Shown here piece by piece: positions 1 through 64,000 of a stretch of DNA of 64,000 nucleotides (its first letter is position 1; every line of letters begins with the position of its first letter). The notes under the pieces are model-generated. The model saw nothing but the letters and a program-made list of their open reading frames with translations. It searched no databases and had not been told where the DNA came from. Origin of the DNA: Prosapia bicincta. Lineage: Eukaryota > Arthropoda > Insecta > Hemiptera > Cercopidae. The stretch lies in contig JBAIZL010000002.1 of the NCBI GenBank assembly GCA_036971475.1, forward strand, positions 355,100,082 through 355,164,081. Reading direction: 5' to 3'. A program made the position numbers and the translations under genes.

Positions 1-244
1 AACTCCTAAACCTGGTAAGAGGGAAGGGGTTATTTGACTAGATCAGGGAGTAAGTACAATATACCTTAAGGTAGCAGTGCTTAGGGCAATTCAAACCCGC
101 TCCCAAGTTAAAAAAGAAAAAAAAAAAAAAGACTTCTCAGGCGACTAATCCTGCATCTCAAAGTACAACTGTGCTCCTGGGCACACTTTTAGTAAAACTC
201 TCCTCTCTTACCGGGACGACTTATATTTTCCTGGCTCTGGTGAA

Positions 245-746
245 TTAAGGAAGCCAATCCTCATTTATCTCAGAGCAAGTCGCTGAACTAATGTGTGTAA
301 CTCGAACGAGTGTTAATCACAACATTGTTGGACTTTCTCAAACTCTTACTCGCTCAAAGGGCACAGTTTCCCCTTTCACTCTCTTTGTTACCTCTTTCAC
401 TCTCGATGGCACAGTAATAGCTGACAAAAATAATTTTCTCATCCTCGACAAAATTTGTGTCGATTTACTTCGTACTCACATTGACCTTAAGGTACTAAAT
501 AAGGTACAATCTTATACGCTTGATGACCATACTTTTCATTTGCCAAGTCACATTGATATTCTTCTGGTCGGCGCTCTTTTTCCTTTAATATTGACTCAAA
601 CTACGCATTCTCTCGGCTCTAATATGCCGTGCCTGATAGGCACTCACTTTGGATTCATGGTTATGGGAGAAGCTCCACGTCTGCCTACGGGTGAAAGGGA
701 ATCTAGTGTAAGTATGTCCACCACATTACTCACGGTGAATGACTAG
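245..746 (+). pseudogene. BEL/Pao aspartic protease region (copy A)
   Basis: Translation upstream of 291 gives a BEL-type protease core ending GSQSSFISEQVAEL, which normally follows the catalytic Asp. Here a stop (TAA near 246) occupies the position just before it. The frame then stays open to 746 and includes the conserved stretch DILLVGALFPLIL and a later GTHFGFMVMGEA that correspond to the post-protease linker of BEL polyproteins. The region cannot encode an active enzyme as it stands. Assignment rests on position, the GSQxSF motif and continuity with the reverse transcriptase at 788. Confidence 0.7.
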
Positions 747-787
747 GAACTGCACAATTCTCTGCAAAAATTCTGGCACATGAAGAA

Positions 788-1800
788 GTGCCCTTCGCCT
801 CAAAACTCTCACCACATGATCAAACATGTGAAGCTCATTATGCCGCTACTCATACACGCGACAGTTCAGGTCATTATTGTGTCCCAACTCCTTTCAAACA
901 AGATAAACCTCTTCTCGGGACTTCTCGCAGGAACGCTGAAGTACGATTAAAATCTCTGGAAAAAAGGTTCAACTCTAAGCCTCACTTCAAGCAACTTTAT
1001 GCAGAATTCATGTCTGTCTATTTCACTTCTGGACACATGATACTTGCCCAAAACACTCAGCTCAGTTCACCTCACTACTTTGTACCTCATCATGAAGTTC
1101 TAAAGGAATCCAGCACCACTACTCGCCTTCGAACAGTCTTTGATGTTAGTGCAAAAACATCCAACGGTGTCTCTCTCAACGACACCCTGTGGACAGGACA
1201 GAAAATGCAGACCAACATTTGTGATTTGTTACTCATGTTTCGCTACCATAATGTGGTTTTTACTTGCGATATACGTCAGATGTATCGTCAGATCAAAGTC
1301 CACCCTGATGATCAACCTTATCAGCTGATCCTATGGAGGGACCATGTCGATCAACCTATTTCCACTTATCAATTGACCACAGTAACCTATGGACTTAGTT
1401 GTTCACCTTACCTGGCGATAACAACTCTTCATCAACTCGCCTCCGATAAAGGTGCTACATTCCCTTTTAAGTACTCCGCACACAAACGTTTGTAGACGAC
1501 ATTATTGCGGGTTGTGATTCCATTGATGAGGCCTCTCATTTGAAAACTCAGCTCATTTCTCTTTTACTTCGAGATGGCTTCGAAGTGCGCAAATGGAATA
1601 CTAACGTTTATCAATTATTACAGGATCTTACAGACGAACACCTAGAGACACCCACGTTTCTTCTGGATACCGCACAACCTCATTATAATATTTTCGGACC
1701 TCATTGGTCATCCTCTTTGGACGCTTTTACTTACCATTTGAATTTTTCTCGAAACTCCAAAACTAAACTTCCAAGTGCTCAGCGTTATCGCTCAAATTAA
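788..1800 (+). pseudogene. BEL/Pao reverse transcriptase (copy A), frameshifted
   Basis: The frame from 788 to 1495 encodes the fingers/palm of a BEL/Pao reverse transcriptase: PHYFVPHHEVLKES, a TRLRTVFDVSAKT motif, SLNDTLWTG, then CDIRQMYRQIKV containing the first catalytic Asp, and TYGLSCSPYLA. A one-base shift just before 1489 puts the catalytic box FVDDI (1489-1503) into the next frame, which continues open to 1800 through the thumb (LLLRDGFEVRKWNTN). Compared with the element at 13998-20215 the Asp residues are kept here but the frame is lost. Product would act in reverse transcription of the element RNA. Confidence 0.9.
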
Positions 1801-2440
1801 TGACCCTTGACGTTTCCTTTCGCCTGTTGTCATGTGAGCAAAATGTTTTATGCAGCTCCTCGGGGCATAAGGGATGGACTGGGACTAATCCCTACCACCT
1901 GAACTTCTAACTCAGTGGCAAACATTTGCAAAGACTTCTTATTGTTTAAAAAATATTGTAATTCCTCGGGTTTTACGCTTGAGTCACTCGTCTATCATTG
2001 AGTTACACGGTTTCTCAGATGCTTCTGAGAATGGATACGCTGCTGTCATTTACTTAAGATGTCAGGTTAGCGACAACTCGGTGGTATCCGGCAGCTATTA
2101 TCGAAGACTCGGTTAGCCACACTGAAAAAATCACTGTACCTCGCTTGGAGCTAAGTGCTGCTCATTTACTCGCCCAATTAGTGGCGTATATTATCTCTCT
2201 TTACAACAAAAGAAAATGGAATTTTCCTCTATTTTTCTATGGCGCGATTCGACAGTAACACTGACATGGATACAAACACCTCCTTATGGACTCAAAACCT
2301 TTGTCGCCAATCGAGTAGCGCAGGTTCAGGAACTATTGCCTTCTTATTATTGGAGGCACGTATCGAGTGAACACAATCCCGCTGACTGCGCTTCACGTGG
2401 ATTCCTTCCATCAGACCTACTTCAACATAAATTATGGTGG
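1800..2440 (+). pseudogene. BEL/Pao RNase H domain (copy A), multiply broken
   Basis: Fragments in different frames correspond to the RNase H domain: GFSDASENGYAAVIYL around 2011-2058, VPRLELSAAHLLAQLVAYI around 2137-2190, a DSTVTLTWIQTPPYGLKTFVANRV block from about 2248, and the terminal HNPADCASRGFLPSDL near 2370-2430. The order and motifs are those of BEL/Pao pol. Frame changes between the blocks show decay. No intact product is possible. Confidence 0.85.
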
Positions 2441-4039
2441 TACGGACCATCTTGGTTACAACAGTCTCATGATAACTGGCCAATATCTCATTTTGAGCCT
2501 GCAAAACTCATTGACACAAGGGAATATAAACCTATTTCACCTATATCCCTTCTCTCCACTATTCACTCAGACTGGGACTTGCTGCGGAAATATTCTAGTT
2601 TTAGTCGACTGCAGCGTGTAATGGCGTACTTGTTGCGTTTCATACACAACTCTCGTCACATTAGAAGAACTATTGAACCTCTCACTACTGAGGATTTGAA
2701 CTCAGCCAGAATCCGAATATTCAAATTACTTCAGGCATCCTCCTTCATCGAAGATTTAAATGTATTAGGACAAACCCCTCCTAACATGGTATCTTCTATG
2801 CTTCGACGATTAACACCATGTCTCGATAGCGATGGCGTCCTACGAGTTGGTAGACGACTCATAGCAGCACAGATTCGTTATGAGACGCAACATCCGGTAA
2901 TTTTGCTTAAGAAACACCCTGTGGTTGACCCCTTGATTGACCTATATCATTGGAAGTACCTTCATTTTGGAGCTCAACTCACTCAATCAATTCTCGCATA
3001 ATAGGTGTGGATATTCTGTGCTCGGAATGTAATCCGTGTACGCGTCTTCAAGTGTACTGTGTGCTTTAAGCACCGACCTAAATATACGAATCCTCTTATG
3101 GAAAACTTACCTCAACCTCGACTGACCCCTACTCGCCCATTTTTCAACACAGGCATTGATTGTGGTGGTCCTTTAACTCTGAAAGTACATAATATACGCT
3201 CTATTCGAACCATCAAGGCATACACCACAGGTGTTTGCCTTGTCACCAAGGCTGTTCACATTGAGGTGGTCACAGATCTCTCGACGGACGTGTTCATCGC
3301 AGCATTGACTCGATTTGTGTCTAGACGAGGTCTTTGTCAACACATCTATTCCAACTGCGGAACAAACTTTGTAGGAGCTGACAATTCTTTGCGATCACTA
3401 CTCAGGACCTCAGGACAAGATCTCGTTTGTGGATTTCATTTCAACGTGGAGTTAATTTCCACTTCAATTCTCCTGCTGCACCTCATTAAGAAGGACTATG
3501 GGAAAGCGCAATTAAAAGCGCTAAACATCACTTGCGTCGTGTCATAGGTGAACACGTTCTAACTATCTCCGAATTCATGACTCTGACAACTCAAGTCGAG
3601 TCAATCCTCAACTCTCGACCACTCGCACCTTTGTCTAACGATCCTTCCGATCTCACTGCTCAGACCCCCGGACACTTTTGAATTGGAGCTATACCCGTTT
3701 CCGTACCCGAAGAGTAGGGCTGAAGTCCCTACTAATCGACTTAACAATTTGCACCTCGTCCATGCTTTTCACCAACGCGTGTGGAAAAGGCGGCAGGTGG
3801 AATATCTTCTCACACTACAGCAGCGGACCAAATGGACGGAAACGACAGACAACTTGCGTGTGGGCGACCTAGTGGTAGTTCATCAACCTACTCCGCCACT
3901 CTCTTGGCCATTGGCAAGAGTGACACAAGTGTTCCCTGGTACGGACGGTGTGGTGCGAGTTGTTCAGCTGAAGACACAGCAAGGACTTATAACTCGACCT
4001 TATCATAAGGTTTTCCCCCTGCCCATTAGTGCAGAATAA
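2441..4039 (+). pseudogene. BEL/Pao integrase (copy A), frameshifted
   Basis: After the RNase H linker the frame to 3001 reaches the start of the zinc-binding domain (LYHWKYLHFGAQLTQSILA), then a stop follows. From 3005 a second frame gives the rest of the HHCC domain and the catalytic core: TGIDCGGP (first Asp), EVVTDLSTDVFIAALTRFVSRRG and a degraded second Asp motif reading SNCGTNF instead of SDNGTNF. The Glu region (expected WEA) is in a shifted frame around 3490-3520. The last segment, 3683-4039, encodes the C-terminal domain (HAFHQRVWKRRQVEYL, GDLVVVHQ, PLARVTQVFPGTDGVVRVV) and ends with TAA. The Asp to Cys change and the frameshifts make it inactive. Confidence 0.88.
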
Positions 4040-4254
4040 ATTTATTATTTTTCCTCATGTCTCTAGAAATGTAATTTTTATTTTTATTAGTGTATATTTT
4101 TATTTTGTAAATAACTCTCATTTTGATTATTGTTAATTATTGTTTTTTTTATCTCATGCTGGGGTAGCTTATATTGTATTCTTCTTTCAATCCTAGGAGG
4201 ATTCAAGGCCCCCGGTATACTTTTCTTTAAATTAATTATAATATAAAAAAACAT

Positions 4255-4690
4255 TGTAAATGCTTCAGAGAAGGACTCCTTATCGGCTAACCTTTGTCCC
4301 TTGCAAGGTTCTGTACGAGACAGTTCATTTCAAGACGTCGGTAAAACGATATCCCTCCCATCACTCTCGACGTGACGTAGTTTCTCGTAAGTTCTAAGCA
4401 AGACTCGGCTTAGATCACGCATATTTCCCGTTACGCTCTACATGAAGTAGATATTTCTTTCTTTGCTTCTCCCGTCGTGTGGCGAAGATATTATTAGCAT
4501 AAATAGTGATTATTTTGAATTATATATGATTTCTCTTAAGTTACTTAGGTACGTGTGCACCCGAACACCTGTTCGTCATCCGACAGGAAGGACAAGTGGT
4601 GGTACTTCGCCCAGTGAGGTATGTGCGATAGCTGTTAACTTTTTTCATTTATTGAGTATTTAAAGTTCTCCCGAAAACTATGCCGTTACA
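4255..4690 (+). repeat. LTR-like repeat, copy 1
   Basis: A segment beginning TGTAAATGCTTCAGAG and ending CCGTTACA (TG...CA) is repeated, with scattered substitutions and an indel near 4480-4550, at about 54033-54456 in the same orientation. Size and termini suit a BEL/Pao or other LTR. It follows the integrase of the copy-A element by about 215 bp, so it may be its 3' LTR. I see no target duplication and no clear polypurine tract, and homology may extend a few bases past the stated right edge. Confidence 0.55.
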
Positions 4691-4702
4691 TGGCAAAATA
4701 TT

Positions 4703-4707
<5 letters not shown>

Positions 4708-4759
<52 letters not shown>
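4708..4759. repeat. (TA)n microsatellite
   Basis: About 26 uninterrupted TA dinucleotides directly after the LTR-like repeat. Confidence 0.95.
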
Positions 4760-4762
<3 letters not shown>

Positions 4763-5009
4763 TAATAATTACTTTAAATACCACTAATTTTAAGTAAAAT
4801 ACAAAGTCGTATCAACCCAAAGTTTTAAAAGTTAAGTTCAATATGGTTTTCCTTTTAAGAGAATCTGTTAATTCCTCTATAATGCTAATATTTTATTTTT
4901 CAAGATATTAAAACTTGCAGTTTTTGTGTAGTAAATCCTTAATTTAAGTTTTTTTATTTAAAATATTGCTTTTGGTATCACTTTTAACAAACCCAATACA
5001 ACATACCTG

Positions 5010-5110
5010 AGAAACAGTCTTGTCCGTGACTCACTGTATTGAATAATACACTGACCTAATCAGAAACGCGTCTGCTAAAGAAATATCATAAGTAAGTAGT
5101 AGATTATTTT
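5010..5110 (+). repeat. Dispersed repeat family (GAAACGCGTCTGCT type), copy 1
   Basis: Shares the order CCGTGACTCAC, ATTGAATAATACACTGAC, GAAACGCGTCTGCT, then a TAAGTAGT block with a copy at 60165-60265 and a shorter piece at 62150-62195. The GAAACGCGTC core resembles the 3' half of hammerhead-ribozyme motifs carried by Penelope-like and retrozyme repeats, but the CTGATGA half is degenerate here. Confidence 0.5.
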
Positions 5111-8100
5111 GCCATTGATACCGAAAGTAGTAATTTATTTAAGATATCTTTAAGTATCAACACATTTATATCAGAAAATGTAAAATATAATCTTTGAGTA
5201 CAAATCTGTATTATATAGCATATATATGCTGCATAACGTTGAATAGTCTATGTTACACTTGGTGTATATTACCTGACAATAAAGAGTTTATATAGCCTTC
5301 AAGACTTTCATTTTGTAAGTAAACAACCTGGATGAATAAAATCACATGTGTAAGCAATAACAAAAGTCTGAAACTGTGAATAATTGTTAAAAATATTAAT
5401 TATTATGGAGTTTATGTTTATATTTAGGTATTGTATGGTTCCAACTTGGAGTTGAAATGCACATAAGAGGTTTTTCTTACATAATCAATTTCCTTAAATA
5501 ATCTCTCTCTTTAAATTAGTTTTAAAAACCAATAAAAATAACAATAAATATTGGTTAACACAAATACTGTTCCCATAGGATGTAATCAGTAACTTTAAAA
5601 GTATTTAAAACTTCTTCAGGGTATGCCATGAAAGGCAGCGAAGTCCCTTTAGTAAACAAAATACGTTTGTTAGGAAGGTGATTATATATTAGAGTGATTT
5701 ATTCACACTTATTACCTTAACTAGTTGTTATATATTTCATTAAACCTGAAAAAATGTACTTGCTTACAATATTTAGAATTAAATAGGTCAATCCTTACGT
5801 CACTAGAATTTATTGACAATAGCTTTAAGGCAGAACTGCTTCCCCTACCCCATTCAAAATATACTTTTACTACTGGCATCAGAAATAGTAGGGCATGAGT
5901 ATGCCCCTAAATGATAACAGCACGCTTTACATAATCCATTTTACTAATGTGATATGGTAGTTGCTCAAGGCAAAGGAGATTACACTTTTATGCAATATCT
6001 TGGCAAAAAAGCACTACTTACTGATTTATTCACCAGATGCGTTCTGCGCTAGGTCAGCGCATTATTTAACGCTGAGAATTACTGATCAGTAAAAAAGTGT
6101 AATTTATACAAAACCTCAAGATGTAAAATACAAAAAGTGCAAGTTTGAAAAGAAGATGTTGACTGCATGATCAGAAAACATATCCAAGAATATAAAACTT
6201 TTGAAAAATCATCAACATGGAGGAAAGAATATTTGTTAATTGTTTCCATTTTCATGTGAGCTACTAGCTTTTAACTAAAAAATAACCAACTATAATGGAA
6301 CACAATGATATGGAATATCACCACAATAGAACAGTATGAGATATACAAACATTTCAAACTACACCCTACACACATACTCAACACCCAATTACATCATAAC
6401 TCACATACACTTTTTGACATCATAACCGCTAATATTCACCAAAATACACCTACATCCCCCCCATTCTAATAGAAAAACCAAGAGGTAGGTTACAGTCATT
6501 GTTGAGAATGGGGCACATCTCCTGAAACCGCAATGCTCAGCAATTATAAAAGTAAGTGCTACTATAGGCAAGTTGAGTTTTTTTTATATTTACTAGTGTT
6601 TTTAGTTAAAAAAAATATATGTGGATAGGGGATTAGTGTGAGAGTTGGGAATGAGAGAAACCTCTGAAAGGATCAATGCATTTGAAGATTACAAATATTT
6701 ATTATTATTTACTTAATTTTTAACTTGAGCTACTAGTTAGCACAGTACTGTACTTACTTTCTTACTTGATAAGTAAGAAAGCCCTACTACAGGCAAGTAT
6801 CTCATATTAATATAGAAATAACAGGACGAATAAAGAAAGTGGAAATATTAATAGGAGTTTAACTTTGATACTATGGTCAAAAAATATAAACAGGAATAAA
6901 AAATATCAATTGTATATCAAATAAACGAGCACTACAACCTGTAACTTCTGACAATAAAACTGGACTTTCGGAAATATCTAGACGAAGTTTTGAGATGTGC
7001 TACAGCAAAATTATTAAAAAGGTTATAGAAGACCGTTATATCTTACAACTGATAAAGGAAAAACCATCCTGGTAAGATCCCGTTCAAAAAATGTAAACAA
7101 AAAAATCAGTCAAAGTTATCTAATATATAGGCACTTAGAGAATGGTTAAAAGTTGGATGAGGGAAGATGAAGTAATCAGAAAGACTCCATAACACCCTGT
7201 CTGAGAAAGTTTCCTACCCCTGGGAACTGGGGTCATAGAGAACTGAAAGAACATATATATTAATAAACATTATGACTAATATTAACTGAGTTATATTACT
7301 TATACTGTTATGAAAAGTTATAAAACACTAATCGTTTACTAAGTTGTTCCCATGTATTTATATTGCATATAATGATGCTGCTCACATTCCTTACAACAAC
7401 GCAGTACGTTACCCCTTGACGTATGCCATGCCTTGCTCCAATGTCTTGTACTCACTCTGCGAGGGGGTGCCTAGCTCGTGTAACCATCTTAAATGCATCA
7501 AGTCTTGCCTCTCCAACATTGTTGAGCAGAGCAAATAATAGGGCCAAGAGAAATGCAGCCCCAAATAATGTAACAAATCCATATTGATTAACTATAAAAT
7601 GAGCATATTATTTAATTAACAACATACCATAATATAGTAAAATAATTAACTGTATAGATAGCTTAGCAGGAAGAGAAGATAAAAATAGGTCAAAAGAAGG
7701 TAAAACATATGCAGTGGGAAAAGAAGAAAATAAGAGAAACTGCTGATGTATTAAAATTCTCATGGATATATGTATCTTTCACACAGTTCAATTAAATATT
7801 TCACTTAATCTTGGATCCCCAAGTAAACTCTAAGACAATTCTTCCTGACTACCGCCGTCATTTGCAACTCAACAGACAAAAAAATATGAATCCGCTACCA
7901 GATTGATTAAACCATGCATACGATAGGGTTGAAGGTCATTATGTTCTTAAAAAACCCGGCCAAACAATTTTAAAAAAAATTTAGATATTTAGATATTCTC
8001 CTCGGCAGATCCTTTTTTTTATAAAGGCTTAATACATTCCCATAGACTTTGTCTCCTCCGCTCTTCTCAATTTTGCAATGCAAGGCTTTTTGCTAGTTCT

Positions 8101-8116
8101 GTTTTATTTTTGTTTT

Positions 8117-8181
8117 ATTGATATCACTTGGTAGCAAGTGTTAAAAAATATCAGTAAATGATTTTCCCAAGTGATATCAAT
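8117..8181. repeat. Perfect 15-bp inverted repeat with 35-bp loop
   Basis: ATTGATATCACTTGG at 8117-8131 is the exact reverse complement of 8167-8181. Each arm itself contains the palindrome GATATC. Function unknown. Confidence 0.8.
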
Positions 8182-8847
8182 ATAAACAATTGTTACGAAA
8201 CCTCATTATATGCAACACAAAAATTGCAAGTTCTGTTTTGTAATAACTAATTCCTTCTTACTTCAACATTTGATTGACCAGCTACTTTGCTCTCAATATG
8301 CTTAAGTGATGAAACCTTTTACGTCATATTGTTGTAGAGCAGGGGACCTGTTTATATATATATATATATATAATAGTAAGAGAAATGGTCACTGAAAAAA
8401 AGTAATTTCTTTCATTTTTTGAGCTATAAATATACATTAGTAGCACATATTTAACACTTGATTTTTAATTTAGAAACGTTTTATACAAACACATAAATCC
8501 TTTAAGATTATGTTTTCTTATAAACATTGAGACAACTACCAGTATTCATTGTCATCAGGCCGTTTAATATCATACTTTTAGTTAATAAATTCTTAATAAA
8601 ACAGATCTAATTAAATTGAAATTGAATATATATTTGTCACATTGTATTTATTAATTAGGCTACTAATTTGTATATTGAAATTTATATTGATATTAGCATA
8701 CTACCAACGGTTGTTGACCTAAAGTGCTTGGTTCGAACGTGTACATTCTAATCAAATTTTGCTTACTTGTCCAGACTCGAGGCTACCTGCAAGCCACTGT
8801 TTTACATAAAATATTACTTTTAAACTTATAGGAGCTTAATTTTCTAC

Positions 8848-8898
8848 AAATAATAGCATGCTATAAATAATAGCATGCTATAAATAATAGCATGCTAT
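8848..8898. repeat. Three perfect 17-bp tandem units
   Basis: AAATAATAGCATGCTAT repeated exactly three times; each unit includes the 12-bp palindrome ATAGCATGCTAT. Confidence 0.95.
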
Positions 8899-9184
8899 AA
8901 ATTGAAATAGCCTATTTACGTTCTTTAGTTTTAAGCTTTAAACTGAGGTTTAAGCAGTAGGCGTACGATACACACGCGTGTGTATGCGCACAATAATTGC
9001 TGCACAATTCCTACAAATAATTTTTTCAAATGTTATATAGAACTACATTAGAATATTATTAATTAAAGATATTTGCTGTTAAAAAACTAACGCTCAAGGG
9101 AAACAGTTGATAGCCGTTACACATGGTCTCCTTGATCGGTCACTTCACTTGTCAACAAATTAGTCACTTTTGACAATATGTAAA

Positions 9185-10380
9185 TCAACGTAGAGTCGAA
9201 ACTATAAAAGGTAGTGGGTTAAATTTTCAGGGAATTATTCGCTCATAACGTAGACAAATAGTAAGAAAGGATTTTGCAAAATTTAATTTTAAAGGCTAAA
9301 AATTACAAAAACAGGAATAATATACTTGATTGCTGCAATTGCATGTATTTTCGGTAAAAATAATACGCTTTTACGCTAAACTTGTATTCCAGTTCATTAT
9401 TCATCATCAATTATTAGTTGTTTTTAAATTTGGTAAATTAACATATAAAGTGACAATTTTAAACTAGTGCAGCCAAACCCGCCGAGGGACGCGAGTGTAA
9501 CAATATTTTTTAACGAGATCCACCCTAAAGTGATACTTTTACAGCTATGTTTTAAGATAGTATAACACAGTGCTATGTTTTGTAAAAAAAAGAATTTAAA
9601 AAAGTTGTATTCTTATTATGAAGTTAACTTTGTCTATTTTCAAAACTTCAAAATTTGGATCGTCGTCACCAAGTATCTGAAGGCTTTTTACATAACCAGG
9701 TATAATTGTTTTATCATTATCGATTATGCACAGATATAATTATCAAGTTTTGAAAATGGAAATTGTCCTAAACATAGCAATGTGTAATTAGATAATTTCA
9801 AGGCGTAGTTAGTTTAAAATGACCTAATCATTCTATTATTCTGATATAATAAATTATTCAAAGCAATTTTCCCGGATGATGTTTACAGAACAATTAAGTA
9901 TTCATACAATTACCTTGAAATAAAAATATGATATATAAAAAGTACACTAAAACAATGACCAAATTCTTAATGGGAGCGTTTATCTTTAAAAATACAACAG
10001 GTCCTGCACAAAGCCAGCGTTTATCCCTAATTTTATAAATTGCACTAGTTTTCTGCATTCATTCTTAAACATCGAAGATTTAATTTGAAGCAAATATAAA
10101 CAGTTTAGATTTCCATGTTTACACACACCCTAATCAAGAACTGCAATTATTTGTCGATGATTTAATGTGGCCTATGCTAAATGTAAAATGATAAAAGTGA
10201 GGGACAGATGCCAGCTAGCTATACCCTGAACCAGGCACGCCATCTTGCCCACGCAATGCCAGCTGCTACTCTATATCCTCAGTCAAATATATTCCCATGC
10301 ACCCTAACTTATTCCTCGTCTATATGTTTAAGTAGAGTTTTCTGTCATTCATAACATTTCACAATTCTTCTCTGTTGACA
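9185..10380 (+). repeat. Dispersed 1.2-kb repeat, copy 1
   Basis: This segment is the diverged reverse complement of about 49850-51190. Landmarks shared by both: GGGTTAAATT near 9218, a GC-richer CCCGCCGAGGG...GCGAGTGTAACA block near 9478-9505, CCACCCTAAAGTGATACTTT near 9521, TGACCTAATCATTCTATTAT near 9820, TCAAGAACTGCAATTATTTG near 10132, and GGCACGCCATCTTGCCCACG near 10235. No coding capacity recognised. Probably a non-autonomous mobile element of unknown class. Confidence 0.75.
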
Positions 10381-10411
10381 CATTTCGGAGAAACTCCATT
10401 TTCGAAACCTA

Positions 10412-11137
10412 AATAGAAAGAAACAATTTAAAGAGCGCTGTACCGCGTGCAGAGGCTCTTCCTTAGAGGCATAACAGCTACAAGGAGAAGCACACCTTGT
10501 GCGGCGATGAGGGTTTTGTTGGGTTTTCCATCCTTAGGCTTGAAATTAGGATGAGGCAATAAAAACTACATACCGGCTAAGTTGTACCGGGCTGTGGAAG
10601 ACAAATAGCAAACGTCATAAACAGCTATTTGGTGATTCACTGAAGGGGCTCTGGATAGAACTTCAGAATAAGATACTGTCACTAAAAAAGAAAAAAGGAA
10701 ATTACAAAATGCATATGCAAGAGAAGCATGGCAAAGTGCATACCAAAAAATAGTGAAATGAGGTTCACGGATGCGTCCAAGATGAAGGAAGGAGTGGGAG
10801 CAGGATTTAGTGGACCGAGATAACAAAACAGATTTTGTCATTGCCTAGAAGACTACAACTCTGTTTTCCAGGGGGAAGTGCTCGCGATAAAACTATGTGC
10901 TGAGGAAATAATATGGCCTGGCAAGAGGGGCAAGACCTCCAGATGGATTTGCTCGGACAGTCAAGCAGCTCTGAAGGCTTTAGGTGAGGCTAGTACCAAC
11001 TCTAGGCTGGTAGGTGAGACTATAGCGTCTCTAGCAGAGTGGAGTAAGTATAATTCGCTCAACCTAACATGAATTCCAGGACATTCTGCCTGGATAGGGA
11101 TTGAGAGAGCTAACGCCTTAGCAAATCAAGGGTGTAT
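10412..11137 (+). mobile_element. Jockey/R1-like non-LTR retrotransposon, copy 1, 5' part (interrupted)
   Basis: Plus-strand, degenerate. The first part corresponds to the post-RT thumb region and parallels 42334-42480. From about 10760 it encodes a RNase H domain: FTDASKMKEGVGAGFSG, then LAIKLCAEEI, ICSDSQAALKAL and a final IPGHSAWIGIERANALANQG. Stops and frameshifts interrupt it. At 11134-11137 (GTAT) the sequence is cut by the LTR of a gypsy element and resumes at 21948, as shown by direct comparison with the uninterrupted copy at 43000-43060. Confidence 0.85.
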
Positions 11138-11322
11138 TTTTCTGTACGTATGTTCCAATTAAAATAATTAAACACCAAGTAGTAAAGACACATTATCTTT
11201 TAATATAATAAAATCACATAAACATTACAATAGTACACGCAACTTAATAACGTTCACTTATACATAACCTTCACTGGTAATAACCTGTTTGTAGCTAATT
11301 CAGTGTTGCTACCTACAATACA
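11138..11322 (-). repeat. Gypsy 3' LTR
   Basis: 185 bp, similar over its whole length to 21761-21947 with roughly a dozen differences by eye. On the plus strand the outer end reads TTTTCTGTACG where the partner has the canonical TGTTCTGTACG. Immediately outside is GTAT. Confidence 0.93.
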
Positions 11323-11689
11323 TCTCCCTTCCAAGTTACACAACTCAATCTTAAAGTTAGAAAAAATCTCGAATAAGGAATTAACAGGACAAATTGGAAA
11401 ACTCATGGAAATTAGAAAGTTTAAATTTGATAAAATTAAAGGTTTAATTTTTCGGTGCTTTTACCACTTTACCACTTCTTCGTACTCCATTAGGATTTGC
11501 TGGTGATACTAAAACATCTTGAGATGAAGTATTTTTATTGGATGAAGAAGCATCTGAAGATGCCATCACAGGCGATGGTAAATTACTCTTCACTTGTCGG
11601 TGATCAATGGTTGGTACTAAAACTGACTAACTGCAATGCTCATCTGATGCGTTCAGCACTATAGACTTTAACTTAGATGGTTTTATGTA

Positions 11690-12495
11690 CACAGAATTCA
11701 AACGCATTACTGAACCATCATTTGTTTTTAGTATGTATGAACGAGAAGATGGGGTTTTACTACAACCGCTGGATGCCACTGTTGATTTTTTCTGTAGAGC
11801 ACATTATCACCCTCTTGAAATATCTGATTATTCTTGGATGTTCTGTCATAAAATTGCTTCGTTATTTTCTGTTTCAACAATTTCTCATCTCTTATATATA
11901 CACAATGTGGTTGGAGATTGTAGAGTGTTGTAGGTATTGTGGATCGCAGTTGACGATTCATAAGAATTTGAGCTAGACTAGCACTCAAACCAGACGGAGG
12001 CGTATTATGATGTTCTAACAACATTAGGTTTAAATCAGTCTTAGATGATTGACTTTTCTTCATCATATTTTTAATAGTGCCTACAGTCTTCTCACTCATT
12101 CCATTACTATTTGCATGGTGAGGGCTAGTAGTTACATCTTTGATGTCCCACTGTGAAGCAAAGTCTCTAAACACCACTGAGTCGAATGGCATATTATCAG
12201 CTACTATTATCTGTGGAATGCCATGAGTAGCAAATATAGGCCTTAAAGCTTTAACCTCATCTAAGGCTGTTTTTCCATGTAAGTGTATGACATTAATCCA
12301 AAACGATAGATAATCCACAACAATCAAAAAGTTCTTATTAGAAATTTCCATTAAATCCATACCAATCTTCTCATAAGGTAATTTTGGTACTTCTTCTGGT
12401 AGTAATTGTTCCTTAGTTTTAGCTGGTCTATTTGTTTGACAATGAGGGCACCCATTGATAATATTTTCAATCTGTGCCAACATCTAAGGCCAGTA
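11690..12495 (-). pseudogene. Gypsy integrase
   Basis: An open frame of 251 codons (12483 down to 11728). It begins at the last Cys pair of the zinc-binding domain (GCPHCQTNRP), then the catalytic core with GMDLM (Asp43), VADNMPF (Asp96) and NGMSEKTVG (Glu131). The D-E spacing of 35 residues is that of retroviral/gypsy integrases. The C-terminal part has FQEGDNVLYRKNQQWHPAVV, the usual SH3-like region. The HH part of the zinc finger lies upstream (12484-12600), separated by a stop at 12484. It would insert element cDNA into the genome; the copy is presumably dead because the rest of pol is broken. Confidence 0.9.
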
Positions 12496-12740
12496 AAATA
12501 CTCTACGAGCCCTAGCTTTTGTTTTCAAAAATCCTAGATGACCTGTATGTAACTTGTTTAATATTTCCTTTTGTGAGCTAAGAGGAACCATTAACTTTAG
12601 ATTATAAATACAAGACCTTCTGAAACATGAATATCATCTTTCAGTCTAAAATAATATCTAATATTATCTGGAAGACAATTTTTACTTGTAGGCCAAACTT
12701 GAGAATAATAATTAGTAAGAGTTTGCAATATAGGGTCACT

Positions 12741-13390
12741 CTATGTTTCCTTAATAAATTTATCTATTTTAGCTTCATTTATTTGCAAATTAGCTGCATT
12801 ATATGCTACCATATGAATTGTATCAGACAAGAATTTGCCTGTATCAGAATCTTCTGGTGAACTACTTTCGCAGTCATGAGACAATAGATCAGAAATATAC
12901 ATTTCTTTTCCAGGAATGTGAAACAAATTAAGATCATATTTCACTAGCATAAGAGCCATTCTTTGAAGTCTATTGGATCCAATTTGTGAAATCCTTTTCT
13001 TAAGAAGAGATATTAATGGACGGTGATCTGTTCTAACACTAACAGTTCGTCCATAAATATAAAGATCGAACTTTTGAGTTGCATATACAAGACTTAGGAG
13101 TTCTTTCTCTATCTGAGCGTAATTTACTTCTGCATTATTCAAAGCTCTCGATGCATAAGCCACTGGCTTGTTCTCCTGAAATATACAACATCCTAATGCA
13201 TGTTTAGATGCATCACACTCTATTGTAATTTCTTTTGTTGGATCAAAACAGCTAAGAATTAGAGCCTCAGTGATAAGCAACTTTATTTTATTCAATAAAT
13301 CAGTATGATGTTTCGTCCATAGCCATTCAACATTCTTTTTCATCAGTTCTCTGAAAGGTGCTGTAATCTCAGCAAAATTAGGAATAAAAC
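12741..13390 (-). pseudogene. Gypsy RNase H domain
   Basis: 200-codon open frame. Visible motifs: FDPTKEITIECDASKHALGC (first catalytic Asp region), PVAYASRALNNAEVNYAQIE (the Glu helix), VRTDHRPLISLLKKRI and FHIPGKEMYISDLLSHDC. This is the typical Ty3/gypsy RNase H that follows the RT thumb. Upstream (13344-13640) the thumb is present but has frame breaks (FRINECKFLGFVFNSDG is readable on the minus strand near 13540). Confidence 0.92.
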
Positions 13391-13639
13391 TCTAAGACTC
13401 TAAGATAATTTAGAAGTCCATGAAGTCTCAACAGCTCTTTGTTACAAGTAGGTATTTTAACTTGATTTATAGCTTCAACTCTAGAGGGATCTATTTCATA
13501 CCATCACTATTAAATACAAATCCCAAAAACTTACATTCATTAATACGAAATTGAATCTTTGAAGCATTAAATTTTATGTTTAACTGACGTGCTCTATCTA
13601 AAACAGCTTTCATTGTTTTATCATGTTTCATCTGACATT

Positions 13640-13997
13640 TTGCTTTTATCAATTAATCATCAAAATATATTATTACGTTAGGAATGTCACCAAAATTCCT
13701 CATATTAATTTTTTGAAACTTTTCAGGGGCTACAGATACTCCAAACGGTAGCCTTAAAAATTTATACACTCCAAATGGTGTAGCAAAGCCACAAAGATCT
13801 GTAGAAGCCTTATCCAATTCAATATTATAAAACCCATCTTTTAGATCTAACACAGAAAAGACTGACATTCCTGATAACTGTGCACTCACATCCTGAACTG
13901 AATTAAGTAGGGCTGGCTCTCTAATTATAACTTAATTAAGATCCTTAGGGTCAAGACAAAGGCGTAGACTTCCGTCCTTCTTCTCTATTATCACTAG
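13640..13997 (-). pseudogene. Gypsy reverse transcriptase, 3' part
   Basis: Minus-strand frame with SVLDLKDGFYNIELD (first catalytic Asp), FGVYKFLRLPFGVSVAPEKFQ and IIYFDD (catalytic box, at the 13653 end). A TAA stop lies between the KDGSLRLCLDPKDLN segment (about 13935-13985) and the palm. The frame is cut at 13997 by the BEL/Pao insertion; its 5' continuation is at 20216-20886, and removing the insert plus one copy of ACTAG leaves the frame in register. Confidence 0.92.
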
Positions 13998-14347
13998 TGT
14001 TATGTAAATCCTTTCCTATTTCCTCATTTTTGCTCAAATACAACATTGTGAGTGAGGAACAATTATTTCTATCATAATTCATTTTTTAACTACTTTTTTA
14101 CTACGATTGGAGCGCTGTCTCTACTCATCTTGCGGCCGAACGTAGTACTACCACCAGTTATAGTTGTGACAGACAACCGCCTACAAGTAAGTGAACTTTC
14201 TCACTAACTCTTTTAGATTTCATAGCTAACCTTGCCTTAGCATCTTACATTCTATTTTGGGGTATATTAGCTTCAAATACTGTTATTTCGTTAATATAAT
14301 TATAGCAACAGTTTGTCAGTAACTTTGACTTAATTATGGCACAAACA
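13998..14347 (+). repeat. BEL/Pao copy B 5' LTR
   Basis: 350 bp, TG...CA ends, matching 19865-20215 along its length with scattered substitutions (for example TTATG versus TTAAG at the start). Confidence 0.95.
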
Positions 14348-14640
14348 TTTTGGTCCTCCAAAATCGCCTGGTTTTTTTAGGCGAAAGCCGCATTCTATTA
14401 TAGCAAAGCTTAGGCCTATTCGCTTTAAATGTTCAAGTCTACTTAGTGAATTACCTAAAGAAAACTTTAATATTTTCTATTCTGCAAATTGTATATAATT
14501 ATGAATAAACTAGTAATTCATTTAAAATTACTAATAGCTAGGCGAGAAAAGCTATATCGCCGTATCCAAATTCTGTATGATCTTTCTAAAGAAATCTCAG
14601 ATCTAAGTTAGAACAATTTAAAGCGAGATATAATAATATA

Positions 14641-15765
14641 GGCGACTCATATACACAATTTGAAGCCGTTCAAGAGGAAATAATAGCTACGTCATTACAA
14701 ATTGATCCCGAAAAACAATACGAAACTGTTCAAAAAGCCGAAGCCTTTGACGAGTTGTATTTTAAAATACAAGTAGTCTATAATAGAATTAGTTATGTGG
14801 AACAATACTCTGTTGGCAGTAGGAGAAAGGATAAAACTTCTAGTAGGCCTCGTTTACCAGAAATTGCCTTGCCAAAGGTTGACGGATCTTACAATGAATG
14901 GACACCATTTTACGATAATTTTCGCGTTCTCATACATTAAAATACGTCTCTCAGTGACATTGAAAAATTTCACTATTTACTCTCTGCATTTTCTGGTTCT
15001 GCGTTAAGCATTGCTCGCAGCCTTATTATATCAGAGAAGAATTATTGCATTATTTGGAAATCCTTAGTAAACAAATATCAAAACAAGCGTGTGCTAGGAA
15101 TATCCTTATTAAACACACTCTTTAGTTGTACTCCACAGCATAATGAGTCAGCTTCGACTTTAAATGATTTTTTAGGAAAGTTTTATGAACCGGTTATTGC
15201 ACTTAAGGCACTGGGTATTCCAGACCTTGCTGATTTTTAGTTTATGTATATTGCTTTGAGACATTTACTAGTTACTACATGCAAGCAATTTGAATTACAG
15301 AACATTGATTCCGAAATACATAAGTTTGATGATTTAGTAAAATTCTTACAAAACCATGCACGTGTAATAGAAATATCTCAAGATAACGATATACACCCAG
15401 CTCATAAGCACGTTAATAGAAACCCTGCTCTGAAAACTGTTACATCTTCAAAGCGAGGGTCCGCAGTTAAAAATCTTACTCCATTTTCAAATAGACTCTT
15501 GGTAACTTCCTCTACTGATGCATCTAAACTTTGTCCATGCTGCAAACTACTTCATACTATATTCAAATGTCCTGAATACCAACGTATCAGCCTTGATCAA
15601 TGTAACGATTTAGTTAAAGCCAATAAACTATGTTTTAATTGTCTGAAAGGTTCACATAGCGTGTCTCGTTGTCTGTCCAAGACAAATTGTTTAACTTGCG
15701 GCCAACGACACCACACATACCTTCATTTAGAACATACTCAGCCTATTGTGAACGATTCATGCAGC
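14641..15765 (+). pseudogene. BEL/Pao gag with zinc knuckles (copy B)
   Basis: From about 14641 the frame gives a DUF1759-like gag: QFEAVQEEIIATSLQIDPE, LPKVDGSYNEWTPFYDNF, then, after a TAA at 14938, DIEKFHYLLSAFSGSALSIA and LNDFLGKFYEPVIALKALG, and after a second stop at 15238 the frame from 15244 continues. Zinc-knuckle-like clusters follow at about 15535-15730: CPCCKLLHTIFKC, LCFNCLKGSHSVSRC and CLTCGQRHHTYLH. These bind nucleic acid in virus-like particles. Two in-frame stops inactivate it. Confidence 0.9.
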
Positions 15766-15879
15766 ATTTTGGTGCATGTTGCATCACCTCCAACCAATCC
15801 TTCTCTTCAGTCGGTTAAGGATTCAATCACTAACAATACCTCTACTAGCTTAGTTCAAGATTCACAGCAGCATTATTCA

Positions 15880-16272
15880 ACTGTAATACTAGGGCCTGCA
15901 GTTATTCATCTCAAGGAGTCAAACGGCCTGTTTCAACCTGTTAGAGCAATTATTGACTCATGTGCCCAAACTTCCTTCATGACATCTGCCTGTGCAAAGC
16001 GTTTAGGGTTGGTACGAAGAAAATGTTCATTCCATATAGCTGGTCTAGCTCAGAATGAGGTCAAGGGTACTAAAGGAGTTGTCACGTGTATACTAAAGCC
16101 TCGAGACTCCATAACTCCTCAACTAAATACTGAGGCTGTGATACTTTCAAAAATCACTGCTCAAGTGCCTAGCGTTCATATTCCCACTCACATCGTCTCC
16201 AAGTTGAAACATCTATATTTGGCTGATCCCACATACCCTATTTTCACATACCCACTCAGATTGATTTTCTGA
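15880..16272 (+). pseudogene. BEL/Pao aspartic protease (copy B), altered active site
   Basis: Same frame as the zinc knuckles. Visible: VILGPAVIHLKESNGLFQPV then RAIIDSCAQTSFMTSACAKR. BEL proteases normally carry D-S/T-G at this place; here codons 15955-15963 read Asp-Ser-Cys, so the active-site Gly is replaced. The frame ends at a TGA (16270), while the adjoining linker continues in another frame to the RT. Confidence 0.85.
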
Positions 16273-16289
16273 TAGCTGCGGATTTATTT

Positions 16290-17418
16290 ATTGAGGTCTA
16301 TGATGGGCAACAGCTCTGTACTACGGATGGCTGCCCCTCCGCTCTTCATAGCATCTTTGGTTGGGTTATTACAGGAAAGTTGAAGTATAAGCAACCTCAG
16401 CTTGCACTCACATCATCACGCTTGCTTATTTCAAGTCCAAGTAGTATTAACAGAAGTTTAAGACGTTTCTGGGAGATAGAGGAAGTTCCTCATATGATAC
16501 CTCCCAACCCAGGTGATGTCCAATGTGAAGAGAGTTTTAAGGAATTACACTATCGTGATATGGAAGGTCGTTATGTTCTTCCTCTTCCAATAAGAGAAAG
16601 TGATAACGTCTTAAGTCAGTCACGCGACCAAGCAACCAATAGGTTCAAGTACCTGGAGAAAAGGTTAGGGCGTGATGTCAATCTGTATAGAGAGTATAAG
16701 TCCTTTATGAGGGAATATGTTAACCTTGCACACATGCGTCTCTTATCAAATAATTCGCCTCAAGAACTACCCTATTTCATACCTCATCACTGCGTTATCA
16801 AAGATTCTAGTTCATCCACTAAGGTTCGTGTACTGTTCGATGCATCTATGAAGACTACAAATAATAGGTCACTAAATGATATACTGTTGACAGGGCCTAA
16901 GCTAGAAAATGATATTGATGATGGTTTGGTAAAATTTCGATTGCATCCATTAGTTTTAATTGCGGGTATTTGTAAGATGTACAGGCAAATATTAGTCCGT
17001 TCACAAGATCGAAAGTATCAGCATATTCTCTGGCTGGAAAACCCCAACGAGTCGATCCAGGAATTTGAACTCATGACAATTACGTATGGTGTTTCATCTG
17101 CTCCTTATTTGGCTTTGCGAACATTGAAACAACTTGCTATAGACGAAGGAGATAAGTTCCCTCTTGCAGCCAAGGCTCTTCAAGAGGACATTTATATTGA
17201 TGATATTCTGACAGACGCATGTTCAAGAAGCATTGGATTTACAAAATCAACTTATAAATCTTCTTGCTTTGGGAGGATTCAGTCTTCATAAATGGAGCAG
17301 CAATTACGCTAGCTTACTTGAGGCTATACCTGACGAACACAAGGAAGTTCCTATTTCGTTGGATTCAGATGGAAATCACATCATCAAGATTTTACGTCTT
17401 CAATGGATTGCTAAATAA
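16290..17418 (+). pseudogene. BEL/Pao reverse transcriptase (copy B)
   Basis: Open from about 16290 to 17291. Motifs: RFWEIEEVPH at the start, ELPYFIPHHCVIKDSSSSTK, VRVLFDASMKTTN, SLNDILLTGPKL, then AGICKMYRQILV, TYGVSSAPYLALRTLKQLA and the catalytic box YIDDIL (17193-17210). The residue that should be the first catalytic Asp (DI.KMYRQ) is Gly, codon GGT at 16965-16967. A frameshift near 17230 moves the thumb (LLALGGFSLHKWSSNYASLL) into the frame 17233-17418, ending in TAA. Confidence 0.93.
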
Positions 17419-17421
17419 GAC

Positions 17422-18111
17422 ATGTTCTCTTACAGTATAACTCCCATCAACCTAATATACACAAAACGTGCCATTTTATCCCATATCTCACGCATATTTG
17501 ATCCTCTCGGTTGGCTATCCCCTGTGATTATATTGGCCAAAACCATGGTTCAAAGACTTTGGATACTTGGGCTTAGTTGGGATGATGAAGTTCCCCCAAA
17601 CCTTCAAAAGGAATGGGCAACCTTTGCCTCGCAACTACACCTTCTATGTAATATAAAATTAAGCCGGTTTACAGTGTCTCCGGGGTCAGGCCTATGCTAC
17701 CTTGTAGGTTTTTCCGATGCTTCTGAAAAAGGATACAGTGCTGTAATTTATTTGATTGACTGTACAACCAACACAGCTACGTCTCATCTTATTATTGGGA
17801 AGTCAAAAGTGGCACCTTTTAAAACATTTTCTATTCCTCGGTTGGAACTTTGTGGAGCATTATTACTCTCAAGAATGTTTGATTATCTTAAAAAATGTTT
17901 AAGTGAAGTTTTGCAAATAGAAGGGACATTTGCATTTACTGATTCAATGGTGGTGATTAATTGGCTAAAAACGCCTCCTTATTTGCTCAAAACCTTTGTT
18001 GCTAACCGTGTGACAGAAATATTGGAGATATTAGTTCCTAACAGCTGGCATTATGTGTCAACAAATCTAAACCCAGCGGATTGTATTTCTCGGGGTCTGT
18101 TCCCTAGTTAA
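17422..18111 (+). pseudogene. BEL/Pao RNase H domain (copy B)
   Basis: 229-codon open frame. Motifs in order: ISRIFDPLGWLSPVIILAK (connection), LVGFSDASEKGYSAVIYL (Asp), FKTFSIPRLELCGALLLSR (Glu), FAFTDSMVVINWLKTPP (Asp) and NLNPADCISRGLFPS. All RNase H catalytic positions look present. A TAG stop separates it from the integrase part. Confidence 0.92.
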
Positions 18112-18399
18112 TTCATAGCTCATTCGCTTTGGTGGTTCGGCTTATTATTCATGACATCACCCATAAAGGAATGGCCGCTGCGGTACGCACCTTGCTCAAG
18201 TACGAATGTATTACCAGATATCAAGTTGAATATTGATACTATTTGTGTCGCTGAAACCAAAACACCAAGTTTTAACTTAATTGATAAATTGTCTTCGTTT
18301 ACCAGGTTAATAAGAGTAAGCGCCTTGTGCAAACGATTTTAAACAAACTGTCATACACAATCTAAAATTAAAGGTTCATTATCTCATACTGAGTTAGGT

Positions 18400-19746
18400 T
18401 CATCTCTACATTTCTGGATTCAATACACACAGAAAAGGTACTTTGCAGAAGATCTAATTTCACTTAAAGGTGGAGGAGAGACATCAAATCCCCTTAGGAA
18501 ACTGAACCCTTTTTTAGACAATCGTGGGCTTCTTAGGGTAGGGAGTAGGCTTCGGAATGCTGCCTTGCCACAAGACTTTAGACATCCTATTCTACTACCC
18601 AAGTTAAGCCGCTTGACTACACTCTTAATCGAGCATTATCACAAATCTTATTTACATGTTGGACCACGCACACTACAATCATTTATTCAACAGAAGTATT
18701 GGATTCTGAGTATTAGCAGTGCTATTAGGTCCACACTCTCCAAGTGTCTCACCTGTAATAAAATGAAGCCAACGTTCATACATCCTCGTATGGGAGATCT
18801 TCCACCCTCACGAACAAGTCAAGGACGACCGTTCATATCTACTGGAGTGGATTTCGGCGGTCCTATTTTAATTAAGGAATCTATACGACGAAATGCTAAG
18901 ATGTTTAAGGCATATATTTGTTTGTTTATGTGTCTATCTACAAAAACCGTCAATATCGAAGTGGTTTCGGATCTTTCAACCGATGCATTTTTGGCTGCAC
19001 TCGATAGATTTGTCAGTAGACGAGGTATTTGTCACTATATGTTTTCCGACAATGGAACGAACTTTGTGGGAGCTAACAAGTACCTGACAGGCATATTCAA
19101 GTACTTCGAAGAGCCTAATAATAAAGCTAGGATAACTGAACATTGCAGCTCTAAAGGAATCTCTTGGAATTTCAACCCACCTGACGGTCCTCACTTTGGA
19201 GGTCTGTGGGAGGCCGGAATACGTTCCACAAAATACCATCTCAAGAGAGTGCTAAATGGACAAGCTCTCACCTTTGAAGAATTATCAACACTATGTGCAA
19301 AAATTGAGGCAATTTTAAATTCCAGGCCATTATCTCCGTTATCCACACACGCTAATGATTTTGATGTTTTAACACCCGTACACTTTCTCAACAGCTCTGC
19401 TCTGACCGCAGTATCTGAACATGACCTTCAAGAATTACCCATGATTCGTTAAGTCGCTGGCAACTAATTTCAAAGGCCGTCCAACATTTCTGGACACATT
19501 ACAGGATTGAGTATTTGCACACGCTACAACAGCGTAGTAAATAGACAACGGAATCACCAAACGTGTCTAAAGGTGACTTGGTACTCCTTCAAGATACCGA
19601 CTCTCCACCATTACGTTTGGCAGTTGGGAAGAATTGAAGATACATTCCCAGGAAAGGATGGTGTTGTGGTCGTATCAGTACGAACCACGCGAGGGACTTT
19701 CCAACGCCCAGTCGTCAAGATAAGTCCTCTCCCTTACCATGACTAA
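18400..19746 (+). pseudogene. BEL/Pao integrase (copy B)
   Basis: HHCC-type region HYHKSYLHVGPRTLQSFIQQ...CLTCNKMKP at about 18636-18770. Catalytic core: STGVDFGGP (Asp codon 18850), MFSDNGTNFVGA (Asp codon 19048) and GGLWEAGIRSTK (Glu codon 19210); Asp-Asp and Asp-Glu spacings are 66 and 54 residues, as in BEL/Pao. A TAA near 19450 interrupts before the C-terminal domain (19455-19746; IEYLHTLQQRSK, KGDLVLLQDTDSPPLRL, GRIEDTFPGKDGVVVVSVRT), which ends in TAA. Confidence 0.93.
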
Positions 19747-19864
19747 AGAACATTTTTAATATGACAAGTTGTTTTAGTTCAAGTAGTGTTATTTTTTGTT
19801 GTTTAATGTGTGTTTTATTTCTATTTAATTGAGAAAACTTTATTCTGTTTTCGGTGGGGGGAAA

Positions 19865-20215
19865 TGTTAAGTAAATCCTTTCCTATTTCCTCATTTTTCC
19901 TCAAATACAACATTGTGAGTGAGGAACAATTATTTATATCATAATTCATTTTTTTAACTACATTTTTACTATGATTGGAGCGCTGTCTCTACTCATCTTG
20001 CGGCCGAACGTAGTACTACCACCAGTTATAGTTGTGGCAGACAACCGCCTACAAGTAAGTGAACTTTCCCACTAACTATATTAGATTTCATAGCTAACCT
20101 TGCCTTAACATCCTACATTATATTTTGGGGTATATTAACGTCAAATACTATTATTTCGTTAATATAATTATAGCAACAGTTTGTCAGTCACTTTTACTTA
20201 ATTATTGCACAAACA
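19865..20215 (+). repeat. BEL/Pao copy B 3' LTR
   Basis: 351 bp partner of the 5' LTR; preceded by the polypurine tract and followed by the ACTAG duplication. Confidence 0.95.
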
Positions 20216-20886
20216 ACTAGATTACTAACCCACACAGGTGTGTCTTCAACTTTAGATATAATAACATCAGCTTCTAGTTGCTTTAATTTAGTTTTAAGTC
20301 GATCCTTAATCATTAATGCCACTCTACGAGGAGGTTTCACTGTGAGTACTGCATCAGGATTAATGAAAATATGACACTTATAATTCTTTATCTTACCAGT
20401 ACCACTAAACACATCAATATTAGAACTGATAAAGTTAGTTTTACTGATTGAATCTATTTTCTTAATAAGACCCAGCACGGTACATGATTGTAAGCCTAAA
20501 ATGGGCTTATCAGATGGTCCATCAACTAAAATAAATTTTAATAAAACAGATTTATTGCTTTTAAGTAGCTTACAACTCAACCTTACTTTACCTATAATGT
20601 TAATCTTATTTCCACCATATGCTATAAGCTTTATTGTTGTTTTCATTATCCTATTAACACCTATATCCATTAAATTCTTATTTTTAAGTAGATTAACATC
20701 CGAACCTGTGTCCAGTTTGTACCTAATATTACTTCCATGAACTTCAACCATAGAACACCATTCTTTAGGCTGTGATTTACTAGATTGAACACAATCAATC
20801 ACAAAAGAGTTATCACTATCAGAGCTACTACCCTTATCATCATCATTGACGTAATGTATTTTTTTTATTTTTGCAACCCACTGCAA
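20216..20886 (-). pseudogene. Gypsy protease and start of reverse transcriptase
   Basis: Minus-strand open frame (230 codons from 20886, the last few being BEL LTR sequence). The retropepsin motif YKLDTGSDVNLLKNKNL has the intact Asp-Thr-Gly; flap and core follow (IIGKVRLSCKL, FILVDGPSDKPILGLQSC). Then the RT N-terminal region: KPPRRVALMIKDRLKTKLKQL and EDTPVWVSNLV, where the frame runs into the BEL LTR at 20215. Confidence 0.9.
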
Positions 20887-20889
20887 AAT

Positions 20890-21645
20890 GATTTAATTAT
20901 TTGCATTTTTTACAACGCTTACCATGCGCTGCACATTTCCCACATCTCTGTTGATATTCACTCTTTTTACACGAATATTCTTTAGATGTTTGATCATATG
21001 CACTGTCAGATGATGATTTTTTATTATTACTTTTATAGTGGTTTTTATCATGACGATTCTTTTCACAGGTCTTAACAGTATTGACCAACATTTCTCCTTT
21101 AATTTCTTTTACTTGCTCTTTACTACTCTTATTAAATTTAATAAACCCTATTACCCGAGTTAAATTTATATCTTTTTCTCTTAGAACTCGTTCTTGAAGG
21201 TCAATGTCCTCAATATTTAAAACTACTTGGTCTCTAATAAGACCTTCTTCCTGAGTTTCAAATTCACATGTTGAGGCCAGGGTTCGTAATGTAGTCACAT
21301 AACTATCAATAGTTTGACCATTTTGTCTACGACACTTCAAAAATTTATGTCGTTCAAACACAACATTCGGTTTAACCGAACAATGGGTATCAATTTTTTT
21401 TAAAATTATGTCATATTCAGTCTTACCTTTATCAGTATCAAACTTAAAAGTATTATAAACTTCTAACCCCTCATCTCTAATAAGAATAGGGAGTATTGCA
21501 ATTTTAGTTTGTGAATTTTTTTAACTTTCTCAGTGGCTAGCGTGTAATTATTAAATTTCTGTTTCCACCTCATCCAGCTTTCTGGTAAATTACCTGAAAA
21601 ATTCATCTCTTTTGGCGGTTTAAATCCCATTATTTTCCACTTATT
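20890..21645 (-). pseudogene. Gypsy gag
   Basis: Probable start at the minus-strand ATG around 21631 (MGFKPPKEMNFSG then LPESWMRWKQKFNNY), a gypsy-gag N-terminus. Stops between 21365 and 21540 break it. The lower frame (21361-20897) carries FLKCRRQNGQTIDSYVTTLR, the conserved gag middle, and RCGKCAAHGKRCKKC at the end, a CCHC-like knuckle immediately before the protease. Confidence 0.85.
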
Positions 21646-21760
21646 GGAAATTAAAAATCAAATTACTAACCATAGTGACGATTAACGCAACAATAATGTT
21701 GAGGTTATACTGCGCTTCAGTTAAAATTGTATAACTTAAGTCAAAATTCACCTGACACCA

Positions 21761-21947
21761 TGTTCTGTACGTATGTTCCAATTAAAATAATTAATACAAC
21801 AAGTAGTAAAGAGACATTATATTTTAATATAATAATAATCACATAAACATTACAATAGTACACGCAACTTAATAATGTTCACTTATATCTGGCTTTCACT
21901 GGTTATAACCTGTTTGTAGCTAATTCAGTGTTGCCACCTACACAACA
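21761..21947 (-). repeat. Gypsy 5' LTR
   Basis: 187 bp, TG...CA on the plus strand, followed by GTAT (21948-21951). Confidence 0.93.
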
Positions 21948-22398
21948 GTATAGCTCAAGGAGTGTTGTTGAGGGCAGTGAACTTGCCGCCTCAGGAGGGG
22001 CGCAAGAGGATCACGGCACATATAGACAAGTTGTGCAGGGAAGAATGGAATGCGATCTTGGATTGCAACAAAATCCATGGGGCTGTGGGGTTACTGGGGA
22101 GACTTTTAGGGCAAAGAGCTACTCTCCTTAAGTAGACCTCAACTCAGAGTTGCTGTAGAACTGGTCACAGGATATGGTAATCTGATAGGGCTGTAATACA
22201 AAATTGAAAGATCTAGGTCCCCTGTGTGCAAAAGATGCGACGAGGACCAAGAGGAAAGCTCAATCCAACTACTCTGCCCTGATTTGGGAACTGCAAAAAG
22301 AAAGTTGTTAGGCTGTCAGGTATGTAGACCAGAAGATATCAGAAGGTTTAGCATCAGGTGGGTACTTGTTTTCTGCAAAGAGGTAGGTATCCACTAAG
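21948..22398 (+). mobile_element. Non-LTR retrotransposon copy 1, 3' part
   Basis: Resumes the element cut at 11137. It parallels 43033-43286: LLRAVNLPPQEGRKRITAHI is readable with frame adjustments, then a terminal CCHC-like segment (SPVCKRCDEDQEESSIQLLC) and IRRFSIRWVLVFCKEVGIH before a TAA near 22398. This C-terminal zinc-binding tail is typical of jockey/R1-group elements. No poly(A) tail is obvious. Confidence 0.8.
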
Positions 22399-22419
22399 CT
22401 AGTCCTGTGGTATTGGTTG

Positions 22420-22889
22420 TGTCTTTACATGGTTTTAAAAGAGGAATTACTGTCGCTTGTAACCATGCGTAGGGAAAACATTGGTCCTCGAATAAACGAT
22501 TGTATATCCGACGTATGACTTATTTTGGCGATGATGATAGATGTTTTATCATAGCGCAAACAATGGAATCAGGACCTGATGCGGAATATTTCGTTGACAA
22601 GAGAGCTGATTCCTATTACCCAATAGAGGACGGAATGTTCAAAGAAGAATCTCCAGACAATTCAACAGTAAAAGGTATTGCTTCTTCCTTCAGTTTATAC
22701 ACTTGGGATAATCTATTATAAGCTGTAGTAGAAGATAAGTTAGAAAATGACGTTCAAAGTACATTATCTATATCTGCACTGTTTGTGATCGATCTTCCAT
22801 TCGGTTGCATCAGCGCAATAACTGTAAACGGAATGGAAGTACCACAAACAGATCTTAATTTCCTCCATACTGAGGAATTAATCATCTAA
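22420..22889 (+). pseudogene. Unidentified protein-coding remnant
   Basis: One frame is readable for about 155 codons with only two stops (TAG near 22470, TAA at 22719-22721). It reads ITVACNHA, YIRRMTYFGDDDRCFIIAQT, SYYPIEDGMFKEESPDNST, and, after the second stop, SALFVIDLPFGCISAITVNG up to a TAA at 22887. The composition looks like a real acidic protein. It starts just after the 3' end of the non-LTR element. I do not recognise the family. It could be an exon of a host gene, a processed copy, or another mobile element gene. Confidence 0.4.
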
Positions 22890-23570
22890 TTGCGCTAATG
22901 TACTGGGTCATTTTAACCGCTTTGGTAAGATCATCCGTCTAAAAGAACTGTCTTTATATACGACCCGTATGAATCCTAATAATCACTTGTTGTTTTAAAA
23001 TAAATTCCCCGTAGGCCTATTTTATAATTATTTCATACGTATTCGTAAACTTCACAAATAATTCGCTATAAAACCGATGATAGTTTAAATGCAAAATATA
23101 GAGATGAAGAAAATACTGTTGATCCTAGAGTGGTTATTAATTTGATTTTAGAGTCCGAAAAGATTGTTTATAGTAGAATGTGTTTATGTTAATTTGATTA
23201 CCATTAAAAAATTAAATACCATTCGATATCTTATAACAGCAATGAAATGCAATCCTAGATGTGATACCTTCGAAATACACCATGGAAAACTACATGAGGT
23301 TGTACTTGTTAATGCAAGCAATTAACATTTGCGAAGTAAGAGACTTAGGGCAAAAACAATTCTAAAATTATGTGTTTATTTTATAGAAACATCATCGAAA
23401 AAACGTAAGGATTCTCATAATCACAGAGAAATGCAAATAAAACAAAATGACATTCAATACACTTTCAGATACCTACTATGTATTTATATAGTATAATGGA
23501 TACATAGGTTTTAGATAAATTAGGTTATTTATCATAAAATACTGCATATATAGATTTCCGATATAATAGT
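22890..23570. other. AT-rich non-coding stretch
   Basis: No genes recognised. A loosely repeated motif (TATAATGGATACATA) occurs at about 23490, 23615 and 23660. Confidence 0.6.
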
Positions 23571-23572
23571 TA

Positions 23573-23578
23573 TTTATT
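23573..23578 (-). terminator. Candidate poly(A) signal for the secreted-protein gene
   Basis: AATAAA on the minus strand, about 165 bp past the last-exon stop. In AT-rich DNA such hexamers are frequent, so this is tentative. Confidence 0.3.
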
Positions 23579-23739
23579 AAATTATAATTGATACTTTGGC
23601 TACAATACAGTTAGTATAATGGATACATACATTTCAGATAAAATAGTTATATATTATAGCATAATGGATATATAGCATTCAGATATACTATGTAATTGTA
23701 TACTGGTTACATGGTTTAGCAAATAATAGCAATATATTG

Positions 23740-28042
<4,303 letters not shown>

Positions 28043-28086
28043 GATGTCTAGATGATGAATGGTGCCTTTCCCTGCCACTACACGTG

Positions 28087-28094
28087 TATATATA
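28087..28094 (-). promoter_or_regulatory. TATA box of the secreted-protein gene
   Basis: TATATATA on the minus strand, 45 bp upstream of the exon 1 ATG (28042), implying a start of transcription near 28060 and a short leader. Confidence 0.5.
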
Positions 28095-28099
28095 GCTCT

Positions 28100-29480
28100 A
28101 TAGGCCTAACGAGCGTATCATTAGCCACGCCCTAATAAAATATAAGCATTAAATTAGATATTCTAGTAAATAGAATAATAGCAGTTATTGAATTCTGATA
28201 TAATGGCATCAATTAAAATTATTCACACTGCGAAAGTTTCTCTGCTTTTGCAATTCTTAACCCATATTTCAATAAAAGGTTTGTTTCTAATGTTTCAAGA
28301 TATATTTATATGTTATTAATAAATTTAAAATATTTCAAAAACAATAATAATTTTATTATATACTCTTGCTTGGAAATGTTTTAAATTTATTAATTGTATT
28401 GAATATTTTGATTTTTCGCCAGGTTAAAAAAGCATCTTAGTAAGAGAAAAACTTTAAAATATCTATTAAGTAGCGTGTAAGAAAATATTTAGGGTTGTAT
28501 GCATTTAAACAGGAAAATATATTTTTTCCCCCTTTGCTTAGTAGGTATTGAGACCTGAATTATCAACGCCAAAAAGTTAAAAATAAACATTTTACCTCTT
28601 CCTAATTACGAAAGCCGGTTTTGTGTTTTTATGAAATGAAATAATTGAACGTAAGGACACAAAATGTTTTCACTACTCTTGTGTATGTGTGTAAAATGAA
28701 AGACTTATATGAATATTCTTTAAAAACTCAGTAACTTTATGCGTTTGTATCTTACAGTAATATCGCATTCAATATTTCCTAATATAATAAATGCTTAGTG
28801 CGGAAATAGTATATGAAGAATATTTATACCTAATTGATGACTGTTATACCTAAATATACGCACGAAAGCTTTATGATTGGCTCGTTATTAAGTGTAAACT
28901 TATGCAAACAGAAACTTTAAAGAGTAAACTTGGATATGTTTCATGATTGTCAATATATATTGTTTTATTATTTTACTTGCATCTTTAAAACCTATTTAAG
29001 GATTGTTCAAGTTTTGACTCAAATAATAAATGTCATTATCAATTATACCATTCAATTAATTTGCAGTAATTTTTTTATGTTACTGTTATCAGGCATATTG
29101 TAAGTGGACATATTATTAAATAAATATGTATTCCTTTAAATTATTTGGTGTATTTTACTCATTTGGAAATTTATTTTCAATAAATGGAAATTAAAAAGAC
29201 AAATCAGTTTCTAATTGCTCAATAATTTCATTTTGTAGCCAGTAAAATTACTTACTTAGTAGTAAAACTATGTAAGTTGGGTTTCTGTATTTAACAAAAC
29301 ACACTAAATTAATGTCTGCGAAAATCAATTCGAAATATCCTATTTATTTTATTGAAACCTCAAAGAAAACACTTTTCGGAATCAAATAATCACAAATAGA
29401 TACAAACCGAAAACCTTATATTTTGAAATTATTCCATGTTCAGCTAAAATAACTTGTATTTTAGCGACTGTAAATTTGTT
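28100..29480. other. AT-rich intergenic stretch, nothing recognised
   Basis: No open frame of note, no repeat with a partner in the window that I could see, no RNA gene. Confidence 0.5.
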
Positions 29481-29557
29481 TATATTTATATTTAACACCA
29501 CACATTTACTGAAGGGCAATAGAGATTAGAATGGGAGTAAATCAAGTGCAATACACT

Positions 29558-29611
<54 letters not shown>

Positions 29612-29618
29612 GTTTATA
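29481..29618 (+). repeat. Repeat unit with internal (TA)n, copy 1
   Basis: Begins TATATTTATATTTAACA and runs through GGGCAATAG.GATTAGAATGG and CAATACACTCTTATA into (TA)n, ending ACCGTTTATA. Copy 2 at 43287-43430 has the same layout and orientation. The two copies flank the second non-LTR retrotransposon with its palindromic insert. Confidence 0.85.
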
Positions 29619-29623
29619 ATATA

Positions 29624-29646
29624 CCACACACACACATACACACACA

Positions 29647-29686
<40 letters not shown>

Positions 29687-29726
29687 TACACACACAACAC
29701 ACACATACACACACACACACACACAC

Positions 29727-29769
<43 letters not shown>

Positions 29770-29791
29770 CATATTTATATATATAAAGTGA
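29624..29791. repeat. (CA)n and (TA)n microsatellites
   Basis: About 100 bp of CA-rich repeat (29626-29727) followed by (TA)n (29730-29765) and variants. Confidence 0.95.
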
Positions 29792-29823
29792 ACGGAAAAA
29801 GAACTGTGCATTCAAGTACACTC

Positions 29824-30047
29824 ATCTTCACTAGGCGATATAAAACTAAATTGCTGGAGATGATCGAAATTGGTAAAAACAAAATAAGCTACGTTGAGAT
29901 CTCTAAATATCTGTGAGTGATTCTTGATAGGAAGCTACTCTGGCGTGATGACTTGGATGATACGTAAAATAAAGCCATAGCTGTGTTTTTGCAATGCAGA
30001 GGAGCTATAGGCATGAGATGAAATTTGGGTCCACGTCAGATGATCTG
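29824..30047 (+). mobile_element. Jockey/R1-like non-LTR retrotransposon, copy 2, left part
   Basis: Translated remnants of the RT thumb: FTRRYKTKLLEMIEIGKNK, SYVEISKYL then VILDRKLLWRDDLDDT and NKAIAVFLQCRGAIG, interrupted by stops. In intact elements this is directly followed by the segment found at 42263. It ends with GATCTG (30042-30047), the target duplicated by the palindromic element. Confidence 0.85.
30042..30047. other. Target site duplication, left copy (GATCTG)
   Basis: Identical to 42263-42268. Six-bp duplications are characteristic of Maverick/Polinton integration. Confidence 0.9.
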
Positions 30048-30089
30048 AGTAGAGAAGGCTATCGTTGAGGTGGGTCGATTGGGAGGGAA

Positions 30090-30323
30090 CCAATAGGAAA
30101 GCCAGATTTGCTACCCCCACCCCTTTCCAAGATGTCGGCGCCCATAAGCGCGGGAACAACATTTACACCAAGCCAATAGGAAAGCCGGATTTGCTACCCC
30201 AACCCCTTTCCAAGATGGCGGCGCCCATAAGCGCGGGAACAACATTTACACCAAGCCAATAGGAAAGCCGGATTTGCTACCCCCAACCCCTTTCCAAGAT
30301 GGCGGCGCCCATAAGCGCGGGAA
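30090..30323 (+). promoter_or_regulatory. Terminal 83-bp tandem repeats with CCAAT, YY1-like and E2F-like motifs (left arm)
   Basis: Nearly three units start at 30090, 30173 and 30256 (CCAATAGGAAAGCC). Each contains CCAAT, then AAGATGGCGGC (30212 and 30297; AAGATGTCGGC at 30129), then GCGCGGGAA (30149, 30231, 30315), the complement of TTCCCGCGC. These match the textbook NF-Y, YY1 and E2F recognition sequences. Clustered, phased and located within 300 bp of the terminus, they look like a promoter/enhancer or origin-proximal control region. Binding is inferred only from the motifs. Confidence 0.55.
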
Positions 30324-30759
30324 GTTCAAATAGTCAACTGTCTGTGAGGGAATCGGCCTATCACATTGGAGGCGCTCGGTAGGCTTACGCCTGACGGACA
30401 CCCAACACACGGACACCCGCTCCCGCAGGAGGGAGATGTGTGAAGAGTATGAATATCAGTACAACGAACACTATGTCTGTTTACAGATGTACCGAATAAC
30501 AAGGTCGATTCTCTGTAACGCCTAATACTGTGTGTAGCAAATATACAAGTTTATTGTTATCTAGACACTTGCACTCCTAACCGCTATGTGTAGAGGTGAA
30601 ATAATAATAACTCAAATATCTCTTAGCATAAGGTTAGTCTCGGAGCTCCTGCATGCTCTGTCGTGGGTATTTCCTAGCTTTATAAAGGGAAAAAACAACG
30701 AAAAAGCCTGTACCTGCTCAGACCTGCACATCCCAGCTAAATTGGATCCAACCTAACCA

Positions 30760-31070
30760 ACACATAGTAGAAGGGGTGATCTCAACAACGTACAGGACCA
30801 TCCCCGGGGGTTGTTATGAATGAAGAAGGCTCTGAATGACCTTGATCATAGACTATGGGACGTATATGACTACGTCTAGAGGTAGTTATTGGATAACTTA
30901 GGCAGGTAGAAATGGATCAAACCTACCCACAGGTATGGGGTGATCTCAACAACGATCAGGACCATCCCCAGGGGTTGGAACGGATGAAGGCGGCTCTGAA
31001 TGGCCATGATCATAGACTATGAGGTGTGTTTGACTACTTCTAGAGGTAATTAATGGAAAAAACCAAATCA
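30760..31070 (+). repeat. 164-bp tandem duplication (left arm)
   Basis: GGGGTGATCTCAACAACG recurs at 30773 and 30937; each is followed by AGGACCATCCCC.GGGGTTG, GAAGGCGGCTCTGAATG-like, ATCATAGACTATG and GACTAC.TCTAGAGGTA. A diverged copy is present at 63215-63300, in the same orientation. Confidence 0.85.
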
Positions 31071-31554
31071 GGCCTATGACGCAACCACCCCGGGACATCC
31101 TCAAAACCCTCCCCGGAGGTAGCTACCGGCGTGGGGTTATCTTAAGATATAACTGTTTAATATATGAAATATCAACGCTCGAACGACTCATGGCCCACCC
31201 TAAAATGAACGGTATAACCCAGGGTAATGAGGGATACAAGTTGAATGTTAAATGCCGCGTAGGCCGCTCACTCGAACCCTGACGGGCCAGCGCCTTAAAA
31301 ACAAAATATCTAAAAACATACCGGGTATAGCAACAGAGGTATCTAGTAGTGCCTACCTCCAAAGGTAAAAAAATAAACAGTGTAACAAAGCCTTATCGCT
31401 TGAGTGAACACGTTTGACCTACATGTGCAGGCATGCAGAGATAACGCAAATCCCTAGAACCGCAAAGACAGATAGCTACCGGTGGTCTATTTTCATATTA
31501 TAAAAATAATAAGCAGTTACCTGTACAGAAAAAATAAATACCTTTGCAGATAAG

Positions 31555-32690
31555 AGAGCAAGAACCTGGACACATAGAAGAATCAAATACGTGTGCAGAC
31601 AGAAGAAGCAAGGATCTGGACATATAGAAGAAGCAAAGACCTGGATGGATAGGAAAATAAAGGACCCGGACAGGTATACGAGGCAAAGCCTGGGCAGATA
31701 GAAAAAACAAGGATTTGGACAGGTAGACGAGGTAGGGCTTGGGCAGATAGAAGAAACAACGATCTGGACAGATAGAAGAAGCTAGGACATGGATAGGTAG
31801 ACGAGGCAGGGCCTGGACAGATTGAAGAAGCAATGACCCAGAGAGATTGATGAGGTAAGGCTTGGACAGATAGAAGAAGCAAGAACCTGGACAAATAGAA
31901 GAAGCAAATACCTGGACTGGTATACGGAGTAACGTCCCGGACAGATAGAAGAAACAAATATCTGGACAGATAAAAGAACCAAGGACTTCGGCACGTAAAG
32001 GAACCAATACTTGGACAGACGGAAGAAGCAAGGACATGAACAGATAAGAGAAGTAAGGACCTGGACGGATAGAAGAAGCAAGTACCTGGACAGATAGAAG
32101 AAGCAGGGATATGGACAGATAGGAGAAGCCTTGCCAGATAGGAGGAAGTCCTTGACCTGGACAGATAGAAGAAGCAAATACATGGACACATAGAAGAAGC
32201 AAAGACCTGGACAGATAGAATATGCAAGTACCAGGACAAATAGAAGAAGCGAGTAGTTGGACAGATAGAAGAAGTAAGGACATAGACAGATATGAGAAGC
32301 ACGGACTTGGGCAGATAGAAGAAGCAAGTACATGGATACATAGAAGAAGTAAGGATATGGATAGATAGGAGAAGCAAGGACCTGGACCGATAAAAAGAGC
32401 AAATACCTGGACAGATAGAAGAAGCAAGGACCTGTACCGATGGAAGAAGCAAGTACATGGACTGATAGAAGAAGCAAGGACCTGGACCGATAAAAGAAAC
32501 AAGCACCTGGGCAGATAGAAGAAGCAGGTACTTGGACAGATAGTAGAAGTAAGCACCTGGACAGACAGAAGAACCAAGGACCTGGACAGATAGAAGAAGC
32601 AAAGACCTGGACAGATAAAAGAAGCAATGACCTAGACTGATAGAAGAAGTAAGGACATGGACCGATAAAAGAAACAAGGACCTGGAAGAA
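31555..32690 (+). repeat. 25-bp minisatellite (left arm)
   Basis: About 45 degenerate units of a 25-bp motif (CCTGGACAGATAGAAGAAGC plus about 5 variable bases). Because 25 is not a multiple of 3 and the complement lacks stops, all three minus-strand frames stay open for 281-364 codons. This is a property of the repeat, not evidence of a protein. Confidence 0.95.
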
Positions 32691-33010
32691 ATGACGCTAC
32701 CTCATGTCCACAATATATATTAAGCGCTATTGAAAATAGACTACCGCTCATTCAATATAGTGTGTAATCTAAAGCTTTACAAAAATTGAAAAAGACCTGA
32801 CATTAACATATAATATCTCGTATCCAAAATATATATATTAAACGCTAATGAAAATAAACTACCAATCATTCAATATAATCTATGATCTAGGCTTCAGATA
32901 ATTCGAAAAATGAAGTGTGAAAATATTCTCTCCTATAAATAAACACCTATTGTATCATCTAGAGTTAACATAATTTAAAAAAAAAGACTAGTTACTTACA
33001 ATGCGAGTGT

Positions 33011-33217
33011 TTATAGGTTGTTGTGACGTAGACGCCATCTCTCGTGAATGTATGACCTGCAGTTTAACGGATCACAATAGTTGATCAAAGTATAGCTCTC
33101 CTCCTGGGTTGATTGCAGAAAGTCTTCAAAACTAAATAACTTAAATAACGGGCTTAAACAGATATAGTCTTTAAAAGATTTTATCAACGCTAGCTTTACA
33201 GATACAGGTAAGTCCAA
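33011..33217 (-). CDS. Hypothetical 68-codon open frame, possible exon (left arm)
   Basis: Identical to 39082-39288. It has no ATG; the frame opens after an AG dinucleotide that could be a splice acceptor, and reads LPVSVKLALIKSF, FSFEDFLQSTQEESYTLINY and SYIHERWRLRHNNL before TAA. Overlapping its end in another frame, an ATG (minus strand, 33038) begins MASTSQQPINTRI and runs exactly to a consensus donor GTAAGT (33039 region counterpart at 39300-39305 on the right arm). Either the frame is an exon or it is leader sequence to that short coding exon. No family recognised. Confidence 0.3.
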   Translation of the reverse strand: MDLPVSVKLALIKSFKDYICLSPLFKLFSFEDFLQSTQEESYTLINYCDPLNCRSYIHERWRLRHNNL

Positions 33218-33341
33218 ACTGTCTATATCATGTCTGTTCTATACGCATGCGCAGACCTCAATAGCGCATAGATTAAACAAAGATAGAGGCACTGTAAAAT
33301 TTATAAAAAAGAAACATGCTGAAACGTGTTAATGAATAATA

Positions 33342-33638
33342 TTACTCTGTAATGGCCAAATTCACAGTCTGGCCGACATGTTCGATAACAGTTAAAGATT
33401 TGCCTAAAATAGAGCTCAAATCTTCCACAGTCAACGCCGTAGCGTATCGCTTTGGAAGAAAGACAGCACGTCTGTCTTCATCATCTACCTGTAAGTCTAC
33501 AAGTACGGTGTTACCATACTTTGCTTCGACAAAACGCGCATTTACAATTTTATATGCCATGCCTATCTTTAGATCGCTTATAGGCATAGAATCTACAGAA
33601 TTTAAAGCTGAAAACTTTGCCGACACTGATGATGACAT
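33342..33638 (-). CDS. 98-aa small OB-fold-like protein (left-arm copy)
   Basis: ATG on the minus strand at 33638 preceded by AGTAGTAAAA, TATA box 87-93 bp upstream (33725-33731). Ser-rich N-terminus (MSSSVSAKFSALNSVDSMPI), then a compact beta-rich stretch: KIGMAYKIVNARFVEAKYGN, TVLVDLQVDDEDRRAVFLPK, RYATALTVEDLSSIL, ending TVNLAITE. The order of strand, KYG turn, strand, acidic loop and FLPKRY resembles a small single-stranded-nucleic-acid-binding OB fold; proteins with this KYG...LP.R pattern are frequent as uncharacterised entries in arthropod genomes (recollection, not checked). Transcribed toward the outer tip. Differs from the other copy at residue 21 only (Ser here, AGC; Arg there, CGC). 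A DNA-replication accessory role would fit a protein-primed DNA element but is inference. Confidence 0.7.
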   Translation of the reverse strand: MSSSVSAKFSALNSVDSMPISDLKIGMAYKIVNARFVEAKYGNTVLVDLQVDDEDRRAVFLPKRYATALTVEDLSSILGKSLTVIEHVGQTVNLAITE

Positions 33639-33724
33639 TTTTACTACTTATTGGCAAACACACACACAGATCACTTGAAACACAGACTATGTAAAAAACA
33701 CTATATCTCCACCTGTATATAATG

Positions 33725-33731
33725 TTTTATA
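33725..33731 (-). promoter_or_regulatory. TATA box of the 98-aa gene (left arm)
   Basis: TATAAAA on the minus strand, 87-93 bp before the ATG; exact mirror at 38568-38574. Confidence 0.5.
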
Positions 33732-33879
33732 CATAGCTGTGGAAGAGTCCATTTGAGAGGTGAGTGGACGAGTCCAAGCAAGTTGGACTGATCCATAATT
33801 ACGTCATAACTAAGACTGTTGATTACAACAAGGCGGGCGATACCGTATGTAGAGGTAAACACATCGTATTCGATGAGAA

Positions 33880-34180
33880 GTTTAAATACAAGTTAACACA
33901 TAATATAAAATGCACGGCCTGACTAGGGTTTAACAAACAGTATCCGATGAGTAGACTGGCTACGGTTTAACAAATAGTATCCATTGAGTAGGTTGAATAC
34001 AAACTATCACATAGTATCCATTGTAAATATTGGCTAATGGTTATCAAATAGTATCTGATACATAGCTGGGCTAATGATTAACACATTGTATCCGATACAT
34101 AGATTGACTAGGGCTAACACATAGTATCCGAGGCAAAGATTGACTAATGGTTAACACATAATATCCATTGCACGGCTTGG
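33880..34180 (+). repeat. Tandem repeats of about 60 bp (left arm)
   Basis: Units with TTAACACATAGTATCCGATR and TTGACTAGGG/GGCTAATGG recur about five times; mirrored at 38120-38420. Confidence 0.8.
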
Positions 34181-34785
34181 GTAATATATATATATATATA
34201 TAGTTAGCCTACATTTTGTGTTATGTATGTAAACCCACATATTATGCTAAGCTGGTTACCCATAGACATGGATCTATGGTAATGCAAGAGTAAGCCTAAG
34301 TGTAACCCATACCCTGACAACAGTTACCTAGCCTCACCATAGCCTACATAGGTAGACAACCGATACCTAGCCCGACCATAGGTTACATAGCTAGACAATA
34401 GATACCTAACCCTGAATCAAATACATAGCCTGACAACCGATACATAGCCTAACAACAGAGCTAGATCACAGACCAACGTTTCAACTACACAACATTATGC
34501 TATGTTTAACCAGCCAACATACACGAAGTTCAAACGAACAACATTGACACCAAGTTCAAATAGGCTATGGCTGGTGAAGGCTAGATCAACGTTGAAAAAC
34601 TTACACTAATCAACCAACAAACTTACACATAGTTCAAATAGGTTATGGAGGGTGAAGACATAATTATAGCTATCAATGCATACCAAAAATAGCTATGCAG
34701 AAACCGTCAAGGCCATTACACATATTGTCCAGGTATGTTGTATCAGTTACAACATACTGACTAATACGAGTACCTCCATCAAATC

Positions 34786-34875
34786 TTAGGTAAAGCTACC
34801 TTGGAGTCAGGCCTTAGGTAAAGCTACCTCGGAGTCAGCCCTTAGGTAAAGCAAGACCATAGGTAAAGCTCAGGT
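34786..34875 (+). repeat. 29-bp repeats GGTAAAGCTACCT.GGAGTC (left arm)
   Basis: Three to four units with TTAGGTAAAGCTACCTCGGA; mirrored at 37426-37515, and the same motif (GGTAAAGCCACCCAGGAG) is amplified at 63690-63960. Confidence 0.85.
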
Positions 34876-34922
34876 AAGGTTGGTAAAACAGCTATCTATG
34901 CATGCCCAATCTCAATAGTTAC

Positions 34923-35876
34923 GTTAAAAAGAGCTACCGATGCTCACCCTACCATAATAGCTACGTACAGACGGCTAATATTGTATAACCTATCACAAGA
35001 CTTATGTAAAAACAGCTATGCATAACCTGTCACAATAACTGCGTAAAGGCAGCTAACAATGCCTACCCCATTAAAATAGCTACGAAAAGATAACAACCAA
35101 TACATACCCTATCATAATAGCTATGTAAAGACAGCTAAAGATGCATAACCTAACTCAGTAATGACCGCTATTAAATAATGAACCATCACAACAGCCTCGT
35201 AAAGACAGCTACCAACACCACAATAGCTACGTAAAAACAGTTATCGATCCATGACCCGTATTACACCATTATGTGCGTTACCCTACATCATGTATTAAGC
35301 CAATAAACGCCTAAACCTACATTCCTCCTGTATTAAGCCACGCTACCCCTACATAGGCCTACACCCTGTAGCCAATATGCACGGTACCCTACATTAGCCG
35401 TTAAAAAGAGCTACCGATGCTCACCCTACCATAATAGCTACGTACAGACGGCTAATATTGTATAACCTATCACAAGACTTATGTAAAAACAGCTATGCAT
35501 AACCTGTCACAATAACTGCGTAAAGGCAGCTAACAATGCCTACCCCATTAAAATAGCTACGAAAAGATAACAACCAATACATACCCTATCATAATAGCTA
35601 TGTAAAGACAGCTAAAGATGCATAACCTAACTCAGTAATGACCGCTATTAAATAATGAACCATCACAACAGCCTCATAAAGACAGCTACCAACACCACAA
35701 TAGCTACGTAAAAACAGTTATCGATCCATGACCCGTATTATACCATTATGTGCGTTACCCTACATCATGTATTAAGCCAATAAACGTCTAAACCTACATT
35801 CCTTCTGTATTAAGCCACGTTACCCCTACATAGGCCTACACCCTGTAGCCAATATGCACGGTACCCTACATTAGCC
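34923..35876 (+). repeat. 477-bp tandem duplication (left arm)
   Basis: Units 34923-35399 and 35400-35876, both starting GTTAAAAAGAGCTACCGATG, nearly identical (for example CGTAAAGAC versus CATAAAGAC). Internally made of shorter degenerate repeats (ATAGCTACGTAAAGACAGCT). Mirrored at 36425-37378. Confidence 0.95.
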
Positions 35877-36063
35877 TACAGATTGCGTTAGGGCAACATA
35901 CATGTAAACCTGTATTAGGTATATATGGGTGTTAACCTCCATAGGCCTACATATTGTGTTAGGTCGATATACCTGTAAATCTGCAGACACCCTGCATTAA
36001 GCCAATATGCATGATACGGTACATAGGCCTATAAGTCAATAAACAGTGTTGTTACGTTTCATT

Positions 36064-36237
36064 CACAGATGACCTGCCGATGGTCCGGATGCCGTCTTGA
36101 CCGACATTTTGTTTGAGGTCATTTGCTGCGGTTATGTTGATATGTCCAGAGTGAGCTATTGCGGTCATAACAGTATTAATGTAAGGTTTTAAACAAGCAT
36201 ATATTTGTCGAGCTCTGTGTGTATGATCTACACCTGC
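36064..36237 (-). other. Unique spacer at the centre of the palindrome, open in one frame
   Basis: 174 bp present once, exactly 58 codons. The minus-strand frame is open through the whole spacer and a few codons into each arm (36052-36255; GVDHTHRARQIYACLKPYIN, then AIAHSGHINITAANDLKQN). It may be a slice of a larger coding gene of the parent element, trapped when the arms were joined. No family recognised. Confidence 0.6.
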
Positions 36238-38567
36238 AATGAAACGTAACAACACTGTTTATTGACTTATAGGCCTATGTACCGTATCATGCATATTGGC
36301 TTAATGCAGGGTGTCTGCAGATTTACAGGTATATCGACCTAACACAATATGTAGGCCTATGGAGGTTAACACCCATATATACCTAATACAGGTTTACATG
36401 TATGTTGCCCTAACGCAATCTGTAGGCTAATGTAGGGTACCGTGCATATTGGCTACAGGGTGTAGGCCTATGTAGGGGTAACGTGGCTTAATACAGAAGG
36501 AATGTAGGTTTAGACGTTTATTGGCTTAATACATGATGTAGGGTAACGCACATAATGGTATAATACGGGTCATGGATCGATAACTGTTTTTACGTAGCTA
36601 TTGTGGTGTTGGTAGCTGTCTTTATGAGGCTGTTGTGATGGTTCATTATTTAATAGCGGTCATTACTGAGTTAGGTTATGCATCTTTAGCTGTCTTTACA
36701 TAGCTATTATGATAGGGTATGTATTGGTTGTTATCTTTTCGTAGCTATTTTAATGGGGTAGGCATTGTTAGCTGCCTTTACGCAGTTATTGTGACAGGTT
36801 ATGCATAGCTGTTTTTACATAAGTCTTGTGATAGGTTATACAATATTAGCCGTCTGTACGTAGCTATTATGGTAGGGTGAGCATCGGTAGCTCTTTTTAA
36901 CGGCTAATGTAGGGTACCGTGCATATTGGCTACAGGGTGTAGGCCTATGTAGGGGTAGCGTGGCTTAATACAGGAGGAATGTAGGTTTAGGCGTTTATTG
37001 GCTTAATACATGATGTAGGGTAACGCACATAATGGTGTAATACGGGTCATGGATCGATAACTGTTTTTACGTAGCTATTGTGGTGTTGGTAGCTGTCTTT
37101 ACGAGGCTGTTGTGATGGTTCATTATTTAATAGCGGTCATTACTGAGTTAGGTTATGCATCTTTAGCTGTCTTTACATAGCTATTATGATAGGGTATGTA
37201 TTGGTTGTTATCTTTTCGTAGCTATTTTAATGGGGTAGGCATTGTTAGCTGCCTTTACGCAGTTATTGTGACAGGTTATGCATAGCTGTTTTTACATAAG
37301 TCTTGTGATAGGTTATACAATATTAGCCGTCTGTACGTAGCTATTATGGTAGGGTGAGCATCGGTAGCTCTTTTTAACGTAACTATTGAGATTGGGCATG
37401 CATAGATAGCTGTTTTACCAACCTTACCTGAGCTTTACCTATGGTCTTGCTTTACCTAAGGGCTGACTCCGAGGTAGCTTTACCTAAGGCCTGACTCCAA
37501 GGTAGCTTTACCTAAGATTTGATGGAGGTACTCGTATTAGTCAGTATGTTGTAACTGATACAACATACCTGGACAATATGTGTAATGGCCTTGACGGTTT
37601 CTGCATAGCTATTTTTGGTATGCATTGATAGCTATAATTATGTCTTCACCCTCCATAACCTATTTGAACTATGTGTAAGTTTGTTGGTTGATTAGTGTAA
37701 GTTTTTCAACGTTGATCTAGCCTTCACCAGCCATAGCCTATTTGAACTTGGTGTCAATGTTGTTCGTTTGAACTTCGTGTATGTTGGCTGGTTAAACATA
37801 GCATAATGTTGTGTAGTTGAAACGTTGGTCTGTGATCTAGCTCTGTTGTTAGGCTATGTATCGGTTGTCAGGCTATGTATTTGATTCAGGGTTAGGTATC
37901 TATTGTCTAGCTATGTAACCTATGGTCGGGCTAGGTATCGGTTGTCTACCTATGTAGGCTATGGTGAGGCTAGGTAACTGTTGTCAGGGTATGGGTTACA
38001 CTTAGGCTTACTCTTGCATTACCATAGATCCATGTCTATGGGTAACCAGCTTAGCATAATATGTGGGTTTACATACATAACACAAAATGTAGGCTAACTA
38101 TATATATATATATATTACCCAAGCCGTGCAATGGATATTATGTGTTAACCATTAGTCAATCTTTGCCTCGGATACTATGTGTTAGCCCTAGTCAATCTAT
38201 GTATCGGATACAATGTGTTAATCATTAGCCCAGCTATGTATCAGATACTATTTGATAACCATTAGCCAATATTTACAATGGATACTATGTGATAGTTTGT
38301 ATTCAACCTACTCAATGGATACTATTTGTTAAACCGTAGCCAGTCTACTCATCGGATACTGTTTGTTAAACCCTAGTCAGGCCGTGCATTTTATATTATG
38401 TGTTAACTTGTATTTAAACTTCTCATCGAATACGATGTGTTTACCTCTACATACGGTATCGCCCGCCTTGTTGTAATCAACAGTCTTAGTTATGACGTAA
38501 TTATGGATCAGTCCAACTTGCTTGGACTCGTCCACTCACCTCTCAAATGGACTCTTCCACAGCTATG

Positions 38568-38574
38568 TATAAAA
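38568..38574 (+). promoter_or_regulatory. TATA box of the 98-aa gene (right arm)
   Basis: TATAAAA 93 bp upstream of the ATG at 38661. Confidence 0.5.
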
Positions 38575-38660
38575 CATTATATACAGGTGGAGATATAGTG
38601 TTTTTTACATAGTCTGTGTTTCAAGTGATCTGTGTGTGTGTTTGCCAATAAGTAGTAAAA

Positions 38661-38957
38661 ATGTCATCATCAGTGTCGGCAAAGTTTTCAGCTTTAAATT
38701 CTGTAGATTCTATGCCTATACGCGATCTAAAGATAGGCATGGCATATAAAATTGTAAATGCGCGTTTTGTCGAAGCAAAGTATGGTAACACCGTACTTGT
38801 AGACTTACAGGTAGATGATGAAGACAGACGTGCTGTCTTTCTTCCAAAGCGATACGCTACGGCGTTGACTGTGGAAGATTTGAGCTCTATTTTAGGCAAA
38901 TCTTTAACTGTTATCGAACATGTCGGCCAGACTGTGAATTTGGCCATTACAGAGTAA
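38661..38957 (+). CDS. 98-aa small OB-fold-like protein (right-arm copy)
   Basis: Same gene as 33342-33638, mirror-placed and pointing toward the right tip. ATG 38661 in context TAAAAATGTC; stop TAA at 38955-38957. Residue 21 is Arg (CGC) instead of Ser. All other residues are the same, so either the arms were copied recently or conversion keeps them alike. The ORF on the opposite strand (108 codons) is a shadow. Function as for the left copy: inferred nucleic-acid binding, not shown. Confidence 0.7.
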   Translation: MSSSVSAKFSALNSVDSMPIRDLKIGMAYKIVNARFVEAKYGNTVLVDLQVDDEDRRAVFLPKRYATALTVEDLSSILGKSLTVIEHVGQTVNLAITE

Positions 38958-39081
38958 TATTATTCATTAACACGTTTCAGCATGTTTCTTTTTTATAAAT
39001 TTTACAGTGCCTCTATCTTTGTTTAATCTATGCGCTATTGAGGTCTGCGCATGCGTATAGAACAGACATGATATAGACAGT

Positions 39082-39288
39082 TTGGACTTACCTGTATCTG
39101 TAAAGCTAGCGTTGATAAAATCTTTTAAAGACTATATCTGTTTAAGCCCGTTATTTAAGTTATTTAGTTTTGAAGACTTTCTGCAATCAACCCAGGAGGA
39201 GAGCTATACTTTGATCAACTATTGTGATCCGTTAAACTGCAGGTCATACATTCACGAGAGATGGCGTCTACGTCACAACAACCTATAA
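39082..39288 (+). CDS. Hypothetical 68-codon open frame, possible exon (right arm)
   Basis: Mirror of 33011-33217 with identical translation. Preceded by GACAG (possible acceptor, 39076-39080); the out-of-frame ATG at 39261 opens 13 codons (MASTSQQPINTRI) ending exactly at donor GTAAGT (39300-39305). If the donor is used, the rest of that gene is missing from the arm or lies beyond the minisatellite. Confidence 0.3.
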   Translation: MDLPVSVKLALIKSFKDYICLSPLFKLFSFEDFLQSTQEESYTLINYCDPLNCRSYIHERWRLRHNNL

Positions 39289-39608
39289 ACACTCGCATTG
39301 TAAGTAACTAGTCTTTTTTTTTAAATTATGTTAACTCTAGATGATACAATAGGTGTTTATTTATAGGAGAGAATATTTTCACACTTCATTTTTCGAATTA
39401 TCTGAAGCCTAGATCATAGATTATATTGAATGATTGGTAGTTTATTTTCATTAGCGTTTAATATATATATTTTGGATACGAGATATTATATGTTAATGTC
39501 AGGTCTTTTTCAATTTTTGTAAAGCTTTAGATTACACACTATATTGAATGAGCGGTAGTCTATTTTCAATAGCGCTTAATATATATTGTGGACATGAGGT
39601 AGCGTCAT

Positions 39609-40744
39609 TTCTTCCAGGTCCTTGTTTCTTTTATCGGTCCATGTCCTTACTTCTTCTATCAGTCTAGGTCATTGCTTCTTTTATCTGTCCAGGTCTTTGC
39701 TTCTTCTATCTGTCCAGGTCCTTGGTTCTTCTGTCTGTCCAGGTGCTTACTTCTACTATCTGTCCAAGTACCTGCTTCTTCTATCTGCCCAGGTGCTTGT
39801 TTCTTTTATCGGTCCAGGTCCTTGCTTCTTCTATCAGTCCATGTACTTGCTTCTTCCATCGGTACAGGTCCTTGCTTCTTCTATCTGTCCAGGTATTTGC
39901 TCTTTTTATCGGTCCAGGTCCTTGCTTCTCCTATCTATCCATATCCTTACTTCTTCTATGTATCCATGTACTTGCTTCTTCTATCTGCCCAAGTCCGTGC
40001 TTCTCATATCTGTCTATGTCCTTACTTCTTCTATCTGTCCAACTACTCGCTTCTTCTATTTGTCCTGGTACTTGCATATTCTATCTGTCCAGGTCTTTGC
40101 TTCTTCTATGTGTCCATGTATTTGCTTCTTCTATCTGTCCAGGTCAAGGACTTCCTCCTATCTGGCAAGGCTTCTCCTATCTGTCCATATCCCTGCTTCT
40201 TCTATCTGTCCAGGTACTTGCTTCTTCTATCCGTCCAGGTCCTTACTTCTCTTATCTGTTCATGTCCTTGCTTCTTCCGTCTGTCCAAGTATTGGTTCCT
40301 TTACGTGCCGAAGTCCTTGGTTCTTTTATCTGTCCAGATATTTGTTTCTTCTATCTGTCCGGGACGTTACTCCGTATACCAGTCCAGGTATTTGCTTCTT
40401 CTATTTGTCCAGGTTCTTGCTTCTTCTATCTGTCCAAGCCTTACCTCATCAATCTCTCTGGGTCATTGCTTCTTCAATCTGTCCAGGCCCTGCCTCGTCT
40501 ACCTATCCATGTCCTAGCTTCTTCTATCTGTCCAGATCGTTGTTTCTTCTATCTGCCCAAGCCCTACCTCGTCTACCTGTCCAAATCCTTGTTTTTTCTA
40601 TCTGCCCAGGCTTTGCCTCGTATACCTGTCCGGGTCCTTTATTTTCCTATCCATCCAGGTCTTTGCTTCTTCTATATGTCCAGATCCTTGCTTCTTCTGT
40701 CTGCACACGTATTTGATTCTTCTATGTGTCCAGGTTCTTGCTCT
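39609..40744 (+). repeat. 25-bp minisatellite (right arm)
   Basis: Mirror of 31555-32690; unit CTTCTTCTATCTGTCCAGGT plus about 5 bases. All three plus-strand frames are open; translations have a 25-residue period and are rejected as genes. Confidence 0.95.
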
Positions 40745-41986
40745 CTTATCTGCAAAGGTATTTATTTTTTCTGTACAGGTAACTGCTTATTATTTTTATA
40801 ATATGAAAATAGACCACCGGTAGCTATCTGTCTTTGCGGTTCTAGGGATTTCTCTGTCTTTGCAGATATCTCTGCATGCCTGCACATGTAGGTCAAACGT
40901 GTTCACTCAAGCGATAAGGCTTTGTTACACTGTTTATTTTTTTACCTTTGGAGGTAGGCACTACTAGATACCTCTGTTGCTATACCCGGTATGTTTTTAG
41001 ATATTTTGTTTTTAAGGCGCTGGCCCGTCAGGGTTCGAGTGAGCGGCCTACGCGGCATTTAACATTCAACTTGTATCCCTCATTACCCTGGGTTATACCG
41101 TTCATTTTAGGGTGGGCCATGAGTCGTTCGAGCGTTGATATTTCATATATTAAACAGTTATATCTTAAGATAACCCCACGCCGGTAGCTACCTCCGGGGA
41201 GGGTTTTGAGGATGTCCCGGGGTGGTTGCGTCATAGGCCTGATTTGGTTTTTTCCATTAATTACCTCTAGAAGTAGTCAAACACACCTCATAGTCTATGA
41301 TCATGGCCATTCAGAGCCGCCTTCATCCGTTCCAACCCCTGGGGATGGTCCTGATCGTTGTTGAGATCACCCCATACCTGTGGGTAGGTTTGATCCATTT
41401 CTACCTGCCTAAGTTATCCAATAACTACCTCTAGACGTAGTCATATACGTCCCATAGTCTATGATCAAGGTCATTCAGAGCCTTCTTCATTCATAACAAC
41501 CCCCGGGGATGGTCCTGTACGTTGTTGAGATCACCCCTTCTACTATGTGTTGGTTAGGTTGGATCCAATTTAGCTGGGATGTGCAGGTCTGAGCAGGTAC
41601 AGGCTTTTTCGTTGTTTTTTCCCTTTATAAAGCTAGGAAATACCCACGACAGAGCATGCAGGAGCTCCGAGACTAACCTTATGCTAAGAGATATTTGAGT
41701 TATTATTATTTCACCTCTACACATAGCGGTTAGGAGTGCAAGTGTCTAGATAACAATAAACTTGTATATTTGCTACACACAGTATTAGGCGTTACAGAGA
41801 ATCGACCTTGTTATTCGGTACATCTGTAAACAGACATAGTGTTCGTTGTACTGATATTCATACTCTTCACACATCTCCCTCCTGCGGGAGCGGGTGTCCG
41901 TGTGTTGGGTGTCCGTCAGGCGTAAGCCTACCGAGCGCCTCCAATGTGATAGGCCGATTCCCTCACAGACAGTTGACTATTTGAAC

Positions 41987-42220
41987 TTCCCGCGCTTATG
42001 GGCGCCGCCATCTTGGAAAGGGGTTGGGGGTAGCAAATCCGGCTTTCCTATTGGCTTGGTGTAAATGTTGTTCCCGCGCTTATGGGCGCCGCCATCTTGG
42101 AAAGGGGTTGGGGTAGCAAATCCGGCTTTCCTATTGGCTTGGTGTAAATGTTGTTCCCGCGCTTATGGGCGCCGACATCTTGGAAAGGGGTGGGGGTAGC
42201 AAATCTGGCTTTCCTATTGG
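41987..42220 (-). promoter_or_regulatory. Terminal 83-bp tandem repeats with CCAAT, YY1-like and E2F-like motifs (right arm)
   Basis: Exact mirror of 30090-30323: TTCCCGCGC, GCCGCCATCTT and ATTGG recur three times within 280 bp of the right tip. Confidence 0.55.
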
Positions 42221-42262
42221 TTCCCTCCCAATCGACCCACCTCAACGATAGCCTTCTCTACT

Positions 42263-42268
42263 GATCTG
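42263..42268. other. Target site duplication, right copy (GATCTG)
   Basis: Identical to 30042-30047, directly after the terminal CT of the element. Confidence 0.9.
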
Positions 42269-43286
42269 GATTCTTTCTGCCACTATGGTGCCGAAGTTGG
42301 TCTTTGCCTCAATCGTCTGGTGGGACAAGGCACAGAAAGAAACAAGTTAAAGAGTGCTGGACCGCTTGCTGGGGCTCTTCCTTAGAGGAATAATAGGTAC
42401 AAGGAGAAGCACACCATGTGCGGCCATTAGGGTTATATTGAGTTTTCAAATAAGGATGAGGAAATAAAAACCGCATACCGGCTAAGTTGTACGGGGCAGT
42501 GGAACACAAGTAGCAAACGTCATAAACAGCTATTTGGTGATTCACTGAAGGGGCTGGATAGAACCTCAGAATAAGATACTGCCAATTAAAAAGAAAAAAG
42601 GAAATTACAAAATAAATATTCCTGCAAGAGAAGCATGGGCAGAGTGTAGACCCCAACATGGTGAAATCTGGTTCACGGATGTGTCCAAGATGAAGGAAGA
42701 CGTGGGAGCAGAATTTAGTGGACCGAGACACCAATAAAGGTTTTGTCATCACCTGGAAGACTACAACTCTGCTTTCCAGGGGAGGTGCTCGAGTTCAAAC
42801 TATGTGCTGAGGAAATAATGGGTCCTGGCAAGAGTGGCAGGACCATCTGGATTTGCTCGGTCAACAAGGCAGCTCTGAAAGCTTTAGGTGAGGTTAGTAT
42901 TAGCTCTAGGCTGGTGGCTGGTACTATAGATTCTCTACCAGAGCGGAGTAAGTATAATTCGTTCACCCTAACCTGAATTCCAGGACATTCTGCCTGTATA
43001 GGGATTTAGAGTTGACGCCCTAGCAAAACAAGTGTGTATAACTCAAGGACCGTTGCTGAGGGCAGTTGACATGCCGCCTCAGGAGAGGCGCAAGAGGATC
43101 ACGACACATATAGGCCTATACAGGTTGTGCAGGGAAGAATGGAATGCGACCTTGTGGTGCAACAAAATTCATTGTGCTGTGGGGTTACTCGGGAGACTTG
43201 TGGGGCAAAGAACTACTCTCCTTAAGTAGACCTTAACTCATGGTTGCTGTAGAGCTGGTCACAAGACATGGGAGTCTGGTGGGGCT
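42263..43286 (+). mobile_element. Jockey/R1-like non-LTR retrotransposon, copy 2, right part
   Basis: Continues the sequence cut at 30047: the WW motif region (VFASIVWWDKAQ), then LGLFLRGIIGTRRSTPC-like, RNase H pieces (FTDVSKMKEDVGAEFSGP, LCAEEI, ICSVNKAALKALG, IPGHSACIGI) and the C-terminal tail up to VELVTRHGSLVGL, where it is truncated by the (TA)n repeat unit at 43287. Diverged from copy 1 but collinear, and it provides the uninterrupted reference for the gypsy insertion site at 11137. Confidence 0.88.
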
Positions 43287-43363
43287 TATATTTATATTTA
43301 ACAGTACTCATTTACTAAGGGGCAATAGTGATTAGAATGGTAGTAAATCAGGTACAATACACT

Positions 43364-43423
<60 letters not shown>

Positions 43424-43430
43424 GTTTATA
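43287..43430 (+). repeat. Repeat unit with internal (TA)n, copy 2
   Basis: Same unit as 29481-29618: TATATTTATATTTAACAG ... GGTACAATACACTCTTATA, (TA)n, ACCGTTTATA. Confidence 0.85.
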
Positions 43431-43435
43431 AATGC

Positions 43436-45410
43436 GTTTACATACTCTTTATACGTCCTTTAACTTCTTTTTCGTTTTGTCCGTTCTAAAATGCAGTAGG
43501 AAGCAAATTTATATTTCTATATGTTCGGGTTTTAAGAAGGGATCTCCTTCTTCTTTAACGATTGTGCTGTCTAATATACAATCCTAATCTTCACAGAATG
43601 TGACAAAATAAACAGAAATACATAAAATGCCAGATACTCAACGATAAGAATATGCATTTATGCAAAAACGATAATTCATTCTGACTACATATATGTTATT
43701 TTCAGTCGAAAATAAACTGAAGAAAAATTGTTAAACATCATATAAATTTATATTATGTATCAAGTACTTCAGGGTAAAATTCCTTCTCGTGGCCCAGAAT
43801 GCAATTAAACCCAAGTAAACATATTTTACTTGTTTATAATATTTATTTATTCATAAAAATATGTACAAACGGGCAAACATTTAACAATTTTGAATGAAAC
43901 AAAATTTCGTGTTCCCGTAGATACAAATCTTATTAAACATTTCTTACACCCAGCATGTGGTCTTTTCTTAGAAATATTATTGGCTGTTTGGAGTATGTCG
44001 ATTATTTTACTTATTTAAAACCAAACTTCTTTTTAACGTTGAGGACCAGTTACTATGAGTCTTGAGGCGTTCAACACTAAATAACTATTCATTAATTCAC
44101 ACACTTTGAGGCTGCTATTATTTACACACTCAACAAATATTTTTATTTTAACCAGATGAACATAGGTTTCGGTGACCAAGTAACCATCTTCCAAGGCACA
44201 TGTTATGCCTCTAGAACTAGGTTTATGAGTATTATTTAACCAGAGTTTATTGTTTATAAATAGTGTCTTATAATAAATAATAGTGTCTTTACCCTTCAAC
44301 ACCCACGGTCACTGATACTAAATATTTGCTCTTTTCGTTACATTGTAAACACTAATATTCTTAAAGCATAAGACATCCTTTATATATCTTCTTGCTTCTA
44401 CCAGTAATTACTGTTCGCTTTATTTCTAGAAGGTACTAGGTGATGTAGCTGGTGTATCCGCTCAAGCATGAAAGAACTTCCATACTTGTAAAGCGGCGCA
44501 CCATCGGGGGTGGGGCTTTGTACGTTAAAACAATCACAGATTGTACTTTCCAAAAATATTAATAGTAATTTCCGTTATGGGTAAAGTTCATTTACGCCAA
44601 GAAAAATTATAACGTGACTTATAAATATGATTTTAAAATTAAAGTCGTACGTTAGCTATGACCGAGACCAGTACTACTATTCAGACGTCTACTAAAGGGC
44701 TTCTCTGTAAGGCATTGCTAATGCTTGTGTTTAGCTAATTGTTTTAAAATAGAGCAAAGAGAAGCTTCCGATAAATTCATTTATTTATTGAAACATTTTT
44801 ATGTCAAATAATTGTTATTATCTTGAAATACAAGTTATGTTTTATAAAATTAGCTATTATCCTTTTAGTGGTTGTTTTCACACTTCGTAAGGAATTAGTT
44901 TTCACAAGTTCGTTTCCCTTAAAGTATTAAATGTAGAAATTTGCATATTTCGTTTTGCATGTTACAAAAATAAATTGTGGGGCCCCGATTTCATAAATGT
45001 ATAAACTGTTCAACATTTTTCGACAAATCACAGAATACAATTAATAACTGTATTTTTGTAAATCATCAGTTACTTTTCTGAAATAGTATCTTATAAGTTT
45101 ATTATGTTCAGTGTAACTTTATTTAATTTTTCATAAAGAGTATTTCAATCTTCTGTCCAAACTAAATTCGTTATCTTCCGTAAAATCTTTTAATTGTTGT
45201 TTAAAAACGACATAATTGTAATAGAAGTATCGTTGTAGTTAACAATATTTAAATCAATTTTTTGTAATCTTGGACATAATTCAAGAGCTTTTCATTTAAG
45301 CTGGGAAAACCAAAATAGACAACTTTCTTCTGTCAGCTTTACGTTGAAACGCATATTGTTATTTTTTTCATGTTGATGTTTATCTTTTCCCCTGTAATAC
45401 TTCTGGAGCT
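43436..45410. other. AT-rich non-coding stretch
   Basis: Nothing recognised except the hammerhead-like relic at 44164-44195. Confidence 0.5.
44164..44195 (-). ncRNA. Degenerate hammerhead-like motif
   Basis: Minus strand: GGAAGATGGTTAC, TTG, GTCACCGAAACC. The hairpin GGTTAC/GTCACC followed by GAAAC has the layout of stem II plus GAAA, but the CTGATGA box is not intact. Confidence 0.2.
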
Positions 45411-45419
45411 CTGTTTACA

Positions 45420-45880
45420 CTGAATGAAGCCCCTCTCAGTGCGAACACAAAAGACACCACCGAAAAAGAATCTTCACCACTGACAACCGACAAGAAGGCT
45501 GGTACGGAACGGAAGACAATTGGTGGCAGTGAACACGACAGGAATATAGTAACAGAGGAGAAACAAGGGGGAAAGGCACGAACCCGTCTAGCATTGAAGC
45601 CCGTCTCAGTCCTAACACAAAAGACACCATCGAAAAAAAATCTTCTTCACTGACAACTGAGGAGAAAACTGATTTTGAAGCATAGCAGTCGACGGCTGTA
45701 TGGAGAGACATTAACGCGGCATCGTTCAGGGGCTCCATCCGACAATGCTACCTAAGCTGCCGAAATCCACCAAATCGCCGACAGTTTCTCTAATTCCACA
45801 ACCAAATGGGGCAGAGGGATTGACGAAGGAAGAACTAGTGGACTACGAGATGGTCATTACAACTTAAGCCAGTGAGGAGA
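45420..45880 (+). repeat. Partial 171-bp-spaced duplication, possible retroelement ORF1 relic
   Basis: GAAGCCC.TCTCAGT.C.AACACAAAAGACACCA is present at about 45427 and 45598, each followed by TCTTC and CACTGACAAC. Readable Lys/Glu/Thr-rich pieces and NSTTKWGRGI-like text suggest a nucleic-acid-associated ORF, but frames are broken and the family is unknown. Confidence 0.35.
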
Positions 45881-47755
45881 TTGTCAAAGAAAATATAATA
45901 AAAAAAAGGAGATGTCACATACACAGACCTAGGATACGCTGCAACATCTACTTACTCTCCTCGCCACAGCCAAAATGGCTATACAAGTACCACCGAAATG
46001 GCTTTACAAGTACCACCGAATGGGCCATTCCGGGAAGTAATCTATAGAAACTACTTCAATATTAATAATAACAAATATTTAACTTAAGACAATATAAATA
46101 AACATTGCCAAATCGAAATACAAAACTAATAAAAAAAACTCTTTCTAACTAAATAAAAAAGACAGTTCAGTCCAACGGACAGTTCAGAGAATGGGAATCC
46201 CAAAATGTTGAGTGCCTAATTGAAATTTAGCAATACAGATGAATCAACCAAAATCCAAAATACTTTTAATACTAAGTAAAATAAATATTAATATTCCTCC
46301 TAGCAATGTATATCTCTTTATAACAGTAAATATTAATAATATAAAAAGATGTCTAATATAATAATAATAATTAAAATGTCTAAATAATTAAAATAAAAAA
46401 ATATAAAATAATAATGTGTCTAAAGTGAGCAAAATTTCAAACGAATCTTGAGGCTCTAGTTGCCCGCCCTCGACCACTTGACACGGTAATTAGTCACCTA
46501 TTACGTTTATTTTAGAGTACATTTTTATGCCTTTCCTAACATTACAATATTTTCCATTGTTGACGCGTTTTGAAATGACTACATTTTTAAAACTTAAATA
46601 GTACAGTTCGCCCAAATCTTGAGTTCATCTTTATTTTAGTTTTGGGTGATCTTAATATGTCTTTATATTGTCTCAATACGTGAACAGTGATTTTTAACTT
46701 CTGAAAAGGATGTCGTTCCGAAACGCGTCAAGAAAAGAAAATATTGTATTGTTAGTAAAGGCGGAAAAATGTACTCGAATATTGTAATGTTTGGAAATGC
46801 CGAAAAATATACTCGAATATACATTAAGAATCCTAAAATAAATGAAAATGTATATAATAGGAATTTCACTTATTGTGTAATTCAAAATGAAATTTTATTT
46901 TATTTATGAACAGAAATATCAATAAAATGGAAATTTCTTTTACAGTGAATAAAAAATAAAAAGACATAGAGCCATACAAGAAATATTTTTTTTAGAAATC
47001 AAATGTATGCAGTATTTTTTAAATAGTTAAAACCGATTAACAATCAAAACAAATTATCCTCATATAGATCCTTACGTAGATCCTTATGTAGATTTCAATT
47101 GTAAAGCAATCTTCTTTACAAGAAATCATTACAAGTATCGAAGACTATTACTTTGCAATCGAAATATACATAAGGATAAAACGTTTTGATGGTAAATAGG
47201 TTTTATTTATTTAAAATTTAAAAAAATACTTCACAGTTGCTCAAAGTTGCTATTGTAAAGGGTCCAATTATATTAATACGTTTGCAGCAAAACTAACGTT
47301 ACTGAAACAGATGTAAGATTTTATTTCATTTCATTTAAATAGTTTTACAAACACATACAGTTAAATTCGGTCAAATTGGTTAGACTCTACTATAAACAAG
47401 CTCTAAATGAACTCAGTTTCATTTGAGGGAATAATCGTAATGTTTTTGAAGGTTTTGGATAATTTTGGTGAAGATGGGATGTTTTATGCTCAGTATACAC
47501 ATGGTGATTCTTTCCTAGATTTGGACGCGGGTAGTTGGTGGGTCGTCAGGGAAAATCTTCTCCTTCATCATTCTCCAGACGTAGGCGTAAGATCGGAGGA
47601 GTGCGCTGGGTAGGGAAAAAATTGTTCTAAAGTGAATTAGGAGTTTTAAAAAAGTTTCTTGAAGGAAATAAATGTTGTCTAAGGCAGAGTTGGTTTTGCC
47701 ATCTTGCTTGAACCATTGTGACACAAAATGTCTGAGGTCTCATATTGGGAACCAA
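45880..47755. other. AT-rich non-coding stretch
   Basis: No gene recognised. It includes a hammerhead-like motif at 46701-46729. Confidence 0.5.
46701..46729 (+). ncRNA. Hammerhead-like motif
   Basis: CTGAAAA, then GGA...TCC short stem, CGAAAC and GCGTC. Downstream half is canonical for minimal stem III types; the CTGATGA box reads CTGAAAA. Confidence 0.25.
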
Positions 47756-47759
47756 ATGC

Positions 47760-48556
47760 CAACATTCTGAATCCGTAAGTGTGACAATAGTAGCAATGGA
47801 CGTTTGTTATATACAGGACAGACATTACAGGAGATGTGTCATATTGCAAACTTAACCCGTAAGTGTGTCTATAGTAGCACTGGCCGTTTATTATATACAG
47901 GACAGGCATTACAGGAGATGTGTCATATTGTCAACTGAACCCGTAAGTGTGTCTATAGTAGCACTGGCCGTTTGATATATATATACAGGACAGGCATTAC
48001 AGGAGATGTGTCATATTGCCAACTGAATCCGTAAGTGTGGGTATAGTAGCAATGGGCGTTTGTTATATACAGGACAGGCATTACAGGAGATGTGTCATAT
48101 TGCCAACTGAATCCGTATGTGTGTCTATAGTAGCACTGGCCGTTTGTTATATACAGGACAGGCATTACAGGAGATGTGTCATATTGCCAACTGAATCCGT
48201 AAGTTTGACTATAGTAGCCCTGGCCGTTTGTTATATACAGGACAGGCATTACTGGAGATTTGTCATATTGCCAACTGAATCCCTAAGTGTGGCTATAGTA
48301 GCCCTTGACGTTTGTTATATACAGGACAGGCATTACAGGAGATGTGTCATATTGCCAACTGAATCCGTAAGTGTGGCTATAGTAGCAATGGGCGTTTATT
48401 ATATACAGGACATGCATTACAGGAGATGTGTCATATTGCCAACTGAATCCGTAAGTGTGACTATAGTAGCCCTGGCCGTTTGTTATATACAGGACAGGCA
48501 TTACAGTAGATGTGTCATATTGCCAACTGAATCCGTAAGTGTGGCTATAGACAAGT
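47760..48556. repeat. 84-bp satellite array
   Basis: About 9.5 units; GACAGGCATTACAGGAGATG starts at 47901, 47989, 48073, 48157, 48241, 48325, (48409 with CATG) and 48493. The period is 84 except one unit with extra ATAT. As 84 is 28 codons, both strands hold periodic open frames that are not genes. Confidence 0.97.
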
Positions 48557-48559
48557 GTA

Positions 48560-49575
48560 ACGTGTAAAATTTTAATATTAAATCTATTTTATTGATAGCA
48601 TTATTGTTAACAAAATTGTTCCCTGAGCAAGACATCATATTTTACAAAATAACGGTGATTCAATGTGTCTATTAATATATCTATGTATAATGTATATGTT
48701 CCTATTCTTATCTCTACGATTCTTCAAACTTATCTCTACCTTACAATCTAAAACTAGGGTTATTGGATACAGATAAACGTAGACCGAGAGACTAATAATT
48801 TCTACGAAAATAAATGTAGAAAGATATTTCATTTATCACAAGTGAGAAGTGAATGTTTTATTTATCAATTCTGCAGCTTATATCAACGTACTACAACTTA
48901 GTTAAATATTATTATGATTGACTATTTTGTGTTGTTTTTGTTTTGTCTTATTTTTCCATTAATTATTTCTTATTGTCATTACAATTTCACCATTACGGAT
49001 TGTAGCTGTCCCAACCGTAATGAAAATATTCAATAATGACCTGGAGATGTTATTTTATTTGTTCTTCTAAAATTTTGATTGTTATCAGGACATTTTCAAT
49101 GTTCCCTATTACAAGTAGAACCAGAGCTTAATCCTGATCCTGTATTTCAAACTTGTAACATCAATGTTAAAATAACAGATCTTGGAAATGCAAGTTGGGA
49201 GGTAAGTGATATTCTATAAAACTGTTTTTGTTTAAATGCATGAAGGTAATATTACTAGTTTCAACTCAACGAATTTTTCTACTTATAATAAGAGTAAATT
49301 TATGAAAACACTTACTGAGACATATCAGATTTAATTGCACAAAGCCGTCTTCGTAAAGGTTCTATGTGCTGAGACATCATTGAGACACTGATTAAGATCG
49401 CTTGTTGCAATAAAAACCACTATATCTAAATACGATTTTCAAAAACTGACTTAAATTTTAGTTCCTACAGGTTGTTAATTTCTCAAGTTCAAACGTAAAC
49501 ATTTTGACAATTGTCATGTACAACGAAATCCCCAAAAGTCAACAGCTTCTTTCATTGAAAGGTATGTAATCCTAT
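48560..49575. other. AT-rich non-coding stretch, nothing recognised
   Basis: No coding sequence or partner repeat seen. Confidence 0.5.
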
Positions 49576-49577
49576 TG

Positions 49578-49960
49578 CACTGTAGAGTTTCGCAAAGAAG
49601 AGGAGTAAGTTAGGGTGGCTGGGATTATATAGGACCAAGGATATAGAGATATTTCTTGCATTGCGTTCGCAAGATGGCGTGTCTGAAGTAGACCTAAAGA
49701 GTTATCCATCCTTTACAGTTTCTCAAAGAAGAGGAGTAAGTTAGGCTGGCTAGGATTATATAGGACCAAAGATATAGAGAAATTTCTTGCATTACTTGGG
49801 CAAGATGGCATGCCTGAAGTGAGCCTAAAGAGTTATCCATCCTTTGCAGTTTCGTAAAGAAGACAAATAAGTTAGAGTGGTTGGGATTATATACGGCTAA
49901 GGATATAAAGTAATTTCTGGCATTTCGTGGGCAATATGCCGTGCCTCGTGTCCTGGTATA
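49578..49960 (-). repeat. Three tandem 130-135-bp units
   Basis: GCAAAGAAGAGGAGTAAGTT and variants at about 49590, 49724 and 49855, each followed by GGATTATATAGG, GGATATAGAG, TTTCTTGCATT and GCAAGATGGC. The last unit forms the end of the 49850-51190 dispersed repeat; the single equivalent in copy 1 is at 10235-10325 (inverted). Confidence 0.9.
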
Positions 49961-51190
49961 GTGTGCTGACATCCATTTCTTGGTATACTTTAGCATAGAC
50001 CACATTTAGGCATCGATAAATAGTTGCAGTTTATGACTAGGGTATTTATATACAAGGAAATCTAAACTGTTCATAACTGTTTCAAATTAAATCTGCAGTG
50101 TTCTGGTTGGAACGCAGAAACTTAGAGCAAATAAATAAAATTAGAGATAAATGCTAACCTTGTGCAAGACATGTTGTATTTTTATAGTTTAACGCTTCAT
50201 TAAGAATTTGGTCATTGTCTTAAAGAACTTTATTAGCCATTGTCCTTTTTATTTCATATTTTTATTTCAAGGTAATTGAAAAAATACCTAATTGTTCTGT
50301 AAATATCATCCGTGAAAAGTGTTTCGAATTGATCCATTATATCAGAATAATAGAATGATTAGGTCATTTATAATTATTAGAGCCTTGAAATATTTAATTA
50401 TATATGGCTAAGTGAAGTCAATTTCCGTTTTTAAAAGTAGGTAATTTTTTCTGTACATAATCGACACTGACAAAACAATTATACGTGGTTATGTAAAAAG
50501 TCTTAAGTACTCGAAAAAAAAGACTCGGTAAATGCTTAAAAATATTACGACCTAAGACTTAAAATAATGAATATAGACAAAATTAAATTCATAATAAGTA
50601 GGCCTATACAACTTTTTTAAATCCATTTTTTTAACAAAACATAATAAACACTTTTAAATGTTTTAAACTTGCCTATAGTAGCACTTACTTTGATTGTTGA
50701 GGACGGCCGTTTCGGGAGATGTGTCCCTTTGTCAACTCAGACCGTAACTACTAGTAGCCCACGCGAAGATGGAATCAACAAAAACATAGTAAGATATCTG
50801 TGTTATAATATCTTAAAAACATAGCTGTTAAAGTATCACTTTAGGGTGGATCTCGTTAAAGAAATATTGTTACACTCGCGCCCCTCGGCGGGTTTGGCTG
50901 CACTAGTTTAAAAGTGTCACTTTATATGTTAATTTACCAAATATAAAAACAACTACTAATTGATAATGATTATGAAACTGAAATACAAATTTATAATAGT
51001 CTATTATTTTTACCGAAAATACATGCAATCAAAGGAATCATGTATAATATTGAATTTTTTGTAATTTTTAGCCCTTAAACTTAATTTTGCGAAATCCTTT
51101 CATAATATTTGTCTACGTTATGGACGGAATATACCCTGACAATTTAACCCACTACTCCTTGTATAAAACCTGCCACTGTAGAGGAAGCCA
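49850..51190 (-). repeat. Dispersed 1.2-kb repeat, copy 2 (inverted)
   Basis: Reverse-complement partner of 9185-10380, for example ATAGAATGATTAGGTCATTT near 50351, AAAGTATCACTTTAGGGTGG near 50828 and GCCCCTCGGCGGGTTTGGCT near 50881. It has an insertion (about 50645-50780) absent from copy 1 that resembles a unit of the 84-bp satellite. Confidence 0.75.
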
Positions 51191-52360
51191 ACACCAAACC
51201 CGAAGCAATAACGACACGTCGTATGTTAGGTCATCCCCCTTCTTCTAGGTAACCAGGGGAAAGCCTGGACAACGAAGGTGGATTTAGCCTGCTTTGGGAA
51301 GTCAAGCTGCGCAGATTTTCAATATTACAAAAAGGGTAAGACAATGAGTATGCACTGCTAATTATATTAGAGGTGGGATATAACTGCTATGATGTAAGTT
51401 TGGGAGTTACACGAACCTTTTGTTGAACTTTTTGGTATTTTTTCTTTAGTTTAACATCGTTTTATTTTGCGTTTTCAAGTAATAAATTCAGTAAGTAAGA
51501 GAAAATAATACTCGTAACGTATAAAGTTGAAGTAGAACAGTGATTAAATTTCAAGTTACCAAAATTAAATATAAATGCTGTGAATCGGCGGGTTGGGAAA
51601 GTTTTAAAATAATTTAAATTCTAAAATTTAGGATTAAAGTCAGAAATTATTAGGCATTAATAAGAAGAAATTTAGAGAAAGTGAAACATTTTGTTTGAAA
51701 TAAATAACAACCTATAAAATTTAAAAGTTGAATTTGGGAAAATGCGTATAACTGTCAAACCAAGTGTAAAGGTAGAGGGGCGATAACGAACTCAAACCAA
51801 TGCTGGGAAATGAACGTAACTAAAATTTCTTTTAAAACAAAATTTAATACAAATTTCATGTTTTGAATGTAGTTTCTTTATCTTGTACGATAAATATAAC
51901 ATGAAGGGAAATGCGACGCCATGTTGAAATACTTCATAGAACCTAAATGGCGGGAATGGAATGAGTCAGATGTAAATAAATGCTAAGAAATAATATCAAA
52001 ATTGTGATAAGTATCTAAACCTTAAATAAAGATAATTTAAAAGAGTACTAAAATTATTTGATAAATAAAATTATTATAATAATAAGTTGTTATAGAAAAT
52101 AAGAAAAGTGTTAGATTAGTTACAAATAAACAAGTCAGAAATAAACAAAATATAAAGTAGTACAGAAAATTTAGATACAGGCAGTCGAAATAAGACGTTT
52201 TAAAATCATTTTTAATAAATTTGGAATTAAATAGATGCAGGATTAACTTGATATGTTTTCAAAAAGTTTTTCATCGTTAAGGTTAAAGACAGGAAGTTAC
52301 AAAAATTGAGGACAAAATTTAAAATAATTTTGCTAGACATTTTGGTAATTATCTAGGACA
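51190..52360. other. AT-rich non-coding stretch, nothing recognised
   Basis: No gene or repeat partner identified. Confidence 0.5.
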
Positions 52361-52421
52361 ATAAATGTTTAAAAATAAATAAAAACATACACAAAACTTA
52401 CAAATTAATCATTTTTTACTT

Positions 52422-52455
52422 ATACGCGTTTCAATGACCAGGTCATCATCATCAG
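52422..52455 (-). ncRNA. Hammerhead-ribozyme-like core (best match in the window)
   Basis: Minus strand: CTGATGA (intact core box, ending at 52455), TG, stem AUGA/UCAU with loop CCUGG, U, then GAAAC (intact), GCGTA. Conserved core positions CUGAUGA and GAAA are present, with a possible cleavage triplet GTA downstream. Stem I pairing is not established. Confidence 0.4.
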
Positions 52456-52599
52456 TGAGTGTTACTTTATGTAGTAAATTAAGCTCGATTGACTTGAGTG
52501 CCTTATTTAAACAACAATTCTTTGAGCTTAGCTTCTGAGGTTATGTTAAAAATAAATAAAAATATACACAAAACTCACAAATTAATCATTTATTTCTCA

Positions 52600-52632
52600 T
52601 ACGCGTTTCAATGACCAAGTCATCATTATCAG
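52600..52632 (-). ncRNA. Hammerhead-ribozyme-like core, second copy
   Basis: Minus strand: CTGATAA, TGATGACTTGGTCATT, GAAAC, GCGTA. One substitution in the core box (CTGATAA). Confidence 0.3.
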
Positions 52633-52649
52633 TGAGTGTTACTACTCAA

Positions 52650-53570
52650 CGTATAACTACTCAACGTATAACTACTCAACAAATAAATGTTTGTTTACTT
52701 AATTATAAGTTTGACCTTTAGAAAGGAAATAGTGTTGTACATTCTTTAATTCATCAACCATTTCAACTGAAATTGTAATTAGAAATATTTTTTTTTAATT
52801 ACAGAATTAGGTTATGTATTAGCAACATATTAGGAAAGAAAAGAAAATTTTAACTTTAAAATGTTTAAAGTTAAGTATTTGATATTTTTAAAATTTAAAT
52901 TTGGTGATTTTGTGATTTAATTCTGATTTTTAGGAATGGTCTTTAAAATTTTTAAATATGTTTAGTTTTATGATTAAATTATAATTTCGAGATATATTAT
53001 TTTTAATTTAGCTTTCATATTTAAATATGTTTGTTTTACTGTGTAATTTTTGCGTTTTCAGGGTATGAAGTTATAGGTTTAAATATATATTTTTAAATTA
53101 ATAATATTTATTCAGATAAGTATTTTTTTTTTAAAGGGTTGAAAGAAAAAACATAAACATAAAGTTTTTTAAAAGTTAATATTGAGTTTATTTGGTTAAA
53201 GAAAAAAGGGTTTAATTTTTTATGAAAATTTTTAATTTGGGTAGAACAAGAAATGAATAAAATTATTAATTTATTAATACGTTTTTAAACTTGCACTTTG
53301 TAAACTGTGCTTGTTACATATTTATTTTGAGAAAATAAAAAAATTGGTAACTTGCGAATTGAGTTCAAATTTCATTTTATAAAGCTACTTTCTTCGAAAA
53401 TCCTAAGATAAAGCCCAAAGGGTTAAATCTAAGAGAGGTAAGGTTTTTAAATACACTGACTGGTTCTCTGACAGAATTTGCCAAGTATTATCATTGGTTC
53501 TGCTTTAGGTCAGGAAGGCTTTTAGAAAATTTTACCGGGGTCGGAAGACTGGCTGCTGTAGCAACATAAA
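52650..53570. other. AT-rich non-coding stretch
   Basis: Contains three tandem GTATAACTACTCAAC units at about 52649-52685; otherwise nothing recognised. Confidence 0.5.
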
Positions 53571-53579
53571 ACACACAAG

Positions 53580-53660
53580 CTTGCGCGCACACGCACACAC
53601 GAACGAACACACATATACCCGCACTCACACACACACACACACACACAGATACACACACAA
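53580..53660. repeat. (CA)n-rich microsatellite
   Basis: Interrupted CA/CG repeats; open frames rich in Cys-Val on the minus strand derive from it. Confidence 0.95.
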
Positions 53661-54032
53661 AAGTGAATATACGCGTGAACACGGGAATACACTATCAGAA
53701 AATCTATTTTTATATTACTATGAAACTTCACTTATTTCGTATTGGTAAGTCTTTAGGTTATCCAGTAAAACATCGGATTTATACACTATTCGTGTTAAAT
53801 GTCTTCTGTGATAATCGTTCATTCGGACGTTTACTATCATTCACTCAGTTAATCTTAGGTTTAACCTCTGAGACAAGGTTTATAGCATCCAACTATACCC
53901 AACCTAACATAACCTTAATCGAGCCGCTCTTTACGTATATGGAAAATGATTAGGCAATAACCATTTCTTATTCCCAAAACCCACTGTTTCGTACTTTCCA
54001 TTAAATTAAATATAATTTAATTTAACTATTGT

Positions 54033-54456
54033 AAATGCTTCAGAGAGGGACTCCTTATCGGCCAACCTTTGTCCCTTGCAAGGTTCGGTACGGCACAGTT
54101 CATTTCAAGACGTCGGTAAAACGACATCCCTCCCATTACTCTCGACGTGACGTAGTTTCTCGTAAGTTCTAAGCAAGGCTCGGCTTAGATCACGCATATT
54201 TCCCGTTACGCTCTACATGAAGTAGATATTTCTTTCTTTGCTTCTCCCGTCGACTATTTTGAAATATATGTGATTTCTCTTAAGTTACTTAGGTAAGTGA
54301 TAAGTGCGTGACAGGGTGCACCCGAACAACTGTCCGTCATCCGACAGGAAGGAAAAGTGGGGGTACTTCGCCCAGTGAGGTATGTGCGATAGCTGTTAGC
54401 TTTTATCATTTATTGAGTATTTACGGTCCTCCGGAAAACTATGCCGTTACATTGTA
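54033..54456 (+). repeat. LTR-like repeat, copy 2 (solo)
   Basis: Same unit as 4255-4690 (TGTAAATGCTTCAGAG ... CCGTTACA), with no retrotransposon internal sequence beside it. It would be a solo LTR if the unit is an LTR. No clear target duplication. Confidence 0.6.
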
Positions 54457-54459
54457 AAA

Positions 54460-56180
54460 TATTTAACACCCACATTTACCAACCGTTATTTCTAAAACCT
54501 CCCCATCTTCATTTTAGAAAATTTTACATCTTTAAAATCTACTGGTAAAATCCCAAGACCGCATCTGTTATTGTACAAAATCCTTACTTTTACCACTTCT
54601 TTTTTCTTAATGAATGATTTACTAGTTTAACTTGAGGTTTACAACATACAGTTACATTTATACAACAAATACAGTAAATTTGGTTTAACATGGACACATA
54701 TACAGTACTGTACAGACCGAGATATAACAAGGCGTTTCTTGGCAACTTAGCGTCAGTCACGGAGTTATATAGGCAATTTATCGACTGTGTTAGCCGTGAC
54801 ACTATGAACCTGTGACTAAAGGAACAACGCAAACCTGCTGTGATGTTGCTTTCAGACTATTTTGTTGAGCAATAATGCAAAAATATAGAGCGGTGACACG
54901 ATATTATTGCAATAATCTGCCAAGTACAAATGTAAATAAAGATAAATAAATAAAGCTGGTCTAAGTAAAAAGCAATGTTTCAACTCAGTTGTCAGGACGG
55001 ATGCTTGATGAGTTCATTTTTATTATGCTTTATTCCCATTAAATAATAAATTTGTGGATTTGAATCAAAAACGTTTAGCAAAATATTTTTGTCACTCCAA
55101 ATAATACAGTTAATTTAGGCACTAATTTGCACTTATAATTATTGTAACATAAGTTATATTATAAAATATATTTAAATTTATGTCAGTTTTAATACCTGAT
55201 ACAATTTTAGAAACTGTTACGAACTTATTAATGAATAAACAATTGTGTTTAGTACACAAAATAACCTTGTCCAACCGTTCTGCAATACTTATTTTCAACT
55301 GCTCCAACTGATTTGAACAACTGCAACAATATTTCAATTCTCACATCTCTGGTTTTGTACGTCTCCTATCTGTAGGCAGCTCACAGATCTGCTAATTTAA
55401 ATCTACCTGTGTAGTCTTCCAGAGAAATTTAAAATTAATCCGATTTCATTCTTTTATCCATCGCCTGAACGTCACAGTTTGTATTAGTATAGGGAATTCC
55501 AGCGATAGTGGGTAGAGGGGAAAAGTGCTAATAGCTTGCAATATTTAGGAACTTGACGGATTACAGGCACACAGAATTGTTTAGGGTAACAGGTTTGGAA
55601 GTAATATGCTGTAAATTACGGGTTGTGGTGGTAGAGGAAGGTTAATTCCTATATCCTCAGCACTAATATCTTAAGTTTCTTCCTCGTTAGTAGAACAAGA
55701 ACCTCTTGGGCTCGGTCAGCTCATCTTGCTCAGATGGACATTTCATGACACATACATATACTTACAGTGGACTTGGAATACGTAGAATATTTTTTTTTCA
55801 CAGTAAACATATACTGTTGAATGGAAATGAATTTATGAACACTGTAAACAGTTTCCCCAGGCGTAAAACTCTAGATACAAGAAGTGGTTTTTGCAACTGA
55901 GATTCTCGTAAGTTGAGCGAATTGTCACGAATATACCCGAAGAACAAACACGACAGCTAATGCTAATAGCAGCTTTCGTCTTCACTTAGAGGTCCTTTGA
56001 GGTTATGCTTAAACCCTTTTCACGAGCAATATCCTAAACATTCAGAAATGTATAGTTGATTTAATTAAGTGATACCTTATGATTTCATAGACATGTTTTT
56101 ACTACTAAATTATGTAAATGTCTGTAGTAGTAAATGAAAATGAATCTATAAGAAGAAATACATTATGTTTGTTGACATAT
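54460..56180. other. AT-rich non-coding stretch
   Basis: No gene recognised. Near 55970-55995 the minus strand has AAGTGAAGACGAAAGCTGC, possibly a collapsed hammerhead relic belonging to the Penelope-like remnant that follows. Confidence 0.45.
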
Positions 56181-56185
56181 ATTTC

Positions 56186-56660
56186 ATACTATTCTAATAT
56201 GTTTAATTTATGGCCTTTGTTAAATGTGTGGAGGATGCTCATGTTATTTTCCATACTTTTGCATGAGTGTTTAGTGTCCATGAGGTAATTTGCGAAAGTT
56301 GATTCAATAGTAGTGTGCAGTATGCTTTTGTATTCTTTAAATCTTTCAGCGAAAGATCTGCCTGTTTGTCCATATAGAACTTATTGCAGTTGTTGCATTG
56401 TAGTTTGTATACTCCTGGGTTATTGTATGTGTTGGTATTGTTGTTAATGAAGTCTGATAGTCATTTGGCTTTTATTTGTTGTTCTGTAAGCTACATTGTA
56501 TTCTGCTTTTTTGAATTGGTGTGCTGTTTTATTAGTGAGTTTGTTTATGTATGTGAGGGTGATGAATTTGTTTGTGTTCGTGTTTTTGTTGTTGTTGCTG
56601 TTCTTTTTGAGTATTTTTCTGTGTCGTTTGTCTATCAAATAATTGTCATATCAATTTTTG
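56186..56660 (-). pseudogene. Penelope-like retroelement, GIY-YIG endonuclease end (relic)
   Basis: Minus-strand translation gives FITLTYINKLTNKTAHQFKK, then NNPGVYKLQCNNCNKFYMDK (equivalent of the YKL.C..C...YIGQT motif), a segment FANYLMDTKHSCKSMENNMS and ILHTFNKGHKLNILE at the end. This order is that of the C-terminal GIY-YIG region of Penelope-like and related insect retroelements. The Gly-Gln of YIGQT is replaced and frames shift, so it is inactive. Confidence 0.65.
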
Positions 56661-57272
56661 TGGGGTAAATATTTGATTGTGTTTAGTTCTTCTGTGTAGT
56701 TAGTTGTGGACATAGGTATTTTATTTAGTCTGTGTAGTAAATGTTTGAATGCTGTGTGTTTATGTTATATTGGGTGGTTCGATGAATTGTGTATCATTGT
56801 GTCTATCATGGTCGGTGCAATGTATGTAACTGACTACATCTATGAGTAAATAAAATACTATCAAGGTGCTCCATGACTCTCCACTCCAGTGTTCCTAGTT
56901 GAGAGTGGACGTTCCGGATGTCGGTCTGCCTCGAACCGTTCTGTATAATGTTGAGTCTATCTTTATCCATTCACACCTGATAGTTAATGAAAGTGTAACG
57001 ATGTGAGTATTACTTAAAGTACCTATCTTGTAACAGTGAATTCAGATATTACAGTTGGCGACGAGAATAATTGGTTATATTTAAAGTAAACTGTAATTAA
57101 AATGTGGCGGTCGTTCTATTCTAACCTCTATTGTATTGCACGTGGTCAAGTGTATGCCGTTATTGCAGAAAGGTGTATTACGGAATATTAGTAACTATAG
57201 TAGATTGAAGAATTTATTGTCTACAGTAAGGTGTATGACATAAGACAGAAGTAGCAATATTAAAGTAAGAAA

Positions 57273-57942
57273 ATGTCAGGTCTAATCGGCAACATAGGTA
57301 AATTTGACGGTGCAGAGGAAACGCGGGAGTCGTACATTGAGAGATTAGAAATATTTATTGATGCAAATGATATAAAAGATAATAATAAAGATAATATAAA
57401 AGATAAAAAGATAAAAATAACACTGTTAACTGTAATGGGCCTTAAAAACATATAATTTATTTTAAAACCTATGTGTACCAGAAAAACCAAGAAGTAAAAC
57501 GTTTGATCAAATTGTACAGTTAGTACAAAAGCATTTAAACCCGAAGCCGTCAGTTATAACGGAACGGTACAAGTTTAGTTTGAGGGTTCAACGTGAGAAT
57601 GAGTCAATTGGTGAAAATATTGTACAATTGAAGGAGTTATCAATGCACTGTGAGTTTGGTGAGAAACTATCTGAATATTTTCGGGATAGACTAGTAAGTG
57701 ATCTGAGGGATGATGCTGTGAAGAAAAGTCTGTCAAGTGAATTGGAGCTGACGTACGAGACTGCAGTGAAAATTGCAATAAATATGGAGATGACTGACAG
57801 GGGAGCGGCCATGTTAGGGAGTCCAACAGCGACAGGAGACATGAAGATAGCCAAGCTGAGTTTCAACAACAGACAAGGGTCAATGTCGACACAAAACCAA
57901 GCGACTGACAGCAGCAGACAACATCAGGGTCGAAATCAATAG
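57273..57942 (+). pseudogene. Gypsy gag (56.8-kb element)
   Basis: ATG at 57273 begins MSGLIGNIGKFDGAEETRES, a gypsy-gag N-terminus, with a Lys/Asp-rich microsatellite-like insert; TAA at 57453. Further gag follows from about 57480: KPSVITERYKFSLRVQREN, IVQLKELSMHCEFGEKLSEY, FRDRLVSDLRDDAVKKSL, the conserved gag core, to 57942. Confidence 0.85.
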
Positions 57943-57978
57943 CATTCGTCTTTTCAATGTAGGGTAGAGGAGAAGACA

Positions 57979-58467
57979 GTGTCAAGTGTTATTGTTGTGG
58001 CAAAGAAGGTCACAAAGTTAATCAGTGTAAATCAATGTAAAGGCTATAAGTGCAATAAGTGTCACAATGTTGGTCATTTAGCTAAAGTTTGTAAGTCAGA
58101 TAACAACTGCTCTTATAAAAATAACAAAGGTAAATATAGATTTAAGCAACATTACGTAAATATGTCGGAAATCAGGCATAGCGTAAATAATGATAATGAA
58201 GTATATGACTCAACTAATATTTTTACTTTGAATAAAGTAGAGAAGCCTAGTTACATTAATTACAGAGTAAAACCAATAACAGTAGAATTGGAAATAGAGA
58301 GCAAGTCATTAACTTTTGAAGTAGATAGTGGAGTATGTTTCTCAGTGATAGATGGACAATGCTACCAAAATTATTTTAGTCATATCGAACTAAAGCATAC
58401 TAACCTGATCTTACGTTCCTATACCAATCAGCCGATAAACCCAAAGGGAAATTGTCAGTCCAAGTAA
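57979..58467 (+). pseudogene. Gypsy nucleocapsid knuckle and protease (56.8-kb element)
   Basis: CNKCHNVGHLAKVC is a near-canonical CCHC knuckle. The protease motif reads FEVDSGVCFSVIDGQCYQ, where the catalytic Asp-Ser-Gly is present. The frame ends at 58467 and continues from 58452 in another frame. Confidence 0.85.
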
Positions 58468-59050
58468 AACATGAGTTAAAAGTAAAAGAGTTAACGTTAT
58501 ATGTTATAGCTAATGGAGCAAACCCAAGAATGGGAAGGGATTGGATAAAAGAGTTGCAGGTTATAATTAAAATTCCTGACAGCTCAAGTAGTACTTACAA
58601 TAACAACTCGCAGGTTCTTTGTAAAATATTAAGCAATGAATCGGAAATTGTAAATAAGTGGTATAACACATATCCTAGAGTCTTTAGAGACAAACTTGGT
58701 TGCTACACTGGAAAGCCAGTAGAATTAGAATTAAAAGAAAACACCATTCCTAGATTTTGTAAACCAAGAAATGTAACTTTTGCGTTAAAAGATAAGATAG
58801 AAACAGAGATTGATCGATTAGTGCGGGAAGGTATCCTAACTCCTGTTTGTAACAGTGAATGGGGATCACATACAGTTCCAATAATTAAGAAATATTTCGT
58901 TAGTAATAAACAGACACCCTATTCCTAGGATTGAAGATTTATTCAATAGATTACAGAAGGGAGATACATTCTCCAAAATCGATTTGTCCCAGGCTTATCA
59001 ACAAATTTGCTTAGATGAGCAATCTCAAAAACAAGAATCCCATTTGGTGT
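58452..59050 (+). pseudogene. Gypsy protease end and reverse transcriptase start (56.8-kb element)
   Basis: LTLYVIANGANPRMGRDWIK (protease end), then VFRDKLGCYTGKPVELELKE and IETEIDRLVREGILTPVCNS EWGSHTVPIIKK split across the finger domain. After a shift near 58915: IPRIEDLFNRLQKGDTFSKI and DLSQAYQQICLDE, including the first catalytic Asp. Sequence identity to RT stops at about 59048. Confidence 0.85.
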
Positions 59051-59054
59051 AGAT

Positions 59055-59074
59055 TGAATCAAAGCTTTGATTCA
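59055..59074. repeat. 20-bp perfect palindrome at the truncation point
   Basis: TGAATCAAAGCTTTGATTCA lies exactly where the gypsy reverse transcriptase stops. Confidence 0.85.
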
Positions 59075-59079
59075 CCAAT

Positions 59080-59810
59080 ATTGCCATGTCTATTTCACTA
59101 AGCATTTTGTAAATTCTATAGAAATAGGTCATTTAAAAAAAAATGCTGTGTGTACCATATGAAAAAGTTTTATAGCTACATTTTTGAAGAGAGATGATTT
59201 TTTAAAATGTCTACCTTTGAATATTATATTATTGTATTATCCTTTTGATTAGCATTCACATACCGGTATGTTAGATCGAGTTATGGAAGGTGGGAGCAAT
59301 CCCGTATATGAACGTTCTATCATTTCTCTAGAATTAGCATTAGAGTATGTTTACAATTATTTCTTTTTCTGTGTATTGTACTACACTCTAGATTCAATAT
59401 TTGATACTACCTGGACTAAAAATGCTACAAAAGTACAAAGTCACGGTTCTTTTGTTTGCAAGGTCTATGATTTGTCTCGCGTGTTAACGATCATTTTGTA
59501 GTTTTGTGATTTTTTACACTTTTCAATAGATCAAGGACAATAATTTTGTTCCCAAGTTGCATGATTTTGATAAAAATGAATGTATAATTTTTATCAAATG
59601 TGTTTGGCCACTGGAACCTAAAGAATTAGACTTTTTGAAAATATTTTTTGATAGAGATTTGATCAATAAAATTGTTATGGTAACCAACGAATATTATGCT
59701 TTTGTGATAATACTACTGTCTCCATTAATCAATAAAGTTAATTTTCTGTATTACTAAAAATAGTTGAATTCTAATTACCATTGAAAAACATTTATTTAGG
59801 GAAGAAACCT
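59080..59810. other. AT-rich non-coding stretch
   Basis: Short open frames at 59268 and 59557 show no recognisable domains. Confidence 0.45.
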
Positions 59811-59814
59811 ACCA

Positions 59815-59951
59815 AAGTGACCCTTATCGCATTAGGGCTCTATCTGGAGTTTTGAGAAGTTCACAAAGTGCTTGCCCCATCAGAGCCCTTTTGTTGGATA
59901 GACGAACATTGGCACCCACAAGCAAGAATCCTGCCCAGTTTGCTGGATGTC
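59815..59951 (-). pseudogene. Fragment similar to the CHAT-domain end of TTC28-type proteins
   Basis: Minus strand after a possible acceptor CATCCAG: NWAGFLLVGANVRLSNKRAL then MGQALCELLKTPDR. This matches my recollection of the conserved end of the CHAT domain in tetratricopeptide-repeat protein 28 family members. The frame then hits TAA and the expected continuation is missing, so it is an isolated exon piece or retrocopied fragment. Confidence 0.5.
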
Positions 59952-60164
59952 CAAAATTTTAAGTATGTTTAGTATATAAGATTTTACAGTCTGCATAGAC
60001 TCTCCTAATGCTTGACTCACTCGCGAACCCTGAGCAGTAACAAGATCTTAGAACTTTTCTTATATGAATAAAATCTTCTTATACTTTTGTTAAAATAGAC
60101 AATTACTTTATAAACAATAATACACCACAGAACACCAATACACCACAGACTCACATCAACACAA

Positions 60165-60265
60165 CACACCTGAGCAACAGCTGTTTCCGTGACTCACAGC
60201 ATTGAACAATGCACTGACTTAATGCGAAACGTGTCTGCTGAAAAATATCAGTAAGTAGTGGTATT
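60165..60265 (+). repeat. Dispersed repeat family (GAAACGCGTCTGCT type), copy 2
   Basis: CCGTGACTCACAGCATTGAA, CACTGACTTAATGCGAAACG and TGTCTGCTG, then ATCAGTAAGTAGTGG, collinear with 5010-5110. Confidence 0.55.
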
Positions 60266-60269
60266 TTTT

Positions 60270-62100
60270 GCCAAATTGATAACCAAGTATAGTTATAAGA
60301 AAAAGCTAAAGATGCACAACACAAAAACTACAAGTTTTAAAATACTCTACTTTAACAACTGCAAATGGTGAAGAATATATATTTTCAGGCTTTTGTGAAA
60401 ATTTTGCTTCTAGTTATTTTTAGATCTGGTTTCCCAAAATTTAGGCTACGATATGTGCCTAATTTTCAAAATTTTGTTTTATCTATATCATTTCAACCCT
60501 TTCCACTCCAATTAAATATTACCTATTTTCCTTATCAGGTCCTTTTAAATTAGAGTCAAAGAGCCTTATTTACATAATTATTAATTTCTTTTAGATATTC
60601 ATATCTAATTTCGAAGACTAATAATATTCCTTTTCAATCTTATACAACTAAAGAAGAGATTGACGTTAGATAAACTAAAATATTTATTAACTAAACACAT
60701 AAAATATAACCCAATTACTACAATGAAATCAATTCATTTACTATATCGCATGGTGTACATCTTGGTTACAAGATATGAAATAAAAATGTACCTCTACAAA
60801 ATCAGATGATACTCATAAATTTTTGATAAATATATTCGTCAGAAAAAAATAATTGTAAAATAATTTTTGTTTGAAAAAATGACTCTTTAGAACTTTAAAA
60901 AACGTTTTAGACCCATTTTTTTAATACTACTATTATTCAGGTTAATCTAGTAAGCAAAGTTAGATTGTTTACAATGCCTCAGATAAATAAACAACAAATT
61001 AAAAGCATTGGATGAAATGATAATAAGAATAAAAATCAGGTAAATTTAACATGTTGACTGCGGCAGTGATGAATCATACCTGGCCATAAGAGGAACGATT
61101 TACCTCAAGGTGTTTTTTTAGCAAATGCAATACTGTTTGTCTTAGTGTTGTTGATAAATTTGTTGTAGAAATTCTTGTTAGGGCTCATTTTGTTCAGTTA
61201 GATATTAGCTTTTATAGAATAATGTCTGTTTCTAGTTATTGTTGCTGTAAGCTGACAAACAGTGTCTTAACCCTCCAGTGAGGGCACTGATTTGAAAACC
61301 AGAGGTGGCACACTGAGTTTTCCTCCAATCCTCAAAAAATAGACACTGTAGCAAATTAAGTACATTTTATATTTTTGTATTTAACATAAGCATAAAATCC
61401 TTTTCTTTACTTAAATACCTACAAATTATTTTTTAAAAAGGTTTAAAAATTGCCTCTAAACACCTAGCTTGAGATAGTAGCTGTTGTAAGTCCTAAAGTG
61501 TATTTTTGTATTTGTGTTTCTGCCATTCTTTTGTGTAATGATTGAACTCTTTATTCTCTCTGCCAATGGAATTTCTTAAATGTCACCAAAGTCGTTCAGT
61601 AAATCATGTGTTTTGAGACTTCATCATTATCTTCTTCGTATTCAACTACCTCCCGACCCTCACTCTCATGACTACTAGTTTCTTGCAAAATACCAAAACC
61701 ATCATCATCATCATCATTGTTTCTATATTTTCTAATTCACAAATGTTATAAAAAAACCATCCCGCAAATGATCCGGTTGGCGTATGAACATCAAACTCCT
61801 CTCACAACTATGAAAAATAAATTGATTGCACTACCTTATTTTGCTGCATTCATTATAAATATCATAATTTAACTGTTGCTTATCATAAAAAGATTAGTAA
61901 TTGTAATAATAAAAATGTTAAAGTGTAACCATTAGTATTAGTTTATCTTGTAGTTTTATTTTGTTACTGTAAGGTTTAGATATTTTTTTTGAAATATCAA
62001 AACAGGTTGATGATAGTTTTATAGCATTTTTTTCAGATAAATATTATTTTACAGTTTTATTTTAACTATATTCAGCTTTCATGTAGATATTTAGGTTTTT
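60270..62100. other. AT-rich non-coding stretch
   Basis: No gene recognised. The minus strand at about 61610-61750 has an acidic open stretch (NNDDDDDGFGIL, ESEGREVVEYEEDNDEV) of unknown origin, possibly the N-terminus of a transposase. Confidence 0.45.
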
Positions 62101-62373
62101 CTGTCTTTTCATAACTAACTGGAGTTAATGGAAAAAGTCAAAAATGGATTGAAACTTGTCTGCTTAATCAATCAGTAAGTAGTGGGTTTTTGCCAAATTA
62201 ATACAAAAAACTTTATTTTTGTAAAATGATGCTCTATTTACCAGAAACATTAGGACGTTTGATAGTAAATTTTATTTATTGGCAGAACACATGTAACACT
62301 CGGACAGAATTGGTAATGGAAATAAAAAACTGTTGTCTTGCAAGTGAAGTATAATATTTTATTCTGCTATGGC

Positions 62374-62407
62374 GACATTTCGGTATATAGATCACTATCA
62401 TCATCAG
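62374..62407 (-). ncRNA. Hammerhead-ribozyme-like core
   Basis: Minus strand: CTGATGA (intact), TGATAGTGATCTATATACC (ATAG/CTAT stem), GAAA, TGTC. Core boxes intact, with a GTC-type triplet after a very short stem III. Confidence 0.35.
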
Positions 62408-62539
62408 GCCTCTATACAAGAAGCCTTCTGAAAGACAAATTTGGTTAATATAGTGACGGGCAAACGTTTTAAAAGAAGGGTCAGATATAATACAAAATGT
62501 AAAAGGATGCAAACATTGCAGTTATCTTCTGAGTGAGAG

Positions 62540-63150
62540 ATTTCATGTTTGGGAATCGTGATTACGAGAGGGCCTTGTAAAACTCAATTTTAGAATCGTT
62601 CAGAAATATTTGCTTCAATTCACGATTACAGTGTGACTTAAATAGTTCGAGCTGTAATTCTGGTTCGACTGACTGACAACCCACAATTAATTACTTTCTT
62701 AAAGTGTACAGGTCCTGTTCGATGACTTTGAAGTCTTGGATCTTCATTTAATTCTTAATAAAATCTTTTCTCATAGATATTAATTTTGTTTTGAATAACT
62801 GCAATAGTTCGTAGATTTGGGAAATGAGTAAAATCTCTCTTGACTAGATATTTTGAGTATTTTTAAACCCCTGATGTTACCCCAAATATCATGTATTAGT
62901 TGGTTTATTCCCTGACGTCTCAGGTTCAATTTATTGGTGTGACTGAGAAGATTTGTAAAATAAACTTTCCAAAATGTGATAGTAGGTTGAAATTCTTCAA
63001 AAATGTCTGATTTTTTTAGTTGTTCTATTTAATGAGCACACCCCATCAAAACCTTCAGTAACACAAAACTTGTCATCAATACCTGTTATAAATCTCACTA
63101 GCTGAGCTGAGTCAGTTATGTCCGTACTTACATCAGTAGTTAATGGCGGC
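62540..63150 (-). pseudogene. hAT transposase fragment (ZBED/GTF2IRD2-like)
   Basis: Minus-strand translation: TDVSTDITDSAQLVRFITGI, DDKFCVTEGFDGVCSLNRTT and KKSDIFEEF (the DESTD..D.AQL...IRG motif region of domesticated-type hAT transposases), then HTNKLNLRRQGINQLIHDIW (their LNLxLQGxxQLIxD motif). The middle of the transposase is deleted, and downstream frames (SQERFYSFPK) are broken. Confidence 0.65.
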
Positions 63151-63179
63151 ACTTGAGCACAAACTACCCCTAACTGGCC

Positions 63180-64000
63180 TGTACGTCACCGGTGAGTATA
63201 GGGGCAGTTTTGGATGATGAAGGAGGTCGGTGCGGCCCTGATCCTAGACTTTGGGGTGGCTTTGACTACGTTTAGAGCAGTAGGGGGTAGTTTTTGGAAA
63301 AACATATATATTCCAACCCACTAACCTAAGGTATTTAAATTGCATCTAACCTAACCCACCCCTAGGTGAAGGTGTGTTCTCAGCTACATTCAGGACCTTC
63401 GCCGGGGGTAGCTCCGGGGGTGGAATCGGGGTGGGGTGAAGTTTTCGAAAAAATTTGGAAAAATGTTTCTTGACTGATAGGGTGAGTCTAGAGTGTATTA
63501 TCGCTATGGTTGGGGGTTGTTTCACCTGGGGGTAGTTTTTAAATAATATATGAAATTACCAAAAAATGATCGGTTGGATCAAATGACCGTATGGGATATG
63601 TCTAGAGTCCAGTATGGACTGCTGCGGGGGCGGGTTCACCAGGGGGTTGTTCTCAGATTGCAAAAAAATGATCGGGGTCCTAGGTAAAAGTCACCCAGGA
63701 GTCGTGCTCGAGGTAAATCCACCCAGGAGCCAGGCCTTAGGTAAAGCTACCACAGAGGCAGAACTTAGGTAAAGCCACCCAGGTGTCAGATCTTCGGTAA
63801 AATCACCCTGGAGTCGTGCTCGAGGTAAAGCCACCCAGGACGTAGGTATAGTCTATACGGAGCATGGCCTCAGGTAAAGCATTCCCGAGGACGGCCCTTA
63901 AGTAAAGCCGCGCTCGAGAAAGCCCTTAGGTAAATTTACACTAGAGTAAGGCTTTAGGTGGGGGTTGTTTTTAATAATATATGAAATTGCCAAAAATTGA
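63180..64000 (+). mobile_element. Diverged relative of the palindromic element's arm, runs off the window
   Basis: Shares landmarks in the same order and orientation as the left arm: GATGAAGG.GG..GGT/CTC, ATCNTAGACT..G.GGTG, TTTGACTACGTTTAGAG (63215-63290, versus 30985-31050), CCGGGGGTAGCT.CCGG.G.GGGGT (63400-63435 versus 31110-31137), TAATATATGAAAT (63543 versus 31158), and the 29-bp GGTAAAGC array (63690-63960 versus 34786-34875). A possible tip AGTATAGGGGC at 63207 recalls AGTAGAGAAGGC, but this is speculative. No coding sequence in the visible part. Confidence 0.65.
63690..63960 (+). repeat. Degenerate 29-30-bp repeats GGTAAAGCCACCCAGGAG
   Basis: Nine or so units (GGTAAA..CACCCAGGAG...CTCGA / CCTTA) in tandem, the amplified form of the array at 34786-34875. 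Confidence 0.9.

Follow-up and report, generated by a model that had tools for sequence, protein, structure and literature searches.

A 12.2-kb near-perfect palindrome inserted in the genome of Prosapia bicincta, with ends most like those of Maverick/Polinton elements

Results

Structure of the palindromic element

The window analyzed here is a stretch of 64,000 nucleotides from contig JBAIZL010000002.1 of Prosapia bicincta. Positions 30048-42262 are occupied by a palindromic element of 12,215 bp, which consists of two arms of 6016 and 6025 bp and a spacer of 174 bp. When the window was compared with itself by BLAST, 30048-36063 aligned in inverted orientation with 42262-36238 at 99.75% identity over 6027 columns, with 2 mismatches and 4 gap openings (E = 0). 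The arms account for 12,041 of the 12,215 bp (98.6%). A preliminary description, made from the letters of the sequence, had proposed two near-perfect inverted arms of about 6 kb around 174 unique bp, and the self-BLAST reproduced both this architecture and its coordinates. The element and its edges are as follows.

30042-30047, no strand: left target-site duplication (TSD) GATCTG, identical to 42263-42268
30048-30053, plus strand: left terminus AGTAGA, read from the sequence; five of six letters agree with the Maverick (AGT)2 end motif
30048-36063, plus strand: left arm, 6016 bp, inverted match to 36238-42262
36064-36237, no strand: unique spacer between the arms, 174 bp
36238-42262, minus strand: right arm, 6025 bp, the left arm copied in inverse
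42263-42268, no strand: right TSD GATCTG, identical to 30042-30047

A MAFFT alignment of the arms revealed a single isolated substitution (T at 33578 versus G at 38721, read in the same orientation), a 2-bp TA unit (34184-34185) that differs between the arms, and a complex indel with a net length of 11 bp (31443 versus 40856-40866). Three mismatched columns adjoin this indel and depend on the alignment; they were kept out of the substitution count. The 11-bp word occurs twice in the right arm, 26 bp apart, and once in the left arm. The arm differences sampled in the preliminary description (an 11-bp indel, the TA count and single bases) were thus recovered.

Both arms end flush and symmetrically at the perfect 6-bp repeat GATCTG, and the flanks outside it are unlike each other. 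Because a perfect TSD lies at both outer edges and the flanks differ, we conclude that the whole palindrome is real and was inserted once, as a transposed element, as expected from its initial designation as a mobile element. The TSD length is that of a single insertion. It can be read as 7 bp (TGATCTG) only on the assumption that the right end lacks one base relative to the left, which makes the ends unsymmetrical, and none of the end trims tried gave an 8-bp reading.

Terminal motifs

The ends of the element read 5'-AGTAGAGAAGG...CCTTCTCTACT-3', with AGTAGA...TCTACT as the outermost letters. We compared them with three end motifs of a vertebrate Maverick set, (AGT)2//(ACT)2, (AG)3//(CT)3 and (AC)3A//T(GT)3. 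The outermost six letters agree with (AGT)2 at five positions, and the probability that one sequence matches any of the three motifs at least this well is 0.014, before the choice of superfamily is allowed for; we regard the likeness as suggestive rather than conclusive. According to passages of PMC8097293, (AGT)2//(ACT)2 is the commonest end motif of vertebrate Mavericks and their TSD is 6 bp long. The same length is given for Polintons in the relevant passages of PMC10045372, and PMC12220804, in part of its text, describes TSDs of typically 6 bp for Polinton-like viruses with an rve integrase. At the one insertion available, a 6-bp TSD with symmetrical ends was found, as in Maverick/Polinton elements, with the 7-bp reading possible. 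The ends are probably of the Maverick/Polinton type, to judge from these sequence features; we set the odds slightly lower because a 7-bp TSD can be read.

The other DNA-transposon groups with 6-bp TSDs named in passages of PMC10045372 are IS3EU and GingerRoot, for which it gives TA..TA ends, occasionally TG..CA in GingerRoot. The element ends in AG..CT and so differs from both groups. When the 17-bp terminus was searched against viral contigs, six exact matches were found, by our estimate about the number that chance would give for such a short word in a collection of that size.

Tandem repeats of the arms

TRF detected tandem arrays with units of 25, 28, 37, 39, 83 and 477 bp in each arm. 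From the end inwards, the order is the 83-bp repeat, the 25-bp minisatellite, a frame of 98 codons, the 37-, 39- and 28-bp repeats, and the 477-bp duplication. Long terminal inverted repeats (TIRs) with inner tandem repeats thus make up most of the element, as in the foldback class. The main features within the arms are listed below.

30090-30323, plus strand: subterminal 83-bp tandem repeat, 2.8 copies (TRF)
31552-32686, plus strand: 25-bp minisatellite, about 46 copies, 71% match (TRF)
33342-33638, minus strand: 98-codon open reading frame of the left arm, a possible gene, pointing outward
34785-34852, plus strand: 28-bp repeats, similar to 63678-63968 in a putative relative (TRF, BLAST)
34922-35876, plus strand: 477-bp tandem duplication, copies differing at 5 sites (self-BLAST, TRF)
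38661-38957, plus strand: 98-codon frame of the right arm, with the single replacement S21R
41987-42220, minus strand: mirrored counterpart of the subterminal 83-bp array (TRF)

The 83-bp unit holds CCAAT, AAGATGGCGGC, that is AAGATG(G/T)CGGC with T for G in one unit, and GCGCGGGAA, which we take to resemble NF-Y, YY1 and E2F sites. All six occurrences of TTCCCGCGC in the window lie in the 83-bp repeats and their mirror copy (0.01 expected). A 30-bp core of the repeat had no exact match in viral contigs or in prokaryote genomes.

Comparison of the two 477-bp units gave five differences in 478 bp, all of them C/T or G/A, and the identical five are present in both arms. Between the arms, each about 6,000 bp long, a single isolated substitution was counted, a per-site value about 60 times below the divergence of the 477-bp units. 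Because five unit differences are shared by arms that themselves differ by one substitution, the formation or homogenization of the arms is considerably later than the internal duplication. The near identity of the arms bears out the initial suggestion that the palindrome is very young or maintained by arm-to-arm conversion, in the sense that it is young or recently homogenized.

Coding capacity

Both arms keep the 98-codon frame uninterrupted. TATAAAA occurs about 90 bp upstream of it and a second time within it. Its length could be due to chance, as it was reached in 20.7% of 1000 shuffles, and a search for database relatives of its product detected none. A single-sequence structure model of the 98 residues showed an OB-like order of elements at low confidence (pLDDT 51, versus 35 for the frame on the opposite strand), and a fold search with this model gave no significant matches. 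The frame, being open in both arms, may encode the only protein product of the element. The spacer contains an open stretch of 68 codons on the minus strand with no convincing relatives in PHROGs (best E = 0.12), Pfam (best E = 0.15) or NCBIfam (no match).

In a six-frame Pfam scan of the left arm and the spacer, neither a Polinton domain nor a transposase, integrase or polymerase domain was found. The genes that characterize Mavericks, for protein-primed PolB, a retroviral-type integrase, capsid, protease and ATPase, were accordingly not found by Pfam in the left arm and spacer. This excludes membership only among the autonomous Maverick/Polinton elements; a non-autonomous derivative may do without these genes. 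Because none of the Maverick genes was found in it, the element is probably non-autonomous and moved by the enzymes of another element. Within the sequence analyzed, no Polinton gene, no further full copy of the element and no parent with a single such arm were seen. In the whole window, ARAGORN detected no tRNA, and no Rfam family reached its gathering score.

A Pfam scan of 10 of the 34 frames listed for the window yielded pieces of retroelement reverse transcriptase, RNase H, integrase and protease, several of them below the Pfam cut-off. We read these pieces as BEL/Pao- and Gypsy-like. For the integrase region at 18343-19452, the best 120 of 5133 protein relatives included 27 with a named organism, all arthropods and 9 of them hemipterans (ranks assigned from general knowledge). 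By themselves, these relatives make it likely that the host is an arthropod, probably an insect.

A putative diverged relative

The right edge of the window contains sequence similar to the arms.

63135-64000, plus strand: putative end of a diverged relative, with AGTAGT at 63135 and arm-like modules from 63201, running off the window

Arm positions 691-764 matched 63336-63409 with 80% identity over 74 bp (E = 8e-12), and both 760-834 and 936-998 of the arm matched 63201-63277 (71% and 78%, respectively). In addition, the 28-bp repeats at arm positions 4737-4837 matched 63678-63968. One of the shared modules had 85% identity over 65 bp (E = 3e-12). The top arm match scored 73.4 bits, versus 22.0-26.5 bits for all seven of the other window chunks of the same size, in a control that left aside 24065-30047 and 60311-63134. 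A 28-bp tandem repeat accounts for some of the likeness, and the far end of the relative lies outside the window.

The first shared module begins 66 bp inside the perfect AGTAGT at 63135 and, read from the terminus, runs in the direction that it has in the arm. The plus strand of the window contains AGTAGT 20 times, and one would fall within 66 bp by chance in about 2% of cases. We infer that the terminus of the relative is at 63135. These matches suggest a larger family with ends of the Maverick type, of which the arm would be a member and in which the arms of the present element would have been enlarged by tandem arrays. The preliminary description had mentioned neither this relative nor the GATCTG duplication, the tandem repeats of the arms or the 98-codon frame.

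Discussion

In structure the element resembles Galileo/Foldback; its ends come closest to those of Maverick/Polinton elements. On balance, we favor the view that it is a young element with giant TIRs and ends of the Maverick type, which is non-autonomous, was mobilized in trans and had its arms homogenized when it was copied. An autonomous relative elsewhere would have supplied the integrase and polymerase and inserted the element in trans; a Maverick/Polinton-type integrase is suggested because the target duplication is 6 bp and the ends are of the form AGT...ACT. We consider it likely that the arms were homogenized during copying: either the strands would form a long hairpin or one arm would convert the other, so that both would come to carry one sequence. 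The few differences between the arms would then have arisen after insertion.

How such a palindrome came about can be answered less firmly. The TIRs may have been enlarged until they made up nearly the whole element, and we give this route, long-TIR growth together with loss of the core, about an even chance. Snap-back copying of one end is a tentative second possibility. The dearth of gene sequence in the arms leans toward TIR growth and core loss. For comparison, intact vertebrate Mavericks are 12,723-24,620 bp long with TIRs of 46-1,447 bp and have eight conserved open reading frames (seven in Xenopus tropicalis), as given in passages of PMC8097293. The present element shares with them the 6-bp TSD, the AGT-type ends with inverted ACT and the possession of TIRs, but its TIRs are 6 kb long, compared with at most 1,447 bp, and Pfam detected no Polinton domain in place of the eight conserved frames. 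Among the matches listed in a search of the open-access literature, no title or abstract opening described a palindromic Polinton.

Taken as an account of the whole element, snap-back copying has a minority chance. A strand started from one Maverick end by protein priming would have folded back and copied its own arm, and the resulting palindrome, carrying an origin at each end, would then have been integrated and perhaps maintained as a satellite of its parent. Palindromic defective genomes are known from adenovirus; these are found in particles and, like the defective genomes of AAV, depend on other replication proteins. According to PMC8235507, snapback genomes make up one of the major classes of defective particles in AAV. 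Both kinds of viral genome are palindromes that retain an origin at each end, as the element would, but the element is a chromosomal insertion. The Maverick-type ends, the near-perfect arms and the short spacer of 174 bp, which is the size of a loop, are consistent with such an origin. However, tandem repeats abound in the arms and no Polinton domain was detected, and an intact Maverick genome is densely coding; snap-back of an ordinary Polinton end should have left more gene sequence than the one small frame that the arms contain. The Polinton-type parent proposed in the preliminary description fits the 6-bp TSD and the AGT-type ends, and derivation from it as a snap-back defective genome is a possibility. 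A more elaborate version, which we regard as improbable, is a palindromic Maverick satellite, a snap-back genome without any of the parental genes and with an origin and an integrase site at each end. Each round of protein-primed copying would restore the match between its arms, and it would encode in duplicate a small protein that perhaps binds single-stranded DNA.

Long inverted repeats built of tandem repeats, like those of the element, are also present in Drosophila Foldback and sea-urchin TU, in which the TSDs have other lengths (9 and 8 bp, respectively). The element could be a Foldback/Galileo-like cut-and-paste transposon whose arms became longer as tandem repeats grew and the arms converted each other, and whose likeness to Maverick ends is due to chance. 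The closest parallel, described in passages of PMC4168063, is Galileo copy 112 of D. willistoni, which is 9,021 bp long with TIRs of 4,246 and 4,680 bp. Like the present element, it is nearly all TIR, has tandem repeats in its TIRs and identical TSDs, and lacks a transposase segment. The same source, in part of its text, attributes growth of Galileo TIRs to tandem growth, recruitment of internal sequence and TIR-to-TIR transfer. The initial contrast with normal DNA transposons was therefore correct in that the arms make up the element, but overstated, as copy 112 shows the same build. The 7-bp TSD reading with unsymmetrical ends would also suit Galileo, which belongs to the P superfamily. However, most Galileo TSDs in D. 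willistoni have 7 bp and some have 8 bp (PMC4168063, in the passages concerned), and the TIRs of copy 112 are unequal in length (4.2 and 4.7 kb), whereas the element, when its ends are taken as symmetrical, has a TSD of 6 bp, and its near-identical arms are 6.0 kb long. In addition, its ends are closer to those of Mavericks, and the nearby relative begins near AGTAGT. We therefore consider membership in this group rather unlikely.

An assembly artefact, in which one arm was assembled twice in inverted orientation through fold-back reads, a known source of near-perfect palindromes, or through a misjoin at terminal repeats, is very improbable. The outer edges of the palindrome coincide with a 6-bp TSD and its flanks are unlike each other, which is not expected of fold-back reads, and its arms differ by a substitution, a TA unit and a complex indel whose 11 bp repeat an adjacent stretch. 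For genome assembly, the locus is a caution that a near-perfect palindrome of 12 kb can be a genuine insertion.

Giant-TIR elements that are nearly all palindrome were already known from Galileo in the P superfamily. If the ends of the element described here are of the Maverick type, virus-like protein-primed transposons also yield giant-TIR palindromes, and their arm pairs would allow measurement of whether hairpin copying homogenizes inverted repeats. A palindromic Maverick satellite, if that reading were true, would be the chromosomal counterpart of defective interfering viral genomes.

Repeats within the palindrome

In the 83-bp units tandemly repeated near both outer ends of the palindrome (30090-30323 and 41987-42220), CCAAT, a stretch like AAGATGGCGGC, and GCGCGGGAA occur together, a combination that resembles cell-cycle promoter sites. 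The two tandem 477-bp units of the left arm (34922-35876) differ at five positions, all of them transitions (C/T or G/A).

Surrounding repeats and retroelements

Four further features were located in the window.

249-4039 and 14590-19452: retroelement pieces, split among several frames (frame listing and Pfam)
10415-11137 and 42334-43039: direct repeat, 84% identity between copies (self-BLAST of the window)
47767-48550: 84-bp satellite, 9.3 copies, 91% match (TRF)
63135-64000: diverged relative of the palindrome arm, continuing past the window edge

The retroelement pieces are read as BEL/Pao-like. A 201-codon stop-to-stop frame (47962-48567) accompanies the satellite. Because the second direct-repeat copy begins 66 bp to the right of the palindrome's TSD, the palindrome adjoins an older repeat. 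The arm relative lies a short way inside a perfect AGTAGT, the commonest vertebrate Maverick end motif, and possibly represents one end of a second element of Maverick type.
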